Source: a virus. From it: a stretch of DNA of 33,912 bases. This document shows, piece after piece, positions 1 to 33,912 of the stretch (positions within the stretch are counted from its first letter, which is position 1; each line of letters begins with the position of its first letter). The position numbers and the translations under genes were made by a program. The notes beneath the pieces were generated by a model. The model made no database searches. It was given only the letters and a program-made list of their open reading frames with translations, and was not told the DNA's origin. The stretch spans positions 1 through 33,912 of IMG/VR virus record IMGVR_UViG_3300020201_000007; one strand, given 5' to 3'.

Positions 1-85
1 AAAGGGCTGCTGGATGCCTGAAATCAACGAATGGCATCAGCATGTTGTTAGAGTGTCTGATTTTTCCGATCTCGCACACCCGTGA
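1..85 (+). CDS. 3' end of the 110-residue gene, duplicated by the contig join
   Basis: This is the last 28 codons and stop (83-85) of the gene complete at 33538-33870. It is present twice only because the circular contig overlaps itself. It is not a separate or broken gene. Confidence 0.9.
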   Translation, partial: KGCWMPEINEWHQHVVRVSDFSDLAHP

Positions 86-127
86 GAATGAACCAGCGTT
101 CTACTTGCTGAAACAAAACGCCTCGCA
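1..127. repeat. Terminal redundancy, left copy
   Basis: These bases are identical to 33786-33912, so the contig closes into a circle with a unique length of 33785 bp. The length of exactly 127 is a common maximum assembler k-mer, and the join falls inside a coding sequence. Both facts favour an overlap left by circular assembly over a physical terminal repeat. Confidence 0.95.
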
Positions 128-143
128 TTAGTGGGGACAACGC

Positions 144-163
144 GCCGGGAACGGCAAAGGAAA
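144..163 (+). promoter_or_regulatory. Hairpin plus ribosome site, copy 1
   Basis: GCCG (144-147), loop GGAA (148-151) and CGGC (152-155) form a 4-bp stem with a GNRA-type tetraloop. The ribosome site AAAGGAAA (156-163) follows directly, and the ATG is at 169. The same arrangement precedes the genes at 719 and 33538. All three genes then begin ATGACAGTTA. The hairpin would sit at the edge of the ribosome site and could affect translation or mRNA stability. That role is inferred. Confidence 0.6.
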
Positions 164-168
164 TACAA

Positions 169-687
169 ATGACAGTTACTATTACCGACACAGGCTCTAC
201 TCTCACAATTCGAAACTCTTTCAACTCTAAATTTTTTTCTGGTGCCAAAACAGCGGGCGCGACGTTTACTCACGGCATCCAGTTCGATGCACTCTCATAC
301 AAAAAAGGCCGCCAACTTGCGCATAAATTCTTCGGCTGGGACGGCATAATTCTTGACACTGTAGCAATTAAGTTGACCGCTAAAAAAGATATCGTTGGCT
401 CACGCTCAGCTATCGAATTTTTTGGGCATGTTTTAGCTAGAGCGTATGACCGCGACGGTGGCGCGAAGATTCCGCCACACATTATGTTTCTGAACGGCGC
501 TAGACCGGGCAGTGGTGGCTCAAAAATTAACTGGTGCACAGAAATCGGAGAAGGCGCGGAAATTGTCATCAAAAACTTCCCACGCGAAACGTTCGAGGCA
601 GTGATGAAAAAAGGTCACGATAAGTACGAATTGGCATTGTATGACGCTGACATTGACAATGAAGAAATAGATTTGACAGAAGAATAA
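169..687 (+). CDS. Unknown 172-residue protein with acidic C-terminal tail
   Basis: I do not recognise the family. The start at 169 follows AAAGGAAA within the shared hairpin leader. The protein opens with MTVTITDTGS. It has no membrane segment or signal peptide. A mixed, rather hydrophobic body with a basic patch near residues 60-70 (KLTAKKD) ends in a strongly acidic tail, DADIDNEEIDLTEE. Such tails occur on phage single-stranded-DNA-binding proteins, but I see no firm OB-fold signature, so that is only a guess. It is the second gene of the rightward early cassette once the circle is closed. The gap of 83 bp to the gene upstream (86-168) holds only the leader. Confidence 0.8.
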   Translation: MTVTITDTGSTLTIRNSFNSKFFSGAKTAGATFTHGIQFDALSYKKGRQLAHKFFGWDGIILDTVAIKLTAKKDIVGSRSAIEFFGHVLARAYDRDGGAKIPPHIMFLNGARPGSGGSKINWCTEIGEGAEIVIKNFPRETFEAVMKKGHDKYELALYDADIDNEEIDLTEE

Positions 688-693
688 TTGAGT

Positions 694-713
694 GCCGGGA
701 ACGGCAAAAGGAA
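694..713 (+). promoter_or_regulatory. Hairpin plus ribosome site, copy 2
   Basis: GCCG (694-697), loop GGAA and CGGC (702-705) are followed by AAAAGGAA (706-713) and ATG at 719. The leader is nearly the same in sequence as that at 144-163, although the downstream genes are unrelated beyond their first residues. This implies that the leader itself was copied or kept. Confidence 0.6.
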
Positions 714-718
714 TCGAT

Positions 719-1000
719 ATGACAGTTATCACTTACGATATGATTTTTAATACTATCGCACATGACCCGCTCTCTATTTTCGGGAAAATGCAGGCTTGCG
801 AGTTTCTTAAATGCGTTATGAAGTCTCTTGAAGACAATCATCAGAACAACGATGGGGAATGGTCTGACTGGGCTGCGGCTTGCCATCTATATCTAGCGAA
901 TGACTCACCAGCGTCTGGAACAGAATGGGCTGATTTTCCAGAGTTACAATATCTACGTCTAATATTAGATTTGAACAGAGCGCTGGAGGCACAGCAATGA
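719..1000 (+). CDS. Unknown 93-residue acidic protein
   Basis: The family is not recognised. I chose the ATG at 719, not an in-frame GTG at 692, because the hairpin and AAAAGGAA ribosome site lie between them, and because the resulting start MTVITYD matches the other two genes with this leader. The protein is short, acidic and rich in Trp and Ala around residues 47-55 (EWSDWAAA), with no membrane segment. It is probably cytoplasmic. Its stop overlaps the next start by four bases (ATGA at 997-1000), so the two are likely translationally coupled. Confidence 0.75.
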   Translation: MTVITYDMIFNTIAHDPLSIFGKMQACEFLKCVMKSLEDNHQNNDGEWSDWAAACHLYLANDSPASGTEWADFPELQYLRLILDLNRALEAQQ

Positions 1001-1203
1001 GCTACAGAGTAGTTATCCTTTCGTTATCAGATTTTGAGCTGATACTTGAAACAGAAAGCGCTGTCGAAGCACACGCGAAATGCCTTCAGACTCAGGCTGA
1101 AATGGACGATCGCGGCCATGATGTAGTCGTCGAAGTGCGAAAAAAAGAGATTCTGAAAGACCGGTATGGAGGTGATTTCATATGTTGGCCCGCAATATCA
1201 TGA
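997..1203 (+). CDS. Unknown 68-residue protein
   Basis: A small protein of unknown function. Its start overlaps the previous stop by ATGA. It has a predicted beta-alpha-beta look: a hydrophobic N-terminus (SYRVVILSLSDFELIL), a helical middle, then HDVVVEVRKKEIL. No catalytic motif is visible. Its 3' end overlaps the next gene (starting at 1182) by 22 bases, which hides that gene's strong ribosome site inside this coding sequence. Confidence 0.7.
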   Translation: MSYRVVILSLSDFELILETESAVEAHAKCLQTQAEMDDRGHDVVVEVRKKEILKDRYGGDFICWPAIS

Positions 1204-1382
1204 CAACCAACCAACGGCTCTCTGAGTTAGCCACTGAACACAACATATCAGCCGAGAATCTAGCTACCCTGCTACTCGTGTCTAAACGCACAGCCGAGCG
1301 CTGGTTATCGTCCCAGAGACACTGCCCACCTGGGGTTGTAGCGCTGCTTGAGTTGCTACTCAAAGAAAGGACGTCGGCATGA
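1182..1382 (+). CDS. Mini helix-turn-helix regulator
   Basis: A 66-residue likely DNA-binding protein of the Cro/C1 or YdaS type. Residues 20-45 read as a helix-turn-helix: the helix NISAENLATLLLV, a turn, then the recognition helix SKRTAERWLSS. No ligand or cleavage domain is present, so it would act as a simple small repressor or activator. The start at 1182 is set by the strong site GGAGGTGA eight bases upstream; the alternative ATG at 1200 has none. Two further mini-HTH proteins (27966-28151, 30031-30261) have similar length and layout. The stop overlaps the next start (ATGA at 1379). The operator is unknown. Confidence 0.75.
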   Translation: MLARNIMTTNQRLSELATEHNISAENLATLLLVSKRTAERWLSSQRHCPPGVVALLELLLKERTSA

Positions 1383-1789
1383 CTGTCCTACTGCTACGAG
1401 TCATGACAGCCGGAAATGTCGAGATAGACAGAGCGGATGATTTGGAAGAGTTATGTGACCGACTCGAATTAGCATGCTTCGAAAAAGAGCTGTCCGACGC
1501 TCTCACTGAAGCGTCAATTAACGACGAGACCCTGCCTTCGGACATCGTATCGTGGTCTGCGATATACGAAGTTTCGATAGGCTACAAATCGCACCTAAGC
1601 CCAGTTAGACTGAGCCATGTCGAACTAGTACACGAGTATTGCAAAGGCACGACACAGTATGAAGTTATTAAAACAGTCGACGCTCTTATAAAGCTGCGCA
1701 ATACGTACACCGGATTAAATACGTATGCGGTGCGTGCACGGCTAGCGAGAGCCCTTGAAAACATGTTTGAAGGAGATGTGGAATTATGA
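1379..1789 (+). CDS. Unknown 136-residue protein
   Basis: Not recognised. It starts ATGACTGTCC after the ribosome site AAAGGACG. It is mostly helical and acidic (DDLEELCDRLELACFEKEL near residues 20-38) and ends with RARLARALENMFEGD. No membrane span or catalytic motif is evident. It is linked by four-base overlaps to the HTH gene upstream and the lipoprotein gene downstream, so all three probably share one transcript. Its function cannot be assigned from the sequence. Confidence 0.7.
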   Translation: MTVLLLRVMTAGNVEIDRADDLEELCDRLELACFEKELSDALTEASINDETLPSDIVSWSAIYEVSIGYKSHLSPVRLSHVELVHEYCKGTTQYEVIKTVDALIKLRNTYTGLNTYAVRARLARALENMFEGDVEL

Positions 1790-1953
1790 AAATTCTTTTG
1801 ACACTTTTGGCACTTTTGGTGGGCTGCGGGGTTGAAGTTGAGCCTGATTCGGCGGGCGAAGCAGATAAGGCATTGCATAAAATAGACTGTATGATTGTGG
1901 TTTCCCTATCTAACCTGAACCCGTGCCCAGGTATCACCGGCCCGATTGATTAA
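1786..1953 (+). CDS. Small phage lipoprotein
   Basis: A 55-residue protein with a classical lipoprotein signal peptide: MK, a hydrophobic stretch (ILLTLLALLV) and the lipobox LVGC with Cys14 as lipid-attachment site. The mature part is only about 42 residues, begins with acidic residues (EVEPD) and has two further cysteines (36 and 48) that could form a disulfide in the periplasm. ATG at 1786 overlaps the previous stop; GAAGGAG lies upstream. Two roles fit: a surface lipoprotein that blocks superinfection, or an outer-membrane spanin subunit of the Rz1 kind. It is not proline-rich or nested in a larger gene as Rz1 usually is. It ends one base before the opposing gene's stop at 1955. Confidence 0.75.
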   Translation: MKILLTLLALLVGCGVEVEPDSAGEADKALHKIDCMIVVSLSNLNPCPGITGPID

Positions 1954-1954
1954 A

Positions 1955-4042
1955 CTAATTCTTTTTGTCTGTGAACCCAAAGATTTGACCGAACACGTCC
2001 GACTGTTGGTCAAGAGTGCTTTTAGGATTGGCTTCGAGCCACATTTGCGCTTTTAACATTTTCTGTTTCTGCGCTGGATCTAATTTAGACCAGCTTTTCC
2101 CAAAAATTGGTTCAGAATATGTTTTAACGAATTGGTCAGCGCTATTCAAAAACCCTGCTGGATTGTTAATTGCGGCCTCAGATACGCCCTCACCGCTGAG
2201 TTGCTGCGCAAGTCTGTTGATTGCCGGGCTTGAAGGCCCGCCGGCTTTCTCAAGAGCGAATAGCGTTCGCTTATCCTGCGCGCGTTTCTGGAACCCGTCT
2301 AACTGCGCGAACATAGCTTCAAGCTTATTTTTCGTGTCAGGATTAAAATTCGGATTCTGCATATATTCTCTGGCGGCTTCAACGCTTTTTCGAAGCCTAC
2401 CCGCGTTGTCATTGTCTCCGAAAATCTTAGCAACTTTTCCTTCGTCAATGTTTATACGTTTGTCCTTGCCGCGCATTTCAGTTAGTCCGAAAAGATTCTG
2501 CTCGACGCGTTTACCCTTGGAAAAGAGATCGTCTGCCTGTACTTTTGACTGCGACCGTTTCAGCACGCTATCAATGCGGTCTTCGAGTTGCGCAAGCAGC
2601 CGTTGTGGTGTGCTCATCTTATTATCTTTAAAAAAGTTTCCGGAATCTTGCAGCAGCTTTCGAGCGCTTTGCAATCTGTAAAACTTTTGCCCCGGACTTG
2701 CGGAATCAAAGGGCAGTCTGTCGAGGGTATTATCAAGCGACTCAATGCCGGGAATGTTTGCCGAGCCGTTGTCAATAATCTCTAGCGCTTTTTTAACTTC
2801 CATCTGCTGCGCTTTCGGGATGATAGAGAATTCACTTTCTCTAACTAAACTGTTACCAAAATCTTTGATTGACTGATAATCAGCGCCGGTCATGTTGCTC
2901 TCGGCGGCCGCTCGACTTTGTAAAGACTGATAGCCTTGATTTCGAGCGGTCTGAAATTCTCGCTGCAAGTCGCTCATCAGTGGGGTTAAATCTTTAGCAA
3001 CTTCTTTATTATTAAAGTCACGCGCCGAGCTACGTGCTTCAGTTCCCATCTTAAGCGCAGCTTTGTAATTATCTTGGCTTGTAAACCCCGGCTGAACTGT
3101 CGCGGCTTTGGTTGATAGATAGTCGTTAATTCGATTATCACCACCGTCAAGCGCTGACATGCCGAGTATATTTTCGTCCGCGATATCGGCTAGATTTTTA
3201 CCTTTTAAATCTTTCAACTCCGCTGCATTCGCGGCCCTCTGCTTAATCGCGTTGAGCGCTCCTTTGACGCCCGATGTCATTTTCGGGATGCCGTCAATAA
3301 CAGGCAAACCGAACCCTAACGGGTCGACCTTTCTGGATGCTTCCTTGGCTCCGCTCATTGCCGTTTGGATTGTCTGTTTCGCCCGTCCGCCGATGCCGGG
3401 TATGGCCTTGATACCTTGAATTCCGGCGGGTATCGCTGCACCGAAAACACCGCCCAACGCAGCACCCTGTGCCGTGTCGAGTGCCTGCCCACCGATTGTC
3501 TCAGACTCGCTTGATCCTAAGCCTCCGGCGGCACCGAAACCAGCACCGATTGCTCCCATTTTTCGGATGCTACCGATAGCCTGTGCGCCGGGTATTATTG
3601 CAGTCGCCAAACCACCGGCAACGTTCCCGCCGAGGTATGACATTGGATTCTGAGCATCAGCGGCCCTGTCGAAATCTCGGCTTTCGTTTCTCGCCTGATC
3701 ATAAGTCTTATCACCCAAAAGAGATTGCGCAGCGCCCGTGATTTCGTCCGCAAAACCGAGTGTACCGCCTTGCGCAATACCGCGCCGAAGGCTTTGGCCT
3801 TTCGTCATTTCAGGCTGCGCATTTTTAGCTTTGAACACGTCAACGGTGTCGTATCCTTTTGCCTGCGCTTTACCGAATTCTTGAGCGTCGATTGTGAACG
3901 TGTCCGTTCCGTTTTTAGTAACGTCAAAGAATTGTTTATAGCCTTTTGCCTGCGCTTTATTGAGCGCAATATTCTGGCCGGTTTTCACGTCATATTCATC
4001 TTCTACGTCGAAAAACTCTTGCCCATCTTTTGATAGAATCAT
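1955..4042 (-). CDS. Putative internal virion (ejection) protein, 695 residues
   Basis: The last gene of the leftward morphogenesis block. Residues 29-35 and 58-64 repeat KAQAKGY within a degenerate N-terminal duplication. Residues 150-220 are rich in Gly and Ala with hydrophobic stretches such as IGAGFGAAGGLG and GAALGGVFGAAIPAG that could insert in membranes, and the remainder is helical and charged. Position downstream of the portal together with three other large low-complexity proteins matches podovirus ejection proteins, which leave the capsid with the DNA and line its route through the cell envelope. No transglycosylase motif is visible. The start overlaps the upstream stop by four bases (4039-4042). 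Confidence 0.6.
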   Translation of the reverse strand: MILSKDGQEFFDVEDEYDVKTGQNIALNKAQAKGYKQFFDVTKNGTDTFTIDAQEFGKAQAKGYDTVDVFKAKNAQPEMTKGQSLRRGIAQGGTLGFADEITGAAQSLLGDKTYDQARNESRDFDRAADAQNPMSYLGGNVAGGLATAIIPGAQAIGSIRKMGAIGAGFGAAGGLGSSESETIGGQALDTAQGAALGGVFGAAIPAGIQGIKAIPGIGGRAKQTIQTAMSGAKEASRKVDPLGFGLPVIDGIPKMTSGVKGALNAIKQRAANAAELKDLKGKNLADIADENILGMSALDGGDNRINDYLSTKAATVQPGFTSQDNYKAALKMGTEARSSARDFNNKEVAKDLTPLMSDLQREFQTARNQGYQSLQSRAAAESNMTGADYQSIKDFGNSLVRESEFSIIPKAQQMEVKKALEIIDNGSANIPGIESLDNTLDRLPFDSASPGQKFYRLQSARKLLQDSGNFFKDNKMSTPQRLLAQLEDRIDSVLKRSQSKVQADDLFSKGKRVEQNLFGLTEMRGKDKRINIDEGKVAKIFGDNDNAGRLRKSVEAAREYMQNPNFNPDTKNKLEAMFAQLDGFQKRAQDKRTLFALEKAGGPSSPAINRLAQQLSGEGVSEAAINNPAGFLNSADQFVKTYSEPIFGKSWSKLDPAQKQKMLKAQMWLEANPKSTLDQQSDVFGQIFGFTDKKN

Positions 4043-5247
4043 GGCAAATCCTCAACTCTCATTTGTTTTCGAGCGCCCGGTGTCACGCTCTGCTGTTGGC
4101 CTTGCATCTGAATGACTTCAGGCTTTGGAGCGCCGCCCTTCAGTCTGAGGCCTAAATTCATCCGATATGAATCATTAGTATCTTTTTGGAATTGTAGCAT
4201 TTTGTGTAATACTGGATCTTGTCCCTGCAACGCAGCAAGTGGCGAATTGTATTCGAGTGGATCGCTCGGAATAATCGCGTTGAGAATCGCTTCATCAGAC
4301 TGACTGAGCACACCGAGCGCTGCGATGTTCTTGTAAGCGAGTAATAACTCTTTCGATAACTGTCTCGCACGCCCGACGTCCTCACGATCGATTATCGTGC
4401 CGCCGTTGTGTTTCTGTCGAAGTGCGATCATCTCAGCAAGCTTCGAGTCAAATGACGCCTTCATCACAGTAGCGCTTTTTAGATCTTTGGCATCCTGTGC
4501 GGTTATTGCATAACCAAGGCTCCCGACTTTTAACTCTTCGTTCTTGATTTCGCGCTTGTCCTGGATCTCATTACCCCTCTGTGCGTTGCGATCAGCACGG
4601 GACAAAGCATTTTCAGTGCGGATGTCTTTACGGGTCTCAGCTTGCATTCTCGCCGCTTCGAGTCGAGCTTTATTGTTTTCTTCAATCGAAAACTTTTTCT
4701 CGGCTAGCGGCAAAAGCATTTTAAGTTGATCGGCTGATACAGTCTCATTGAGCTGAAGATTCGGGTAGGTGTTGCGCGCAAACTCGCGCAGATATTTACT
4801 CTCATCTGAACCGGGGTCATTGAGTGCGTCCGACTTGCTAAATTCAAGTGCAGCGCTTTGGCTAGCCATAGGTCGAGCGACTGTATTCTGATATTCTTCA
4901 TCAGTGGCTGCATCCTCATTTTTAACGCCCTGGGCAAAGGCCCGCTGTTTGGACTCGTACTGGTTCGCGTCGGCCGCGTTCATCGCTTCAGCAGTCTTTC
5001 CAAAATTAGATATCTGCCCGCCGTCTCCGCCCGATGAACCGAATTTATTTGCTGCGCTTTGGAGCCCAGCTTGCAGCGCCCGAAAGCTTTCTGCTGAAGC
5101 CATCGCGTCAATCGCTTCGGGACTTTGGTATGCTGAATTCTGCTGGTCAATTGCCTGCTGTTTTCGCGCTTTGTAGCGTGCTTGCATGTCGGGATCGAGC
5201 TGCGAAGAAAGACTATCGTTAACCGCGTCACTGCTAAATTTATACAT
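4039..5247 (-). CDS. Putative internal virion protein, 402 residues
   Basis: A largely helical, Q/A/E/K-rich protein without membrane span. The middle (about residues 185-240) is a long charged coiled-coil candidate. The C-terminal third is more ordered, with AYKNIAALGVLSQSDEAIL and IIPSDPLEYNSPLAALQG. I have the impression of similar stretches in other podovirus virion proteins, but cannot name a family. It is sandwiched between two other putative ejection proteins with overlaps of one and four bases, so co-translation is likely. The role in the virion interior is inferred from position and composition. Confidence 0.6.
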   Translation of the reverse strand: MYKFSSDAVNDSLSSQLDPDMQARYKARKQQAIDQQNSAYQSPEAIDAMASAESFRALQAGLQSAANKFGSSGGDGGQISNFGKTAEAMNAADANQYESKQRAFAQGVKNEDAATDEEYQNTVARPMASQSAALEFSKSDALNDPGSDESKYLREFARNTYPNLQLNETVSADQLKMLLPLAEKKFSIEENNKARLEAARMQAETRKDIRTENALSRADRNAQRGNEIQDKREIKNEELKVGSLGYAITAQDAKDLKSATVMKASFDSKLAEMIALRQKHNGGTIIDREDVGRARQLSKELLLAYKNIAALGVLSQSDEAILNAIIPSDPLEYNSPLAALQGQDPVLHKMLQFQKDTNDSYRMNLGLRLKGGAPKPEVIQMQGQQQSVTPGARKQMRVEDLP

Positions 5248-6356
5248 TAGGATTGCCTCCCATATTGCCTATTGAGCGGGCTATTACTTCCGATGGCTTG
5301 ACGGTTTTCATACCGCATCATGTTCGCGTCCCGATCCTTTTGGCGTTCGTCCGCTTCGAATCCACGGTCTTCTTTTCGACGCCTTTCTTGCTGATCGTAG
5401 GCGAGAATACTTTGACCAGCGTCACCAGCGCCCGCGATTGCGGAATTAGTGTCACGAGTACTGTTCTGAATGTCCTGCCTAGCGGTGTTCGCTACCCCAG
5501 AAAATTGGCCGACTTTCGCCATTTCGTTATCGAAAGCAGATTGCTGATTTCGATCGTCTCTTGTCTGATTGAATCGATTAAAGTCGTTCGTCGCGCCGGT
5601 GTTGCGGTTCGCAATATCTTGCTCGTTTCCAACATTAAATCTCTGTGCATCATTATCTAATCCTGCGACCATTTCGCCATATTGCTGCTGCCTCTGAGAC
5701 GTGCGTTGGTTGAATCCGTTCCAAACATCATTGTTCCTAGACTCGATATCGATAGCTTCACCGCGAACCCTGCTACCGATGTCAGCACTGTCTCTTAGAG
5801 CTTGAAGGCGCGTTTGCACGGCTCGCATCCGTCCCTGTCTGCTGCTCTGAGCTTGCATATCGTTAGCGTTCTGCGCGTTGCTCATCTGTGCGAGTAATTC
5901 AAGGCCGCTTCCTCCGGCGCCACGGTTTTGGAAACTCTCCGTGATTGCGCCTTGACGGCCGCGATTAGCAATATTCGTCGCGTTGGTTGCTTCCTGCTGC
6001 AGCAGATTGCTTTCTTCGTCTGTCCCGGTATTCGCAAGATTTTTGAGACGATTCAGCGCATTCATTGTGGCGTCACGCCCAGCGATTGCGCCTTCAGACT
6101 TGGCTTGAATAACCTGTGGCGCTTGCTCCGCTACGAAAGCCGCTGCTTTTGGAACGTATTTCGAAACGACTTTAAATTGCTCTGGCGTGATCTGGCGTGG
6201 GTCAAAATTAGGTGACTGAACGTTCTCAAGCATCCGCTTAATCTGTTGCCGCTCCGAAGCCGAAGCCTTCCGGCCTTGCTCCGAATTATACCACTGAACT
6301 ATTGCTGTCGTTGCTGCGATACCACCAGCAACGGCCATCATCGTCATAGGCTCCAT
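5247..6356 (-). CDS. Putative internal virion protein, 369 residues
   Basis: It starts MEPMTMMAVAGGIAATTAIV, a hydrophobic segment of about 15-18 residues able to insert in a membrane. The rest is extremely rich in Gln, Asn, Arg and Asp with helical repeats (for example NNDVWNGFNQRTSQRQQQYG). Such composition is typical of podovirus core or ejection proteins. AAGGGAG belongs to the gene upstream of it; this gene's own start lies 12 bases after the stop at 6369. The stop shares one base with the start of the gene at 5247. Confidence 0.6.
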   Translation of the reverse strand: MEPMTMMAVAGGIAATTAIVQWYNSEQGRKASASERQQIKRMLENVQSPNFDPRQITPEQFKVVSKYVPKAAAFVAEQAPQVIQAKSEGAIAGRDATMNALNRLKNLANTGTDEESNLLQQEATNATNIANRGRQGAITESFQNRGAGGSGLELLAQMSNAQNANDMQAQSSRQGRMRAVQTRLQALRDSADIGSRVRGEAIDIESRNNDVWNGFNQRTSQRQQQYGEMVAGLDNDAQRFNVGNEQDIANRNTGATNDFNRFNQTRDDRNQQSAFDNEMAKVGQFSGVANTARQDIQNSTRDTNSAIAGAGDAGQSILAYDQQERRRKEDRGFEADERQKDRDANMMRYENRQAIGSNSPLNRQYGRQS

Positions 6357-6368
6357 TTTTTTTCTCCC

Positions 6369-8057
6369 TTAAATCCATTTCTTTTTCTTGGCAAAATCGA
6401 TTACTTTTCCAACCGGTGAACCTTCAGCGGCTTTTACAATTTCGTCGACGATGGAAGGAGCGGACGGAACGGGACTCGGCCCCACTGCACCATCGTTTCC
6501 TCGTGCTACGTCACTGACTGAAGGTCTGTTGGGAACGACGGTGCTAGGCAGTCTGTCGAAGCCGACTTGCTTGACAGTGTTAATAAAGTGCTTTGGCTTG
6601 TCTTTAAATCCAGACTTTTCAACCATCTGTTTGATGAATTCGCCCATACTGCGCGGTGCTTTTTCCATCTTCTTTCGAGGTTGCCCGCCGACTGCGCCTT
6701 CGTTTCCTTTCGCAACGTCACCCACAGTTATACCGTTCGAGCTTTTCGCTGCGTTCGCTATGTTCTGAGCTGTCGCGGCATCTCTTTCGCTTTGAATGAC
6801 TCGATCGCGATCGCCGGTTTTGGTCGCTAAATTCTCGAACTGCTCTCGCGCTCTTTCGTCAAGTGCTGCTCTGTAGCCTGCCTCATCAAAGCCTGAATCA
6901 TTCTGCTTGACGTCCGAGCGGCCGAGTCTGTCACCGCGCCCAAGCAAGCTCATGAGCTGCGCGAACTGGTCTTGGTCAGACTGATTAGTTACAGAGTCTA
7001 GGCTTAAATTATTTTCACCTTGGGAAACAAATTTATTAACGTCCGGCATATTTTGCGCAAAAACTGAACCGCTCGACGCGTCAACAGCGCCCGCTAGCTC
7101 AGGATACTTTGCTTTAATCGCGTCGAAACGGGCTTGCATTTCACCGCGAATCTTAGAGCCTTTGGAGAGTTGTTCGCCCCCTTGCAGACTAAGACTTGCT
7201 GCACGCTGCGCCCGCGAATCTTCGAGCCTGCGGCCGAGGTCACCCTTGATTCTTTCGCCCGCTGACTCAACGCGATTTCGAACATCAGTCTGCTCGGCTT
7301 GAAAGTTTTTACCGAACTGGTCTTGTGTGTTTTTAGCGGCCGCCACGGCGTCACGTTTAGACTGGTCATAAGCGCCGAACTGGCCGATGAGGTCGGCTTT
7401 CTGAGCCTTGAAACCTGCGTTGTCGTTCAGCAGCAGAGCGTCAAGAGTCGCTGCGCTGTCGTTATAATCGGTCGCATCACCGCGTGCTTTTCGTAGTGTG
7501 TTCTGAAGTCCGTCAACGGACGAAAGGTTTTTGACATACGACTCCTTATCAGCGTCGGATTCGTTGCTGTACGCGAAATCTTGAGGTGCTTGATACGGTC
7601 GGTTGAGAAGGCCGCTAATTTTGTCGAATGAACCAGAATCGCCCATCTGCGCAGCGTTAATATCTTGGTCAGCGATAGAAGAGTTATACACATTTTGTAC
7701 ACGGTACTTATTAGCGGTGTCTTGCAAAGTTTTCTGAGAATCAGCTATTCGATCGGCCCCAAAAGATTTCGCATCGGCTGCCTGAGCGCCACGGTTAGCG
7801 TCAAGGATATTCTGCGCAGCAGCGCCACGGCCCTGGCCAGTTACTTTAGTGTAGTCAGTCGCACTCTGGCCCTGCTCTGCTTTATTGCCACCGGCTCCGA
7901 TTGATTGCGAAGGTGCTGATATTTGCAAACTACCACCCTGGCCCTGGCCCTGGCTAACTTGCTCTTGCTGCGAGTTTGAAGGCGATAGGAGCGAGTCGCT
8001 TTTTCTCGGCTGATTCTGCTGATTCAAAAGTGTATTTAACTGCGAAAAGTAAGCCAT
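6369..8057 (-). CDS. Putative internal virion protein with C-terminal repeat, 562 residues
   Basis: Low-complexity Q/S/G-rich N-terminus (SQGQGQGGSLQ near residue 35), a long helical D/A/Q-rich centre, and a C-terminal region holding two copies of a 14-residue motif of the form (T/S)V-x-DVA-x-GN-x-GAVG at about residues 444-457 and 513-526. The repeats are separated by a basic linker. It has no membrane span. It directly follows the portal gene, whose stop shares a base with this start at 8057. A structural or ejection role is inferred from position; the repeat may be a binding motif for another virion part. Confidence 0.6.
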   Translation of the reverse strand: MAYFSQLNTLLNQQNQPRKSDSLLSPSNSQQEQVSQGQGQGGSLQISAPSQSIGAGGNKAEQGQSATDYTKVTGQGRGAAAQNILDANRGAQAADAKSFGADRIADSQKTLQDTANKYRVQNVYNSSIADQDINAAQMGDSGSFDKISGLLNRPYQAPQDFAYSNESDADKESYVKNLSSVDGLQNTLRKARGDATDYNDSAATLDALLLNDNAGFKAQKADLIGQFGAYDQSKRDAVAAAKNTQDQFGKNFQAEQTDVRNRVESAGERIKGDLGRRLEDSRAQRAASLSLQGGEQLSKGSKIRGEMQARFDAIKAKYPELAGAVDASSGSVFAQNMPDVNKFVSQGENNLSLDSVTNQSDQDQFAQLMSLLGRGDRLGRSDVKQNDSGFDEAGYRAALDERAREQFENLATKTGDRDRVIQSERDAATAQNIANAAKSSNGITVGDVAKGNEGAVGGQPRKKMEKAPRSMGEFIKQMVEKSGFKDKPKHFINTVKQVGFDRLPSTVVPNRPSVSDVARGNDGAVGPSPVPSAPSIVDEIVKAAEGSPVGKVIDFAKKKKWI

Positions 8058-9940
8058 TATTGACCCCCTTGTTGCGGCGCTGGGAGCTGCCCGGTTTGAA
8101 TGATTGCGGTCAACATCGGGTCGGCATTTTTTGCTTGATTCAGATGGTCTTCAATGTGTTTCGTCGTTTCACTAGCGACCATAAAAGCCTTTTCAATATC
8201 CGGCGGATTCTGTGCGCCTTCGATATACTGCGCTGCGAGTATTCGAAGCTTCGGGTCATTGATGACGCTCTTGTGCTGCACAATGTGCTGGTTATGAATG
8301 TCGGAAGTAATAGCGCGCACGGCGCGGCCTTCCCGCAATTCGTCATTCTCGGCATTGATAAGCTCAAGCTCGGATAGTTCAGAGTTGTAAAGCGTCTCAA
8401 GATTTCCCGTTGTAATGACTTCAAGGAATTCTTGCGGTGTTCGAATCAGTTTCGCTTGAAGGAGCTTTTCAGCGATATCAGAAACGCCCGCTGAAGTTGA
8501 AAGCAGCGGTGAAGTCACTCGCAGCGTTACTTTTGAAACTTCAGGTATATCTTTCCCCACAAATTCTCTGGAAGTCGCTATTTTATTGGAGCCGACGATA
8601 TTTATTACCTGCGTTTCATTAGCGAAATTGCGGTAAACATTTATGCTAATTGCCATCAGGCTTTCAAGTGTCGTGTAGTACGCTTTGGCAAAAGTCGAAG
8701 CGAAATCTACAGCATTCGCTGAGAGTGTGGCTGCCATCGTTCCGCTTGTGACGTTCGAGGGAGGGGCACCCCTTAGAGTTGCGTTGATGTTCGAAATTTC
8801 CATCATGTTCGTCTTGATAGTGTCTCCAAAGCGCCACACGTCCGCCGGTGTTTGCGGCATTTGCAAAGGCTCAGGCTTCCCGCCACCCGTCGCATTCGCT
8901 GCTTTGAACGTTATCCAATTGAGCCCGCCGATATCTTTCACTCCGATGTCTGAACCTTCTGGTGTCAGCATAGACTGTGTGCCGTACGCCGAGATATTCG
9001 AAGCGGCCGTGCTCATGCTCATGTCGAACAATTCTTGCAGCGGCACGAGGTCGTTAAGAAACGTGTAACCGTATGGGCTATCGAATATGGGTTCAGGCTT
9101 GCACTGGACGATTGGTATGCATTTATACGGGTTAATATCGTCGAAAAAGACTGTCTTTTCATCTCCGAAAACACAGAGCCTACCCTTGCGCAATGCTGGT
9201 GTTTGTCTATGATAGAATTCATAAACAAACACGCAATCTTTATTTCGCGACCGCATGACACCGAGGGAATTGGTGGGCTCCGGTAGTCGTATAATATCGT
9301 CTTTCATCTCTGGAAACTGAGCGATTAAATCCCATCGATTGCGCATGACTCGAACCAGCGCCCAGTCATTATTATCGAAACTTTGAATGTTAGTGTCAAA
9401 AATAACATCAGTCGGTAGTACGTTCGTTAGTTCAAGGTCACCCGTGTAAAGTCCAAAGCCTTCATCAGTCATATCGACGATTCGGCCCTTTGATGTATTC
9501 CACGCCGCCTTCAAATATCCAAAGCCGCAACACACTGCGTGCTCTAAAAGCATATCGCCTAAAATATCGAGCTTTTGTGAGCCTACGATATGGGTAAGTA
9601 GGCCGTTAATAAGCCTTGTATCTGCTAGCGTGCTCGTATCTGAAGTCTGTGAAGTGGCTTGAAAGTTGAGCCGGTTCCTTGAAACTAGCGAGATGAATTG
9701 TTTCGTCAATGAGCGCAATTGGTTTGCTCGAATCTTGACAACCTCACCCTGATCGCCTGCGTAGTCTAGGCCATCATCAGTCTGCTGAAACAGATTACCG
9801 TAGTAATATTGTAGATTGCGAGACCATGACACACCCGGCCCTTGGCCCGAGTTTAGAATCGTCGACTGTTCAAGAATATGCCCTTGCAGAGTCTGCACGA
9901 GTTTTTTAGCTTCCTCATCAGCAAAGTAATTGATGCTCAT
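8057..9940 (-). CDS. Portal (head-tail connector) protein
   Basis: A 627-residue protein with features of podovirus portals: an N-terminal helical part (FADEEAKKLVQTLQGHI), W-x-R-x-LQYYYGN, and the stretch NDWALVRVMRNRWDLIAQFP that many portal proteins carry. The portal forms a twelve-subunit ring at one capsid vertex, docks the terminase during packaging and the adaptor afterwards. The length is in the usual range for P22-like and marine podovirus portals. AAGGGAAA lies about 11 bases before the start. The gap 9941-9993 to the tail gene upstream contains only this ribosome site and short AT-rich sequence. Confidence 0.8.
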   Translation of the reverse strand: MSINYFADEEAKKLVQTLQGHILEQSTILNSGQGPGVSWSRNLQYYYGNLFQQTDDGLDYAGDQGEVVKIRANQLRSLTKQFISLVSRNRLNFQATSQTSDTSTLADTRLINGLLTHIVGSQKLDILGDMLLEHAVCCGFGYLKAAWNTSKGRIVDMTDEGFGLYTGDLELTNVLPTDVIFDTNIQSFDNNDWALVRVMRNRWDLIAQFPEMKDDIIRLPEPTNSLGVMRSRNKDCVFVYEFYHRQTPALRKGRLCVFGDEKTVFFDDINPYKCIPIVQCKPEPIFDSPYGYTFLNDLVPLQELFDMSMSTAASNISAYGTQSMLTPEGSDIGVKDIGGLNWITFKAANATGGGKPEPLQMPQTPADVWRFGDTIKTNMMEISNINATLRGAPPSNVTSGTMAATLSANAVDFASTFAKAYYTTLESLMAISINVYRNFANETQVINIVGSNKIATSREFVGKDIPEVSKVTLRVTSPLLSTSAGVSDIAEKLLQAKLIRTPQEFLEVITTGNLETLYNSELSELELINAENDELREGRAVRAITSDIHNQHIVQHKSVINDPKLRILAAQYIEGAQNPPDIEKAFMVASETTKHIEDHLNQAKNADPMLTAIIQTGQLPAPQQGGQ

Positions 9941-9993
9941 TTGTTGGCGTTTCCCTTATACATCTCAATGATTAATGGTAGATTTTGACTCAT

Positions 9994-12825
9994 TTATTTT
10001 GACACTCGTGGCGAATAAGCACGCGCTGAATAGCTGAGAGACTGAATTTCACAGGACTCGGCGGCCACGGAGTGAACGACTGTCCCTTGTATAAAAGTAC
10101 CCCTACAAATGAGCACTGGGACATACGTTCTGGCAGGCTGAGAAGCTTGAGTCGTGAGCACTGAATTAATAGAGTCACCACCCCAGAGCGAACCCCACTC
10201 AAAACCCCATCCAGACTGCGCTGAATTGTTTTGAGACCACGCGGTATCGATTGACGTACCTGAAGAGTCGTTCGAAAATGATATCGTCAAAGCGCTCGCT
10301 GTGCGGTTCCGAAACGAGATAATAAACTCCGAGAATTGTTTCCAACGTGAAACATCTCCCAGCGTTAATGGGCTCGTCTTGATTGCCGACCGTATCGGTT
10401 TGAACAGTTCAAGCACGTCAAGAGCAATCCAAGATACGGGGTTTCTAAAAGTGTAAATCGGCGTCCCGGTCGCGCTGCTTATCGAGAGTATCTGGTTAAT
10501 CGTTCCCGTCGCTGCGTGAAATATCGAGTCATTGACTTCAATTGCTACCGGTATTGTAAATGACAATTCACAGGATAACGGGGTTATGATAATAGCGCTC
10601 GAACCAGCGAACGATTTTTCTGCAAAATCCAGTCTGTTCTGAAGCTTCCGTTCTTTCGTCAGCTCCGCAATCACGTTTCCCAGAACATAAAGCTTGTCAT
10701 CCGACGAAAGAACAATTGAGTCATTAAACGTATTCGTCCAGGTAGACCAAGCACTAGTCACTGTATTAAAGCAGTAGACAACATCAGCCGAGTTTGAATT
10801 TGGGTTCATCGTTGAGAGTAGATAGAGCCGCTCTGATTCGTATGAAACAGCGTTGGTCTCTGTCGCAATATTCGACTTTCCGATGATTGCAGTAAACAGA
10901 GTTTCGATATTCCGCGAAAGCACTTGAGCGCCCGCATCACTCGCCGCAACTACGCCCTGATTCGAGAGCATATATACGGAGTTGTTCAAAACAGACACTG
11001 AATCGGCTGCAACACAGATGATAGTCGAGTCGAGCTGCTGAACTGAAAAGGTACTCGGCGAGTTTCCGCGAATAACAAAAAGGCCGTCGGCTTTTATAAC
11101 GAGAAGACTATCGCGCAGTGCGACAATTCGAATAATGGCGGAAGTCTTAGCGCCCACTGGGATAGTGTATACCCCCGGCACTGCCTCCGGCTGCTGGGGT
11201 TTTGAAAAGTAAACCGCGTTCTGCTCAGTCGAGTTATTCGACGTGACTTGCGTTCCCGCCGAAAAGCTTGCGGGAAGCAAAGGGCTGAATGCACTCGCTG
11301 ATGTATCGGTATTGGCCCGCACGCTAAAAGCGACACCGGCTAGCGTCCTAGACTGTAACAGAAACTGACCAAGAAGAGCGTCACCCGATGAGAGATAATA
11401 CCCGTTGCAAGGGCTGCTTGAGTCGCGGTTAATCGCCTTACAAAGACTTTTGGCAGTCGCAGTAATAGCCGACGATATCGTTGTCGAAGTTGAATTAGTC
11501 AATTGGAAATACGAGAATCCCGACGCGTCAGGATATCCAAAATTCCAGGTTACAGCAGACGATACGCCCGTGAATCCGGCCGTCGGTGCGGAGGTAGTCG
11601 CTATGTATCTTCTAGTCGTAGCGCCCTGCTTGATTTCAATGAAGTCAGCAGCCGCGAATGTAGCAGCAGCTACCGTGACGATTGCTAAATTCAAAGACTG
11701 AAATGAAGCCGTGTTACCGAAGAACATACAGTCTTGAAAAACCGCAATATCTGTAGCAAACGGAGGTCTAAGGTTTGATTTCGCTATCCCTTCTTGACTC
11801 GAATTAGTGTAAAGTGAAGCGTCCTTAAAAAGCTCATTAATCGTGTCAGTGAAGGTTATAAACTTTGCAGTGACTTGAGCGCTGAGAACATTCGCTTGAA
11901 AGATGAGCTGCCCATCATCCGACACGGTAGCGATAGACGAACCCGGCTGAGTCGTTCGGTATACCTGATAGAAGTACTCAGTCGTTGCCTCACTTGGCAG
12001 CGAGAATTCGAGAATCGGGGTTCGGAAGACTCCGAAGTTTAGCGTGCCCGTTGAAGTCGGCGCGGAGGTCACTACGAATGTAAAAGAGTTGGCCACTACC
12101 GATGCTACCGTCCAAGTGCCGTTGGGCGGGTTAGTACCCGTTGCGCCGGAAATTACAACAGTGTCACTAACCGAAAGAAGAGCGCTCACGCCAGTTAAAT
12201 TGACAGTCACTGTAGTCGTGACGAACGTATATGAAGCTTGCGTCACGCCATTCAGCCACGCATTCGAACGTGTCGATATCTCCGACGGTGCGCCGATTAC
12301 CTTATTCGAGTTTGCGTCTAGGCGGCCGAACAGAACACGATAACCCACGGCATCATTCGGCTTGAGCACGCCAGTTCGAACAGCGCTGTTCGTCGAGATA
12401 TCGAGGTCAAGACCGCGCGGAATTCCCGCTTGCAACACTGTTGCACTCGACGATTCAAGCTTGCGCACACCGTCCGCTGTTGCAACGTATAGATTCCCGT
12501 TCGCCTTTGCACTCCGCGCCTTCGAACCAGCGTTGATTGTCATTGCGCCCGAAAGACTAGTCAGCGCACCCGTTGAGGTATTGACGCGTGAAATCAAGTT
12601 ATTTTGGCAGACGAAAAGAAAGCCCAGGTACTCTAAAAGTGTCGTCGGGTTCGTCATTGTCGCAGCGGCCGTCAACGTTGAAAATCCTCGGCGCTTTCGA
12701 ATAATACCATCGTTTGCGAAAACGACATTTTCGGCTTGCTCAAATGAGCCGTCGGGAACTGAAAACGAATTCGCTTGAACGTTTAGCCCTAGCGCTGATG
12801 CAATCGTTATCTGCTGTAGTGGCAT
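9994..12825 (-). CDS. Nozzle-like tail tube protein, 943 residues
   Basis: A large beta-rich protein. Its N-terminus, with SFSVPDGSFEQAENVVFAND followed by GIIRKRRGF, resembles podovirus tail tubular/nozzle proteins of the T7 gp12 type, where a conserved opening of this kind starts the propeller domains. I chose the ATG at 12825 over an in-frame GTG at 12834: AGGTGG precedes the ATG and the upstream adaptor stop overlaps it as TGATG. Around residues 190-270 is a Thr/Val-rich, Ig-like insertion (TVTVNLTGVSALLSVSDTVV) that could be surface exposed. The protein would form the tail tip through which DNA leaves. Family-level assignment is from pattern, not a search. Confidence 0.65.
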   Translation of the reverse strand: MPLQQITIASALGLNVQANSFSVPDGSFEQAENVVFANDGIIRKRRGFSTLTAAATMTNPTTLLEYLGFLFVCQNNLISRVNTSTGALTSLSGAMTINAGSKARSAKANGNLYVATADGVRKLESSSATVLQAGIPRGLDLDISTNSAVRTGVLKPNDAVGYRVLFGRLDANSNKVIGAPSEISTRSNAWLNGVTQASYTFVTTTVTVNLTGVSALLSVSDTVVISGATGTNPPNGTWTVASVVANSFTFVVTSAPTSTGTLNFGVFRTPILEFSLPSEATTEYFYQVYRTTQPGSSIATVSDDGQLIFQANVLSAQVTAKFITFTDTINELFKDASLYTNSSQEGIAKSNLRPPFATDIAVFQDCMFFGNTASFQSLNLAIVTVAAATFAAADFIEIKQGATTRRYIATTSAPTAGFTGVSSAVTWNFGYPDASGFSYFQLTNSTSTTISSAITATAKSLCKAINRDSSSPCNGYYLSSGDALLGQFLLQSRTLAGVAFSVRANTDTSASAFSPLLPASFSAGTQVTSNNSTEQNAVYFSKPQQPEAVPGVYTIPVGAKTSAIIRIVALRDSLLVIKADGLFVIRGNSPSTFSVQQLDSTIICVAADSVSVLNNSVYMLSNQGVVAASDAGAQVLSRNIETLFTAIIGKSNIATETNAVSYESERLYLLSTMNPNSNSADVVYCFNTVTSAWSTWTNTFNDSIVLSSDDKLYVLGNVIAELTKERKLQNRLDFAEKSFAGSSAIIITPLSCELSFTIPVAIEVNDSIFHAATGTINQILSISSATGTPIYTFRNPVSWIALDVLELFKPIRSAIKTSPLTLGDVSRWKQFSEFIISFRNRTASALTISFSNDSSGTSIDTAWSQNNSAQSGWGFEWGSLWGGDSINSVLTTQASQPARTYVPVLICRGTFIQGTVVHSVAAESCEIQSLSYSARAYSPRVSK

Positions 12826-13745
12826 CAGTTCCACCTATTGCGGCTGCGATTATAACCGCGATTGAGAAACCCATTGTGATTTACAATTTTCTGCTGAGCA
12901 CCTTTTTGACGCGGGCTTAAAAGTGTCAGCATCGCCTGCGTTTTTTCCGTGAGCTTTTGGCCTGATGCCTGAAGCCCTTCAAAGTCACCGAGACCCTCTA
13001 GCAATCGGCACTCGACCGCTTGAGCAAGCACCTGATGCATTTCCCTTGGTAGATTTATTACCGGTGTTGTTGTTGCGGGACTAAGCCAATCACCAACAGC
13101 TATACTTGTCGGAAGCGCTGCGAAAAAGATATTCAGCCCAGAGATGTTGGTCACGGTGAAATCAATTTCGAGAATCGCATTTCCAAAAGCGCCTTGAATA
13201 AAATCGCACACTCGCCCGACAATAATAGTCGAAGGCACGGCCGATACGGTTATGAAATTACCAGCGGTGTTGATTGCGGTTATCACGGCCGCATTCGCAA
13301 CATCAGTCAATGATGAGCACTGAATTTCATACTTAACTTCAAGGCTAGCAGTGGCTGAATTCGGCGTCGGTACGATGATGATATTATCACCCTCGAAAAA
13401 GAAGCCGCTAGATGTTCCCGTTGTCTGCACATTGAGATACCGATTCGAATCTTCTGGCTGAATATAAGGCTGCAGAAATCTGTTCGCTCCCTGCAAAAGG
13501 GTCACCTGCCTCACAGTTCGCCCTATCGCTCTAGCAGGCACAGGATAAGCCCGCTGAAGCGCTACGAGGGGAACGGTGGCCGCTCTGACAAGATATTCTT
13601 GACGCATCGACAAGAGCACAGGCAGCAATTTAGTCTGTGTCTCTTCGTCAGCCAGCGCAAGCATATCGACATCAGTAAATCGGTTTTGGTTCGCAGGTAC
13701 CGCTATCCCTCGTTTAATCGATGCTAGCAATTCTGTCGTGTTCAT
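12825..13745 (-). CDS. Head-tail adaptor-like protein, 306 residues
   Basis: Located between the small gene at 13750 and the nozzle-like gene. The N-terminal half is helical (VDMLALADEETQTKLLPVLL). The centre is a beta-rich insert of about 110 residues. The C-terminus has INLPREMHQVLAQAVECRLL and a Lys/Gln-rich helical tail, a layout like podovirus gatekeeper/adaptor proteins (T7 gp11 or P22 gp4 type) that bind beneath the portal. The insert between the helices is larger than in the smallest adaptors. The stop and the next start overlap as TGATG. The assignment rests on layout and context. Confidence 0.6.
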   Translation of the reverse strand: MNTTELLASIKRGIAVPANQNRFTDVDMLALADEETQTKLLPVLLSMRQEYLVRAATVPLVALQRAYPVPARAIGRTVRQVTLLQGANRFLQPYIQPEDSNRYLNVQTTGTSSGFFFEGDNIIIVPTPNSATASLEVKYEIQCSSLTDVANAAVITAINTAGNFITVSAVPSTIIVGRVCDFIQGAFGNAILEIDFTVTNISGLNIFFAALPTSIAVGDWLSPATTTPVINLPREMHQVLAQAVECRLLEGLGDFEGLQASGQKLTEKTQAMLTLLSPRQKGAQQKIVNHNGFLNRGYNRSRNRWN

Positions 13746-13749
13746 AGGC

Positions 13750-14007
13750 TCACTTCATTTTGATAATTTTTTTTGCATCAAACTTTGGAATTGAACCTTT
13801 TTTAATCGCAGCAAGAGAGATTGTAATTGTCGGTTTCTTCTTCACCGGCGCTGCAATCACTTCGTCTTCAATCGCATTCTCTTTAGCATCATCGATAGAC
13901 TCGGAGACTGTTTCTTCGTCCATCTCTTCATCGGCCTTTGGCCCGCGCATCATGACTTGCATTTTCTTAATCAGTGTCTCCAAAACTTTTTTCTTCACGT
14001 CATGCAT
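13750..14007 (-). CDS. Unknown 85-residue charged protein of the structural block
   Basis: The ATG at 14007 (MHDVKKKVLETL) follows AAAGGAAA; an upstream in-frame start at 14043 has no such site. The N-terminal third is a basic amphipathic helix, the centre is very acidic (ADEEMDEETVSESIDDAKE), and the C-terminus is basic (PVKKKP, KFDAKKIIKMK). Small proteins of this kind often sit between tail fibre and adaptor genes in podoviruses. A minor virion part or assembly helper is possible, but no function can be assigned. Confidence 0.65.
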   Translation of the reverse strand: MHDVKKKVLETLIKKMQVMMRGPKADEEMDEETVSESIDDAKENAIEDEVIAAPVKKKPTITISLAAIKKGSIPKFDAKKIIKMK

Positions 14008-14052
14008 TTTCGTTTCCTTTATGTGGTTAGTTAAGCCTATCAAGTAGGTGTT

Positions 14053-17000
14053 TCATGCGATTCTGACAGCTCGCACAGTAAAGTAATAGCTGCCAGTGAA
14101 GCCGGAATGGTTCGCAGCAAACAGTTTCCCTCGGAGGTTGTAGCTTGTAGCAGCGGGAACTAATACTGTCGTCGTATTTGCTCTTGAGTCCGCACCGCCT
14201 GATGATGCAGTCGCCGTCCAGCCTAAGTTCCCACCGCTCAGGTTAACTGTAGGCCCCCACCCGTCGGTAGTGTCAGTGGTCAACACACCAACCCGCAACC
14301 CAGACGTCGTTCCGCTTGTAGCTTCAATGTCCATTGAAAAAGAGACAAGCCAGAGCCCAGAGCCGATTGTGCACTCGACGACACTCCCGTTGAGCGCCCA
14401 TCCTGTCGTTACTGCCGTGTTCGTAACGAAACTTCTAAGCGCCGAGCCGGTTTTCACTTCCCCGACATACCCCGCAGGCTGCGCAAGTCCATCTGTGCGC
14501 CCGACAATGTTAGGTGAGCCTATAGGAAACCCGACAACTTGGCCGCCGGATACTTTTTCGACTCTGTAAAAACCTGCCGATGTCGACCAGCTCGCACCAA
14601 CCTGCGGCCTCTGCTCGAACGCCATTGTTAATTGAGTATTAGAACCCGTTACTGATTCAAGGCCCATTCCTGCGGTTCCGACAACCAGTTCGATTGTAAA
14701 AAACCCTGGGAGCCCAGCTCCGATGGCTGGTATCCAAGGCCCTGATTGCGCTCTCGCTACTGTGATTAAAAAAACATCCGTCGGCTGAATAACTGTCGTA
14801 AACTGAAGCCGTTTTCGCCTTTTTGCTGTTAACGCAACGGGCAATGATGAGCCCATTGCACCGTAGGCGAATGCTACTGTATTGTCCGCATCGGTAGTGT
14901 CGCTGTTACTGGCGTACTCTGAGACACTCCTATCACCCGCTGTTACGTTACTCGACCAGCCGACGATGGGGATTATAACATCAAGAGTTACTGACATGTT
15001 AGCTGACAGCGCAACAGGAACCGTTGCGTTCCAGTCACCTTGCCCATTCGGCCCGTATGGCGTCATTTGTCTCGATGTGTTAAGAAGCACCCTTCCCTTC
15101 CAAAGCGTGCCCGTTGCCGTATTGACAATACTAGCTTCACCTACCCAAGCATTGTTCGTGCCGAATCCGCCTTCCTGCGCTGGTATCTTGGTAAAGTCTG
15201 GCGTTAATTCTGCCGGAAGTGTGAAAACTTGAGTGCCGTAACCTGATGCTGCTGTTACTTTTACGACCGTCCGAATGTGAGCGTTTTGGCCAATTCTGGA
15301 ATACACACTCGCGACCGTTGGAGTTGCGCCAAAACCTGAAACAGTGATGCCTGTGGTTATGATTGGGTCGGTCAAAGCACCCGTCTGCATCAACACTTGC
15401 GGCCCAGTGAATAAAGTGTCGAATCGCACCGCTACACTGCCTGCTAGGCTTCTCGGTCTCACTGCATAAAGGTCAGAAGGAGTAATGCTATCTGGCACCC
15501 AGAAGCCGTTAAATTTTGATGTTCCCGTTGGGAGTTTTGCACTAGGAGGAGTTGCCGCTGATGCGTTGCCTGCAACGCTTATAATGCTTTGGTGAACACC
15601 CGATGAGTTGTACCTGACTACGACTACATCCCAATTTCCATCAGCAGTAACGCCGAGAATATCGAAGTTCAACATCACTGGTTTGCCGAGGTCTGCACCT
15701 TCAAGAGCGAAGGCGGGGAACTGCACAAACGATGTACCTGTTGAGTTAGATGTCAGTGCTGTTGTGAGGTAGTTTGTAGTCCCTCTTAAGTCTGAGTTTG
15801 TTGAGCTTGTAACAGCAGATGCACCAGCATCTGTACCCGTATAAAACGCAGTTAAAGAAACAAGGTTAGCGGTTGTTGAAGCAAGGTTTGAAACTGTTCC
15901 AGGAGCTACAGCAGCATTAGCATACGCTCGAAGATAGTTCTTAACCGGCTGCTCATTAAGGCCGCCACCGATACTCTGCCAAACACTGTTACTGTATCCT
16001 TCGAACTCGTTGGCATCGGTATTGTGACGTATCATCCCGACAGTAGTTAGGCCCGAGCGGTTAGCTACTGTTCCCGACGGTATTGCAAGAGCACCTGTGA
16101 TTGCTGCCGTTGATGAAACTACGGTCTTATTCAAGAGCGTTTCAGTGGCATCTTGAGTTACAATAACACCTGAAGCTGGGAATGTAGCAGTCGAGGTGAT
16201 GCCCGTTCCACCGCGTGTTCTGTCGAGCAGCGCTTCACTCGAAAGCACACCTCCGGCCGTGTTGATAATGACATGGTTTGCCGTACCCACTGCGAGTTTT
16301 GTTCTCGCAATCGCGGCCGCTGAGTTGATATCAGCGTTCATTATTGAGTCATCTACAATGTTTGCAGAGGCAATTGTTATTGCCGTCGGCAAAGCGCCAG
16401 TAGCAAGTTTTGACAGAGCAATTGCTGCTGAAGCGTTCACATCAACATCCATTATTGAATCGTCGACGATATTAGCCGACGCGATTGTGATTGCTGTTGG
16501 CAGAGCACCCGTTGCTAGTTTCGAAAGTGCAATAGCAGCGGAAGCGTTAATGTCTGCATTGAGTATTGTGTTTGAAAGAGCAAGTTTTGAATACGCAATA
16601 GCTGCTGACGCGTTGATGTCGGCATTTACTATCGTGTTTGAAAGAGCAAGTTTCGTGTAAGCAATTGCTGCTGAAGCATTTATGTCTGCATTGACGATTG
16701 AATCGTCGACGATATTCGAACTGTTGACTGTGATGGCTGAAGGCAAAGCGCCGGTAGCTAATTTTGATAGTGCGATTGCCGCTCCTGCTGCAACGTCCGC
16801 ATCTAAAAGAAGAGCAGAAGAAAAAACACCGGTCGCGCTAGATTTTACCAAACCTACGCCCAGAGTGTTAACTCTCATTGATGAGAATTGAGGGTTAAGG
16901 CCTACAAAGTCAGATTGAATTTTCCAACCATCACCGTCAAATTGAGCGACAATACCACCGAAGTTGTCATTGATAACAAAGCTTGCCGAGCCGTTAATTA

Positions 17001-17331
17001 ATTGGCCGCCGGTAGCGGTAACGGTAATATTGTTCGTTGCAGCGTCACCCTTAGCGTCAATGACTGAATAAAGAATTCCAGTCACACCAGCGGGAAATAC
17101 TACTGATACCGCGCCCGGTGTTGTTAGATTCACGGCCACTGCATAATCTGTCGCAGTGAAGTTTACAGGGGTTGTTAGTGCCGTACGGATTGCCTGTCTC
17201 TGCACTGTAGTTGTCGCTGCGCTTGCGCCGAGCGCTTGCAGATACGCCGTTAGATTTGTCGCCCAACCATTTTCACCGGCCACCGATGGGATCGAGTATG
17301 TCACGCCCGCAAAGGACACGTTCACTGCCAT
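14053..17331 (-). CDS. Tail fibre / receptor-binding protein, 1092 residues
   Basis: The largest gene. The start at 17331 (MAVNVSFAG) follows AAGGA; a start at 17367 lies inside the terminator region and is unlikely. Domains in order: an N-terminal beta-rich part likely to attach to the tail; a shaft with six degenerate copies of a repeat around A-(D/x)-(I/V)-NASAAIA-(Y/L)-(S/T)KLA, alternating with spacers that include NIVDDSI; a Ser/Thr/Ala-rich beta middle; and two C-terminal jelly-roll-like parts ending ANHSGFTGSYYFTVRAVRIA. Trimeric fibres commonly show such repeats. No lyase or sialidase motif is obvious, and no intramolecular chaperone is recognised. It would recognise the host surface. 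Confidence 0.8.
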   Translation of the reverse strand: MAVNVSFAGVTYSIPSVAGENGWATNLTAYLQALGASAATTTVQRQAIRTALTTPVNFTATDYAVAVNLTTPGAVSVVFPAGVTGILYSVIDAKGDAATNNITVTATGGQLINGSASFVINDNFGGIVAQFDGDGWKIQSDFVGLNPQFSSMRVNTLGVGLVKSSATGVFSSALLLDADVAAGAAIALSKLATGALPSAITVNSSNIVDDSIVNADINASAAIAYTKLALSNTIVNADINASAAIAYSKLALSNTILNADINASAAIALSKLATGALPTAITIASANIVDDSIMDVDVNASAAIALSKLATGALPTAITIASANIVDDSIMNADINSAAAIARTKLAVGTANHVIINTAGGVLSSEALLDRTRGGTGITSTATFPASGVIVTQDATETLLNKTVVSSTAAITGALAIPSGTVANRSGLTTVGMIRHNTDANEFEGYSNSVWQSIGGGLNEQPVKNYLRAYANAAVAPGTVSNLASTTANLVSLTAFYTGTDAGASAVTSSTNSDLRGTTNYLTTALTSNSTGTSFVQFPAFALEGADLGKPVMLNFDILGVTADGNWDVVVVRYNSSGVHQSIISVAGNASAATPPSAKLPTGTSKFNGFWVPDSITPSDLYAVRPRSLAGSVAVRFDTLFTGPQVLMQTGALTDPIITTGITVSGFGATPTVASVYSRIGQNAHIRTVVKVTAASGYGTQVFTLPAELTPDFTKIPAQEGGFGTNNAWVGEASIVNTATGTLWKGRVLLNTSRQMTPYGPNGQGDWNATVPVALSANMSVTLDVIIPIVGWSSNVTAGDRSVSEYASNSDTTDADNTVAFAYGAMGSSLPVALTAKRRKRLQFTTVIQPTDVFLITVARAQSGPWIPAIGAGLPGFFTIELVVGTAGMGLESVTGSNTQLTMAFEQRPQVGASWSTSAGFYRVEKVSGGQVVGFPIGSPNIVGRTDGLAQPAGYVGEVKTGSALRSFVTNTAVTTGWALNGSVVECTIGSGLWLVSFSMDIEATSGTTSGLRVGVLTTDTTDGWGPTVNLSGGNLGWTATASSGGADSRANTTTVLVPAATSYNLRGKLFAANHSGFTGSYYFTVRAVRIA
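16285..16812 (-). repeat. Fibre shaft repeats, six copies
   Basis: The coding repeats encode AAIA-x-(S/T)KLA six times. Three units carry a long spacer with TGALP(S/T)AIT and NIVDDSI; others carry the short spacer ALSNTI(V/L)N. Similar DNA in adjacent copies (for example around 16360-16450 and 16450-16540) would let recombination lengthen or shorten the shaft. Confidence 0.8.
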
Positions 17332-17348
17332 TATTAAAATTCCTTTAT

Positions 17349-17397
17349 AAAAAAAACCCCGGCGCACCGAACCAAGAAACGATTCTGAACACCGGGG
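17349..17397 (-). terminator. Intrinsic terminator after the major capsid gene
   Basis: Read on the minus strand, CCCCGG (17397-17392) and CCGGGG (17362-17357) pair with further wobble pairs inward, and are followed by eight T (17356-17349). It lies 20 bases after the capsid stop and just before the tail fibre's ribosome site. It probably trims transcription so that capsid protein is made in excess over the downstream tail proteins. The loop is long (about 29 bases before inner pairs), so efficiency may be partial, as needed if one promoter serves the whole block. Confidence 0.75.
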
Positions 17398-17416
17398 GAA
17401 TAAAAGAGCGCAGACG

Positions 17417-18742
17417 TTAGGTGGTCGACGCTGGGTCGATACCTGAAATGTAAACCGAAGATGAAGGGTTCATACAGATGAGTGCTTGGTCAGAATAGCT
17501 GCGATAGAGATACGCAGTAGTCGTTACTGGCTTCAAAAGAAGGTCACCATCAGCACCTGGGACGTTTAGTGAAATATCGCTTGAACCGACACGTTTCCAG
17601 TCTTCCTTCGCAAGAATGAAGGTGTCTGAACGCCGAACGAATCGACTCGGCTTAACTGTCACAGCTCCGTTGATCGAGTGGAAAACGATACCTTCAGTAC
17701 CTTGCTCGGCATCAGAGGGTTTGTAGCTGGTGTCGTACTTCCGCAGCGCTGCTTGCTCGGTCATCATGTCTTGCCAAGATTCAAAACTCGTGAGCGCGCA
17801 AACGTCCTTGTCGAGGCCTTTGTTACAGGCTTCGGTGATAGAATCCATAAGGAGACCAAAGGTTAGCTTAGTGCCTGCAATTACTTTGCGTGAGCCCTTC
17901 CAGATTCCGTAGGTATTGTTCGAAATTCCGAGAACAGTACCGTCTGTGTTAAGGATTCCCTTAGCGCCTAGAAAATCTTTTCCAGAAGCGCCATCCTGGT
18001 TCAAAAGCTCAAGGCAATGTGAGCTTGCGGCGGTTGCCGCAACCGGAACAAAGTCGACTTCAACAATGCCGTTTTTGAGGTCAACCGCGACAATGGCACC
18101 AGCGTTATTGAGAGTCGAACCGATGACACGTTGCCGCACTTCCATTCCCTCAGAACCAATCCAGATACCGCTTGCAAGGTCAGCGGGGTTGATCAGGAAT
18201 TTTTTAGCCGCAACGTTAACGCCGTTAGTGAACGCAACACCTGCGAGTGTTCCGGTACCGTTTGTGAAATCAACTAGGTTCCAAGTCGCAGTAAAGTAAG
18301 CGACTCGGCCAAGGCCGAACGTATCTTGACCGTACAGACAAAAATGTTCGATGAATTTCTGGTGAGATTTAATGTTAGCTTTAACTCGGTTTTTAGTCGC
18401 TTGCTTGAAAGCCTGCTCACCTTCTTTAGCAGAGCGAGAGATAACAGCAGTCGAGAGCGCTGACGTAATGAACGTTTCGCAGCCTGACAATGTCGCTTGC
18501 TTAACTTGGCCAGATTGTGCGTCATTAAAAGTAGCTACACCACCGGATGATCCAGCGAGTGTCAAACCATTTTCATGTGTGAGCTGAATCGCGTAATTGT
18601 AAGATTCACCAGCTTTGTGCGCGCTATCAAAGTTTGCCATTTCTTGAAAAGCGTAGCCTTCGGGAAGAATGTCCGTGATGCTCGCGTAGACTTTTTTGAA
18701 GATACCGGAAGCTGTTGTCATTGTCGTTGGAACTAATGCCAT
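17417..18742 (-). CDS. Major capsid protein, 441 residues
   Basis: Called from position immediately downstream of the scaffold, its own terminator and size. The N-terminus MALVPTTMTT leads into a helical arm with EMANFDSAHKAGESYNYAIQ. A basic long-helix region (KQATKNRVKANIKSHQKF, about residues 131-148) resembles the spine helix of the HK97 fold. The C-terminal half is beta-rich, with GIVFHSINGAVTVKPSRFV. The ribosome site AAAGGATT precedes ATG. Cleavage cannot be judged. It is likely a P22- or N4-like coat family but I cannot fix which. The separate scaffold suggests no protease-mediated maturation. Confidence 0.75.
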   Translation of the reverse strand: MALVPTTMTTASGIFKKVYASITDILPEGYAFQEMANFDSAHKAGESYNYAIQLTHENGLTLAGSSGGVATFNDAQSGQVKQATLSGCETFITSALSTAVISRSAKEGEQAFKQATKNRVKANIKSHQKFIEHFCLYGQDTFGLGRVAYFTATWNLVDFTNGTGTLAGVAFTNGVNVAAKKFLINPADLASGIWIGSEGMEVRQRVIGSTLNNAGAIVAVDLKNGIVEVDFVPVAATAASSHCLELLNQDGASGKDFLGAKGILNTDGTVLGISNNTYGIWKGSRKVIAGTKLTFGLLMDSITEACNKGLDKDVCALTSFESWQDMMTEQAALRKYDTSYKPSDAEQGTEGIVFHSINGAVTVKPSRFVRRSDTFILAKEDWKRVGSSDISLNVPGADGDLLLKPVTTTAYLYRSYSDQALICMNPSSSVYISGIDPASTT

Positions 18743-18774
18743 TTTGCTTAATCCTTTTTTAATTAATAGTGTAC

Positions 18775-19599
18775 TTATCCAAGCATTGCATCAATTGAGC
18801 GCCTTTGATTTCCAGTACCAGCGCTCGAAGACTTGGGACTAACTCCGGCCATGAATGCGGGTATGTTTTTCTCTGCACTACTGATGCTAGCTGCGCGGAG
18901 TTTCCTCACGAGGGAAGGAAACATTTCCGCTAACTGTTCGGGTTCAAGGTTTTCAAGCAATTCTTTCACGTCGGCTTGGATGTCGTTCTTGACTCGGCCG
19001 AATGCTTCTTTTGCGTTTCCCCTGTTTCCCTCATCGTCGAGCGTTGCCAGTAACTGTTCCGCTATCCGAGCGATCAACCTCGGAGTCGGTTTCATTCCAG
19101 ATTCTTGCAACGTTTCGAATATCTCTGTGTCGATTGAAGTGACTGCCTCATCATATTGTCTGTCTAAGACAATTTTCTGCTCTGATTCTTCGCGGAGTTT
19201 CTCAGCTTGGCCCTGCTTATTTTTAAACGCGCGCAGTTCTTCAAGCTCAAGCTCTTCAGGCGATTTAAGAGAGCGCTCAAGGTTTCGAAGCATTCGTTTT
19301 TGAGCATAATCATCAACATCAATCCCCAACTCTTCGAGAAGGTCGGGGTTATCTCGTAGCTGTTGAAAAAGGTCGCGCATCTGCTCTTCTGATTCGCTAG
19401 CTTCCTTGCGCAATTGCGCAGCTTCTTGAAAGCGTCGGTCGGATGATTTCGCTTTTTGGTAGCCTTTGAGCAGTTCGCTCTCTTCGATCTCTTCTTCCGT
19501 GTCATCAATTTTGACTTTGTATTTTCGCGCAGGCTCAACCTGTTCGGTGGATTCGACAGGCTCATCAGATTCTACAACTTCAGATATTTCATCAGACAT
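18775..19599 (-). CDS. Scaffolding protein, 274 residues
   Basis: Very charged and helical. It has an acidic start (MSDEISEVVESDEPVES), then YKVKIDDTEEEIEESELLKG, a pattern common to phage scaffolding proteins, then long coiled-coil helices rich in Glu, Arg and Leu. A basic or neutral C-terminus (SAGTGNQRRSIDAMLG) probably binds the coat protein. The protein would guide procapsid assembly and then leave. It lies directly upstream of the capsid gene, with a 32-bp gap holding the capsid's ribosome site. Confidence 0.8.
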   Translation of the reverse strand: MSDEISEVVESDEPVESTEQVEPARKYKVKIDDTEEEIEESELLKGYQKAKSSDRRFQEAAQLRKEASESEEQMRDLFQQLRDNPDLLEELGIDVDDYAQKRMLRNLERSLKSPEELELEELRAFKNKQGQAEKLREESEQKIVLDRQYDEAVTSIDTEIFETLQESGMKPTPRLIARIAEQLLATLDDEGNRGNAKEAFGRVKNDIQADVKELLENLEPEQLAEMFPSLVRKLRAASISSAEKNIPAFMAGVSPKSSSAGTGNQRRSIDAMLG

Positions 19600-19625
19600 T
19601 TGGTCTCGCCATTCGGTGGAGATAA

Positions 19626-19653
19626 TTATTATGGGGTCATATTGTAATGGTAA
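19626..19653 (-). promoter_or_regulatory. Possible promoter before the scaffold gene
   Basis: On the minus strand TTACCA (19653-19648) and TAATAA (19631-19626) are separated by 16 bases in an AT-rich 69-bp gap. This gap is one of the few in the leftward block and would suit a promoter for scaffold and capsid. The match to the sigma-70 consensus is weak. Confidence 0.25.
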
Positions 19654-19668
19654 TTAATTGAGCTTTTT

Positions 19669-20040
19669 TTAGGCGAAGAATGCGAAAAAAGCACAGTCTT
19701 TTGAGCCTGAAAGGCTTTTGAAGAATACTGTTATACTGAGCTGACCTTTGGCATCAAAAGACCACAGAAACGAATCAACGGCATCATCTTGGCATTTCAG
19801 AGATATGACTCCCAGCACTTCACGAGACGACACTGACACTGCTTGTGCAACGCCCTGTGTGAACCGCGTGCGGATAATCTGCCCTTTTATATTTTCCTCA
19901 AGCGTGAGCTGACTCGTGAGCGCTCTGACTATTTGTTCCGTCGACGAGTTTACAAAGTCAATGAAGGGCTTAATTTCTTGCGCTGCTTTAGTCGAAGCGA
20001 TACTTGCGAAATCGAAAAGTCTGGCGATAGTTAATTTCAT
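19669..20040 (-). CDS. Unknown 123-residue protein between terminase and scaffold
   Basis: Not recognised. It has a helical N-terminus (LFDFASIASTKAAQEIKPFI) and a beta-rich second half (REVLGVISLKC, GQLSITVFFKSL), ending in a short hydrophobic tail, DCAFFAFFA. No signal peptide or clear membrane span. It overlaps the terminase stop by ATGA (20037-20040). Conserved placement in a packaging/assembly block suggests a morphogenesis role, which is inference. Confidence 0.65.
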   Translation of the reverse strand: MKLTIARLFDFASIASTKAAQEIKPFIDFVNSSTEQIVRALTSQLTLEENIKGQIIRTRFTQGVAQAVSVSSREVLGVISLKCQDDAVDSFLWSFDAKGQLSITVFFKSLSGSKDCAFFAFFA

Positions 20041-21428
20041 CTTCTTCTCTTCGCATAAGGGTTAATCGCACTAGCTGCTGATTCGAGATTCGAACGGTGC
20101 GCGTTATTAGGTCGAATCCAATGAGTCTCTGGATTCAGAATTTGCACCGGGTATGGGTTTTTGTTTCGGTCGAGCATGCGGTTAGCATACAGAGCAGCAG
20201 CGATAGCATCCATATGACCTAGCGCTTTTGTTCGAGCAAAATCTGTGCGCTGTTTATTAAAAGTCGCGCCTTTGAGAGTAGCGATTAAAAACGAGCACCT
20301 TGGATGCACCTTTACTTTTCCGCTACCGACGCGAATTCTAAAGTCGTTGAGTGATGCTTGCCAATCATCTTTGAGTGGAAGGCGCGCAAAGTAGTTATGA
20401 TTAAAGCGCAAGTCGATAAGCAATTGCCCTGGCGCATCAGCGTATCTGTCACTGATGTTCGGATAGAGTGACTCCATATGTTGCAGCTCAAGCATGTAGT
20501 CACTCGAAGCGGTGTTCGAGTCGAAAACCCTTTCGTCGACGAAACACGTTTCCCCAGTCTGAAAATTATAAAAACACACGAGTGCGACCGTCTTATCTTG
20601 CACTCCGCCGGTGTCCATGCTCGTGATCGTCGTAGCGTATTGCGGGTATTCGAAGGCTTCAACGTATGCATCAGCCCATTCGGGTATGACAGTCATATCG
20701 AGCGACCGGATGATTTGCACAAGATACTCGCGCTTGAAAGCTTCCGACTCAACCCCGCCGCAAAGCTTAGCTGCTCTGTCAATCTGCTCTTCGGACAGAG
20801 CGGAGTTGTCATAAATTGTTCGCCGAAACAGAGATCCGTTGATTTCGCATTTTGGCAGAGTCTCAGTATGTATGTAGTGCTCTGGCTCATCTGAAGGAGT
20901 CGTTACATGTATCAGTCTGCCACTACTCCTTAGGAGCTGCGGAGCGATAACTGACGTCACTGCGTATGCATAATCATCGTTCGATACGAACCCACCTTCT
21001 TCCGCGATAACGAGTTTGGCATTCCCCCCGCGCAGAGAGTCGACGTGTGCCCTTTCGAGCGCTCCGAGCCGGAGAGATGAGCCGTTACTCAAGTTGTATC
21101 TGTAGTCACTCTTATGACGCTTGATGAGTCCCGCTGGTGCGTCGCGGATAATGTGGTTCAAATTATCGTCTACGATTGACGCGCACTGCTTGAGTGTCGG
21201 CGCTGCTATTCGAACGATTGCTCGTGGGTTTTTGATTGCGAATTCGAGAGCGTAAATAAGGTTCAGGTACGACTTTCCAAATTGTCTTGAGCAGAGAAAA
21301 AGCACTTCATCACTTTTGTTCTCAGCGAGTAAATCTGAAACTTGTTTCTGATGAGGGTCTAGTTTCCAAGACAAGTCACCCCTGCGCCAGAGTTCATTTC
21401 GAATCATCTCGAACGGATTAATTTTCAT
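20037..21428 (-). CDS. terL: Terminase large subunit
   Basis: A 463-residue packaging motor. It shows the ATPase motifs: Walker A CSRQFGKS at residues 46-53, Walker B KLVIAEE at 138-144 with the catalytic Glu, and coupling motif TTPSD at 176-180. The nuclease domain begins with SMDTGG, in which Asp272 is the expected first metal ligand; RYADAPGQL and GHMDAIAAAL could supply later acidic residues. It would translocate DNA into the procapsid through the portal and cut concatemers. Packaging mode (headful or cohesive/direct ends) cannot be read from sequence alone. It overlaps the small upstream gene by 11 bases. Confidence 0.93.
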   Translation of the reverse strand: MKINPFEMIRNELWRRGDLSWKLDPHQKQVSDLLAENKSDEVLFLCSRQFGKSYLNLIYALEFAIKNPRAIVRIAAPTLKQCASIVDDNLNHIIRDAPAGLIKRHKSDYRYNLSNGSSLRLGALERAHVDSLRGGNAKLVIAEEGGFVSNDDYAYAVTSVIAPQLLRSSGRLIHVTTPSDEPEHYIHTETLPKCEINGSLFRRTIYDNSALSEEQIDRAAKLCGGVESEAFKREYLVQIIRSLDMTVIPEWADAYVEAFEYPQYATTITSMDTGGVQDKTVALVCFYNFQTGETCFVDERVFDSNTASSDYMLELQHMESLYPNISDRYADAPGQLLIDLRFNHNYFARLPLKDDWQASLNDFRIRVGSGKVKVHPRCSFLIATLKGATFNKQRTDFARTKALGHMDAIAAALYANRMLDRNKNPYPVQILNPETHWIRPNNAHRSNLESAASAINPYAKRRR

Positions 21429-21759
21429 CTAACTTATGCTCTGATAGCATGGCTTTCAGCTCACTAGTCGATGCTGTAATAACCGTGTGATTATTAATAG
21501 GCTGACTGTTAGCGCCCTGCTTTGCTTGAATCGAGAGCTGTCTAGCCTTCGCTAGTAGGTCCGTCGCAAGTTTAAAATTCTTCTGCTCTTGATCGTCAAG
21601 CAGCCTGCCCGCTGCTGTCGTTTTTCCGATGATTTGCACAATTTCGCTAGCGACCGCGCAGCTTTTATTGAGCATCGACCTAACGTTCGGTAATTGCCGG
21701 TAATCAGCATTCTTCAGACTTTTCTTTGGTAACTTAGGGGTATCGTTATCGTTTTTCAT
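21418..21759 (-). CDS. Candidate terminase small subunit, 113 residues
   Basis: It sits directly upstream of, and overlaps, the large subunit gene, the usual place for the DNA-recognition subunit. The protein has a basic N-terminus (PKLPKKSLKN), a helical centre that could oligomerise, and a C-terminal helix (SELKAMLSEHKLDEN). The expected helix-turn-helix is not clearly visible, so this is a positional call. The start overlaps the upstream stop by ATGA. Confidence 0.5.
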   Translation of the reverse strand: MKNDNDTPKLPKKSLKNADYRQLPNVRSMLNKSCAVASEIVQIIGKTTAAGRLLDDQEQKNFKLATDLLAKARQLSIQAKQGANSQPINNHTVITASTSELKAMLSEHKLDEN

Positions 21760-22022
21760 TTACGTCCCAGTTTCTGCAATTCGAAATTTTGTTTCAAGTC
21801 TTCTAGTTTTCGAGTGAGCAGAATAACCCGCTCCGCCGTCGATGTGACACTCTCGTGCGCTGCTTTAACAATAACACGAGCAGCAATTTCGCTTCTTTTC
21901 GCCTTCGCTAAAATTAATCTTGCTTGATTTTTAGCATAGAAAAAAAAGAGTGCAATCGCTGTTAGCAGCGAGATGTTCAGGCACACCAACGATAACAAAA
22001 AGACGTCCATAGAGTTACTCAT
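21756..22022 (-). CDS. Membrane-anchored coiled-coil protein, 88 residues
   Basis: The start at 22022 (MSNSMDVFLL) overlaps the upstream stop by eight bases, ATGAGTAA, an arrangement seen at seven other junctions here. Residues 5-25 form one transmembrane helix (VFLLSLVCLNISLLTAIALF); the rest is a basic to mixed coiled coil (ERVILLTRKLEDLKQNFELQ). This single N-terminal anchor with a long helical domain is the layout of an inner-membrane spanin. A packaging-associated role is also possible because of its neighbours. Confidence 0.6.
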   Translation of the reverse strand: MSNSMDVFLLSLVCLNISLLTAIALFFFYAKNQARLILAKAKRSEIAARVIVKAAHESVTSTAERVILLTRKLEDLKQNFELQKLGRK

Positions 22023-22281
22023 CCCATTCAACCCGACTCATGTTATTAAATACGTCACGCCTTCTCGCGTTGTTTCTCGCGTGACTCGCTCTCATCTCTT
22101 CAGCAGACCATTCGGCGCTGATGTCATTCTTTTGACCCGTATAATAAGCAGCGTCAAACTTTTGGAGCCAGAGAGCGGTTTCAATCGGTAGTTCATCGAT
22201 ATAGTCGTGATCAATGAACTGTCTCAAATTTGGAGTCGTTTTTTCTTTTTTCAGAAACCAAAGAGCATCCGTGTGTTTCAT
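22015..22281 (-). CDS. Unknown 88-residue protein upstream of the terminase cluster
   Basis: The first ATG is at 22281 (MKHTDALWFL); an upstream TTG frame extends to 22341 but would overlap the divergent promoter region. It carries IDHDYIDELP, EWSAEEMRASHARNN and RRRDVFNN. From memory, proteins with an N-rich RN-x-RD motif next to terminase genes recur in podoviruses, but their role is not known to me. Soluble, probably cytoplasmic. It begins the leftward packaging cluster. Confidence 0.6.
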   Translation of the reverse strand: MKHTDALWFLKKEKTTPNLRQFIDHDYIDELPIETALWLQKFDAAYYTGQKNDISAEWSAEEMRASHARNNARRRDVFNNMSRVEWDE

Positions 22282-22310
22282 TCGACGCGCTTTCGACTTT
22301 CGGGTATGAT
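22281..22310 (+). promoter_or_regulatory. Possible promoter for the rightward lysis island
   Basis: TTCGAC (22281-22286) and TATGAT (22305-22310) are spaced by 18 bases, 44 bases ahead of the holin-like gene. An independent promoter is expected here because the two rightward genes are surrounded by leftward ones. The -35 match is weak. Confidence 0.3.
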
Positions 22311-22353
22311 CACAGTAAATCACGCAGCCAGTAAAAATCAATAGAGGGTCAAA

Positions 22354-22491
22354 ATGGAAAGCGAAAAACGCGTCAAAGAAACACTAGTTTTTCTATTAAG
22401 AATCGCAGCGCCCGTCATACAAAAGTTTCTTCCGTGGCTAGGCTGGCTGGTAATAGTGCTGTACACTGTGATTGAACTAATCACCAAATAA
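22354..22491 (+). CDS. Holin-like small membrane peptide, 45 residues
   Basis: Start ATG at 22354 after AGAGGG; stop at 22489-22491. The peptide begins with a charged segment (MESEKRVKE). It then has a hydrophobic stretch broken by Pro and Lys (LVFLLRIAAPVIQKFL) and a clear membrane helix (WLGWLVIVLYTVIELI), ending with K. One or two short spans, small size and nearness to an endolysin gene fit a pinholin or holin that disrupts the inner membrane. It lies on the strand opposite to the endolysin, which is unusual. The next gene follows ten bases later with a strong ribosome site. Confidence 0.55.
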   Translation: MESEKRVKETLVFLLRIAAPVIQKFLPWLGWLVIVLYTVIELITK

Positions 22492-22501
22492 AGGAGCCAA
22501 G

Positions 22502-22783
22502 ATGGCTGGTATTAAGGAAACTAAGGAAGTTTTAATCGTAGGTTTCGCGGTCGCTGAGGTGCTCGCAACGCTTCTAAAAGACGGCGTGCAAGTCAAAGAT
22601 GGTCTCGATCTTTTAGATCTCGTGTTTACTGACGCTGCTTTTCTTGAAAAAGTTAAAAGCGCCGTCGAAGGCTCTGCACTCATTCCCGCAGAGCTTGCTG
22701 ATGTCTCAGTTTTCGAGGGACTCGAACTAGGAAAGTTCGCCCTTGACGGAATCAAAAAGATTGGCGTCATCCTGCAAGGCTAA
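22502..22783 (+). CDS. Unknown 93-residue protein of the rightward island
   Basis: Preceded by AAAGGAG eight bases before ATG, one of the strongest ribosome sites here. The protein is helical and alternates hydrophobic and acidic residues (VLIVGFAVAEVLATLL, then DGLDLLDLVF). The N-terminal stretch could associate with membranes but is not a convincing span. It is co-transcribed with the holin-like peptide and could be a partner such as an antiholin or a structural factor. I do not recognise a family. Its stop overlaps the opposing gene's stop in CTAA (22780-22783). Confidence 0.7.
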   Translation: MAGIKETKEVLIVGFAVAEVLATLLKDGVQVKDGLDLLDLVFTDAAFLEKVKSAVEGSALIPAELADVSVFEGLELGKFALDGIKKIGVILQG

Positions 22784-23025
22784 CGCCTCCGCTCTTCTTG
22801 CCCTTCCAGCTTTTCAATGCGTTTCTGCATCATCTCAATTGTATTCAAAATCACCCTGCTCTGACTCGACACGTCAGAGATGCTTTTGTTCAACTCTTTA
22901 ATTTCAAGATTCATGCTCTGCAATGAAGTAACAGCAGTGGCTAAGAGAATTGTACACGCACCACAAAGCGCTTTGACAACCAAATCCGATATCCAATTGA
23001 CATTTTCTTGCATGTCCTTTTGCAT
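22780..23025 (-). CDS. Membrane-anchored coiled-coil protein after the endolysin, 81 residues
   Basis: The start at 23025 overlaps the endolysin stop as TAATG; an in-frame ATG 12 bases upstream is the alternative. Residues 12-30 form a membrane helix (VVKALCGACTILLATAVTSL), followed by a coiled coil (LEIKELNKSISDVSSQS onward) ending in a charged KLEGQEERRR. Location next to the endolysin with one anchor and a coiled coil makes it a good inner-membrane spanin or accessory holin candidate. It competes for that role with the protein at 21756-22022. Confidence 0.65.
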   Translation of the reverse strand: MQKDMQENVNWISDLVVKALCGACTILLATAVTSLQSMNLEIKELNKSISDVSSQSRVILNTIEMMQKRIEKLEGQEERRR

Positions 23026-24245
23026 TACAAACCCCACTCAACCGAAAGTGTTTTAGGGTCATGTTCTCTTAGTGCCGCAACGAGTCTTTTCATTTCTTTT
23101 TCATCTTCGAGCACAACGCAACCGGCCGAGCCCATCGCTCTTGAAATGTTAGCATCAATGTGAAATCCAAATGCGTTTCTATCGTCGCCGAACTGCGCAT
23201 GAAGACCGATCCAAACTGGCCCGAGACCTTCACCCCAGGAGCCAGTGTAGTTGTCTCTTCCGTTCACAAATTCGATTTGACCAATTGTGTACTTGCCTTG
23301 AGGTATTGGCTCAAGGTTACCGGGCACGCTCTTCGGGTCATTTGGCTTGCGAAAGTTTTGTGCGCCGATTGCACCCGATGCAACAAGGAAATACTCATCT
23401 CCAATACTTAGATCTAACCGCGTTAATCCAGACCATAAACCCGTCAGTGTGTCTTTAGTTCGAGACAGAACAGCGCTTGAGATAACGGCAGGCTTCGGCT
23501 TTTCGACATTGACACCGGATGTCAAATTTCTGTCGACCCACAGGTTCATCGATTGCAAAGTATTTGCGCCGAATATTGAATGCGGGCAGTCAGTACCACC
23601 GCTTAAAAACCGGTGACCCGTAACGGCTGAAAGCGGTAACCGGTACTCACTCAGAAGGAAGTTACAGAGAGCAGCACTAGCTACGCTCTGCGCTTCGGTC
23701 ATCACATCGCCCGGCAGTGCCACATGCTCAATTCCGATTGAGTCATTGTTAGCACCGGCTGCGTGCCAAGCTTTCTCAGTGTCTGCACAGAACTGCCAAA
23801 TCTTGCCATCTGTCCCTACTAGATAGTGCGCTGAGACTTGTGAAGCGGGATTTGCGAACCATGAGATCGTTCCTTCGGCATTTGCGCTAGTCGTGTAGTG
23901 CATGACGATTCGCTTAATAGCCGCGCCATTCCTGCTCGACTTGTTCGGTGTTGACGCACGAATCACAATGGGTTTCGAGAACGGCCGACCGGTGCCGACG
24001 GGTTTTGCGGGCGCGGGCAATGTGCTCGTGTGAAGCACAGGGTCAGATTCTTTCGTTGGGTCATATGACATCATCGTAGTCGGAGCATCAGAGCGTTGAA
24101 ACCACCGCGTGATCACGTGAGCGCTCCATTTGATATCAGCTGTCGAAGTAGTGTCAATGTTGATTTTTTCGAGATATTTTCGTTCGTTCCCAATCATCAG
24201 AAACAGCGTTTCGACGCTTCCCAGTTTTTTCAAGATCCAAGTCAT
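23025..24245 (-). CDS. Two-domain endolysin: amidase plus L,D-transpeptidase-like domain
   Basis: A 406-residue peptidoglycan hydrolase. Residues 108-230 match the Amidase_2/PGRP fold: His116 (VMHYTT), Trp160-His161 (KAWHAA), Glu173 (SIGIEHV), His211 (TGHRF) and Cys220 (DCPH), giving the zinc site His116/His211/Cys220. This domain would cut the bond between N-acetylmuramate and L-alanine. Residues 265-405 resemble the YkuD L,D-transpeptidase fold: PIPQGKY, then His362 (FHID) and SAGC with Cys376 as likely nucleophile. It has no signal peptide, so it needs a holin. About 100 N-terminal residues are unassigned. It is unusually long for a podovirus amidase endolysin. Confidence 0.8.
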   Translation of the reverse strand: MTWILKKLGSVETLFLMIGNERKYLEKINIDTTSTADIKWSAHVITRWFQRSDAPTTMMSYDPTKESDPVLHTSTLPAPAKPVGTGRPFSKPIVIRASTPNKSSRNGAAIKRIVMHYTTSANAEGTISWFANPASQVSAHYLVGTDGKIWQFCADTEKAWHAAGANNDSIGIEHVALPGDVMTEAQSVASAALCNFLLSEYRLPLSAVTGHRFLSGGTDCPHSIFGANTLQSMNLWVDRNLTSGVNVEKPKPAVISSAVLSRTKDTLTGLWSGLTRLDLSIGDEYFLVASGAIGAQNFRKPNDPKSVPGNLEPIPQGKYTIGQIEFVNGRDNYTGSWGEGLGPVWIGLHAQFGDDRNAFGFHIDANISRAMGSAGCVVLEDEKEMKRLVAALREHDPKTLSVEWGL

Positions 24246-24300
24246 TTGCTACTCCGTGTTGTTTCAAACGAGAGTATCAGATTTCACACTTGCTATCGAA

Positions 24301-24591
24301 CTATTCGGAATTTCCTAAGAGTTGAACCGTCAAGGGAATACTTGACGATTGAAGGCCCTTTCCCGTTTTCGATTCTGTTATAAATCTAGTTTTAAATTCA
24401 GGTACGATTTTCCCTTTCATCAAAATGTTGAACTCTTCGCTTGATACTGTTTTCCAACTCTGTTCATTTTCATCGAAAACCTGAATTTTTATTAGCGCGC
24501 CTTCGGGCATGTCAATGCTAAAACTAACGCGTTCTTTCCGCTCTGGCGGCTCTGGGATAGTGACCAGCGGCTCGTATTCTTCTTCTATCAT
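24301..24591 (-). CDS. Unknown 96-residue protein, MIEEE series 1
   Basis: Begins MIEEEYEPLV, sharing its first 13 coding bases with the genes starting at 24758 and 24962. A Pro/Glu-rich opening (TIPEPPERKE) leads to a beta-rich body (RVSFSIDMPEGALIKIQVFD) that could be a small beta-sandwich. No signal peptide or catalytic motif. It overlaps the upstream stop by ATGA. Function unknown. A 54-bp gap with GGAG separates it from the endolysin gene. Confidence 0.65.
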   Translation of the reverse strand: MIEEEYEPLVTIPEPPERKERVSFSIDMPEGALIKIQVFDENEQSWKTVSSEEFNILMKGKIVPEFKTRFITESKTGKGLQSSSIPLTVQLLGNSE

Positions 24592-24758
24592 CTTCTCTGT
24601 TCCTTCCTGTTTTTCTCTTTCCTTTTTCTTTTGAGCGTTTTCTTTTTATTATCCTCTCTCATCCTTTTCTGTTTTTCGTCTTCTGTTTTTTCTTTAATCC
24701 GTTTTTGTTTTTCTTCCTCAGATATTTCTTTACTATCGTCGCTCTCTTCTTCTATCAT
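24588..24758 (-). CDS. Highly charged 56-residue peptide, MIEEE series 2
   Basis: A small coding sequence set by overlap: ATGA with the gene at 24591, and three bases after the stop at 24762. It starts MIEEESDDSKEISEEE and turns into an almost purely Lys/Arg/Glu helix (KQKRIKEKTEDEKQKRMRED, then RKRKEKNRKEQRR). It would be a long single charged helix, acidic first and very basic last, perhaps nucleic-acid binding. Purine-rich composition could mimic coding, but the exact overlaps and the shared start sequence support a gene. Confidence 0.6.
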   Translation of the reverse strand: MIEEESDDSKEISEEEKQKRIKEKTEDEKQKRMREDNKKKTLKRKRKEKNRKEQRR

Positions 24759-24761
24759 CTG

Positions 24762-24962
24762 TTACCCGCCATTCAGAATTCTGTGCACTAAGAGCAGAAG
24801 CTCAATGGACTTCGTGCCTGTCTGCCGCTGTGGGTCACAGAGATAAGACCAGAGCAGAGCCTTCATATTCTCCTTTTCATCCGCTAGTCTCCAATATTTC
24901 ATCGAGTAGCTCTCAGCTGTTTCTACAACTTTTGCAGTCACCGGCTCACCTTCTTCTATCAT
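24762..24962 (-). CDS. Unknown 66-residue protein, MIEEE series 3
   Basis: Begins MIEEGEPVTAKV, again with the shared start sequence. The rest is helical (ESYSMKYWRLADEKENMKAL) with a hydrophobic C-terminal helix (SIELLLLVHRIL). No family recognised. It overlaps the upstream membrane protein by ATGA (24959-24962). Its body is unrelated to those of the other two MIEEE genes, so only the start region is shared. Confidence 0.6.
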   Translation of the reverse strand: MIEEGEPVTAKVVETAESYSMKYWRLADEKENMKALLWSYLCDPQRQTGTKSIELLLLVHRILNGG

Positions 24963-25156
24963 CGCGTCCCCAGATATATAACTCGACCAATAAGTAGTCC
25001 GAAAGGCACGCTCAAGATAACCCAGAGCAGCACGAAATCAGAACGCGAGGGGTTATCAACCCAATCCCAAAAACCGGCTGCCTGAAGGCCAATTGGCAAG
25101 AAAAACATGCCCACAATAAGGCACAGAATCCAAAGTGGTTCATTATCTTTTTTCAT
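24959..25156 (-). CDS. Two-span membrane protein, 65 residues
   Basis: ATG at 25156 (MKKDNEPLWI) lies two bases after the methyltransferase stop; the longer reading frame from 25216 would overlap that gene and is less likely. Two membrane helices are plain: LWILCLIVGMFFLPIGLQAA and VLLWVILSVPFGLLIGRVIY, joined by a short polar loop with WDWVDNPSRSD. It should sit in the inner membrane with both ends in the cytoplasm. The function could be lysis-related or superinfection-related; nothing in the sequence decides. Confidence 0.65.
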   Translation of the reverse strand: MKKDNEPLWILCLIVGMFFLPIGLQAAGFWDWVDNPSRSDFVLLWVILSVPFGLLIGRVIYLGTR

Positions 25157-25158
25157 CT

Positions 25159-26451
25159 TCACTCTCTTTCGGTATCCGATGTCTTGAATGAATTCGGCGC
25201 AATCCATTTTTCGCATTTCCCGCTACTCAGCGGGATTTTAAAATCAAGACTAAAGTCGCTCGTCGTTGCGGTTAACATTTCTTTCTGACAAATCGCCCTT
25301 GAAATTTCAACTATTCGATTTGCCAACTTCCATGCGAGTAAGGGGGGAACAGCATTTCCAATTGCTTTGTATGATGAAGAGGCGCTTGTGACCCCTACGA
25401 ATTCAAAGTCATCAGGGAATGTTTGTAGTCGCGCACATTCACGCACAGTGAGTCGTCGTTGCTGAAATTTTGTCTCTTCCAATTTGTTGTTAATTCCACC
25501 ATTTTGAGCGGACAAACGACGAAATTCAATGTTTCCATGATGTTCACTTCTTATTGTTGGAGCAGGCCTATCAATTCTGACTTCAATTTGACCTTGAGAA
25601 CCATTGTCTAAATATCTACATTTAGAAAAGTGCTGTTGAGATTGATCATCCGATTGATTAGGTTCATCTAGTCCACTGAATGCATATTTTGTCGTCGGGA
25701 CTATTCCTTGATTTCCAAGGTGGGACTTATCGGGAAAAAACGATGGCAATTGTTTTAAAAACACCGCTCTTTCGAAATTTTTTGCGATATCATCGATTCT
25801 TACGCCGATTACAATCAGCCTTTCCCGTTTCTGTGGGATACCATATTCGGCACAATTGACCAGTTGCCACTGGACTGAATAGCCCAAGTCTTTCAGTCGA
25901 TTCTTCAAGTCTGAAAAGACGGTACCATTCTCTGCCGAAAGGAGACCTTTCACATTCTCAGCAATTATAAATCTTGGCTGGAGCTGCTCAATTGCTTTTA
26001 ACATATATATATAGAGTGACCCCCTAGACACTTTGCTTGAAGTGTTTATTAGTCCTGTGTGACTACGATGAGATAACGTGCCTCTTCTTGCCCCAGCAAA
26101 ACTGAAATCTTGGCAAGGAAATCCTCCCGATACAAGGAATGGCCGCTCGAAAGACTTTAGCACTTGAGACTCAACTATCTCTACAATACTTTGCGACTCG
26201 TACTGCCCTAGCCTACTCCTTTTATTAAAGTATGCCTTATGAATATCCATAGCTGAAGTACAAATATCATTGATAAATACCGTTTCTATCCCCGTGGATT
26301 CAAGCCATATTTTTCTTGTTTTTCCGGTTCTCTTTAAATCCAGATAGCTACTAAACGTCTCAAATCCGCCCTCGATCCCCAGATCCATTCCACCACAGCC
26401 TGAAAAAAAAGAAAAATGTCGCATTGTGCCTACATTTGTTTCTTTAGTCAT
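25159..26451 (-). CDS. C5-cytosine DNA methyltransferase
   Basis: A 430-residue Dcm/HhaI-type enzyme that transfers a methyl group from S-adenosylmethionine to cytosine. Motif I is FSFFSGCGGMDLG (residues 13-25), motif IV GGFPCQDFS (109-117) with catalytic Cys113, motif VI ENVKG (165-169), motif VIII QKRERLI (207-213), motif IX RRLTVRECARLQTFPDDF (332-349) and motif X YKAIGNAVPP (361-370). All are intact. The target-recognition part lies at about 245-330 and its site cannot be read. No restriction endonuclease gene is adjacent, so it likely protects phage DNA from host restriction. By eye it is more AT-rich than its neighbours, a hint of separate acquisition. ATGA overlap with the upstream paralog gene. 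Confidence 0.93.
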   Translation of the reverse strand: MTKETNVGTMRHFSFFSGCGGMDLGIEGGFETFSSYLDLKRTGKTRKIWLESTGIETVFINDICTSAMDIHKAYFNKRSRLGQYESQSIVEIVESQVLKSFERPFLVSGGFPCQDFSFAGARRGTLSHRSHTGLINTSSKVSRGSLYIYMLKAIEQLQPRFIIAENVKGLLSAENGTVFSDLKNRLKDLGYSVQWQLVNCAEYGIPQKRERLIVIGVRIDDIAKNFERAVFLKQLPSFFPDKSHLGNQGIVPTTKYAFSGLDEPNQSDDQSQQHFSKCRYLDNGSQGQIEVRIDRPAPTIRSEHHGNIEFRRLSAQNGGINNKLEETKFQQRRLTVRECARLQTFPDDFEFVGVTSASSSYKAIGNAVPPLLAWKLANRIVEISRAICQKEMLTATTSDFSLDFKIPLSSGKCEKWIAPNSFKTSDTERE

Positions 26452-26690
26452 TGTTCACTTTCTACTTGCTCGATAGCGTCGACTAAAGAGCACGGCAAAA
26501 TTCTTCCGCCGTTACCCGGAATACCATCAATCTTTATATCGACTACATATCTAGTACCGATGTGCATGAACCATTCGTTCTCGTAATCGTCCTTTTCGTA
26601 TCTCCAAAAGAAACCGAAATCATCTTCGAAAACTGCGCCATTATCAGGCTTTACTCTTTCAGAAAACTGAGTCCACGATTCTTTAATCAT
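26448..26690 (-). CDS. Tandem paralog A (short, N-module only)
   Basis: The 80-residue last copy of a five-gene tandem array, and the most diverged. It keeps W-x-QF-x-ERVKP at residues 6-15, the F-x-D-x-x-G-x-x-W element, and PCSLVDAIEQVE at the end, then stops at SEQ without the C-module found in copies B, C and E. It contains extra aromatic and charged residues in the variable middle. Function unknown. Probably soluble. It shares one base with the start of B (TAATG) and four with the methyltransferase. Confidence 0.8.
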   Translation of the reverse strand: MIKESWTQFSERVKPDNGAVFEDDFGFFWRYEKDDYENEWFMHIGTRYVVDIKIDGIPGNGGRILPCSLVDAIEQVESEQ

Positions 26691-27046
26691 TATTCAACCC
26701 AAATTTCCTTCGTTATACGATTGCCGCTTTCGTCGAGCGCTTGTGTCTCATAAAGGTCTACGTCATTGCGCCAGTAAAAACCTACCGTATTTATGTAACA
26801 GTAAAACGTTATTTTCTTTAGCTTCGGCTTTTCGACGTTCTCAATTGCATCGACCAAAGAGCACGGTATAAAATTACCGGCGGAAATTGGGGAATCTGAA
26901 GCCTGAATGCTCACATCCATCTTGGGCATCAGATTAAAGAAGCCGTTACACCAATAGCACCACTCATTCCCATAAATATCTTTAAATTTTTGCCCATGGG
27001 CAGGCTTAACTCTCTCTGCAAATTGTGACCATGTTTCTTTAATCAT
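26690..27046 (-). CDS. Tandem paralog B (N- and C-modules)
   Basis: A 118-residue copy with both modules. N-module: ETWSQFAERVKPAHGQKFKD, a variable middle, then AGNFIPCSLVDAIENVE. C-module: KPKLKKITFYCY, an aromatic variable part, and ETQALDESGNRITKEIWV. The DNA for the last part (26697-26734) is identical over 38 bp to that of copy E (27633-27670), while the rest differs, a sign of recent conversion or duplication. The function of the family is unknown to me. Its start overlaps copy C by eight bases. Confidence 0.82.
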   Translation of the reverse strand: MIKETWSQFAERVKPAHGQKFKDIYGNEWCYWCNGFFNLMPKMDVSIQASDSPISAGNFIPCSLVDAIENVEKPKLKKITFYCYINTVGFYWRNDVDLYETQALDESGNRITKEIWVE

Positions 27047-27398
27047 GGTCTATAACCCAAACGTCTTTAGTTATCCGCTCGCCGTTCTCGTCTAGAGCCT
27101 GCGTCTCACTATATACTGAGTTCTTGCACCACAAAAACCCTGACACACCTAAGTAACAGTAATACGTTATTTTCTTTAGCTTTGGCTTTTTGACTTGTTC
27201 GACGTGTTCGATAGCATCGACGAGAGAGCAAGGAAGAATTTTACAGTACAGACCTTCTTTCATGAGTGTCGTTTCATTCGTGTCTTGCGTGAAATCGCCA
27301 TCGTGGTGTCTCCAAACTTCACCGTAAATATCCTTAAATATCTGCCCGAATGAAGGATTAACTCTCTCGGCGAATTGCGTCCATGTTTCTTTACTCAT
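27039..27398 (-). CDS. Tandem paralog C (N- and C-modules)
   Basis: A 119-residue copy with both modules: ETWTQFAERVNPSFGQIFKD and ILPCSLVDAIEHVE, then KPKLKKITYYCYLGVSGFLW and ETQALDENGERITKDVWV. The middle of its N-module (residues 30-50) is quite different from B and D, so this segment varies fastest. The C-module retains Tyr and Trp positions. Both junctions are eight-base overlaps, at 27039-27046 and 27391-27398. Confidence 0.82.
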   Translation of the reverse strand: MSKETWTQFAERVNPSFGQIFKDIYGEVWRHHDGDFTQDTNETTLMKEGLYCKILPCSLVDAIEHVEQVKKPKLKKITYYCYLGVSGFLWCKNSVYSETQALDENGERITKDVWVIDHD

Positions 27399-27624
27399 TG
27401 TCTTCCCTTTCTACGTGCTCGATAGCGTCGACCAAAGAGCACGGTATGAAATTTCCTGCCGAAATATTGGTCATGCTAGCGGAGATACCTACATCTTCAT
27501 GCGTAGTCAGATAAAAATACTGGTACCTGGAATAAAGCCAAACTTCACCGAAAATATCCTTGAATTGTTGGCCAACTTCAGGCTTCACTCTGTCTGCAAA
27601 TTGTGCCCATGTCTCTTTACTCAT
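27391..27624 (-). CDS. Tandem paralog D (short, N-module only)
   Basis: A 77-residue copy that ends after AGNFIPCSLVDAIEHVE with EREDNE, so it lacks the C-module. Its end resembles the end of copy E (NDNE), including the overlap sequence, as if an internal deletion had joined the module end to the gene end. It is otherwise well conserved (ETWAQFADRVKPEVGQQFKD). The N-module alone is therefore probably a folding unit. Confidence 0.8.
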   Translation of the reverse strand: MSKETWAQFADRVKPEVGQQFKDIFGEVWLYSRYQYFYLTTHEDVGISASMTNISAGNFIPCSLVDAIEHVEREDNE

Positions 27625-27973
27625 TGTCGTTCACCCAAATTTCCTTCGTTATACGATTGCCGCTTTCGTCATACGCGATAGGCCAGCCCACGTTATCATC
27701 TGTGTTAAAATAATAAGCAGTCATAAACAGGTAAGCGTAGAGCGTTACCTTCTTAAGCTTCGGTTTCTCAACGTGATCCACTGCGTCAAGCAGAGAGCAA
27801 GTTATGAAATTACCCTCGTCAGTTAATCTAGGCGAAATGCTTATTTCAAGCTCAGGAAGAAGAGAAAACAATCCGTAATTATAAAGCCAATCGTTGCCAT
27901 AAATATCTTTAAATTGTTGATCATCTACTGGCTTCACTCTCTCGAAAAATTGTTTCCACGTTTCTCTAGTCAT
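27617..27973 (-). CDS. Tandem paralog E (N- and C-modules)
   Basis: The first copy in transcription order, 118 residues. N-module: ETWKQFFERVKPVDDQQFKD and GNFITCSLLDAVDHVE. C-module: KPKLKKVTLYAYLFMTAYYF and YDESGNRITKEIWVNDNE. Its core has drifted (T for P before Cys, LLDAVD for LVDAIE) but its last codons match B exactly at DNA level. The start ATGACTAG overlaps the HTH gene's stop by eight bases, tying the array to that regulator. Confidence 0.82.
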   Translation of the reverse strand: MTRETWKQFFERVKPVDDQQFKDIYGNDWLYNYGLFSLLPELEISISPRLTDEGNFITCSLLDAVDHVEKPKLKKVTLYAYLFMTAYYFNTDDNVGWPIAYDESGNRITKEIWVNDNE

Positions 27974-28151
27974 TTTTCACCTTCTCCTCTTTCTCATCAA
28001 TCCATCGGTGCATCATTTGCAGCGCCCATCTCGGGCACTGAAGCGCACCTACATTCCATCGGCTTACTGTCGTCTGATGCCGGCCTAATTTCGAAGCTAT
28101 TTTCGTGGCCGTCCAGCAAAGTCTTTTTTTCAAATCTCGGAATTCATTCAT
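27966..28151 (-). CDS. Mini helix-turn-helix regulator heading the paralog array
   Basis: A 61-residue likely DNA-binding protein. ATG at 28151 (MNEFRDLKKRL) gives the same eight-base overlap with the upstream gene as elsewhere here; a longer frame to 28223 would lie deep inside that gene. The helix-turn-helix is TATKIASKLGRHQTTVSRWN (about residues 14-33), followed by a Pro-containing helix (CPRWALQMMHRWI). It resembles short Cro-type proteins with no dimer domain of note. As the first gene of the array's transcript it may regulate it. Confidence 0.7.
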   Translation of the reverse strand: MNEFRDLKKRLCWTATKIASKLGRHQTTVSRWNVGALQCPRWALQMMHRWIDEKEEKVKND

Positions 28152-28422
28152 CAACAGGCACCGCGACGATGGGCTTAAGCTTGAAGCCCTTTTTGCGGCC
28201 GGGCTTTGCCTTCGGCACTTCAACAGTCTCGCAAGTCGCTGCTATCTGGCGGAGCATTTCACCGGCTTCTTTAGCGCCCGCTGTTGGTACCTGAAAGACT
28301 TTCCAAGTGCCGCCATCTTGTGTTATTTCGAACAGTATATTCCCACATTCATTCGTTATTTCAAAGGAAAAATAAGCGCCTTCAATTGTTTTTTTAATGA
28401 TGGTCTTGTCGGTGATTATCAT
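28144..28422 (-). CDS. Unknown 92-residue protein with basic linker
   Basis: The N-terminal half is beta-rich (AYFSFEITNECGNILFEITQ, then TWKVFQVP). The middle is helical (KEAGEMLRQIAATCETVEV), and the tail is a basic Pro/Lys segment, PKAKPGRKKGFKLKP, recalling but not matching an AT-hook. It could bind nucleic acid. No family is recognised. It overlaps the upstream 40-residue gene by ATGA and the HTH gene by eight bases. Confidence 0.7.
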   Translation of the reverse strand: MIITDKTIIKKTIEGAYFSFEITNECGNILFEITQDGGTWKVFQVPTAGAKEAGEMLRQIAATCETVEVPKAKPGRKKGFKLKPIVAVPVDE

Positions 28423-28541
28423 AGTTTTCTCGCTCTTCTAAATTGTTCAATTGACTTAATATCGTTAACGCTAGCCTTTCTTTCTCGAACGAAAAAGAGC
28501 GCTATCAAAACACCTATTGCGACGCAAAATATTTCAAGCAT
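28419..28541 (-). CDS. Single-span membrane peptide, 40 residues
   Basis: A small gene fixed by overlaps at both ends: ATGCTTGA with the RecT-like gene (28534-28541) and ATGA with the next gene (28419-28422). MLEIFCVAIGVLIALFFV is a clear membrane helix, followed by a basic tail (RERKASVNDIK). The function is unknown. Its presence within the recombination operon is unexplained. Confidence 0.6.
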   Translation of the reverse strand: MLEIFCVAIGVLIALFFVRERKASVNDIKSIEQFRRARKL

Positions 28542-29211
28542 TTTCTGCGCCCTTCATGTGTTGCGCAAGACTACTTTTTTTCGTCTCTTGTGCGGCAGTA
28601 GTGTCTTCCCATTCATCGCTTGAGTGCATACCGATAATCACCTCGGGGAAATGAAAGCGAGCCAAAAAAGTTGCCGCGCGGTATCTCATCATCACTTCTG
28701 GCATTGTCTTATATTTCGGATTCTTCGTCCAACCTTCCGCTACGACCATCGACCAGGGCACAGTAAAGCTAATTTCGTCACCCTGTTTCAGCATCCCAAA
28801 AGCAGTTACAGAAAGCGTTTCGCCTTTACCTTCAATCCTAAAACGAACTGGCCCTGATAGGCTTCCAGAGCGGTTAATCAACGCAATAATTAGCGCACCA
28901 GAAAGACCGGGCTTACCTGAAACTATGTGAATATTCTGCAATGCCGTCATGGGGTCTAAATCCATTCGATACGCCATTTGAAGAGCAACAAAACAGTTAT
29001 CCGGCTGACCTTGAAAATGAGGTGGCACCATCTTCGAATTAGAGAAAATTTGAGCTACCCGCATAAGCTGCCCAAACGTTGTCGGCACTAGGCCCGTCTT
29101 CGGGTCAAAAGGCGTGCTGTCGACGTGCTTCGATTCGTCGGGAACGACTATTGTAGGAACGGTGTCTTTAAGTACTGTCGAGTGTTCGATTGCTAACGTT
29201 TCGTCATTCAT
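28534..29211 (-). CDS. RecT-like single-strand annealing protein, 225 residues
   Basis: The central part matches the RecT family pattern: PPHFQGQPDNCFVALQMAYR, DLDPMTALQNIHIVSGKPGL, then GALIIALINRSG and PWSMVVAEGWTKNPKYKTMP, with MMRYRAATFLARFHFPEV near the end. These proteins anneal complementary strands made by a partner exonuclease. The partner is the gene just upstream, which overlaps it by eight bases. The length is near the usual RecT range but at the short end. It likely promotes recombination-dependent replication and concatemer formation. Confidence 0.85.
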   Translation of the reverse strand: MNDETLAIEHSTVLKDTVPTIVVPDESKHVDSTPFDPKTGLVPTTFGQLMRVAQIFSNSKMVPPHFQGQPDNCFVALQMAYRMDLDPMTALQNIHIVSGKPGLSGALIIALINRSGSLSGPVRFRIEGKGETLSVTAFGMLKQGDEISFTVPWSMVVAEGWTKNPKYKTMPEVMMRYRAATFLARFHFPEVIIGMHSSDEWEDTTAAQETKKSSLAQHMKGAENA

Positions 29212-30034
29212 TTTCGTCTATCCAATATTGTGGTGCTGTTAAAATCATATGTGTTGTATTCGGGTCGAATTGTGCGTCACCGGTCGCTCTGGCTTGCTGA
29301 AACTTGCGGTAATTCTCAATTGCTTTTTCAACGACGATATTAGCGCAGCGCATGGTATCGTCGTCTATCGTCATGACTCTTGCGGTGTAAGGAGGTACTG
29401 TCTGGAACATAAAAAAAACAAACGGCCACGATTCAGTTTCTGGCCTTATTTTCGACATGCCTCGTTTGTACCACGCTGCCTGAAGAGGGTATCCGTATTT
29501 CAACGCGTGAAAGCCTAGCGACCGTTCAGAAAAATCATCCGAACATGTCTTGATGTCGACCAGCAGTCTGTATCTTTCGCTCACGGCATCAATGAGCGCC
29601 TTGCCGTGAAAGCCGTCTTCGTCCCAAAGATAGGCTTGCTCATTTTTTGAGCACATCAGAACGTCCGCGCCCAAGCTTTTAATGATGTTGAAATATGAAT
29701 TTTCGATCTGCGAGAGCACCCGGCTATCGTGAGGTTTCAACCAGTGTTTCACATCTGGCATGCTCTTTTTTAAAGCAATTCCTTCTTTAGTCGCGAAACT
29801 AACATCATGCTGCAATATGTGGCACTCTTCACTAAATCTTTTTGGCTCAAGAAATTTCATATGCACGATGGAACCAAGGTCTAGGGCTGCGGAGCCTTTT
29901 TTAGGGCTCTCAAGCGATGATGCATAGTGCGCCGGACTCTTGGCGAGTAATTTAATCGCTGATGAGCCTACCGCCGTCAAATCGTGGTAATCGGCTTCGC
30001 TGATATCTCGCTGATGTCCAAAAGTCCGATTCAT
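29204..30034 (-). CDS. RecE-like PD-(D/E)XK exonuclease
   Basis: A 276-residue nuclease of the exonuclease VIII/DUF3799 type. It shows YHDLTAVGSSAIKLLAKSPAHY at the start, DLGSIVHM with His58, Asp149 (KALIDAV), the core LLVDIKTC with Asp160 and Lys162, and YPLQAAWYKRG with Gln185. The set is intact, so it should resect double-stranded ends. It pairs with the RecT-like protein. The length equals the catalytic C-terminal domain only; the long N-terminal part of E. coli RecE is missing, as in most phage versions. The start overlaps the HTH gene's stop by ATGA. Confidence 0.85.
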   Translation of the reverse strand: MNRTFGHQRDISEADYHDLTAVGSSAIKLLAKSPAHYASSLESPKKGSAALDLGSIVHMKFLEPKRFSEECHILQHDVSFATKEGIALKKSMPDVKHWLKPHDSRVLSQIENSYFNIIKSLGADVLMCSKNEQAYLWDEDGFHGKALIDAVSERYRLLVDIKTCSDDFSERSLGFHALKYGYPLQAAWYKRGMSKIRPETESWPFVFFMFQTVPPYTARVMTIDDDTMRCANIVVEKAIENYRKFQQARATGDAQFDPNTTHMILTAPQYWIDENE

Positions 30035-30261
30035 GCTTCACCGGCAAGCTTGAGGTCGACGAATCGCCCGTACTGCAATTCGATCTCTCGCAGTTCGGCT
30101 TTTAGAATCGACATTATCGCGGCTAAGTATATCGCCCTTATCGGACGCTCCGAGCGCATCCAAGTCCCGACTGTCTGTCGCGAAACTCCTAACTCTTTCG
30201 CAATTAACGCTTTCCCTACAAAACGTGATGTGAACAATAATATCTCGGCATCGACTGTCAT
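30031..30261 (-). CDS. Mini helix-turn-helix regulator next to the origin region
   Basis: A 76-residue Cro/C1-type protein: helix-turn-helix FVGKALIAKELGVSRQTVGT (about residues 14-33), then WMRSERPIRAIYLAAIMSIL. The ribosome site AAAGGGG precedes ATG. It is the first gene of the recombination operon and faces the 511-bp noncoding region, so it may bind there and control its own operon. There is no N-terminal protease-cleavage or C-terminal oligomer domain, so it is not a typical lambda-type prophage repressor. Confidence 0.75.
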   Translation of the reverse strand: MTVDAEILLFTSRFVGKALIAKELGVSRQTVGTWMRSERPIRAIYLAAIMSILKAELREIELQYGRFVDLKLAGEA

Positions 30262-30522
30262 TAATTCCCCTTTCTGGTGCTATGAAACTAATTCATAAAC
30301 GCACAAGAACGAATAAGTCAATAAGATATGTTTTAAACACTGCGATCCGTATCCAAGAAAAAAACGTACCTTAAACTTTTTTCTATATTTTTTAGTCTGT
30401 CACTTTACCGATGTTAAATATGTAATGGCTTATTATTACTAAGCTTATTCCTTTGAAAACACCGTTTTACCCCTATTTTAGAGCACTTTCCCTTTTTCAA
30501 CTGTCTATTATCATTAAGGAAT

Positions 30523-30537
30523 AGGCTATATTAGCCT
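30523..30537. promoter_or_regulatory. Perfect inverted repeat AGGCTA-TAT-TAGCCT
   Basis: A 6-bp perfect dyad with a 3-base spacer inside the noncoding region, about 260 bp upstream of the HTH gene and 36 bp from the first repeat. It could be an operator for one of the small HTH proteins. There is no T-run beside it, so it is not a terminator. Confidence 0.35.
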
Positions 30538-30573
30538 CTTGTAACAACTATTCTATACATATACTCTATATTC

Positions 30574-30751
30574 TTGTACCACTTGTACCACAGAGAAAAA
30601 AGAAGAGAGATATATAAGAAAACACTGAAAAACACGTGGTCCAAAACGTGGTACAAGGTGCGGTCCAGATTTTTCGGCTCGTACCACGTTGTGGTCCAAT
30701 GCTGATTGTGGTCCTGATTTTAAAATGAGGTGATTAGAATTTTCGGACCAC
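30574..30751. repeat. Iteron-like cluster of GTGGT(C/A)C sites
   Basis: Eight exact copies occur in 178 bp. GTACCAC is at 30576, 30585 and 30681; GTGGTCC at 30636, 30691 and 30708; GTGGTAC at 30648; and GGACCAC at 30745. An imperfect GTGCGGTCC lies at 30658. The first two are tandem nine-base units (TTGTACCAC at 30574 and 30583), and 30681/30691 face each other. Two strands and mixed spacing fit an initiator-binding array. With random bases, well under one copy would be expected in this length. Confidence 0.7.
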
Positions 30752-30772
30752 GGGATTGGTCAGGCTTTGAAT

Positions 30773-32227
30773 TTACTGATCGCCGTCAAGAAAGGTTTCA
30801 GACATTGCTCGAAAAATGCTGTCACCCCTGAAAGATACGTTCAAGAAACCCCAAAGGTAGGGGTCAAGTCTGCCGCCCAGTCGCTTTTTCTGGTAGACAA
30901 CTTGATGAGTATCAGCCCCTAAACTTGGCACTGCGTGAAGGGCGTTTTCTGGGTTGCAAACGTGCGCGATTCGCTCGAAAATATCTTTTTGAAATAGGTG
31001 GGCAGGGATATTCGCAGCGATGGTTTGCTTCGGCATGAAGCCGCCTTTGCTATACTTGAAATGCTTGTAGATCCAGCCGTCGACCTTCAAATAAAAGTTA
31101 GTGATATTAGGCTCTAACTGCTCTGCTGTCATTTTTGAGAGATTGCGACCGGAGGCATGGAATACAGAGCAAGCAGCTCTAACAATGTTCTCGAAATTAG
31201 CGTCCAAATCGGCCGCCGCTTGCTCTTGGCTCATCTGTTCATCGTCGGCCACTGACTGACTCTCTATGAGCAGAACGCGTGACCTACTGGCTTTTTTTCC
31301 GTCAATTTCAAGACTTTCGTTCGTCGTTATCCAGATCATCGAATTGTTCGGAAACTGAACATAATCTTGATACAATCTACGAGCCTTAAGCGTCGGACAT
31401 CCTACGATTCTTTTCAGGTTAGCGCTGATTAGTTTCCCGTGGGTCGGCTCCTCAAAATGAACCAATCTTTTACCATAAAACTCGGCTTTTCCAACATCAG
31501 TAGCAATTGAGCTGATATCCGTATTAATCGATGAGGTGCGGCCTAGCCGACGCCCGAGCCAGTCTATGAACGTGGTCTTTCCATCATCCCCGTGGCCGTG
31601 CCAAACGACTACACGTTTTGGTGAGGTACTAGTCATGATGAGATAGCCCAGAGCATTCAAAAAGTGCTCAAAACTGTCTCCCACCATATTTTTCTGCAGT
31701 GTCTGCATGAACTGGCCACACGAGTTAGCGTAGTCTTCAATGGTGGCGAATGGGTCAATTGAGCCGACGGAAAAATCAAAGTCGAGCCGACAAAACGTCA
31801 AACTTGGGTCGCTTTTAAACGTGATTGGCTTAATCGTTTCAGCAATGAGCCTGTCTTCATAAATTAATCCGAAACTCTCCGCGTGCTGCAAAACCGATTT
31901 TATTTGGTGAAGGATTTCGCGGGCTTCCTTCTCCGAAAATCCGTTTTCCGCACCGTACTTTTTAGCTTTTTCAGCGTGCAACAGCACTTGAATCGAGGCA
32001 GCAGTTAGGCTTGCAACTATCTCATTATCGAAAAGCGGTTCCAACTCGTTTCGAGCGTTGAGACGAAAGAATTCGACTTGCGCGCCGGTAACTCTAGCTC
32101 TCCAATCGACAGAGACATATGTCTTGTCAATGAAAGCGCCGAACCCGAAAAACCATTGCTTAAGGTAAGCTTTAAATTCGTTTCGAATATCCCTAGAACT
32201 GTTGACTTTCGCCTTCTTCTCGTTCAT
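30773..32227 (-). CDS. Superfamily 3 replicative helicase (D5/P4-like)
   Basis: 484 residues from ATG at 32227, chosen because AAGGA lies just upstream; an in-frame GTG at 32242 would include that site. Helicase motifs: Walker A GHGDDGKTT (residues 211-219), Walker B LVHFEEP (255-261) and motif C MIWITTNES (297-305). A C-terminal winged-helix part probably follows (residues 370-480). The N-terminal 190 residues show no obvious primase catalytic motif, so it may be a helicase without primase activity or carry a worn primase domain. It would unwind the origin next door and recruit host replication proteins. Confidence 0.87.
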   Translation of the reverse strand: MNEKKAKVNSSRDIRNEFKAYLKQWFFGFGAFIDKTYVSVDWRARVTGAQVEFFRLNARNELEPLFDNEIVASLTAASIQVLLHAEKAKKYGAENGFSEKEAREILHQIKSVLQHAESFGLIYEDRLIAETIKPITFKSDPSLTFCRLDFDFSVGSIDPFATIEDYANSCGQFMQTLQKNMVGDSFEHFLNALGYLIMTSTSPKRVVVWHGHGDDGKTTFIDWLGRRLGRTSSINTDISSIATDVGKAEFYGKRLVHFEEPTHGKLISANLKRIVGCPTLKARRLYQDYVQFPNNSMIWITTNESLEIDGKKASRSRVLLIESQSVADDEQMSQEQAAADLDANFENIVRAACSVFHASGRNLSKMTAEQLEPNITNFYLKVDGWIYKHFKYSKGGFMPKQTIAANIPAHLFQKDIFERIAHVCNPENALHAVPSLGADTHQVVYQKKRLGGRLDPYLWGFLNVSFRGDSIFRAMSETFLDGDQ

Positions 32228-32259
32228 AAATTCCTTGCACACAGCAGTGTATTCCGTAG

Positions 32260-32293
32260 CTCGACTTGACCAACATCAAGCCGAGTTTTTTTT
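32260..32293 (+). terminator. Terminator-like hairpin in the divergent region
   Basis: CTCGACTTGA (32260-32269), a six-base loop and TCAAGCCGAG (32276-32285) pair with one mismatch, and eight T follow (32286-32293). On the plus strand this is a good intrinsic terminator, yet no plus-strand gene lies upstream. It could stop antisense transcripts coming through the helicase gene, or serve as an operator dyad. Confidence 0.6.
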
Positions 32294-32328
32294 ATTAGTC
32301 TAATCGACTTACCAGCCAGTCATAAATT

Positions 32329-32356
32329 TTGCAATTGTACTTTTTTGCATTATTCT
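32329..32356 (+). promoter_or_regulatory. Candidate early rightward promoter
   Basis: TTGCAA (32329-32334) and TATTCT (32351-32356) are separated by 16 bases. The first transcribed base would fall at about 32363, which is the A of the nuclease ATG. No clear ribosome site exists before that ATG, so the message may be leaderless. This is a prediction from consensus only. Confidence 0.4.
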
Positions 32357-32362
32357 CTGGCC

Positions 32363-32884
32363 ATGAGAACGAAAAGAACACTTGCGGAAATAGAATCTGG
32401 CGCGCAATTAATGCGTGACTATTGCCGTTCAGCACTAGCTAAAAACAAAGAATTAGATTTAAAGCTCACGCTCGAATCTCAGATTGAACCCCATCGTCAT
32501 TTCGTTCCCGAAAGTGAAATTCGACCCGTTTTAGAGCAGAAAATCCAGGCTGAAATTCTGCGCTATTTAAAAGCGAAAGGGTTTTGGGCTTTCAAAACGA
32601 GTGCTCAAAACCTAGTCGGAAAAGGTGGAAACTATGTCTTCGCCAAAATGACGAAGGGCATCCCTGACATTATCGCTACTAAGTCTGGCGCTTTTTGTGC
32701 GATTGAAGCCAAAGCAGCGACTGGAAAATCGGAAGTCAGCGCTGATCAGATCATCCAAATTAATGCAATTCGACTGTCAGGCAGTCACGCTTTCGTCGCT
32801 CACAGTATCATGTGCGTAGAGCGTTATTTCGAGGCATCAGACAACCTCAAATTGCCGCCCGCTGTTATCTCTGAGTATCTATGA
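32363..32884 (+). CDS. VRR-NUC domain nuclease, 173 residues
   Basis: A PD-(D/E)XK nuclease of the VRR-NUC type. Motifs: an N-terminal Glu in EQKIQAEILRYL (about residues 58-69), GIPDII at 99-104 with Asp102, AIEAKA at 113-118 with Glu115 and Lys117, and SADQIIQINAI with the conserved Gln. The first 55 residues form a helical extension. I start it at the ATG (32363); a TTG frame opens at 32345. Stand-alone phage VRR-NUC proteins are thought to cut branched DNA such as Holliday junctions. It overlaps the next gene by ATGA and leads the early cassette. Confidence 0.85.
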   Translation: MRTKRTLAEIESGAQLMRDYCRSALAKNKELDLKLTLESQIEPHRHFVPESEIRPVLEQKIQAEILRYLKAKGFWAFKTSAQNLVGKGGNYVFAKMTKGIPDIIATKSGAFCAIEAKAATGKSEVSADQIIQINAIRLSGSHAFVAHSIMCVERYFEASDNLKLPPAVISEYL

Positions 32885-33099
32885 CTCACATTGTGACTGA
32901 CCTAAAAACCGGCCTTACATCACGAGTGACTTTTGTGCGCGCAGCGGTGCCAGACACGTTTGAAATCATCGACTCCAATGGTGAAAAAATTGGCATCTGG
33001 GACAAGAAAAGAAGACTTTATACTTTCGAGAAAATCAAACATTATTTGGTGACAAGTGAAACTCAGCACACAAAAAGGCAGTCTCCGGCTACCCGATAA
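32881..33099 (+). CDS. Unknown 72-residue beta-rich protein
   Basis: ATGA overlap with the nuclease. The sequence suggests a small beta-sheet: HIVTDLKTGLTSRVTFVRAA, FEIIDSNGEKIGIWDKK, RRLYTFEKIKHYLV, then a polar tail. The layout resembles small phage accessory proteins with an SH3-like look, but I do not recognise a family. The tail after residue 60 overlaps the next frame. Confidence 0.65.
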   Translation: MTHIVTDLKTGLTSRVTFVRAAVPDTFEIIDSNGEKIGIWDKKRRLYTFEKIKHYLVTSETQHTKRQSPATR

Positions 33100-33442
33100 C
33101 TGCATACCTGAAGCGAAAAGAAAACGAAAAGAAACCATGGTAGCGTTGCATAAGTCTGGCAAATTATCGGAGGTGTACCAGTGGCTCTGTGTCAAGCTTG
33201 ACGCCCTTGACGCTGATATCAGCTCCGAGGGTGAGTACTGGTTAGACAGCCACAGGATTTCGAACAATCATTTATATCTACTCTTCAAAAAGCCTGCGAT
33301 TGAAGATGGATTCGACTACGCCGATGATATTCTCAAGCGAATAATTACGATGGGACTCGACTACATTAGAGAGCAGGCAATTGCTCATTGCACGCCCGGC
33401 GAAAGAATATCTATTAGAATCCCGCAAGTTACGTCACTTTAG
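33056..33442 (+). CDS. Unknown protein of 101-128 residues, start uncertain
   Basis: Two starts are possible. GTG at 33056 gives 128 residues and a 44-base overlap with the previous gene. ATG at 33137 (MVALHKSGKL) gives 101 residues and a 37-base gap. Neither has a strong ribosome site. The core is helical and acidic with FDYADDILKRIITMGLDYIR and ends in GERISIRIPQVTSL. No motif recognised. It is the last gene before a 95-bp gap with a new regulatory region. Confidence 0.65.
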   Translation: MKLSTQKGSLRLPDNCIPEAKRKRKETMVALHKSGKLSEVYQWLCVKLDALDADISSEGEYWLDSHRISNNHLYLLFKKPAIEDGFDYADDILKRIITMGLDYIREQAIAHCTPGERISIRIPQVTSL

Positions 33443-33487
33443 TAAAAAAGTATTAAAGTTTTTTGGCAAATAGGCGATAAGATAATT

Positions 33488-33505
33488 GTAGGAAATACTT
33501 CCTAC
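33488..33505. promoter_or_regulatory. Perfect dyad GTAGGAA-ATAC-TTCCTAC
   Basis: A 7-bp perfect inverted repeat with a four-base spacer, in the AT-rich 95-bp gap before the 110-residue gene. It could be an operator for a mini-HTH protein or form an mRNA hairpin eight bases ahead of the GCCG/CGGC leader hairpin. No poly-T follows, so termination is unlikely. Confidence 0.5.
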
Positions 33506-33512
33506 GGAATGC

Positions 33513-33531
33513 GCCGGATTCGGCAAAGGAA
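33513..33531 (+). promoter_or_regulatory. Hairpin plus ribosome site, copy 3
   Basis: GCCG (33513-33516), loop GATT and CGGC (33521-33524), then AAAGGAA (33525-33531) and ATG at 33538. The stem is identical to copies 1 and 2 while the loop differs (GATT against GGAA). The difference falls in the loop and not in the stem, which supports a structural role. Confidence 0.6.
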
Positions 33532-33537
33532 TACGAA

Positions 33538-33870
33538 ATGACAGTTATCAAAACCAACGAATATAGCTCGAACAATGCGCGGCTACACTACGAAAACACC
33601 GGCCTTGAGATTACAATCAACAACGACTTTTGCGATAAGCTTGGGTCAAGTCCGGAGGATCTGGTCGAGTTAGCTGAATCATCTGACTTAGAGACGTTCC
33701 TAAACGCTCTACCGTACCAAAACGAACGAGCAGACTGGGAAGAGGCAGGCACTGAAGTCTATGAAGACATTAGAACATATTGCGAAAAGGGCTGCTGGAT
33801 GCCTGAAATCAACGAATGGCATCAGCATGTTGTTAGAGTGTCTGATTTTTCCGATCTCGCACACCCGTGA
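33538..33870 (+). CDS. Unknown 110-residue acidic protein
   Basis: Not recognised. It opens MTVIKTNEYS after the third shared leader. It is strongly acidic (PEDLVELAESSDLETFL, then ADWEEAGTEVYEDIRTY) and ends with MPEINEWHQHVVRVSDFSDL. No membrane span. High acidity, small size and an early, separately controlled position are seen in some DNA-mimic or host-takeover proteins, but this is only a resemblance. The gene crosses the contig join; its last 85 bases are repeated at 1-85. Confidence 0.75.
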   Translation: MTVIKTNEYSSNNARLHYENTGLEITINNDFCDKLGSSPEDLVELAESSDLETFLNALPYQNERADWEEAGTEVYEDIRTYCEKGCWMPEINEWHQHVVRVSDFSDLAHP

Positions 33871-33912
33871 GAATGAACCAGCGTTCTACTTGCTGAAACA
33901 AAACGCCTCGCA
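33786..33912. repeat. Terminal redundancy, right copy
   Basis: Identical to bases 1-127. It covers the 3' end of the 110-residue gene that starts at 33538 and the first part of the spacer that continues at 86-168. Anyone counting genes should collapse the two copies. Confidence 0.95.

Follow-up and report, generated by a model that had tools for sequence, protein, structure and literature searches.

Phage T4 amplifies tifA, which encodes an 85-aa inhibitor of ToxN and whose homologues differ in the ToxN that they inhibit (PMC9391042), and in phage T6 SegB drives the amplification of anti-defence loci (PMC13096335). The array described here resembles tifA in several respects: its products are small phage proteins (77-119 aa vs 85 aa), it lies in an accessory region, it became multicopy via recombination, and homologues vary in sequence. 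The tifA amplifications come from experimental evolution, form under selection and raise dose (PMC9391042), whereas the present copies are old, diverged (31-63% identical) and overlapping. The likeness to TifA would be one of principle, no database match joining the two. The T6 case shares the tandem amplification of accessory genes, there raising counter-defence (PMC13096335), whereas our copies are diverged and not fresh repeats. On reading the ORF list, we found no gene for a homing endonuclease next to the array.

The window, that is, the whole 33,912-bp stretch of DNA analyzed (IMG/VR record IMGVR_UViG_3300020201_000007), has the same 127 bp at both ends, so the genome looks complete. Its ORF list bears out the original prediction of five adjacent family genes at 26448-27973 on the minus strand, which overlap one another in tandem with all five frames intact and occupy 1,526 bp, or 4.5% of the record. 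In order of transcription, the array and its neighbors are:

27966..28223, minus strand: gene before the array, possible helix-turn-helix (HTH) protein; TTG start, 85 aa, weak Pfam HTH match
27617..27973, minus strand: copy 5, long form, 118 aa, with C-module; opens the array
27391..27624, minus strand: copy 4, short form, 77 aa, without C-module
27039..27398, minus strand: copy 3, long form, 119 aa, with C-module
26690..27046, minus strand: copy 2, long form, 118 aa, with C-module
26448..26690, minus strand: copy 1, short form, 80 aa, without C-module
25159..26451, minus strand: C5-cytosine DNA methyltransferase, 430 aa; Pfam DNA_methylase E 1.9e-56, NCBIfam dcm E 5.4e-56
24959..25216, minus strand: small protein with two hydrophobic segments (hydropathy), 3' of the methyltransferase both here and in the large phage described below

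The possible HTH gene (best Pfam HTH E 0.006, all matches below curated cut-offs) ends 8 bp inside the beginning of copy 5, an overlap that points to expression of the array by read-through in the window. Each copy begins with M-x-(K/R)E(S/T)W-x-QF, carries W-x-QF-x-(E/D)RV-(K/N)P near the N-terminus and contains (P/T)CSL(V/L)DA(I/V)-x-x-VE (5/5 copies for all three motifs). These motifs stand as first described, except that the cysteine of the last one falls at residues ~57-67, slightly before the "about 70" originally given. The C-module (KPKLKK(I/V)T to RITK-x-(I/V)WV) is likewise confirmed in three copies (2, 3 and 5) and is missing from copies 1 and 4. Signal or membrane segments were not seen in the family proteins on reading their sequences.

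That the copies form one family, as had been proposed, is supported by BLASTP matches between all 10 pairs at E 2e-11 to 4e-44; these score 43.9-128 bits, whereas the best of 1,200 shuffled sequences reaches 24.6 bits, so chance similarity is ruled out. Protein identity between the five copies is 31-63%, which excludes a collapsed or duplicated assembly as their source. The predicted pattern of a variable middle with kept borders also holds: in 10/10 pairs, similarity is higher at the borders than in the middle (e.g. 30/45 vs 2/22), with Fisher p values of 0.011 to 2e-7 for regions chosen by eye and uncorrected for the relatedness of the copies. The middle of copy 3 differs from those of the other four. 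No branch is supported (51/24) in a tree of six rows, built from the large-phage copy and the five window copies, which hence establishes neither a duplication order nor outgroup status for the large-phage copy.

Copies 2 and 5 have 38 identical bases in common, equalled in 0/200 synonymous recodings. At the level of sequence, this demonstrates that copies in the window exchanged DNA with one another (gene conversion); the 38-bp match could also reflect a nucleic-acid constraint, to which the recoding control is blind. Selection was estimated as dN/dS by the Nei-Gojobori method for the 15 pairs formed by the five copies and the large-phage copy, and was purifying on the border codons and the C-module. 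Synonymous sites in the middle are saturated (5/15 pairs undefined, 9/15 with dS above 1), so selection there is unreadable; the only readable pair, copies 2 and 5, gives a dN/dS of 1.19 on 24 codons. With middle dS undefined or above 1 in 14/15 pairs, the "strong selection for several variants" of the original prediction is not demonstrated. The diverged copies are old, and all have been retained with intact frames in a 34-kb genome.

Among the 2.9 million contigs of IMG/VR, relatives of the family were found in only two, large tailed-phage contigs of 147,886 and 160,071 bp; a comparison of 10,339 bp showed no difference between them. Five of the six scan variants returned these and one returned none, in scans that depend on short near-exact peptides or bases and would miss diverged relatives. 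Each large contig holds one full-length family copy, whose stop overlaps the start of its methyltransferase by 8 bp; in the window, the stop of copy 1 and the methyltransferase start overlap by 4 bp. The segments common to both phages are:

25153-26452, minus strand: methyltransferase match to the large phage, 1,301 bp, 99.4% DNA identity
25307..26420, minus strand: unbroken identical run inside that match, 1,114 bases
14905..16122, minus strand: fibre-like gene segment, 87% to the large phage over 1,218 bp

The gene at 25159-26451 clearly belongs, by its full-length catalytic profile above cut-off, to the C5-cytosine DNA methyltransferases: it scores 192.3 bits against PF00145 (cut-off 22), covering profile positions 1-323 of 324, and 190.6 bits against TIGR00675 (cut-off 100.65). 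Its translation contains PCQ, ENV and GNAVPP, which we take to be the motifs of this enzyme class. While this gene is a member of the phage C5 methyltransferases (PF00145, dcm), the array proteins are not methyltransferases; its N-terminus, MTKET, resembles the start of the family proteins. The best-ranked published phage methyltransferase apart from that of the large phage is 39.8% identical (Blautia phage). The link between array and methyltransferase, on which the earlier defence reading had leaned, is real, as a large phage that otherwise differs from this one has it too. Judging from the near-identity above, the methyltransferase was recently shared between the two phages, whereas the family genes adjoining it are only 40-48% identical. 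Whatever the function of the array, two different phages have clearly shared a gene in the recent past, and the borders of the shared stretch follow that gene almost exactly.

In the large phage, the family copy and the methyltransferase lie on the strand opposite to their long neighbors, beside nine tandem ankyrin-repeat genes whose nearest sisters are 61-77% identical (an assignment based on one of the nine run against Pfam); this antisense arrangement marks an accessory island. The ankyrin genes are likewise tandem small paralogues, although unrelated to the family, and ankyrin repeats were not found in the window ORFs by reading. The GC content is 41.5% in the array and 41.2% in the methyltransferase, against 47.0% for the window; in the large phage it is 41.9% in the family copy with the methyltransferase and 44.5% in the ankyrin part, against 47.5-49.1% in four pieces. 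The small two-segment protein has 44.6% identity over 65 aa to its large-phage counterpart. The fibre-like segment lies inside a long gene (14053-17367), named for short matches to proteins annotated as tail fibre or as structural, and its presence in both phages (87%, 1,218 bp) suggests the same host. Array and methyltransferase fit a putative accessory (moron-type) cassette, being found in unrelated phages, deviating in GC and missing from terminase relatives (see below). Both viruses seem to share a traded gene cassette that is probably host-facing.

We found no named family that fits, as the original prediction had stated: profile searches with the five copies and the large-phage copy gave no significant match in Pfam, PHROGs, NCBIfam or PADLOC. 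The best E values were 0.012 in PHROGs and, with the large-phage copy, 0.014 in Pfam and 0.16 in NCBIfam; PADLOC gave no family match at E<=1 and a profile search of the PDB none at E<=10. No match reached E 0.001, each was found by a single family member only, and no similarity to known inhibitor or defence-related families appeared in these profiles. Two scans of GTDB genomes gave no match. In tblastn against phage records, run with three of the proteins, copy 3 had no match at E<=1, the large-phage copy a single match at E=8 and copy 5 four weak matches (best E=0.6); against plasmids, for which copy 2 served as the query, there was none at E<=1. The searched sets may leave out records very near the window. 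In the literature, nothing on the family was recognized from titles and abstracts, which does not imply that it is unpublished. Regardless of its role, this is a protein family without a relative in the libraries searched.

AlphaFold2 models were built for copy 2 and the large-phage copy, both long forms, from alignments of six rows each, and the best ones have mean pLDDT values of 64.4 and 64.5 with pTM of 0.35 and 0.39; the remaining four models of each scored lower (pLDDT 44.5-58.9 and 47.7-56.4, respectively). Both best models predict, at low confidence, one and the same succession of elements, namely a helix at ~5-13, three strands, a weak middle and three further strands, with an extra short helix at 64-69 in copy 2; for these two long copies, the unrelated folds that would have spoken against one family did not appear. 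The middle falls below 50 pLDDT at residues 43-72 and 45-67, respectively. Using these models, Foldseek against viral models gave 0 matches at E<=0.001 (best 0.14 and 0.02), and VIA-align in the PDB gave best Z scores of 2.1 and 2.9, noise by the tool's own note. With models of ~64 pLDDT, such blanks would neither indicate a new fold nor exclude relatives.

We tentatively interpret the array as an amplified, recombining accessory cassette of small binders, most likely directed against variable host (defence) proteins, and rate this reading somewhat short of an even chance. The ancestor was probably one full-length two-module gene coupled to a DNA methyltransferase, which would have been duplicated in tandem and then reshuffled by recombination between copies, and also between phages for which a common host is probable. 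The borders and C-module would form a common scaffold and the middle the differing part; the proteins may block host proteins that vary between strains, most likely defence proteins, with each copy suited to another variant, while the methyltransferase would shield phage DNA from restriction. We infer, and do no more than infer, an anti-defence role of the array. A related proposal, itself rather improbable, is that the array may act as a diversification device: the overlapping junctions, whose first codons even the methyltransferase shares, and the kept borders would serve as homology arms through which middles, C-modules and whole downstream genes are swapped from copy to copy and also among unrelated phages that infect one host, giving a changing repertoire of small inhibitors.

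Ordinary duplication and drift, by which a functional accessory protein with a loop-like middle would undergo occasional gene conversion without selection for variants, is an unlikely alternative. The gene conversion observed between copies, and a middle below 50 pLDDT in both models, as expected for a loop, are in keeping with it. So is a tandem trio of small proteins in a sister phage (L039, described below), which means that tandem small paralogues are by themselves no mark of an arms race. Set against drift are the 5/5 intact frames and the purifying selection on the borders despite mostly saturated synonymous sites, so that every diverged copy has been retained although the genome is small. 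A second reading that we consider unlikely is superinfection exclusion or general host takeover, in which the proteins would act on non-defence host or envelope targets together with the downstream membrane protein; genes of that type are common in such accessory islands. Both phages retain the small membrane protein, but the methyltransferase separates it from the array, reading of the family proteins showed neither signal nor membrane segments, and several diverged copies suit a varying set of targets better than a single constant one. Quite improbable, in our view, is a family protein that works with the adjacent C5 methyltransferase, setting its specificity, activation or timing, with joint action keeping adjacency and overlap. 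A family gene does stand directly before the methyltransferase in both phages, its stop overlapping the start (8 bp and 4 bp), and the methyltransferase carries the family's own first residues; however, one transferred block gives the same adjacency, and five diverged copies for a single methyltransferase are hard to explain. A near-identical methyltransferase beside family genes at 40-48% also speaks against joint evolution, and 0/9 searched records with other methyltransferase relatives (some of them fragments) hold the family.

If the cassette of small binders is the right reading, the window would offer a natural panel of five related yet distinct inhibitors in one operon, and a cassette common to this phage and a large, otherwise different one. 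One could then ask which part of the protein sets the target, and how recombination refreshes phage counter-defence genes.

The family is found in 0/9 terminase relatives (terminases 37-53% identical, several records being fragments), which makes it dispensable and would fit accessory genes of any function. The sister phage L039 (terminase 52% identical) has in its accessory part three small proteins encoded in tandem, all of which start MKRSEM; these are also small tandem paralogues, but differ in sequence from the family, and the family profile found nothing in that record. A tblastn match of copy 1 in a second sister phage, L044 (E=0.001), was rejected as chance, being antisense and unrecovered by the profile search; it lies in a stretch adjoining one that matches window gene 9994-12834. 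A polymerase-like ORF of the large phage had no match. As to possible hosts, the best match of the window terminase is in a phage of Silvanigrella and that of RecT in a phage of Ca. Megaira, and the matches of the fibre segment are short and mostly in cyanophages.

Five overlapping minus-strand genes encoding one family of small proteins lie where the original prediction had placed them, between a methyltransferase gene and a gene with a possible HTH:

25159-26451, minus strand, C5-cytosine DNA methyltransferase
26448-26690, minus strand, copy 1 (short, lacking the C-module)
26690-27046, minus strand, copy 2 (long, with the C-module)
27039-27398, minus strand, copy 3 (long)
27391-27624, minus strand, copy 4 (short)
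27617-27973, minus strand, copy 5 (long)
27966-28223, minus strand, possible-HTH gene preceding copy 5

Homology was detected in all ten copy pairs (E 2e-11 to 4e-44; a shuffled control of 1,200 peaks at 24.6 bits), and in each the two borders of the N-terminal part, the N-border and the CSL border, are better conserved than the middle, bearing out the predicted variable middle with kept borders. The middles of copies 2, 4 and 5 are alike (12/27, 8/24 and 8/24 identical positions), and that of copy 3 agrees with each of the other four in 0-2 out of 19-22 positions; the array holds middles of unlike types. Every array gene overlaps its predecessor. The overlap is 8 bp where copy 5 follows the possible-HTH gene and at junctions 5/4, 4/3 and 3/2, and 1 bp at junction 2/1; copy 1 overlaps the methyltransferase by 4 bp. 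The methyltransferase N-terminus reads MTKETNVGTMRHF, the family's first residues followed by an apparent MRHF start of its own. Since a family-like extension is present at none of the 12 readable starts among 13 other methyltransferase loci, it looks as if the methyltransferase frame was joined onto a family start.

The claimed absence of a named family held in profile searches of Pfam, PHROGs, NCBIfam and PADLOC, which gave no significant match. PDB sequences, GTDB species genomes (two scans) and plasmids (searched with copy 2) likewise yielded no match, and phage records gave weak matches only. Structure models of two long copies share the same order of elements at only ~64 pLDDT, and fold searches with them returned nothing usable. 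The family was found in none of the nine records related to the window phage by terminase, several of which are fragments. A sister-phage record (L039), whose terminase is 52% identical to the window's, encodes at ~760-1666 three neighbouring small proteins starting MKRSEM, so the window phage is not alone in having small paralogues in tandem.

Beyond the original prediction, we found that a large and otherwise different phage shares the methyltransferase, within limits close to those of the gene itself, and that a family gene precedes it there too; we also found signs of exchange inside the array. IMG/VR scans, one of them without any match, returned family relatives on only two contigs (147,886 and 160,071 bp), which are counted as one (G001) because they are identical across the 10,339 bp compared. 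Their gene content identifies a large tailed phage: a cpn60-like chaperonin and a dUTPase, together with very long baseplate- or tail-like, ThyX-like and polymerase-like ORFs recognised by reading. There the family is represented by a single full-length gene of 116 aa, 40-48% identical to the three long window copies; this gene overlaps the methyltransferase start by 8 bp. The two methyltransferases are 99.4% identical across 1,301 bp. They differ in eight columns, of which two lie near the start and six in the final 155, with an unbroken identity of 1,114 bases in between (window 25307-26420); the match runs from one base 5' of the start codon to six bases beyond the stop. On the 3' side, each phage encodes a small protein that has two hydrophobic segments, and the two are related (44.6% identity in 65 aa). 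The large-phage island lies on the opposite strand from its long neighbour genes. GC is 41-42% for array and methyltransferase in both phages and 44.5% for an adjoining ankyrin part, compared with 47.0% for the entire window and 47.5-49.1% for four large-phage pieces.

That ankyrin part (4767-9604 of the large-phage piece L010) comprises nine tandem ankyrin-repeat genes, the assignment made by Pfam for the one of nine tested; nearest sisters are 61-77% identical, and the genes are an unusual phage cargo, themselves an amplified array. A fibre-like gene segment is also shared (window 14905-16122, G001 101737-102954; 87% over 1,218 bp), as are shorter pieces of the same gene, in a comparison excluding window 1-13999. 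This segment, possibly a common receptor-binding part, suggests that the small and large phages have a common host. In another large-phage piece (L013, 9184-11874), the chaperonin gene contains weak internal LAGLIDADG/homing-endonuclease matches, probably marking an intein.

Within the array, the 3' ends of copies 2 and 5 are identical over 38 bases in genes whose proteins are only 54.7% identical, a match reached in 0 of 200 synonymous recodings. The recoding test covered 8 of the 15 pairs formed by the five copies and the large-phage copy: three further pairs were above expectation (2-3 of 200 recodings reached the observed identity), and four were within it (49 to 105 of 200), including both involving the large-phage copy. 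We take this pattern to mean that copies exchange DNA inside the array. Because the large phage's single copy is full-length, the short copies 1 and 4 most likely lost the C-module. The family tree has no supported branches; the 3' ends of these two are the closest (CSL border dS 0.32; 61 aligned bases at 90%), which suggests that the module was lost once and the shortened form then copied.

Plain duplication with drift is one rival account of the array. Low dN/dS in the N-border (0.13-0.39; 8/15 pairs readable), CSL border (0.03-0.55; 12/15) and C-module (0.18-0.53; 5/6) argues for maintenance of the genes; synonymous sites of the middle are saturated, so dN/dS there does not bear on diversifying selection. 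Alternatively, the family protein could be a partner of the methyltransferase, next to which it is encoded in both phages, or could serve superinfection or takeover. The best explanation, in our view, is that the array is an accessory cassette directed at variation among hosts: the proteins combine a scaffold with a variable middle, a small genome keeps several of their diverged versions, the copies exchange sequence, and the low-GC block that contains them, together with a methyltransferase, is common to the window phage and an otherwise different one. An analogue in principle is TifA of T4, an 85-aa ToxN inhibitor amplified through recombination under selection, whose homologues differ in sequence and in how well they inhibit ToxN (PMC9391042); T6, where SegB drives the amplification of anti-defence loci, offers a further precedent (PMC13096335). 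The anatomy, the cassette, the sharing between phages and the exchange between copies can be taken as known; that the family proteins bind targets, and what these are, we infer. The original observation is thus confirmed, and its reading as a set of variants, possibly inhibitors of varied host defence proteins, is partly supported: the copies are one family to which no named family corresponds, and the link to the methyltransferase recurs in the large phage.

The 33,912-bp window is the entire IMG/VR record, and its positions 1-127 equal 33786-33912, ends that fit a circular assembly or direct terminal repeats. It encodes a P22-like portal, a terminase, and RecT-like, exonuclease-like and primase-like genes. 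The lysin gene at 23025-24245 carries Amidase_2 (E 1.2e-27), and its C-terminal end also matches Tlde1 and YkuD domains, though weakly, an unusual pairing in a phage lysin. The small protein at 30031-30261, whose YdaS_toxin match (E 4.2e-05) scores 23.7 bits and so falls below the cut-off of 30, is likely a Cro-like regulator.

What the first reader, a model, noticed from the sequence alone, without database searches (positions are those of the whole stretch)
30574..30751. Iteron-like GTGGT(C/A)C array beside the helicase gene: probable origin
Eight exact seven-base copies and at least one imperfect copy fall in 178 bp of noncoding DNA. A rough estimate with equal base frequencies is about 0.04 copies by chance (two 7-mers, two strands, about 180 positions). 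The array abuts an AT-rich segment and the SF3 helicase gene. The second half of the helicase or one of the mini-HTH proteins could be the binder.
Basis: partly seen in the sequence, partly recalled or inferred. Interest (0 to 1): 0.7.

Follow-up and report, generated by a model that had tools for sequence, protein, structure and literature searches.

The report
Phage replication origin beside its helicase
The repeated seven-letter DNA words lie just after the gene for this virus's DNA-unwinding enzyme and look like the place where copying of its DNA starts; unrelated viruses carry different words in the same place, a layout so far described mainly in phage parasites called PICIs.

Summary
The array is real. 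Eight exact GTGGT(A/C)C words plus one GCGGTCC lie at 30576-30751, just past the 3' end of a 489-aa SF3 (D5/NrS-1 class) helicase gene. It is the densest short-word cluster in the contig (8 in 176 bp; resampled sequences reach at most 5). Two and seven copies flank a 73% AT segment. Related phages with helicases about 20% identical carry other words at the same place: TGGTAAC x11, GGTAACA x11, AGGTGAC. So do six named phages, including phi105, T25 and AmM-1. In a survey of homologues, 16 of 35 3' flanks had a significant array, against 1 of 27 5' flanks and 3 of 36 coding stretches. The neighbouring YdaS-like HTH gene does not track the arrays. This is the published anatomy of SaPI/PICI and SCCmec origins, where the helicase's C-terminal domain binds iterons directly downstream of its own gene. 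Best reading: the phage's replication origin, bound by its own helicase. Binding and origin activity are inferred; a winged-helix C-terminus could not be shown for this helicase. It is a new member of a known kind; the wider point is that this layout also occurs in ordinary tailed phages.

The parts
30745..30751 (-). iteron 1 GTGGTCC (closest to the helicase 3' end)
   Evidence: exact match
30708..30714 (+). iteron 2 GTGGTCC
   Evidence: exact match
30691..30697 (+). iteron 3 GTGGTCC
   Evidence: exact match
30681..30687 (-). iteron 4 GTGGTAC; with iteron 3 an inverted pair GTACCAC-GTT-GTGGTCC
   Evidence: exact match
30660..30666 (+). iteron 5, imperfect GCGGTCC
   Evidence: one mismatch
30648..30654 (+). 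iteron 6 GTGGTAC
   Evidence: exact match
30636..30642 (+). iteron 7 GTGGTCC
   Evidence: exact match
30592..30635 (.). AT-rich core (73% AT, contains ATATATAAGAAAA) between the two iteron sets; candidate melting site
   Evidence: role inferred
30585..30591 (-). iteron 8 GTGGTAC
   Evidence: exact match
30576..30582 (-). iteron 9 GTGGTAC, 9 bp from iteron 8 (10-mer CTTGTACCAC repeated)
   Evidence: exact match
30262..30572 (.). further AT-rich noncoding DNA between the array and the HTH gene
   Evidence: 65-74% AT by segment; no ORF of 50 aa or more confined to it
30773..32242 (-). SF3 (D5/NrS-1 class) helicase, 489 aa, proposed initiator that binds the array
   Evidence: phrog_1156 1.5e-25 and DUF5906 1.7e-10; core about residues 166-360 modelled mostly above pLDDT 80 and matched to NrS-1, AsfvPrimPol, papilloma E1 and SaPI5 PriRep1
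30031..30261 (-). 76-aa YdaS-like HTH protein; rival binder
   Evidence: phrog_35 1.2e-4; Pfam YdaS_toxin 4e-5, below that family's cutoff
29204..30034 (-). exonuclease VIII-like (DUF3799, PDDEXK) gene, downstream operon
28534..29211 (-). RecT-like annealing protein, downstream operon
   Evidence: phrog_561 1.1e-62

Best explanation
The array is the replication origin of this phage, and the phage's own SF3 helicase is its initiator. The helicase is made from the gene just upstream, and its C-terminal part binds the GTGGT(A/C)C words, two on one side and seven on the other side of a 44-bp AT-rich core. Many adjacent words are spaced about 9-12 bp, near one helical turn, so neighbouring subunits can sit on one face of the DNA and build hexamers. 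ATP-driven unwinding opens the AT-rich core and loads the helicase without a separate loader. Priming and synthesis are then done by other proteins, probably the host's, because no primase or polymerase gene was recognised among the window proteins examined. Shown here: the array, its layout, its recurrence beside related helicases with different words, and the SF3 core. Inferred: binding, melting, self-loading and origin activity.
For: (1) Densest short-word cluster in the contig; a 127-bp terminal repeat suggests the contig is a complete genome. (2) Same place, different word, in relatives joined through the terminase: TGGTAAC x11 starting at the helicase stop in G006, GGTAACA x11 in G041 and AGGTGAC in G013/G012, with helicases about 20% identical to this one. 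(3) In six named phages with a noncoding gap after their D5-type primase-helicase (phi105, AmM-1, Listeria LP-HM00113468, T25, LilyPad, phiSP119-3) the gap holds such an array, reached by 0-1 of 300 resamples; where whole genomes were scanned the gap held the top cluster in T25, phi105, phiSP119-3, AmM-1, G006 and G041. (4) Survey: significant arrays in 16/35 3' flanks, 1/27 5' flanks, 3/36 coding stretches (Fisher p about 2e-4 and 4e-4). (5) Opposed iteron sets around an AT-rich core, e.g. +++/--- in T25 and +++++/---- in L154. (6) SF3 fold hits include SaPI5 PriRep1, an initiator of this kind. (7) Published: SaPI Rep recognises iterons directly downstream of its gene through its C-terminal domain, and the Cch2 C-terminus binds repeats downstream of cch2 (PMC7581432); PICI origins are two iteron sets flanking an AT-rich region 3' of rep (PMC6092414).
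Against: No binding or replication data. The helicase's last 130 residues are modelled with low confidence and did not match a C-terminal profile of the wider family, so the presumed DNA-binding domain is unproven. Two related helicase groups, the Silvanigrella phage and G022-G026/G036/G038, have no array 3' of the gene, and about half of the surveyed 3' flanks have none by this test. The window's two iteron sets are unequal (2 and 7), and orientation inside the larger set is mixed. The GC-skew minimum lies at the array only because of the noncoding bases; without them it moves to 32509.
Confidence: 0.8

Rival explanations
1. The array is an operator cluster: the YdaS-like HTH protein (30031-30261) or another small HTH protein binds the words to control the HTH-exonuclease-RecT operon.
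For: The HTH gene is next to the array and starts about 315 bp from the nearest word; a weak promoter-like site lies at 30459-30432 on the correct strand.
Against: No homologue of this HTH protein was found in G006, which has an 11-copy array beside its helicase; arrays track the helicase across phages with different neighbours. Promoter-like sites are no more frequent than in shuffles.
Confidence: 0.1
2. The words are priming sites: start sequences for a primase-polymerase once the region is open. This could coexist with the origin reading.
For: NrS-1 primase-polymerase starts at 5'-TTTGGTTA-3' and 5'-GTGG-3' (PMC8718748), which resemble GTGGT here and TTTGGTAAC in G006; CCPol-MP primes at the SCCmec repeats (PMC7581432).
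Against: No primase domain was found in this helicase and no primase or polymerase among the other window proteins scanned. Words in other phages (ATGACGGAT, GGGAGGC, TTGGAAG) share no such motif.
Confidence: 0.15
3. The words form RNA hairpins that end or process the helicase transcript.
For: A 21-bp imperfect inverted repeat (30637-30657/30678-30698) and one weak terminator-like stem at 30650-30633.
Against: Terminator-like sites are no more frequent than in shuffles (2 against 2.6); no Rfam match; a hairpin explains neither 9 scattered copies nor the different words in relatives.
Confidence: 0.03
4. Chance cluster.
For: Exact 7-mers alone are only mildly unusual in this gap (14 of 300 resamples).
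Against: 0 of 40 genome-wide and 0 of 200 local resamples reach 8 copies of any one-degenerate 7-mer; same place in relatives.
Confidence: 0.01

Closest known systems
SaPI / PICI replication origin with Rep (PriRep) initiator helicase
   Same: SF3 helicase gene followed directly by short iterons in two sets around an AT-rich region (PMC6092414, PMC7581432); SaPI5 PriRep1 is among the fold hits
   Different: The window is a phage with its own terminase, P22-like portal and other structural genes, not a satellite; sets are unequal (2 and 7); C-terminal DNA-binding domain not demonstrated
SCCmec Cch2 helicase and its downstream repeats
   Same: Self-loading helicase proposed to act on repeats 3' of its own gene; the published repeat TACCACTTAAT resembles GTACCACTT here (PMC7581432)
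   Different: Cch2 has three repeats and works with CCPol-MP encoded in the same operon; no such partner seen here
Phage P4 alpha protein with ori and crr iterons
   Same: SF3 helicase of the same superfamily with short iterons; from memory the P4 iteron is GGTGAACAG, close to GGTGACAG in G013
   Different: P4 alpha carries a primase domain, absent here; P4's second site crr has no counterpart found here (from memory, not tested further)
pRN1 replicon (ORF904) and phage BIP-1
   Same: Essential origin sequence just 3' of the SF3 replication gene (PMC4234260)
   Different: Origin there is a long stem-loop, not iterons
Lambda-type origin (O protein iterons)
   Same: Short iterons beside an AT-rich region recognised by a phage protein
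   Different: Lambda's iterons lie inside the initiator gene and the initiator is not a helicase (established knowledge); here the array is outside the gene

Membership tests
SaPI/PICI-type initiator-helicase origin | initiator is an SF3 helicase | tested here: met
   phrog_1156, DUF5906, 39-sequence SF3 profile E 2.7e-30, fold hits
SaPI/PICI-type initiator-helicase origin | iterons lie immediately 3' of the helicase gene | tested here: met
   nearest word ends 21 bp before the gene's 3' end at 30773
SaPI/PICI-type initiator-helicase origin | two iteron sets flank an AT-rich region | tested here: met
   2 and 7 copies around 30592-30635, 73% AT; sets are unequal
SaPI/PICI-type initiator-helicase origin | C-terminal dsDNA-binding domain reads the iterons | tested here: inconclusive
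   C-terminal 130 aa at low pLDDT and no profile match
SaPI/PICI-type initiator-helicase origin | helicase + iterons support autonomous replication | not testable with these tools
   needs experiment
PICI as a mobile element | satellite that lacks its own capsid, portal and large terminase genes | tested here: not met
   terminase large subunit and P22-like portal present; structural genes shared in order with other phages
P4 alpha-type replicon | primase and helicase fused in the initiator | tested here: not met
   no primase domain in the 489-aa protein
Lambda-type origin | iterons inside the initiator gene | tested here: not met
   array lies in a 511-bp noncoding gap
DnaA-dependent origin | DnaA boxes at the origin | tested here: not met
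   no exact TTWTNCACA in 30262-30772

The most novel reading that the evidence does not exclude
Probability: 0.5. Interest if true: 0.6.

Novelty: new member of a known kind. Interest (0 to 1): 0.4.

Why it matters
It gives a probable origin for an uncultivated phage lineage with a P22-like portal and a simple rule for finding origins in phages with an SF3 initiator helicase: look just past the helicase stop codon for opposed short repeats around an AT-rich core. If the rule holds, the layout is not a PICI trademark, which bears on whether satellites took their origins from phages. The varied words paired with varied helicases also offer natural material for decoding how the helicase C-terminus chooses its DNA word.

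Tried and rejected
Close relatives of the helicase: the first viral-contig scan with the single protein found none; reached instead through the terminase. Sequence search of solved structures with the helicase: no hit. First structure model with 6 sequences was poor; a 37-sequence alignment gave a good core but a poor C-terminus. A C-terminal profile from the 39-homologue set did not score the window's C-terminus above shuffled sequences, so the winged-helix claim is not made. DnaA boxes, tRNAs and Rfam families: none relevant. GC skew: global detrended minimum at 30591, 69 bp from the array midpoint, but in a broad trough and dependent on the noncoding bases; in other genomes the minimum lies 0.5-2.5 kb away in G006, G041, G013 and phiSP119-3 and far away in T25, phi105 and AmM-1; treated as weak. 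Resampling in my scripts used first-order Markov sequences, not exact shuffles. Word choice was post hoc, which the degenerate-word scan is meant to cover. The 35-locus survey mixes prophages, satellites and viral contigs, and its loci are not fully independent.

Full report
The finding.

There are eight exact copies and one imperfect copy between 30576 and 30751, in a 511-bp noncoding gap. Four read GTGGTAC, four GTGGTCC, one GCGGTCC. A scan of all 7-mers with one two-fold position finds this cluster as the densest in the contig (8 copies in 180 bp), against a maximum of 5 in 40 resampled genomes and 200 resampled gaps. The gene beside it points towards the array: the helicase is on the minus strand (30773-32242), so the array follows its stop codon. 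Adjacent copies are spaced about 9-12 bp in several places. Two copies (30576, 30585) and seven copies (30636-30751) flank a 44-bp segment of 73% AT. The contig has a 127-bp identical repeat at its ends, which suggests a complete, circularly mapping genome; this is an inference, and the length also fits an assembler overlap.

The genome. It is an IMG/VR virus record with a P22-like portal, terminase, RecT, exonuclease VIII-like and methyltransferase genes. Its structural genes match in order those of several IMG/VR contigs and of a phage of Silvanigrella aquatica (CP017838).

The helicase. It matches DUF5906 and phage primase families through its SF3 core. The modelled core (about residues 166-360) is confident and resembles NrS-1, AsfvPrimPol, papilloma E1 and SaPI5 PriRep1. 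No primase domain was found. The last 130 residues are not confidently modelled and do not match a family C-terminal profile.

Relatives decide the question. Helicase homologues were found in 13 of the records searched, nearly all of them terminase-related phages. Besides the window, three independent helicase lineages have an array directly 3' of the gene, each with its own word: TGGTAAC x11 in G006, GGTAACA x11 in G041 and AGGTGAC in G013/G012. G020 has 11 copies of TGCGACA 3' of a DUF3987 helicase. Two helicase groups have no array there. A more distant viral contig, L127, shares the window's word almost exactly (TGTGGTCCA and CGGTCCA).

The layout is wider than this family. Seven annotated phages hit by the helicase were examined. 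Six have a gap of roughly 270-490 bp after their primase-helicase gene, and all six gaps hold a significant array; the seventh, RR1-A, has no gap. In the whole genomes scanned, the gap held the top cluster in six of seven. In a survey of 36 homologues from bacterial genomes and viral contigs, 16 of 35 testable 3' flanks had a significant exact-heptamer array, against 1 of 27 5' flanks and 3 of 36 coding stretches. Several show clean opposed sets, such as +++/--- in T25 and +++++/---- in L154.

What is known. In SaPIs the Rep helicase recognises, through its C-terminal domain, iterons found directly downstream of its gene, and SCCmec Cch2 binds repeats downstream of its own gene (PMC7581432). 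[quoted passage not shown] pRN1 also needs sequence just 3' of its SF3 replication gene, there a stem-loop (PMC4234260). The window matches the SaPI/PICI anatomy but is a phage in its own right. Subscription literature on phage origins could not be searched, so earlier single reports of such origins in tailed phages may exist.

Rivals. An operator for the neighbouring YdaS-like HTH protein is possible, but arrays follow the helicase, not this gene. Priming sites are possible in addition, given that NrS-1 primase-polymerase uses TTTGGTTA and GTGG (PMC8718748). RNA structure and chance are unlikely.

Verdict. Probably the phage's replication origin, read by its own SF3 helicase. Anatomy and recurrence are shown; binding, melting and origin activity are inferred. 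As a kind it is known; its presence across ordinary tailed phages is the part worth following.

Noticed in passing
window 1-127 and 33786-33912: Identical 127-bp terminal repeat, also found at the ends of G006; suggests complete genomes.
   Followed up: partly
window 26448-27973 (-): Five tandem ORFs start with similar M-(K/R)E(T/S)W-QF--RV-P sequences and several share a C-terminal motif: a small tandem paralogue family.
   Followed up: no
window 16517-16695: 66-bp tandem repeat, 2.7 copies, inside the 1104-aa ORF 14053-17367, giving repeated INASAAIAYTKLALSNTIVNAD-like segments.
   Followed up: no
window 24573-24732: Overlapping tandem repeats (61 and 36 bp) across a Lys/Glu-rich small ORF.
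   Followed up: no
L046 2653-3015 (G020): TGCGACA array 3' of a DUF3987 helicase gene: the same layout with a different helicase type.
   Followed up: partly
L047 36-353 (G021): AGGTCACAA array at a contig end; the neighbouring gene is missing.
   Followed up: no
L127 3950-4210: Distant helicase homologue followed by an array of CGGTCCA/TGTGGTCCA, nearly the window's own word.
   Followed up: partly
L027 6944-7044 (G003): Five copies of AACAGGAT within 100 bp in a related phage in which no helicase homologue was found.
   Followed up: no
window 25159-26451 (-): DNA methyltransferase gene; the GTGGTCC iterons contain GGTCC and the GTGGTAC ones GTAC, so methylation of the array is an untested possibility.
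   Followed up: no
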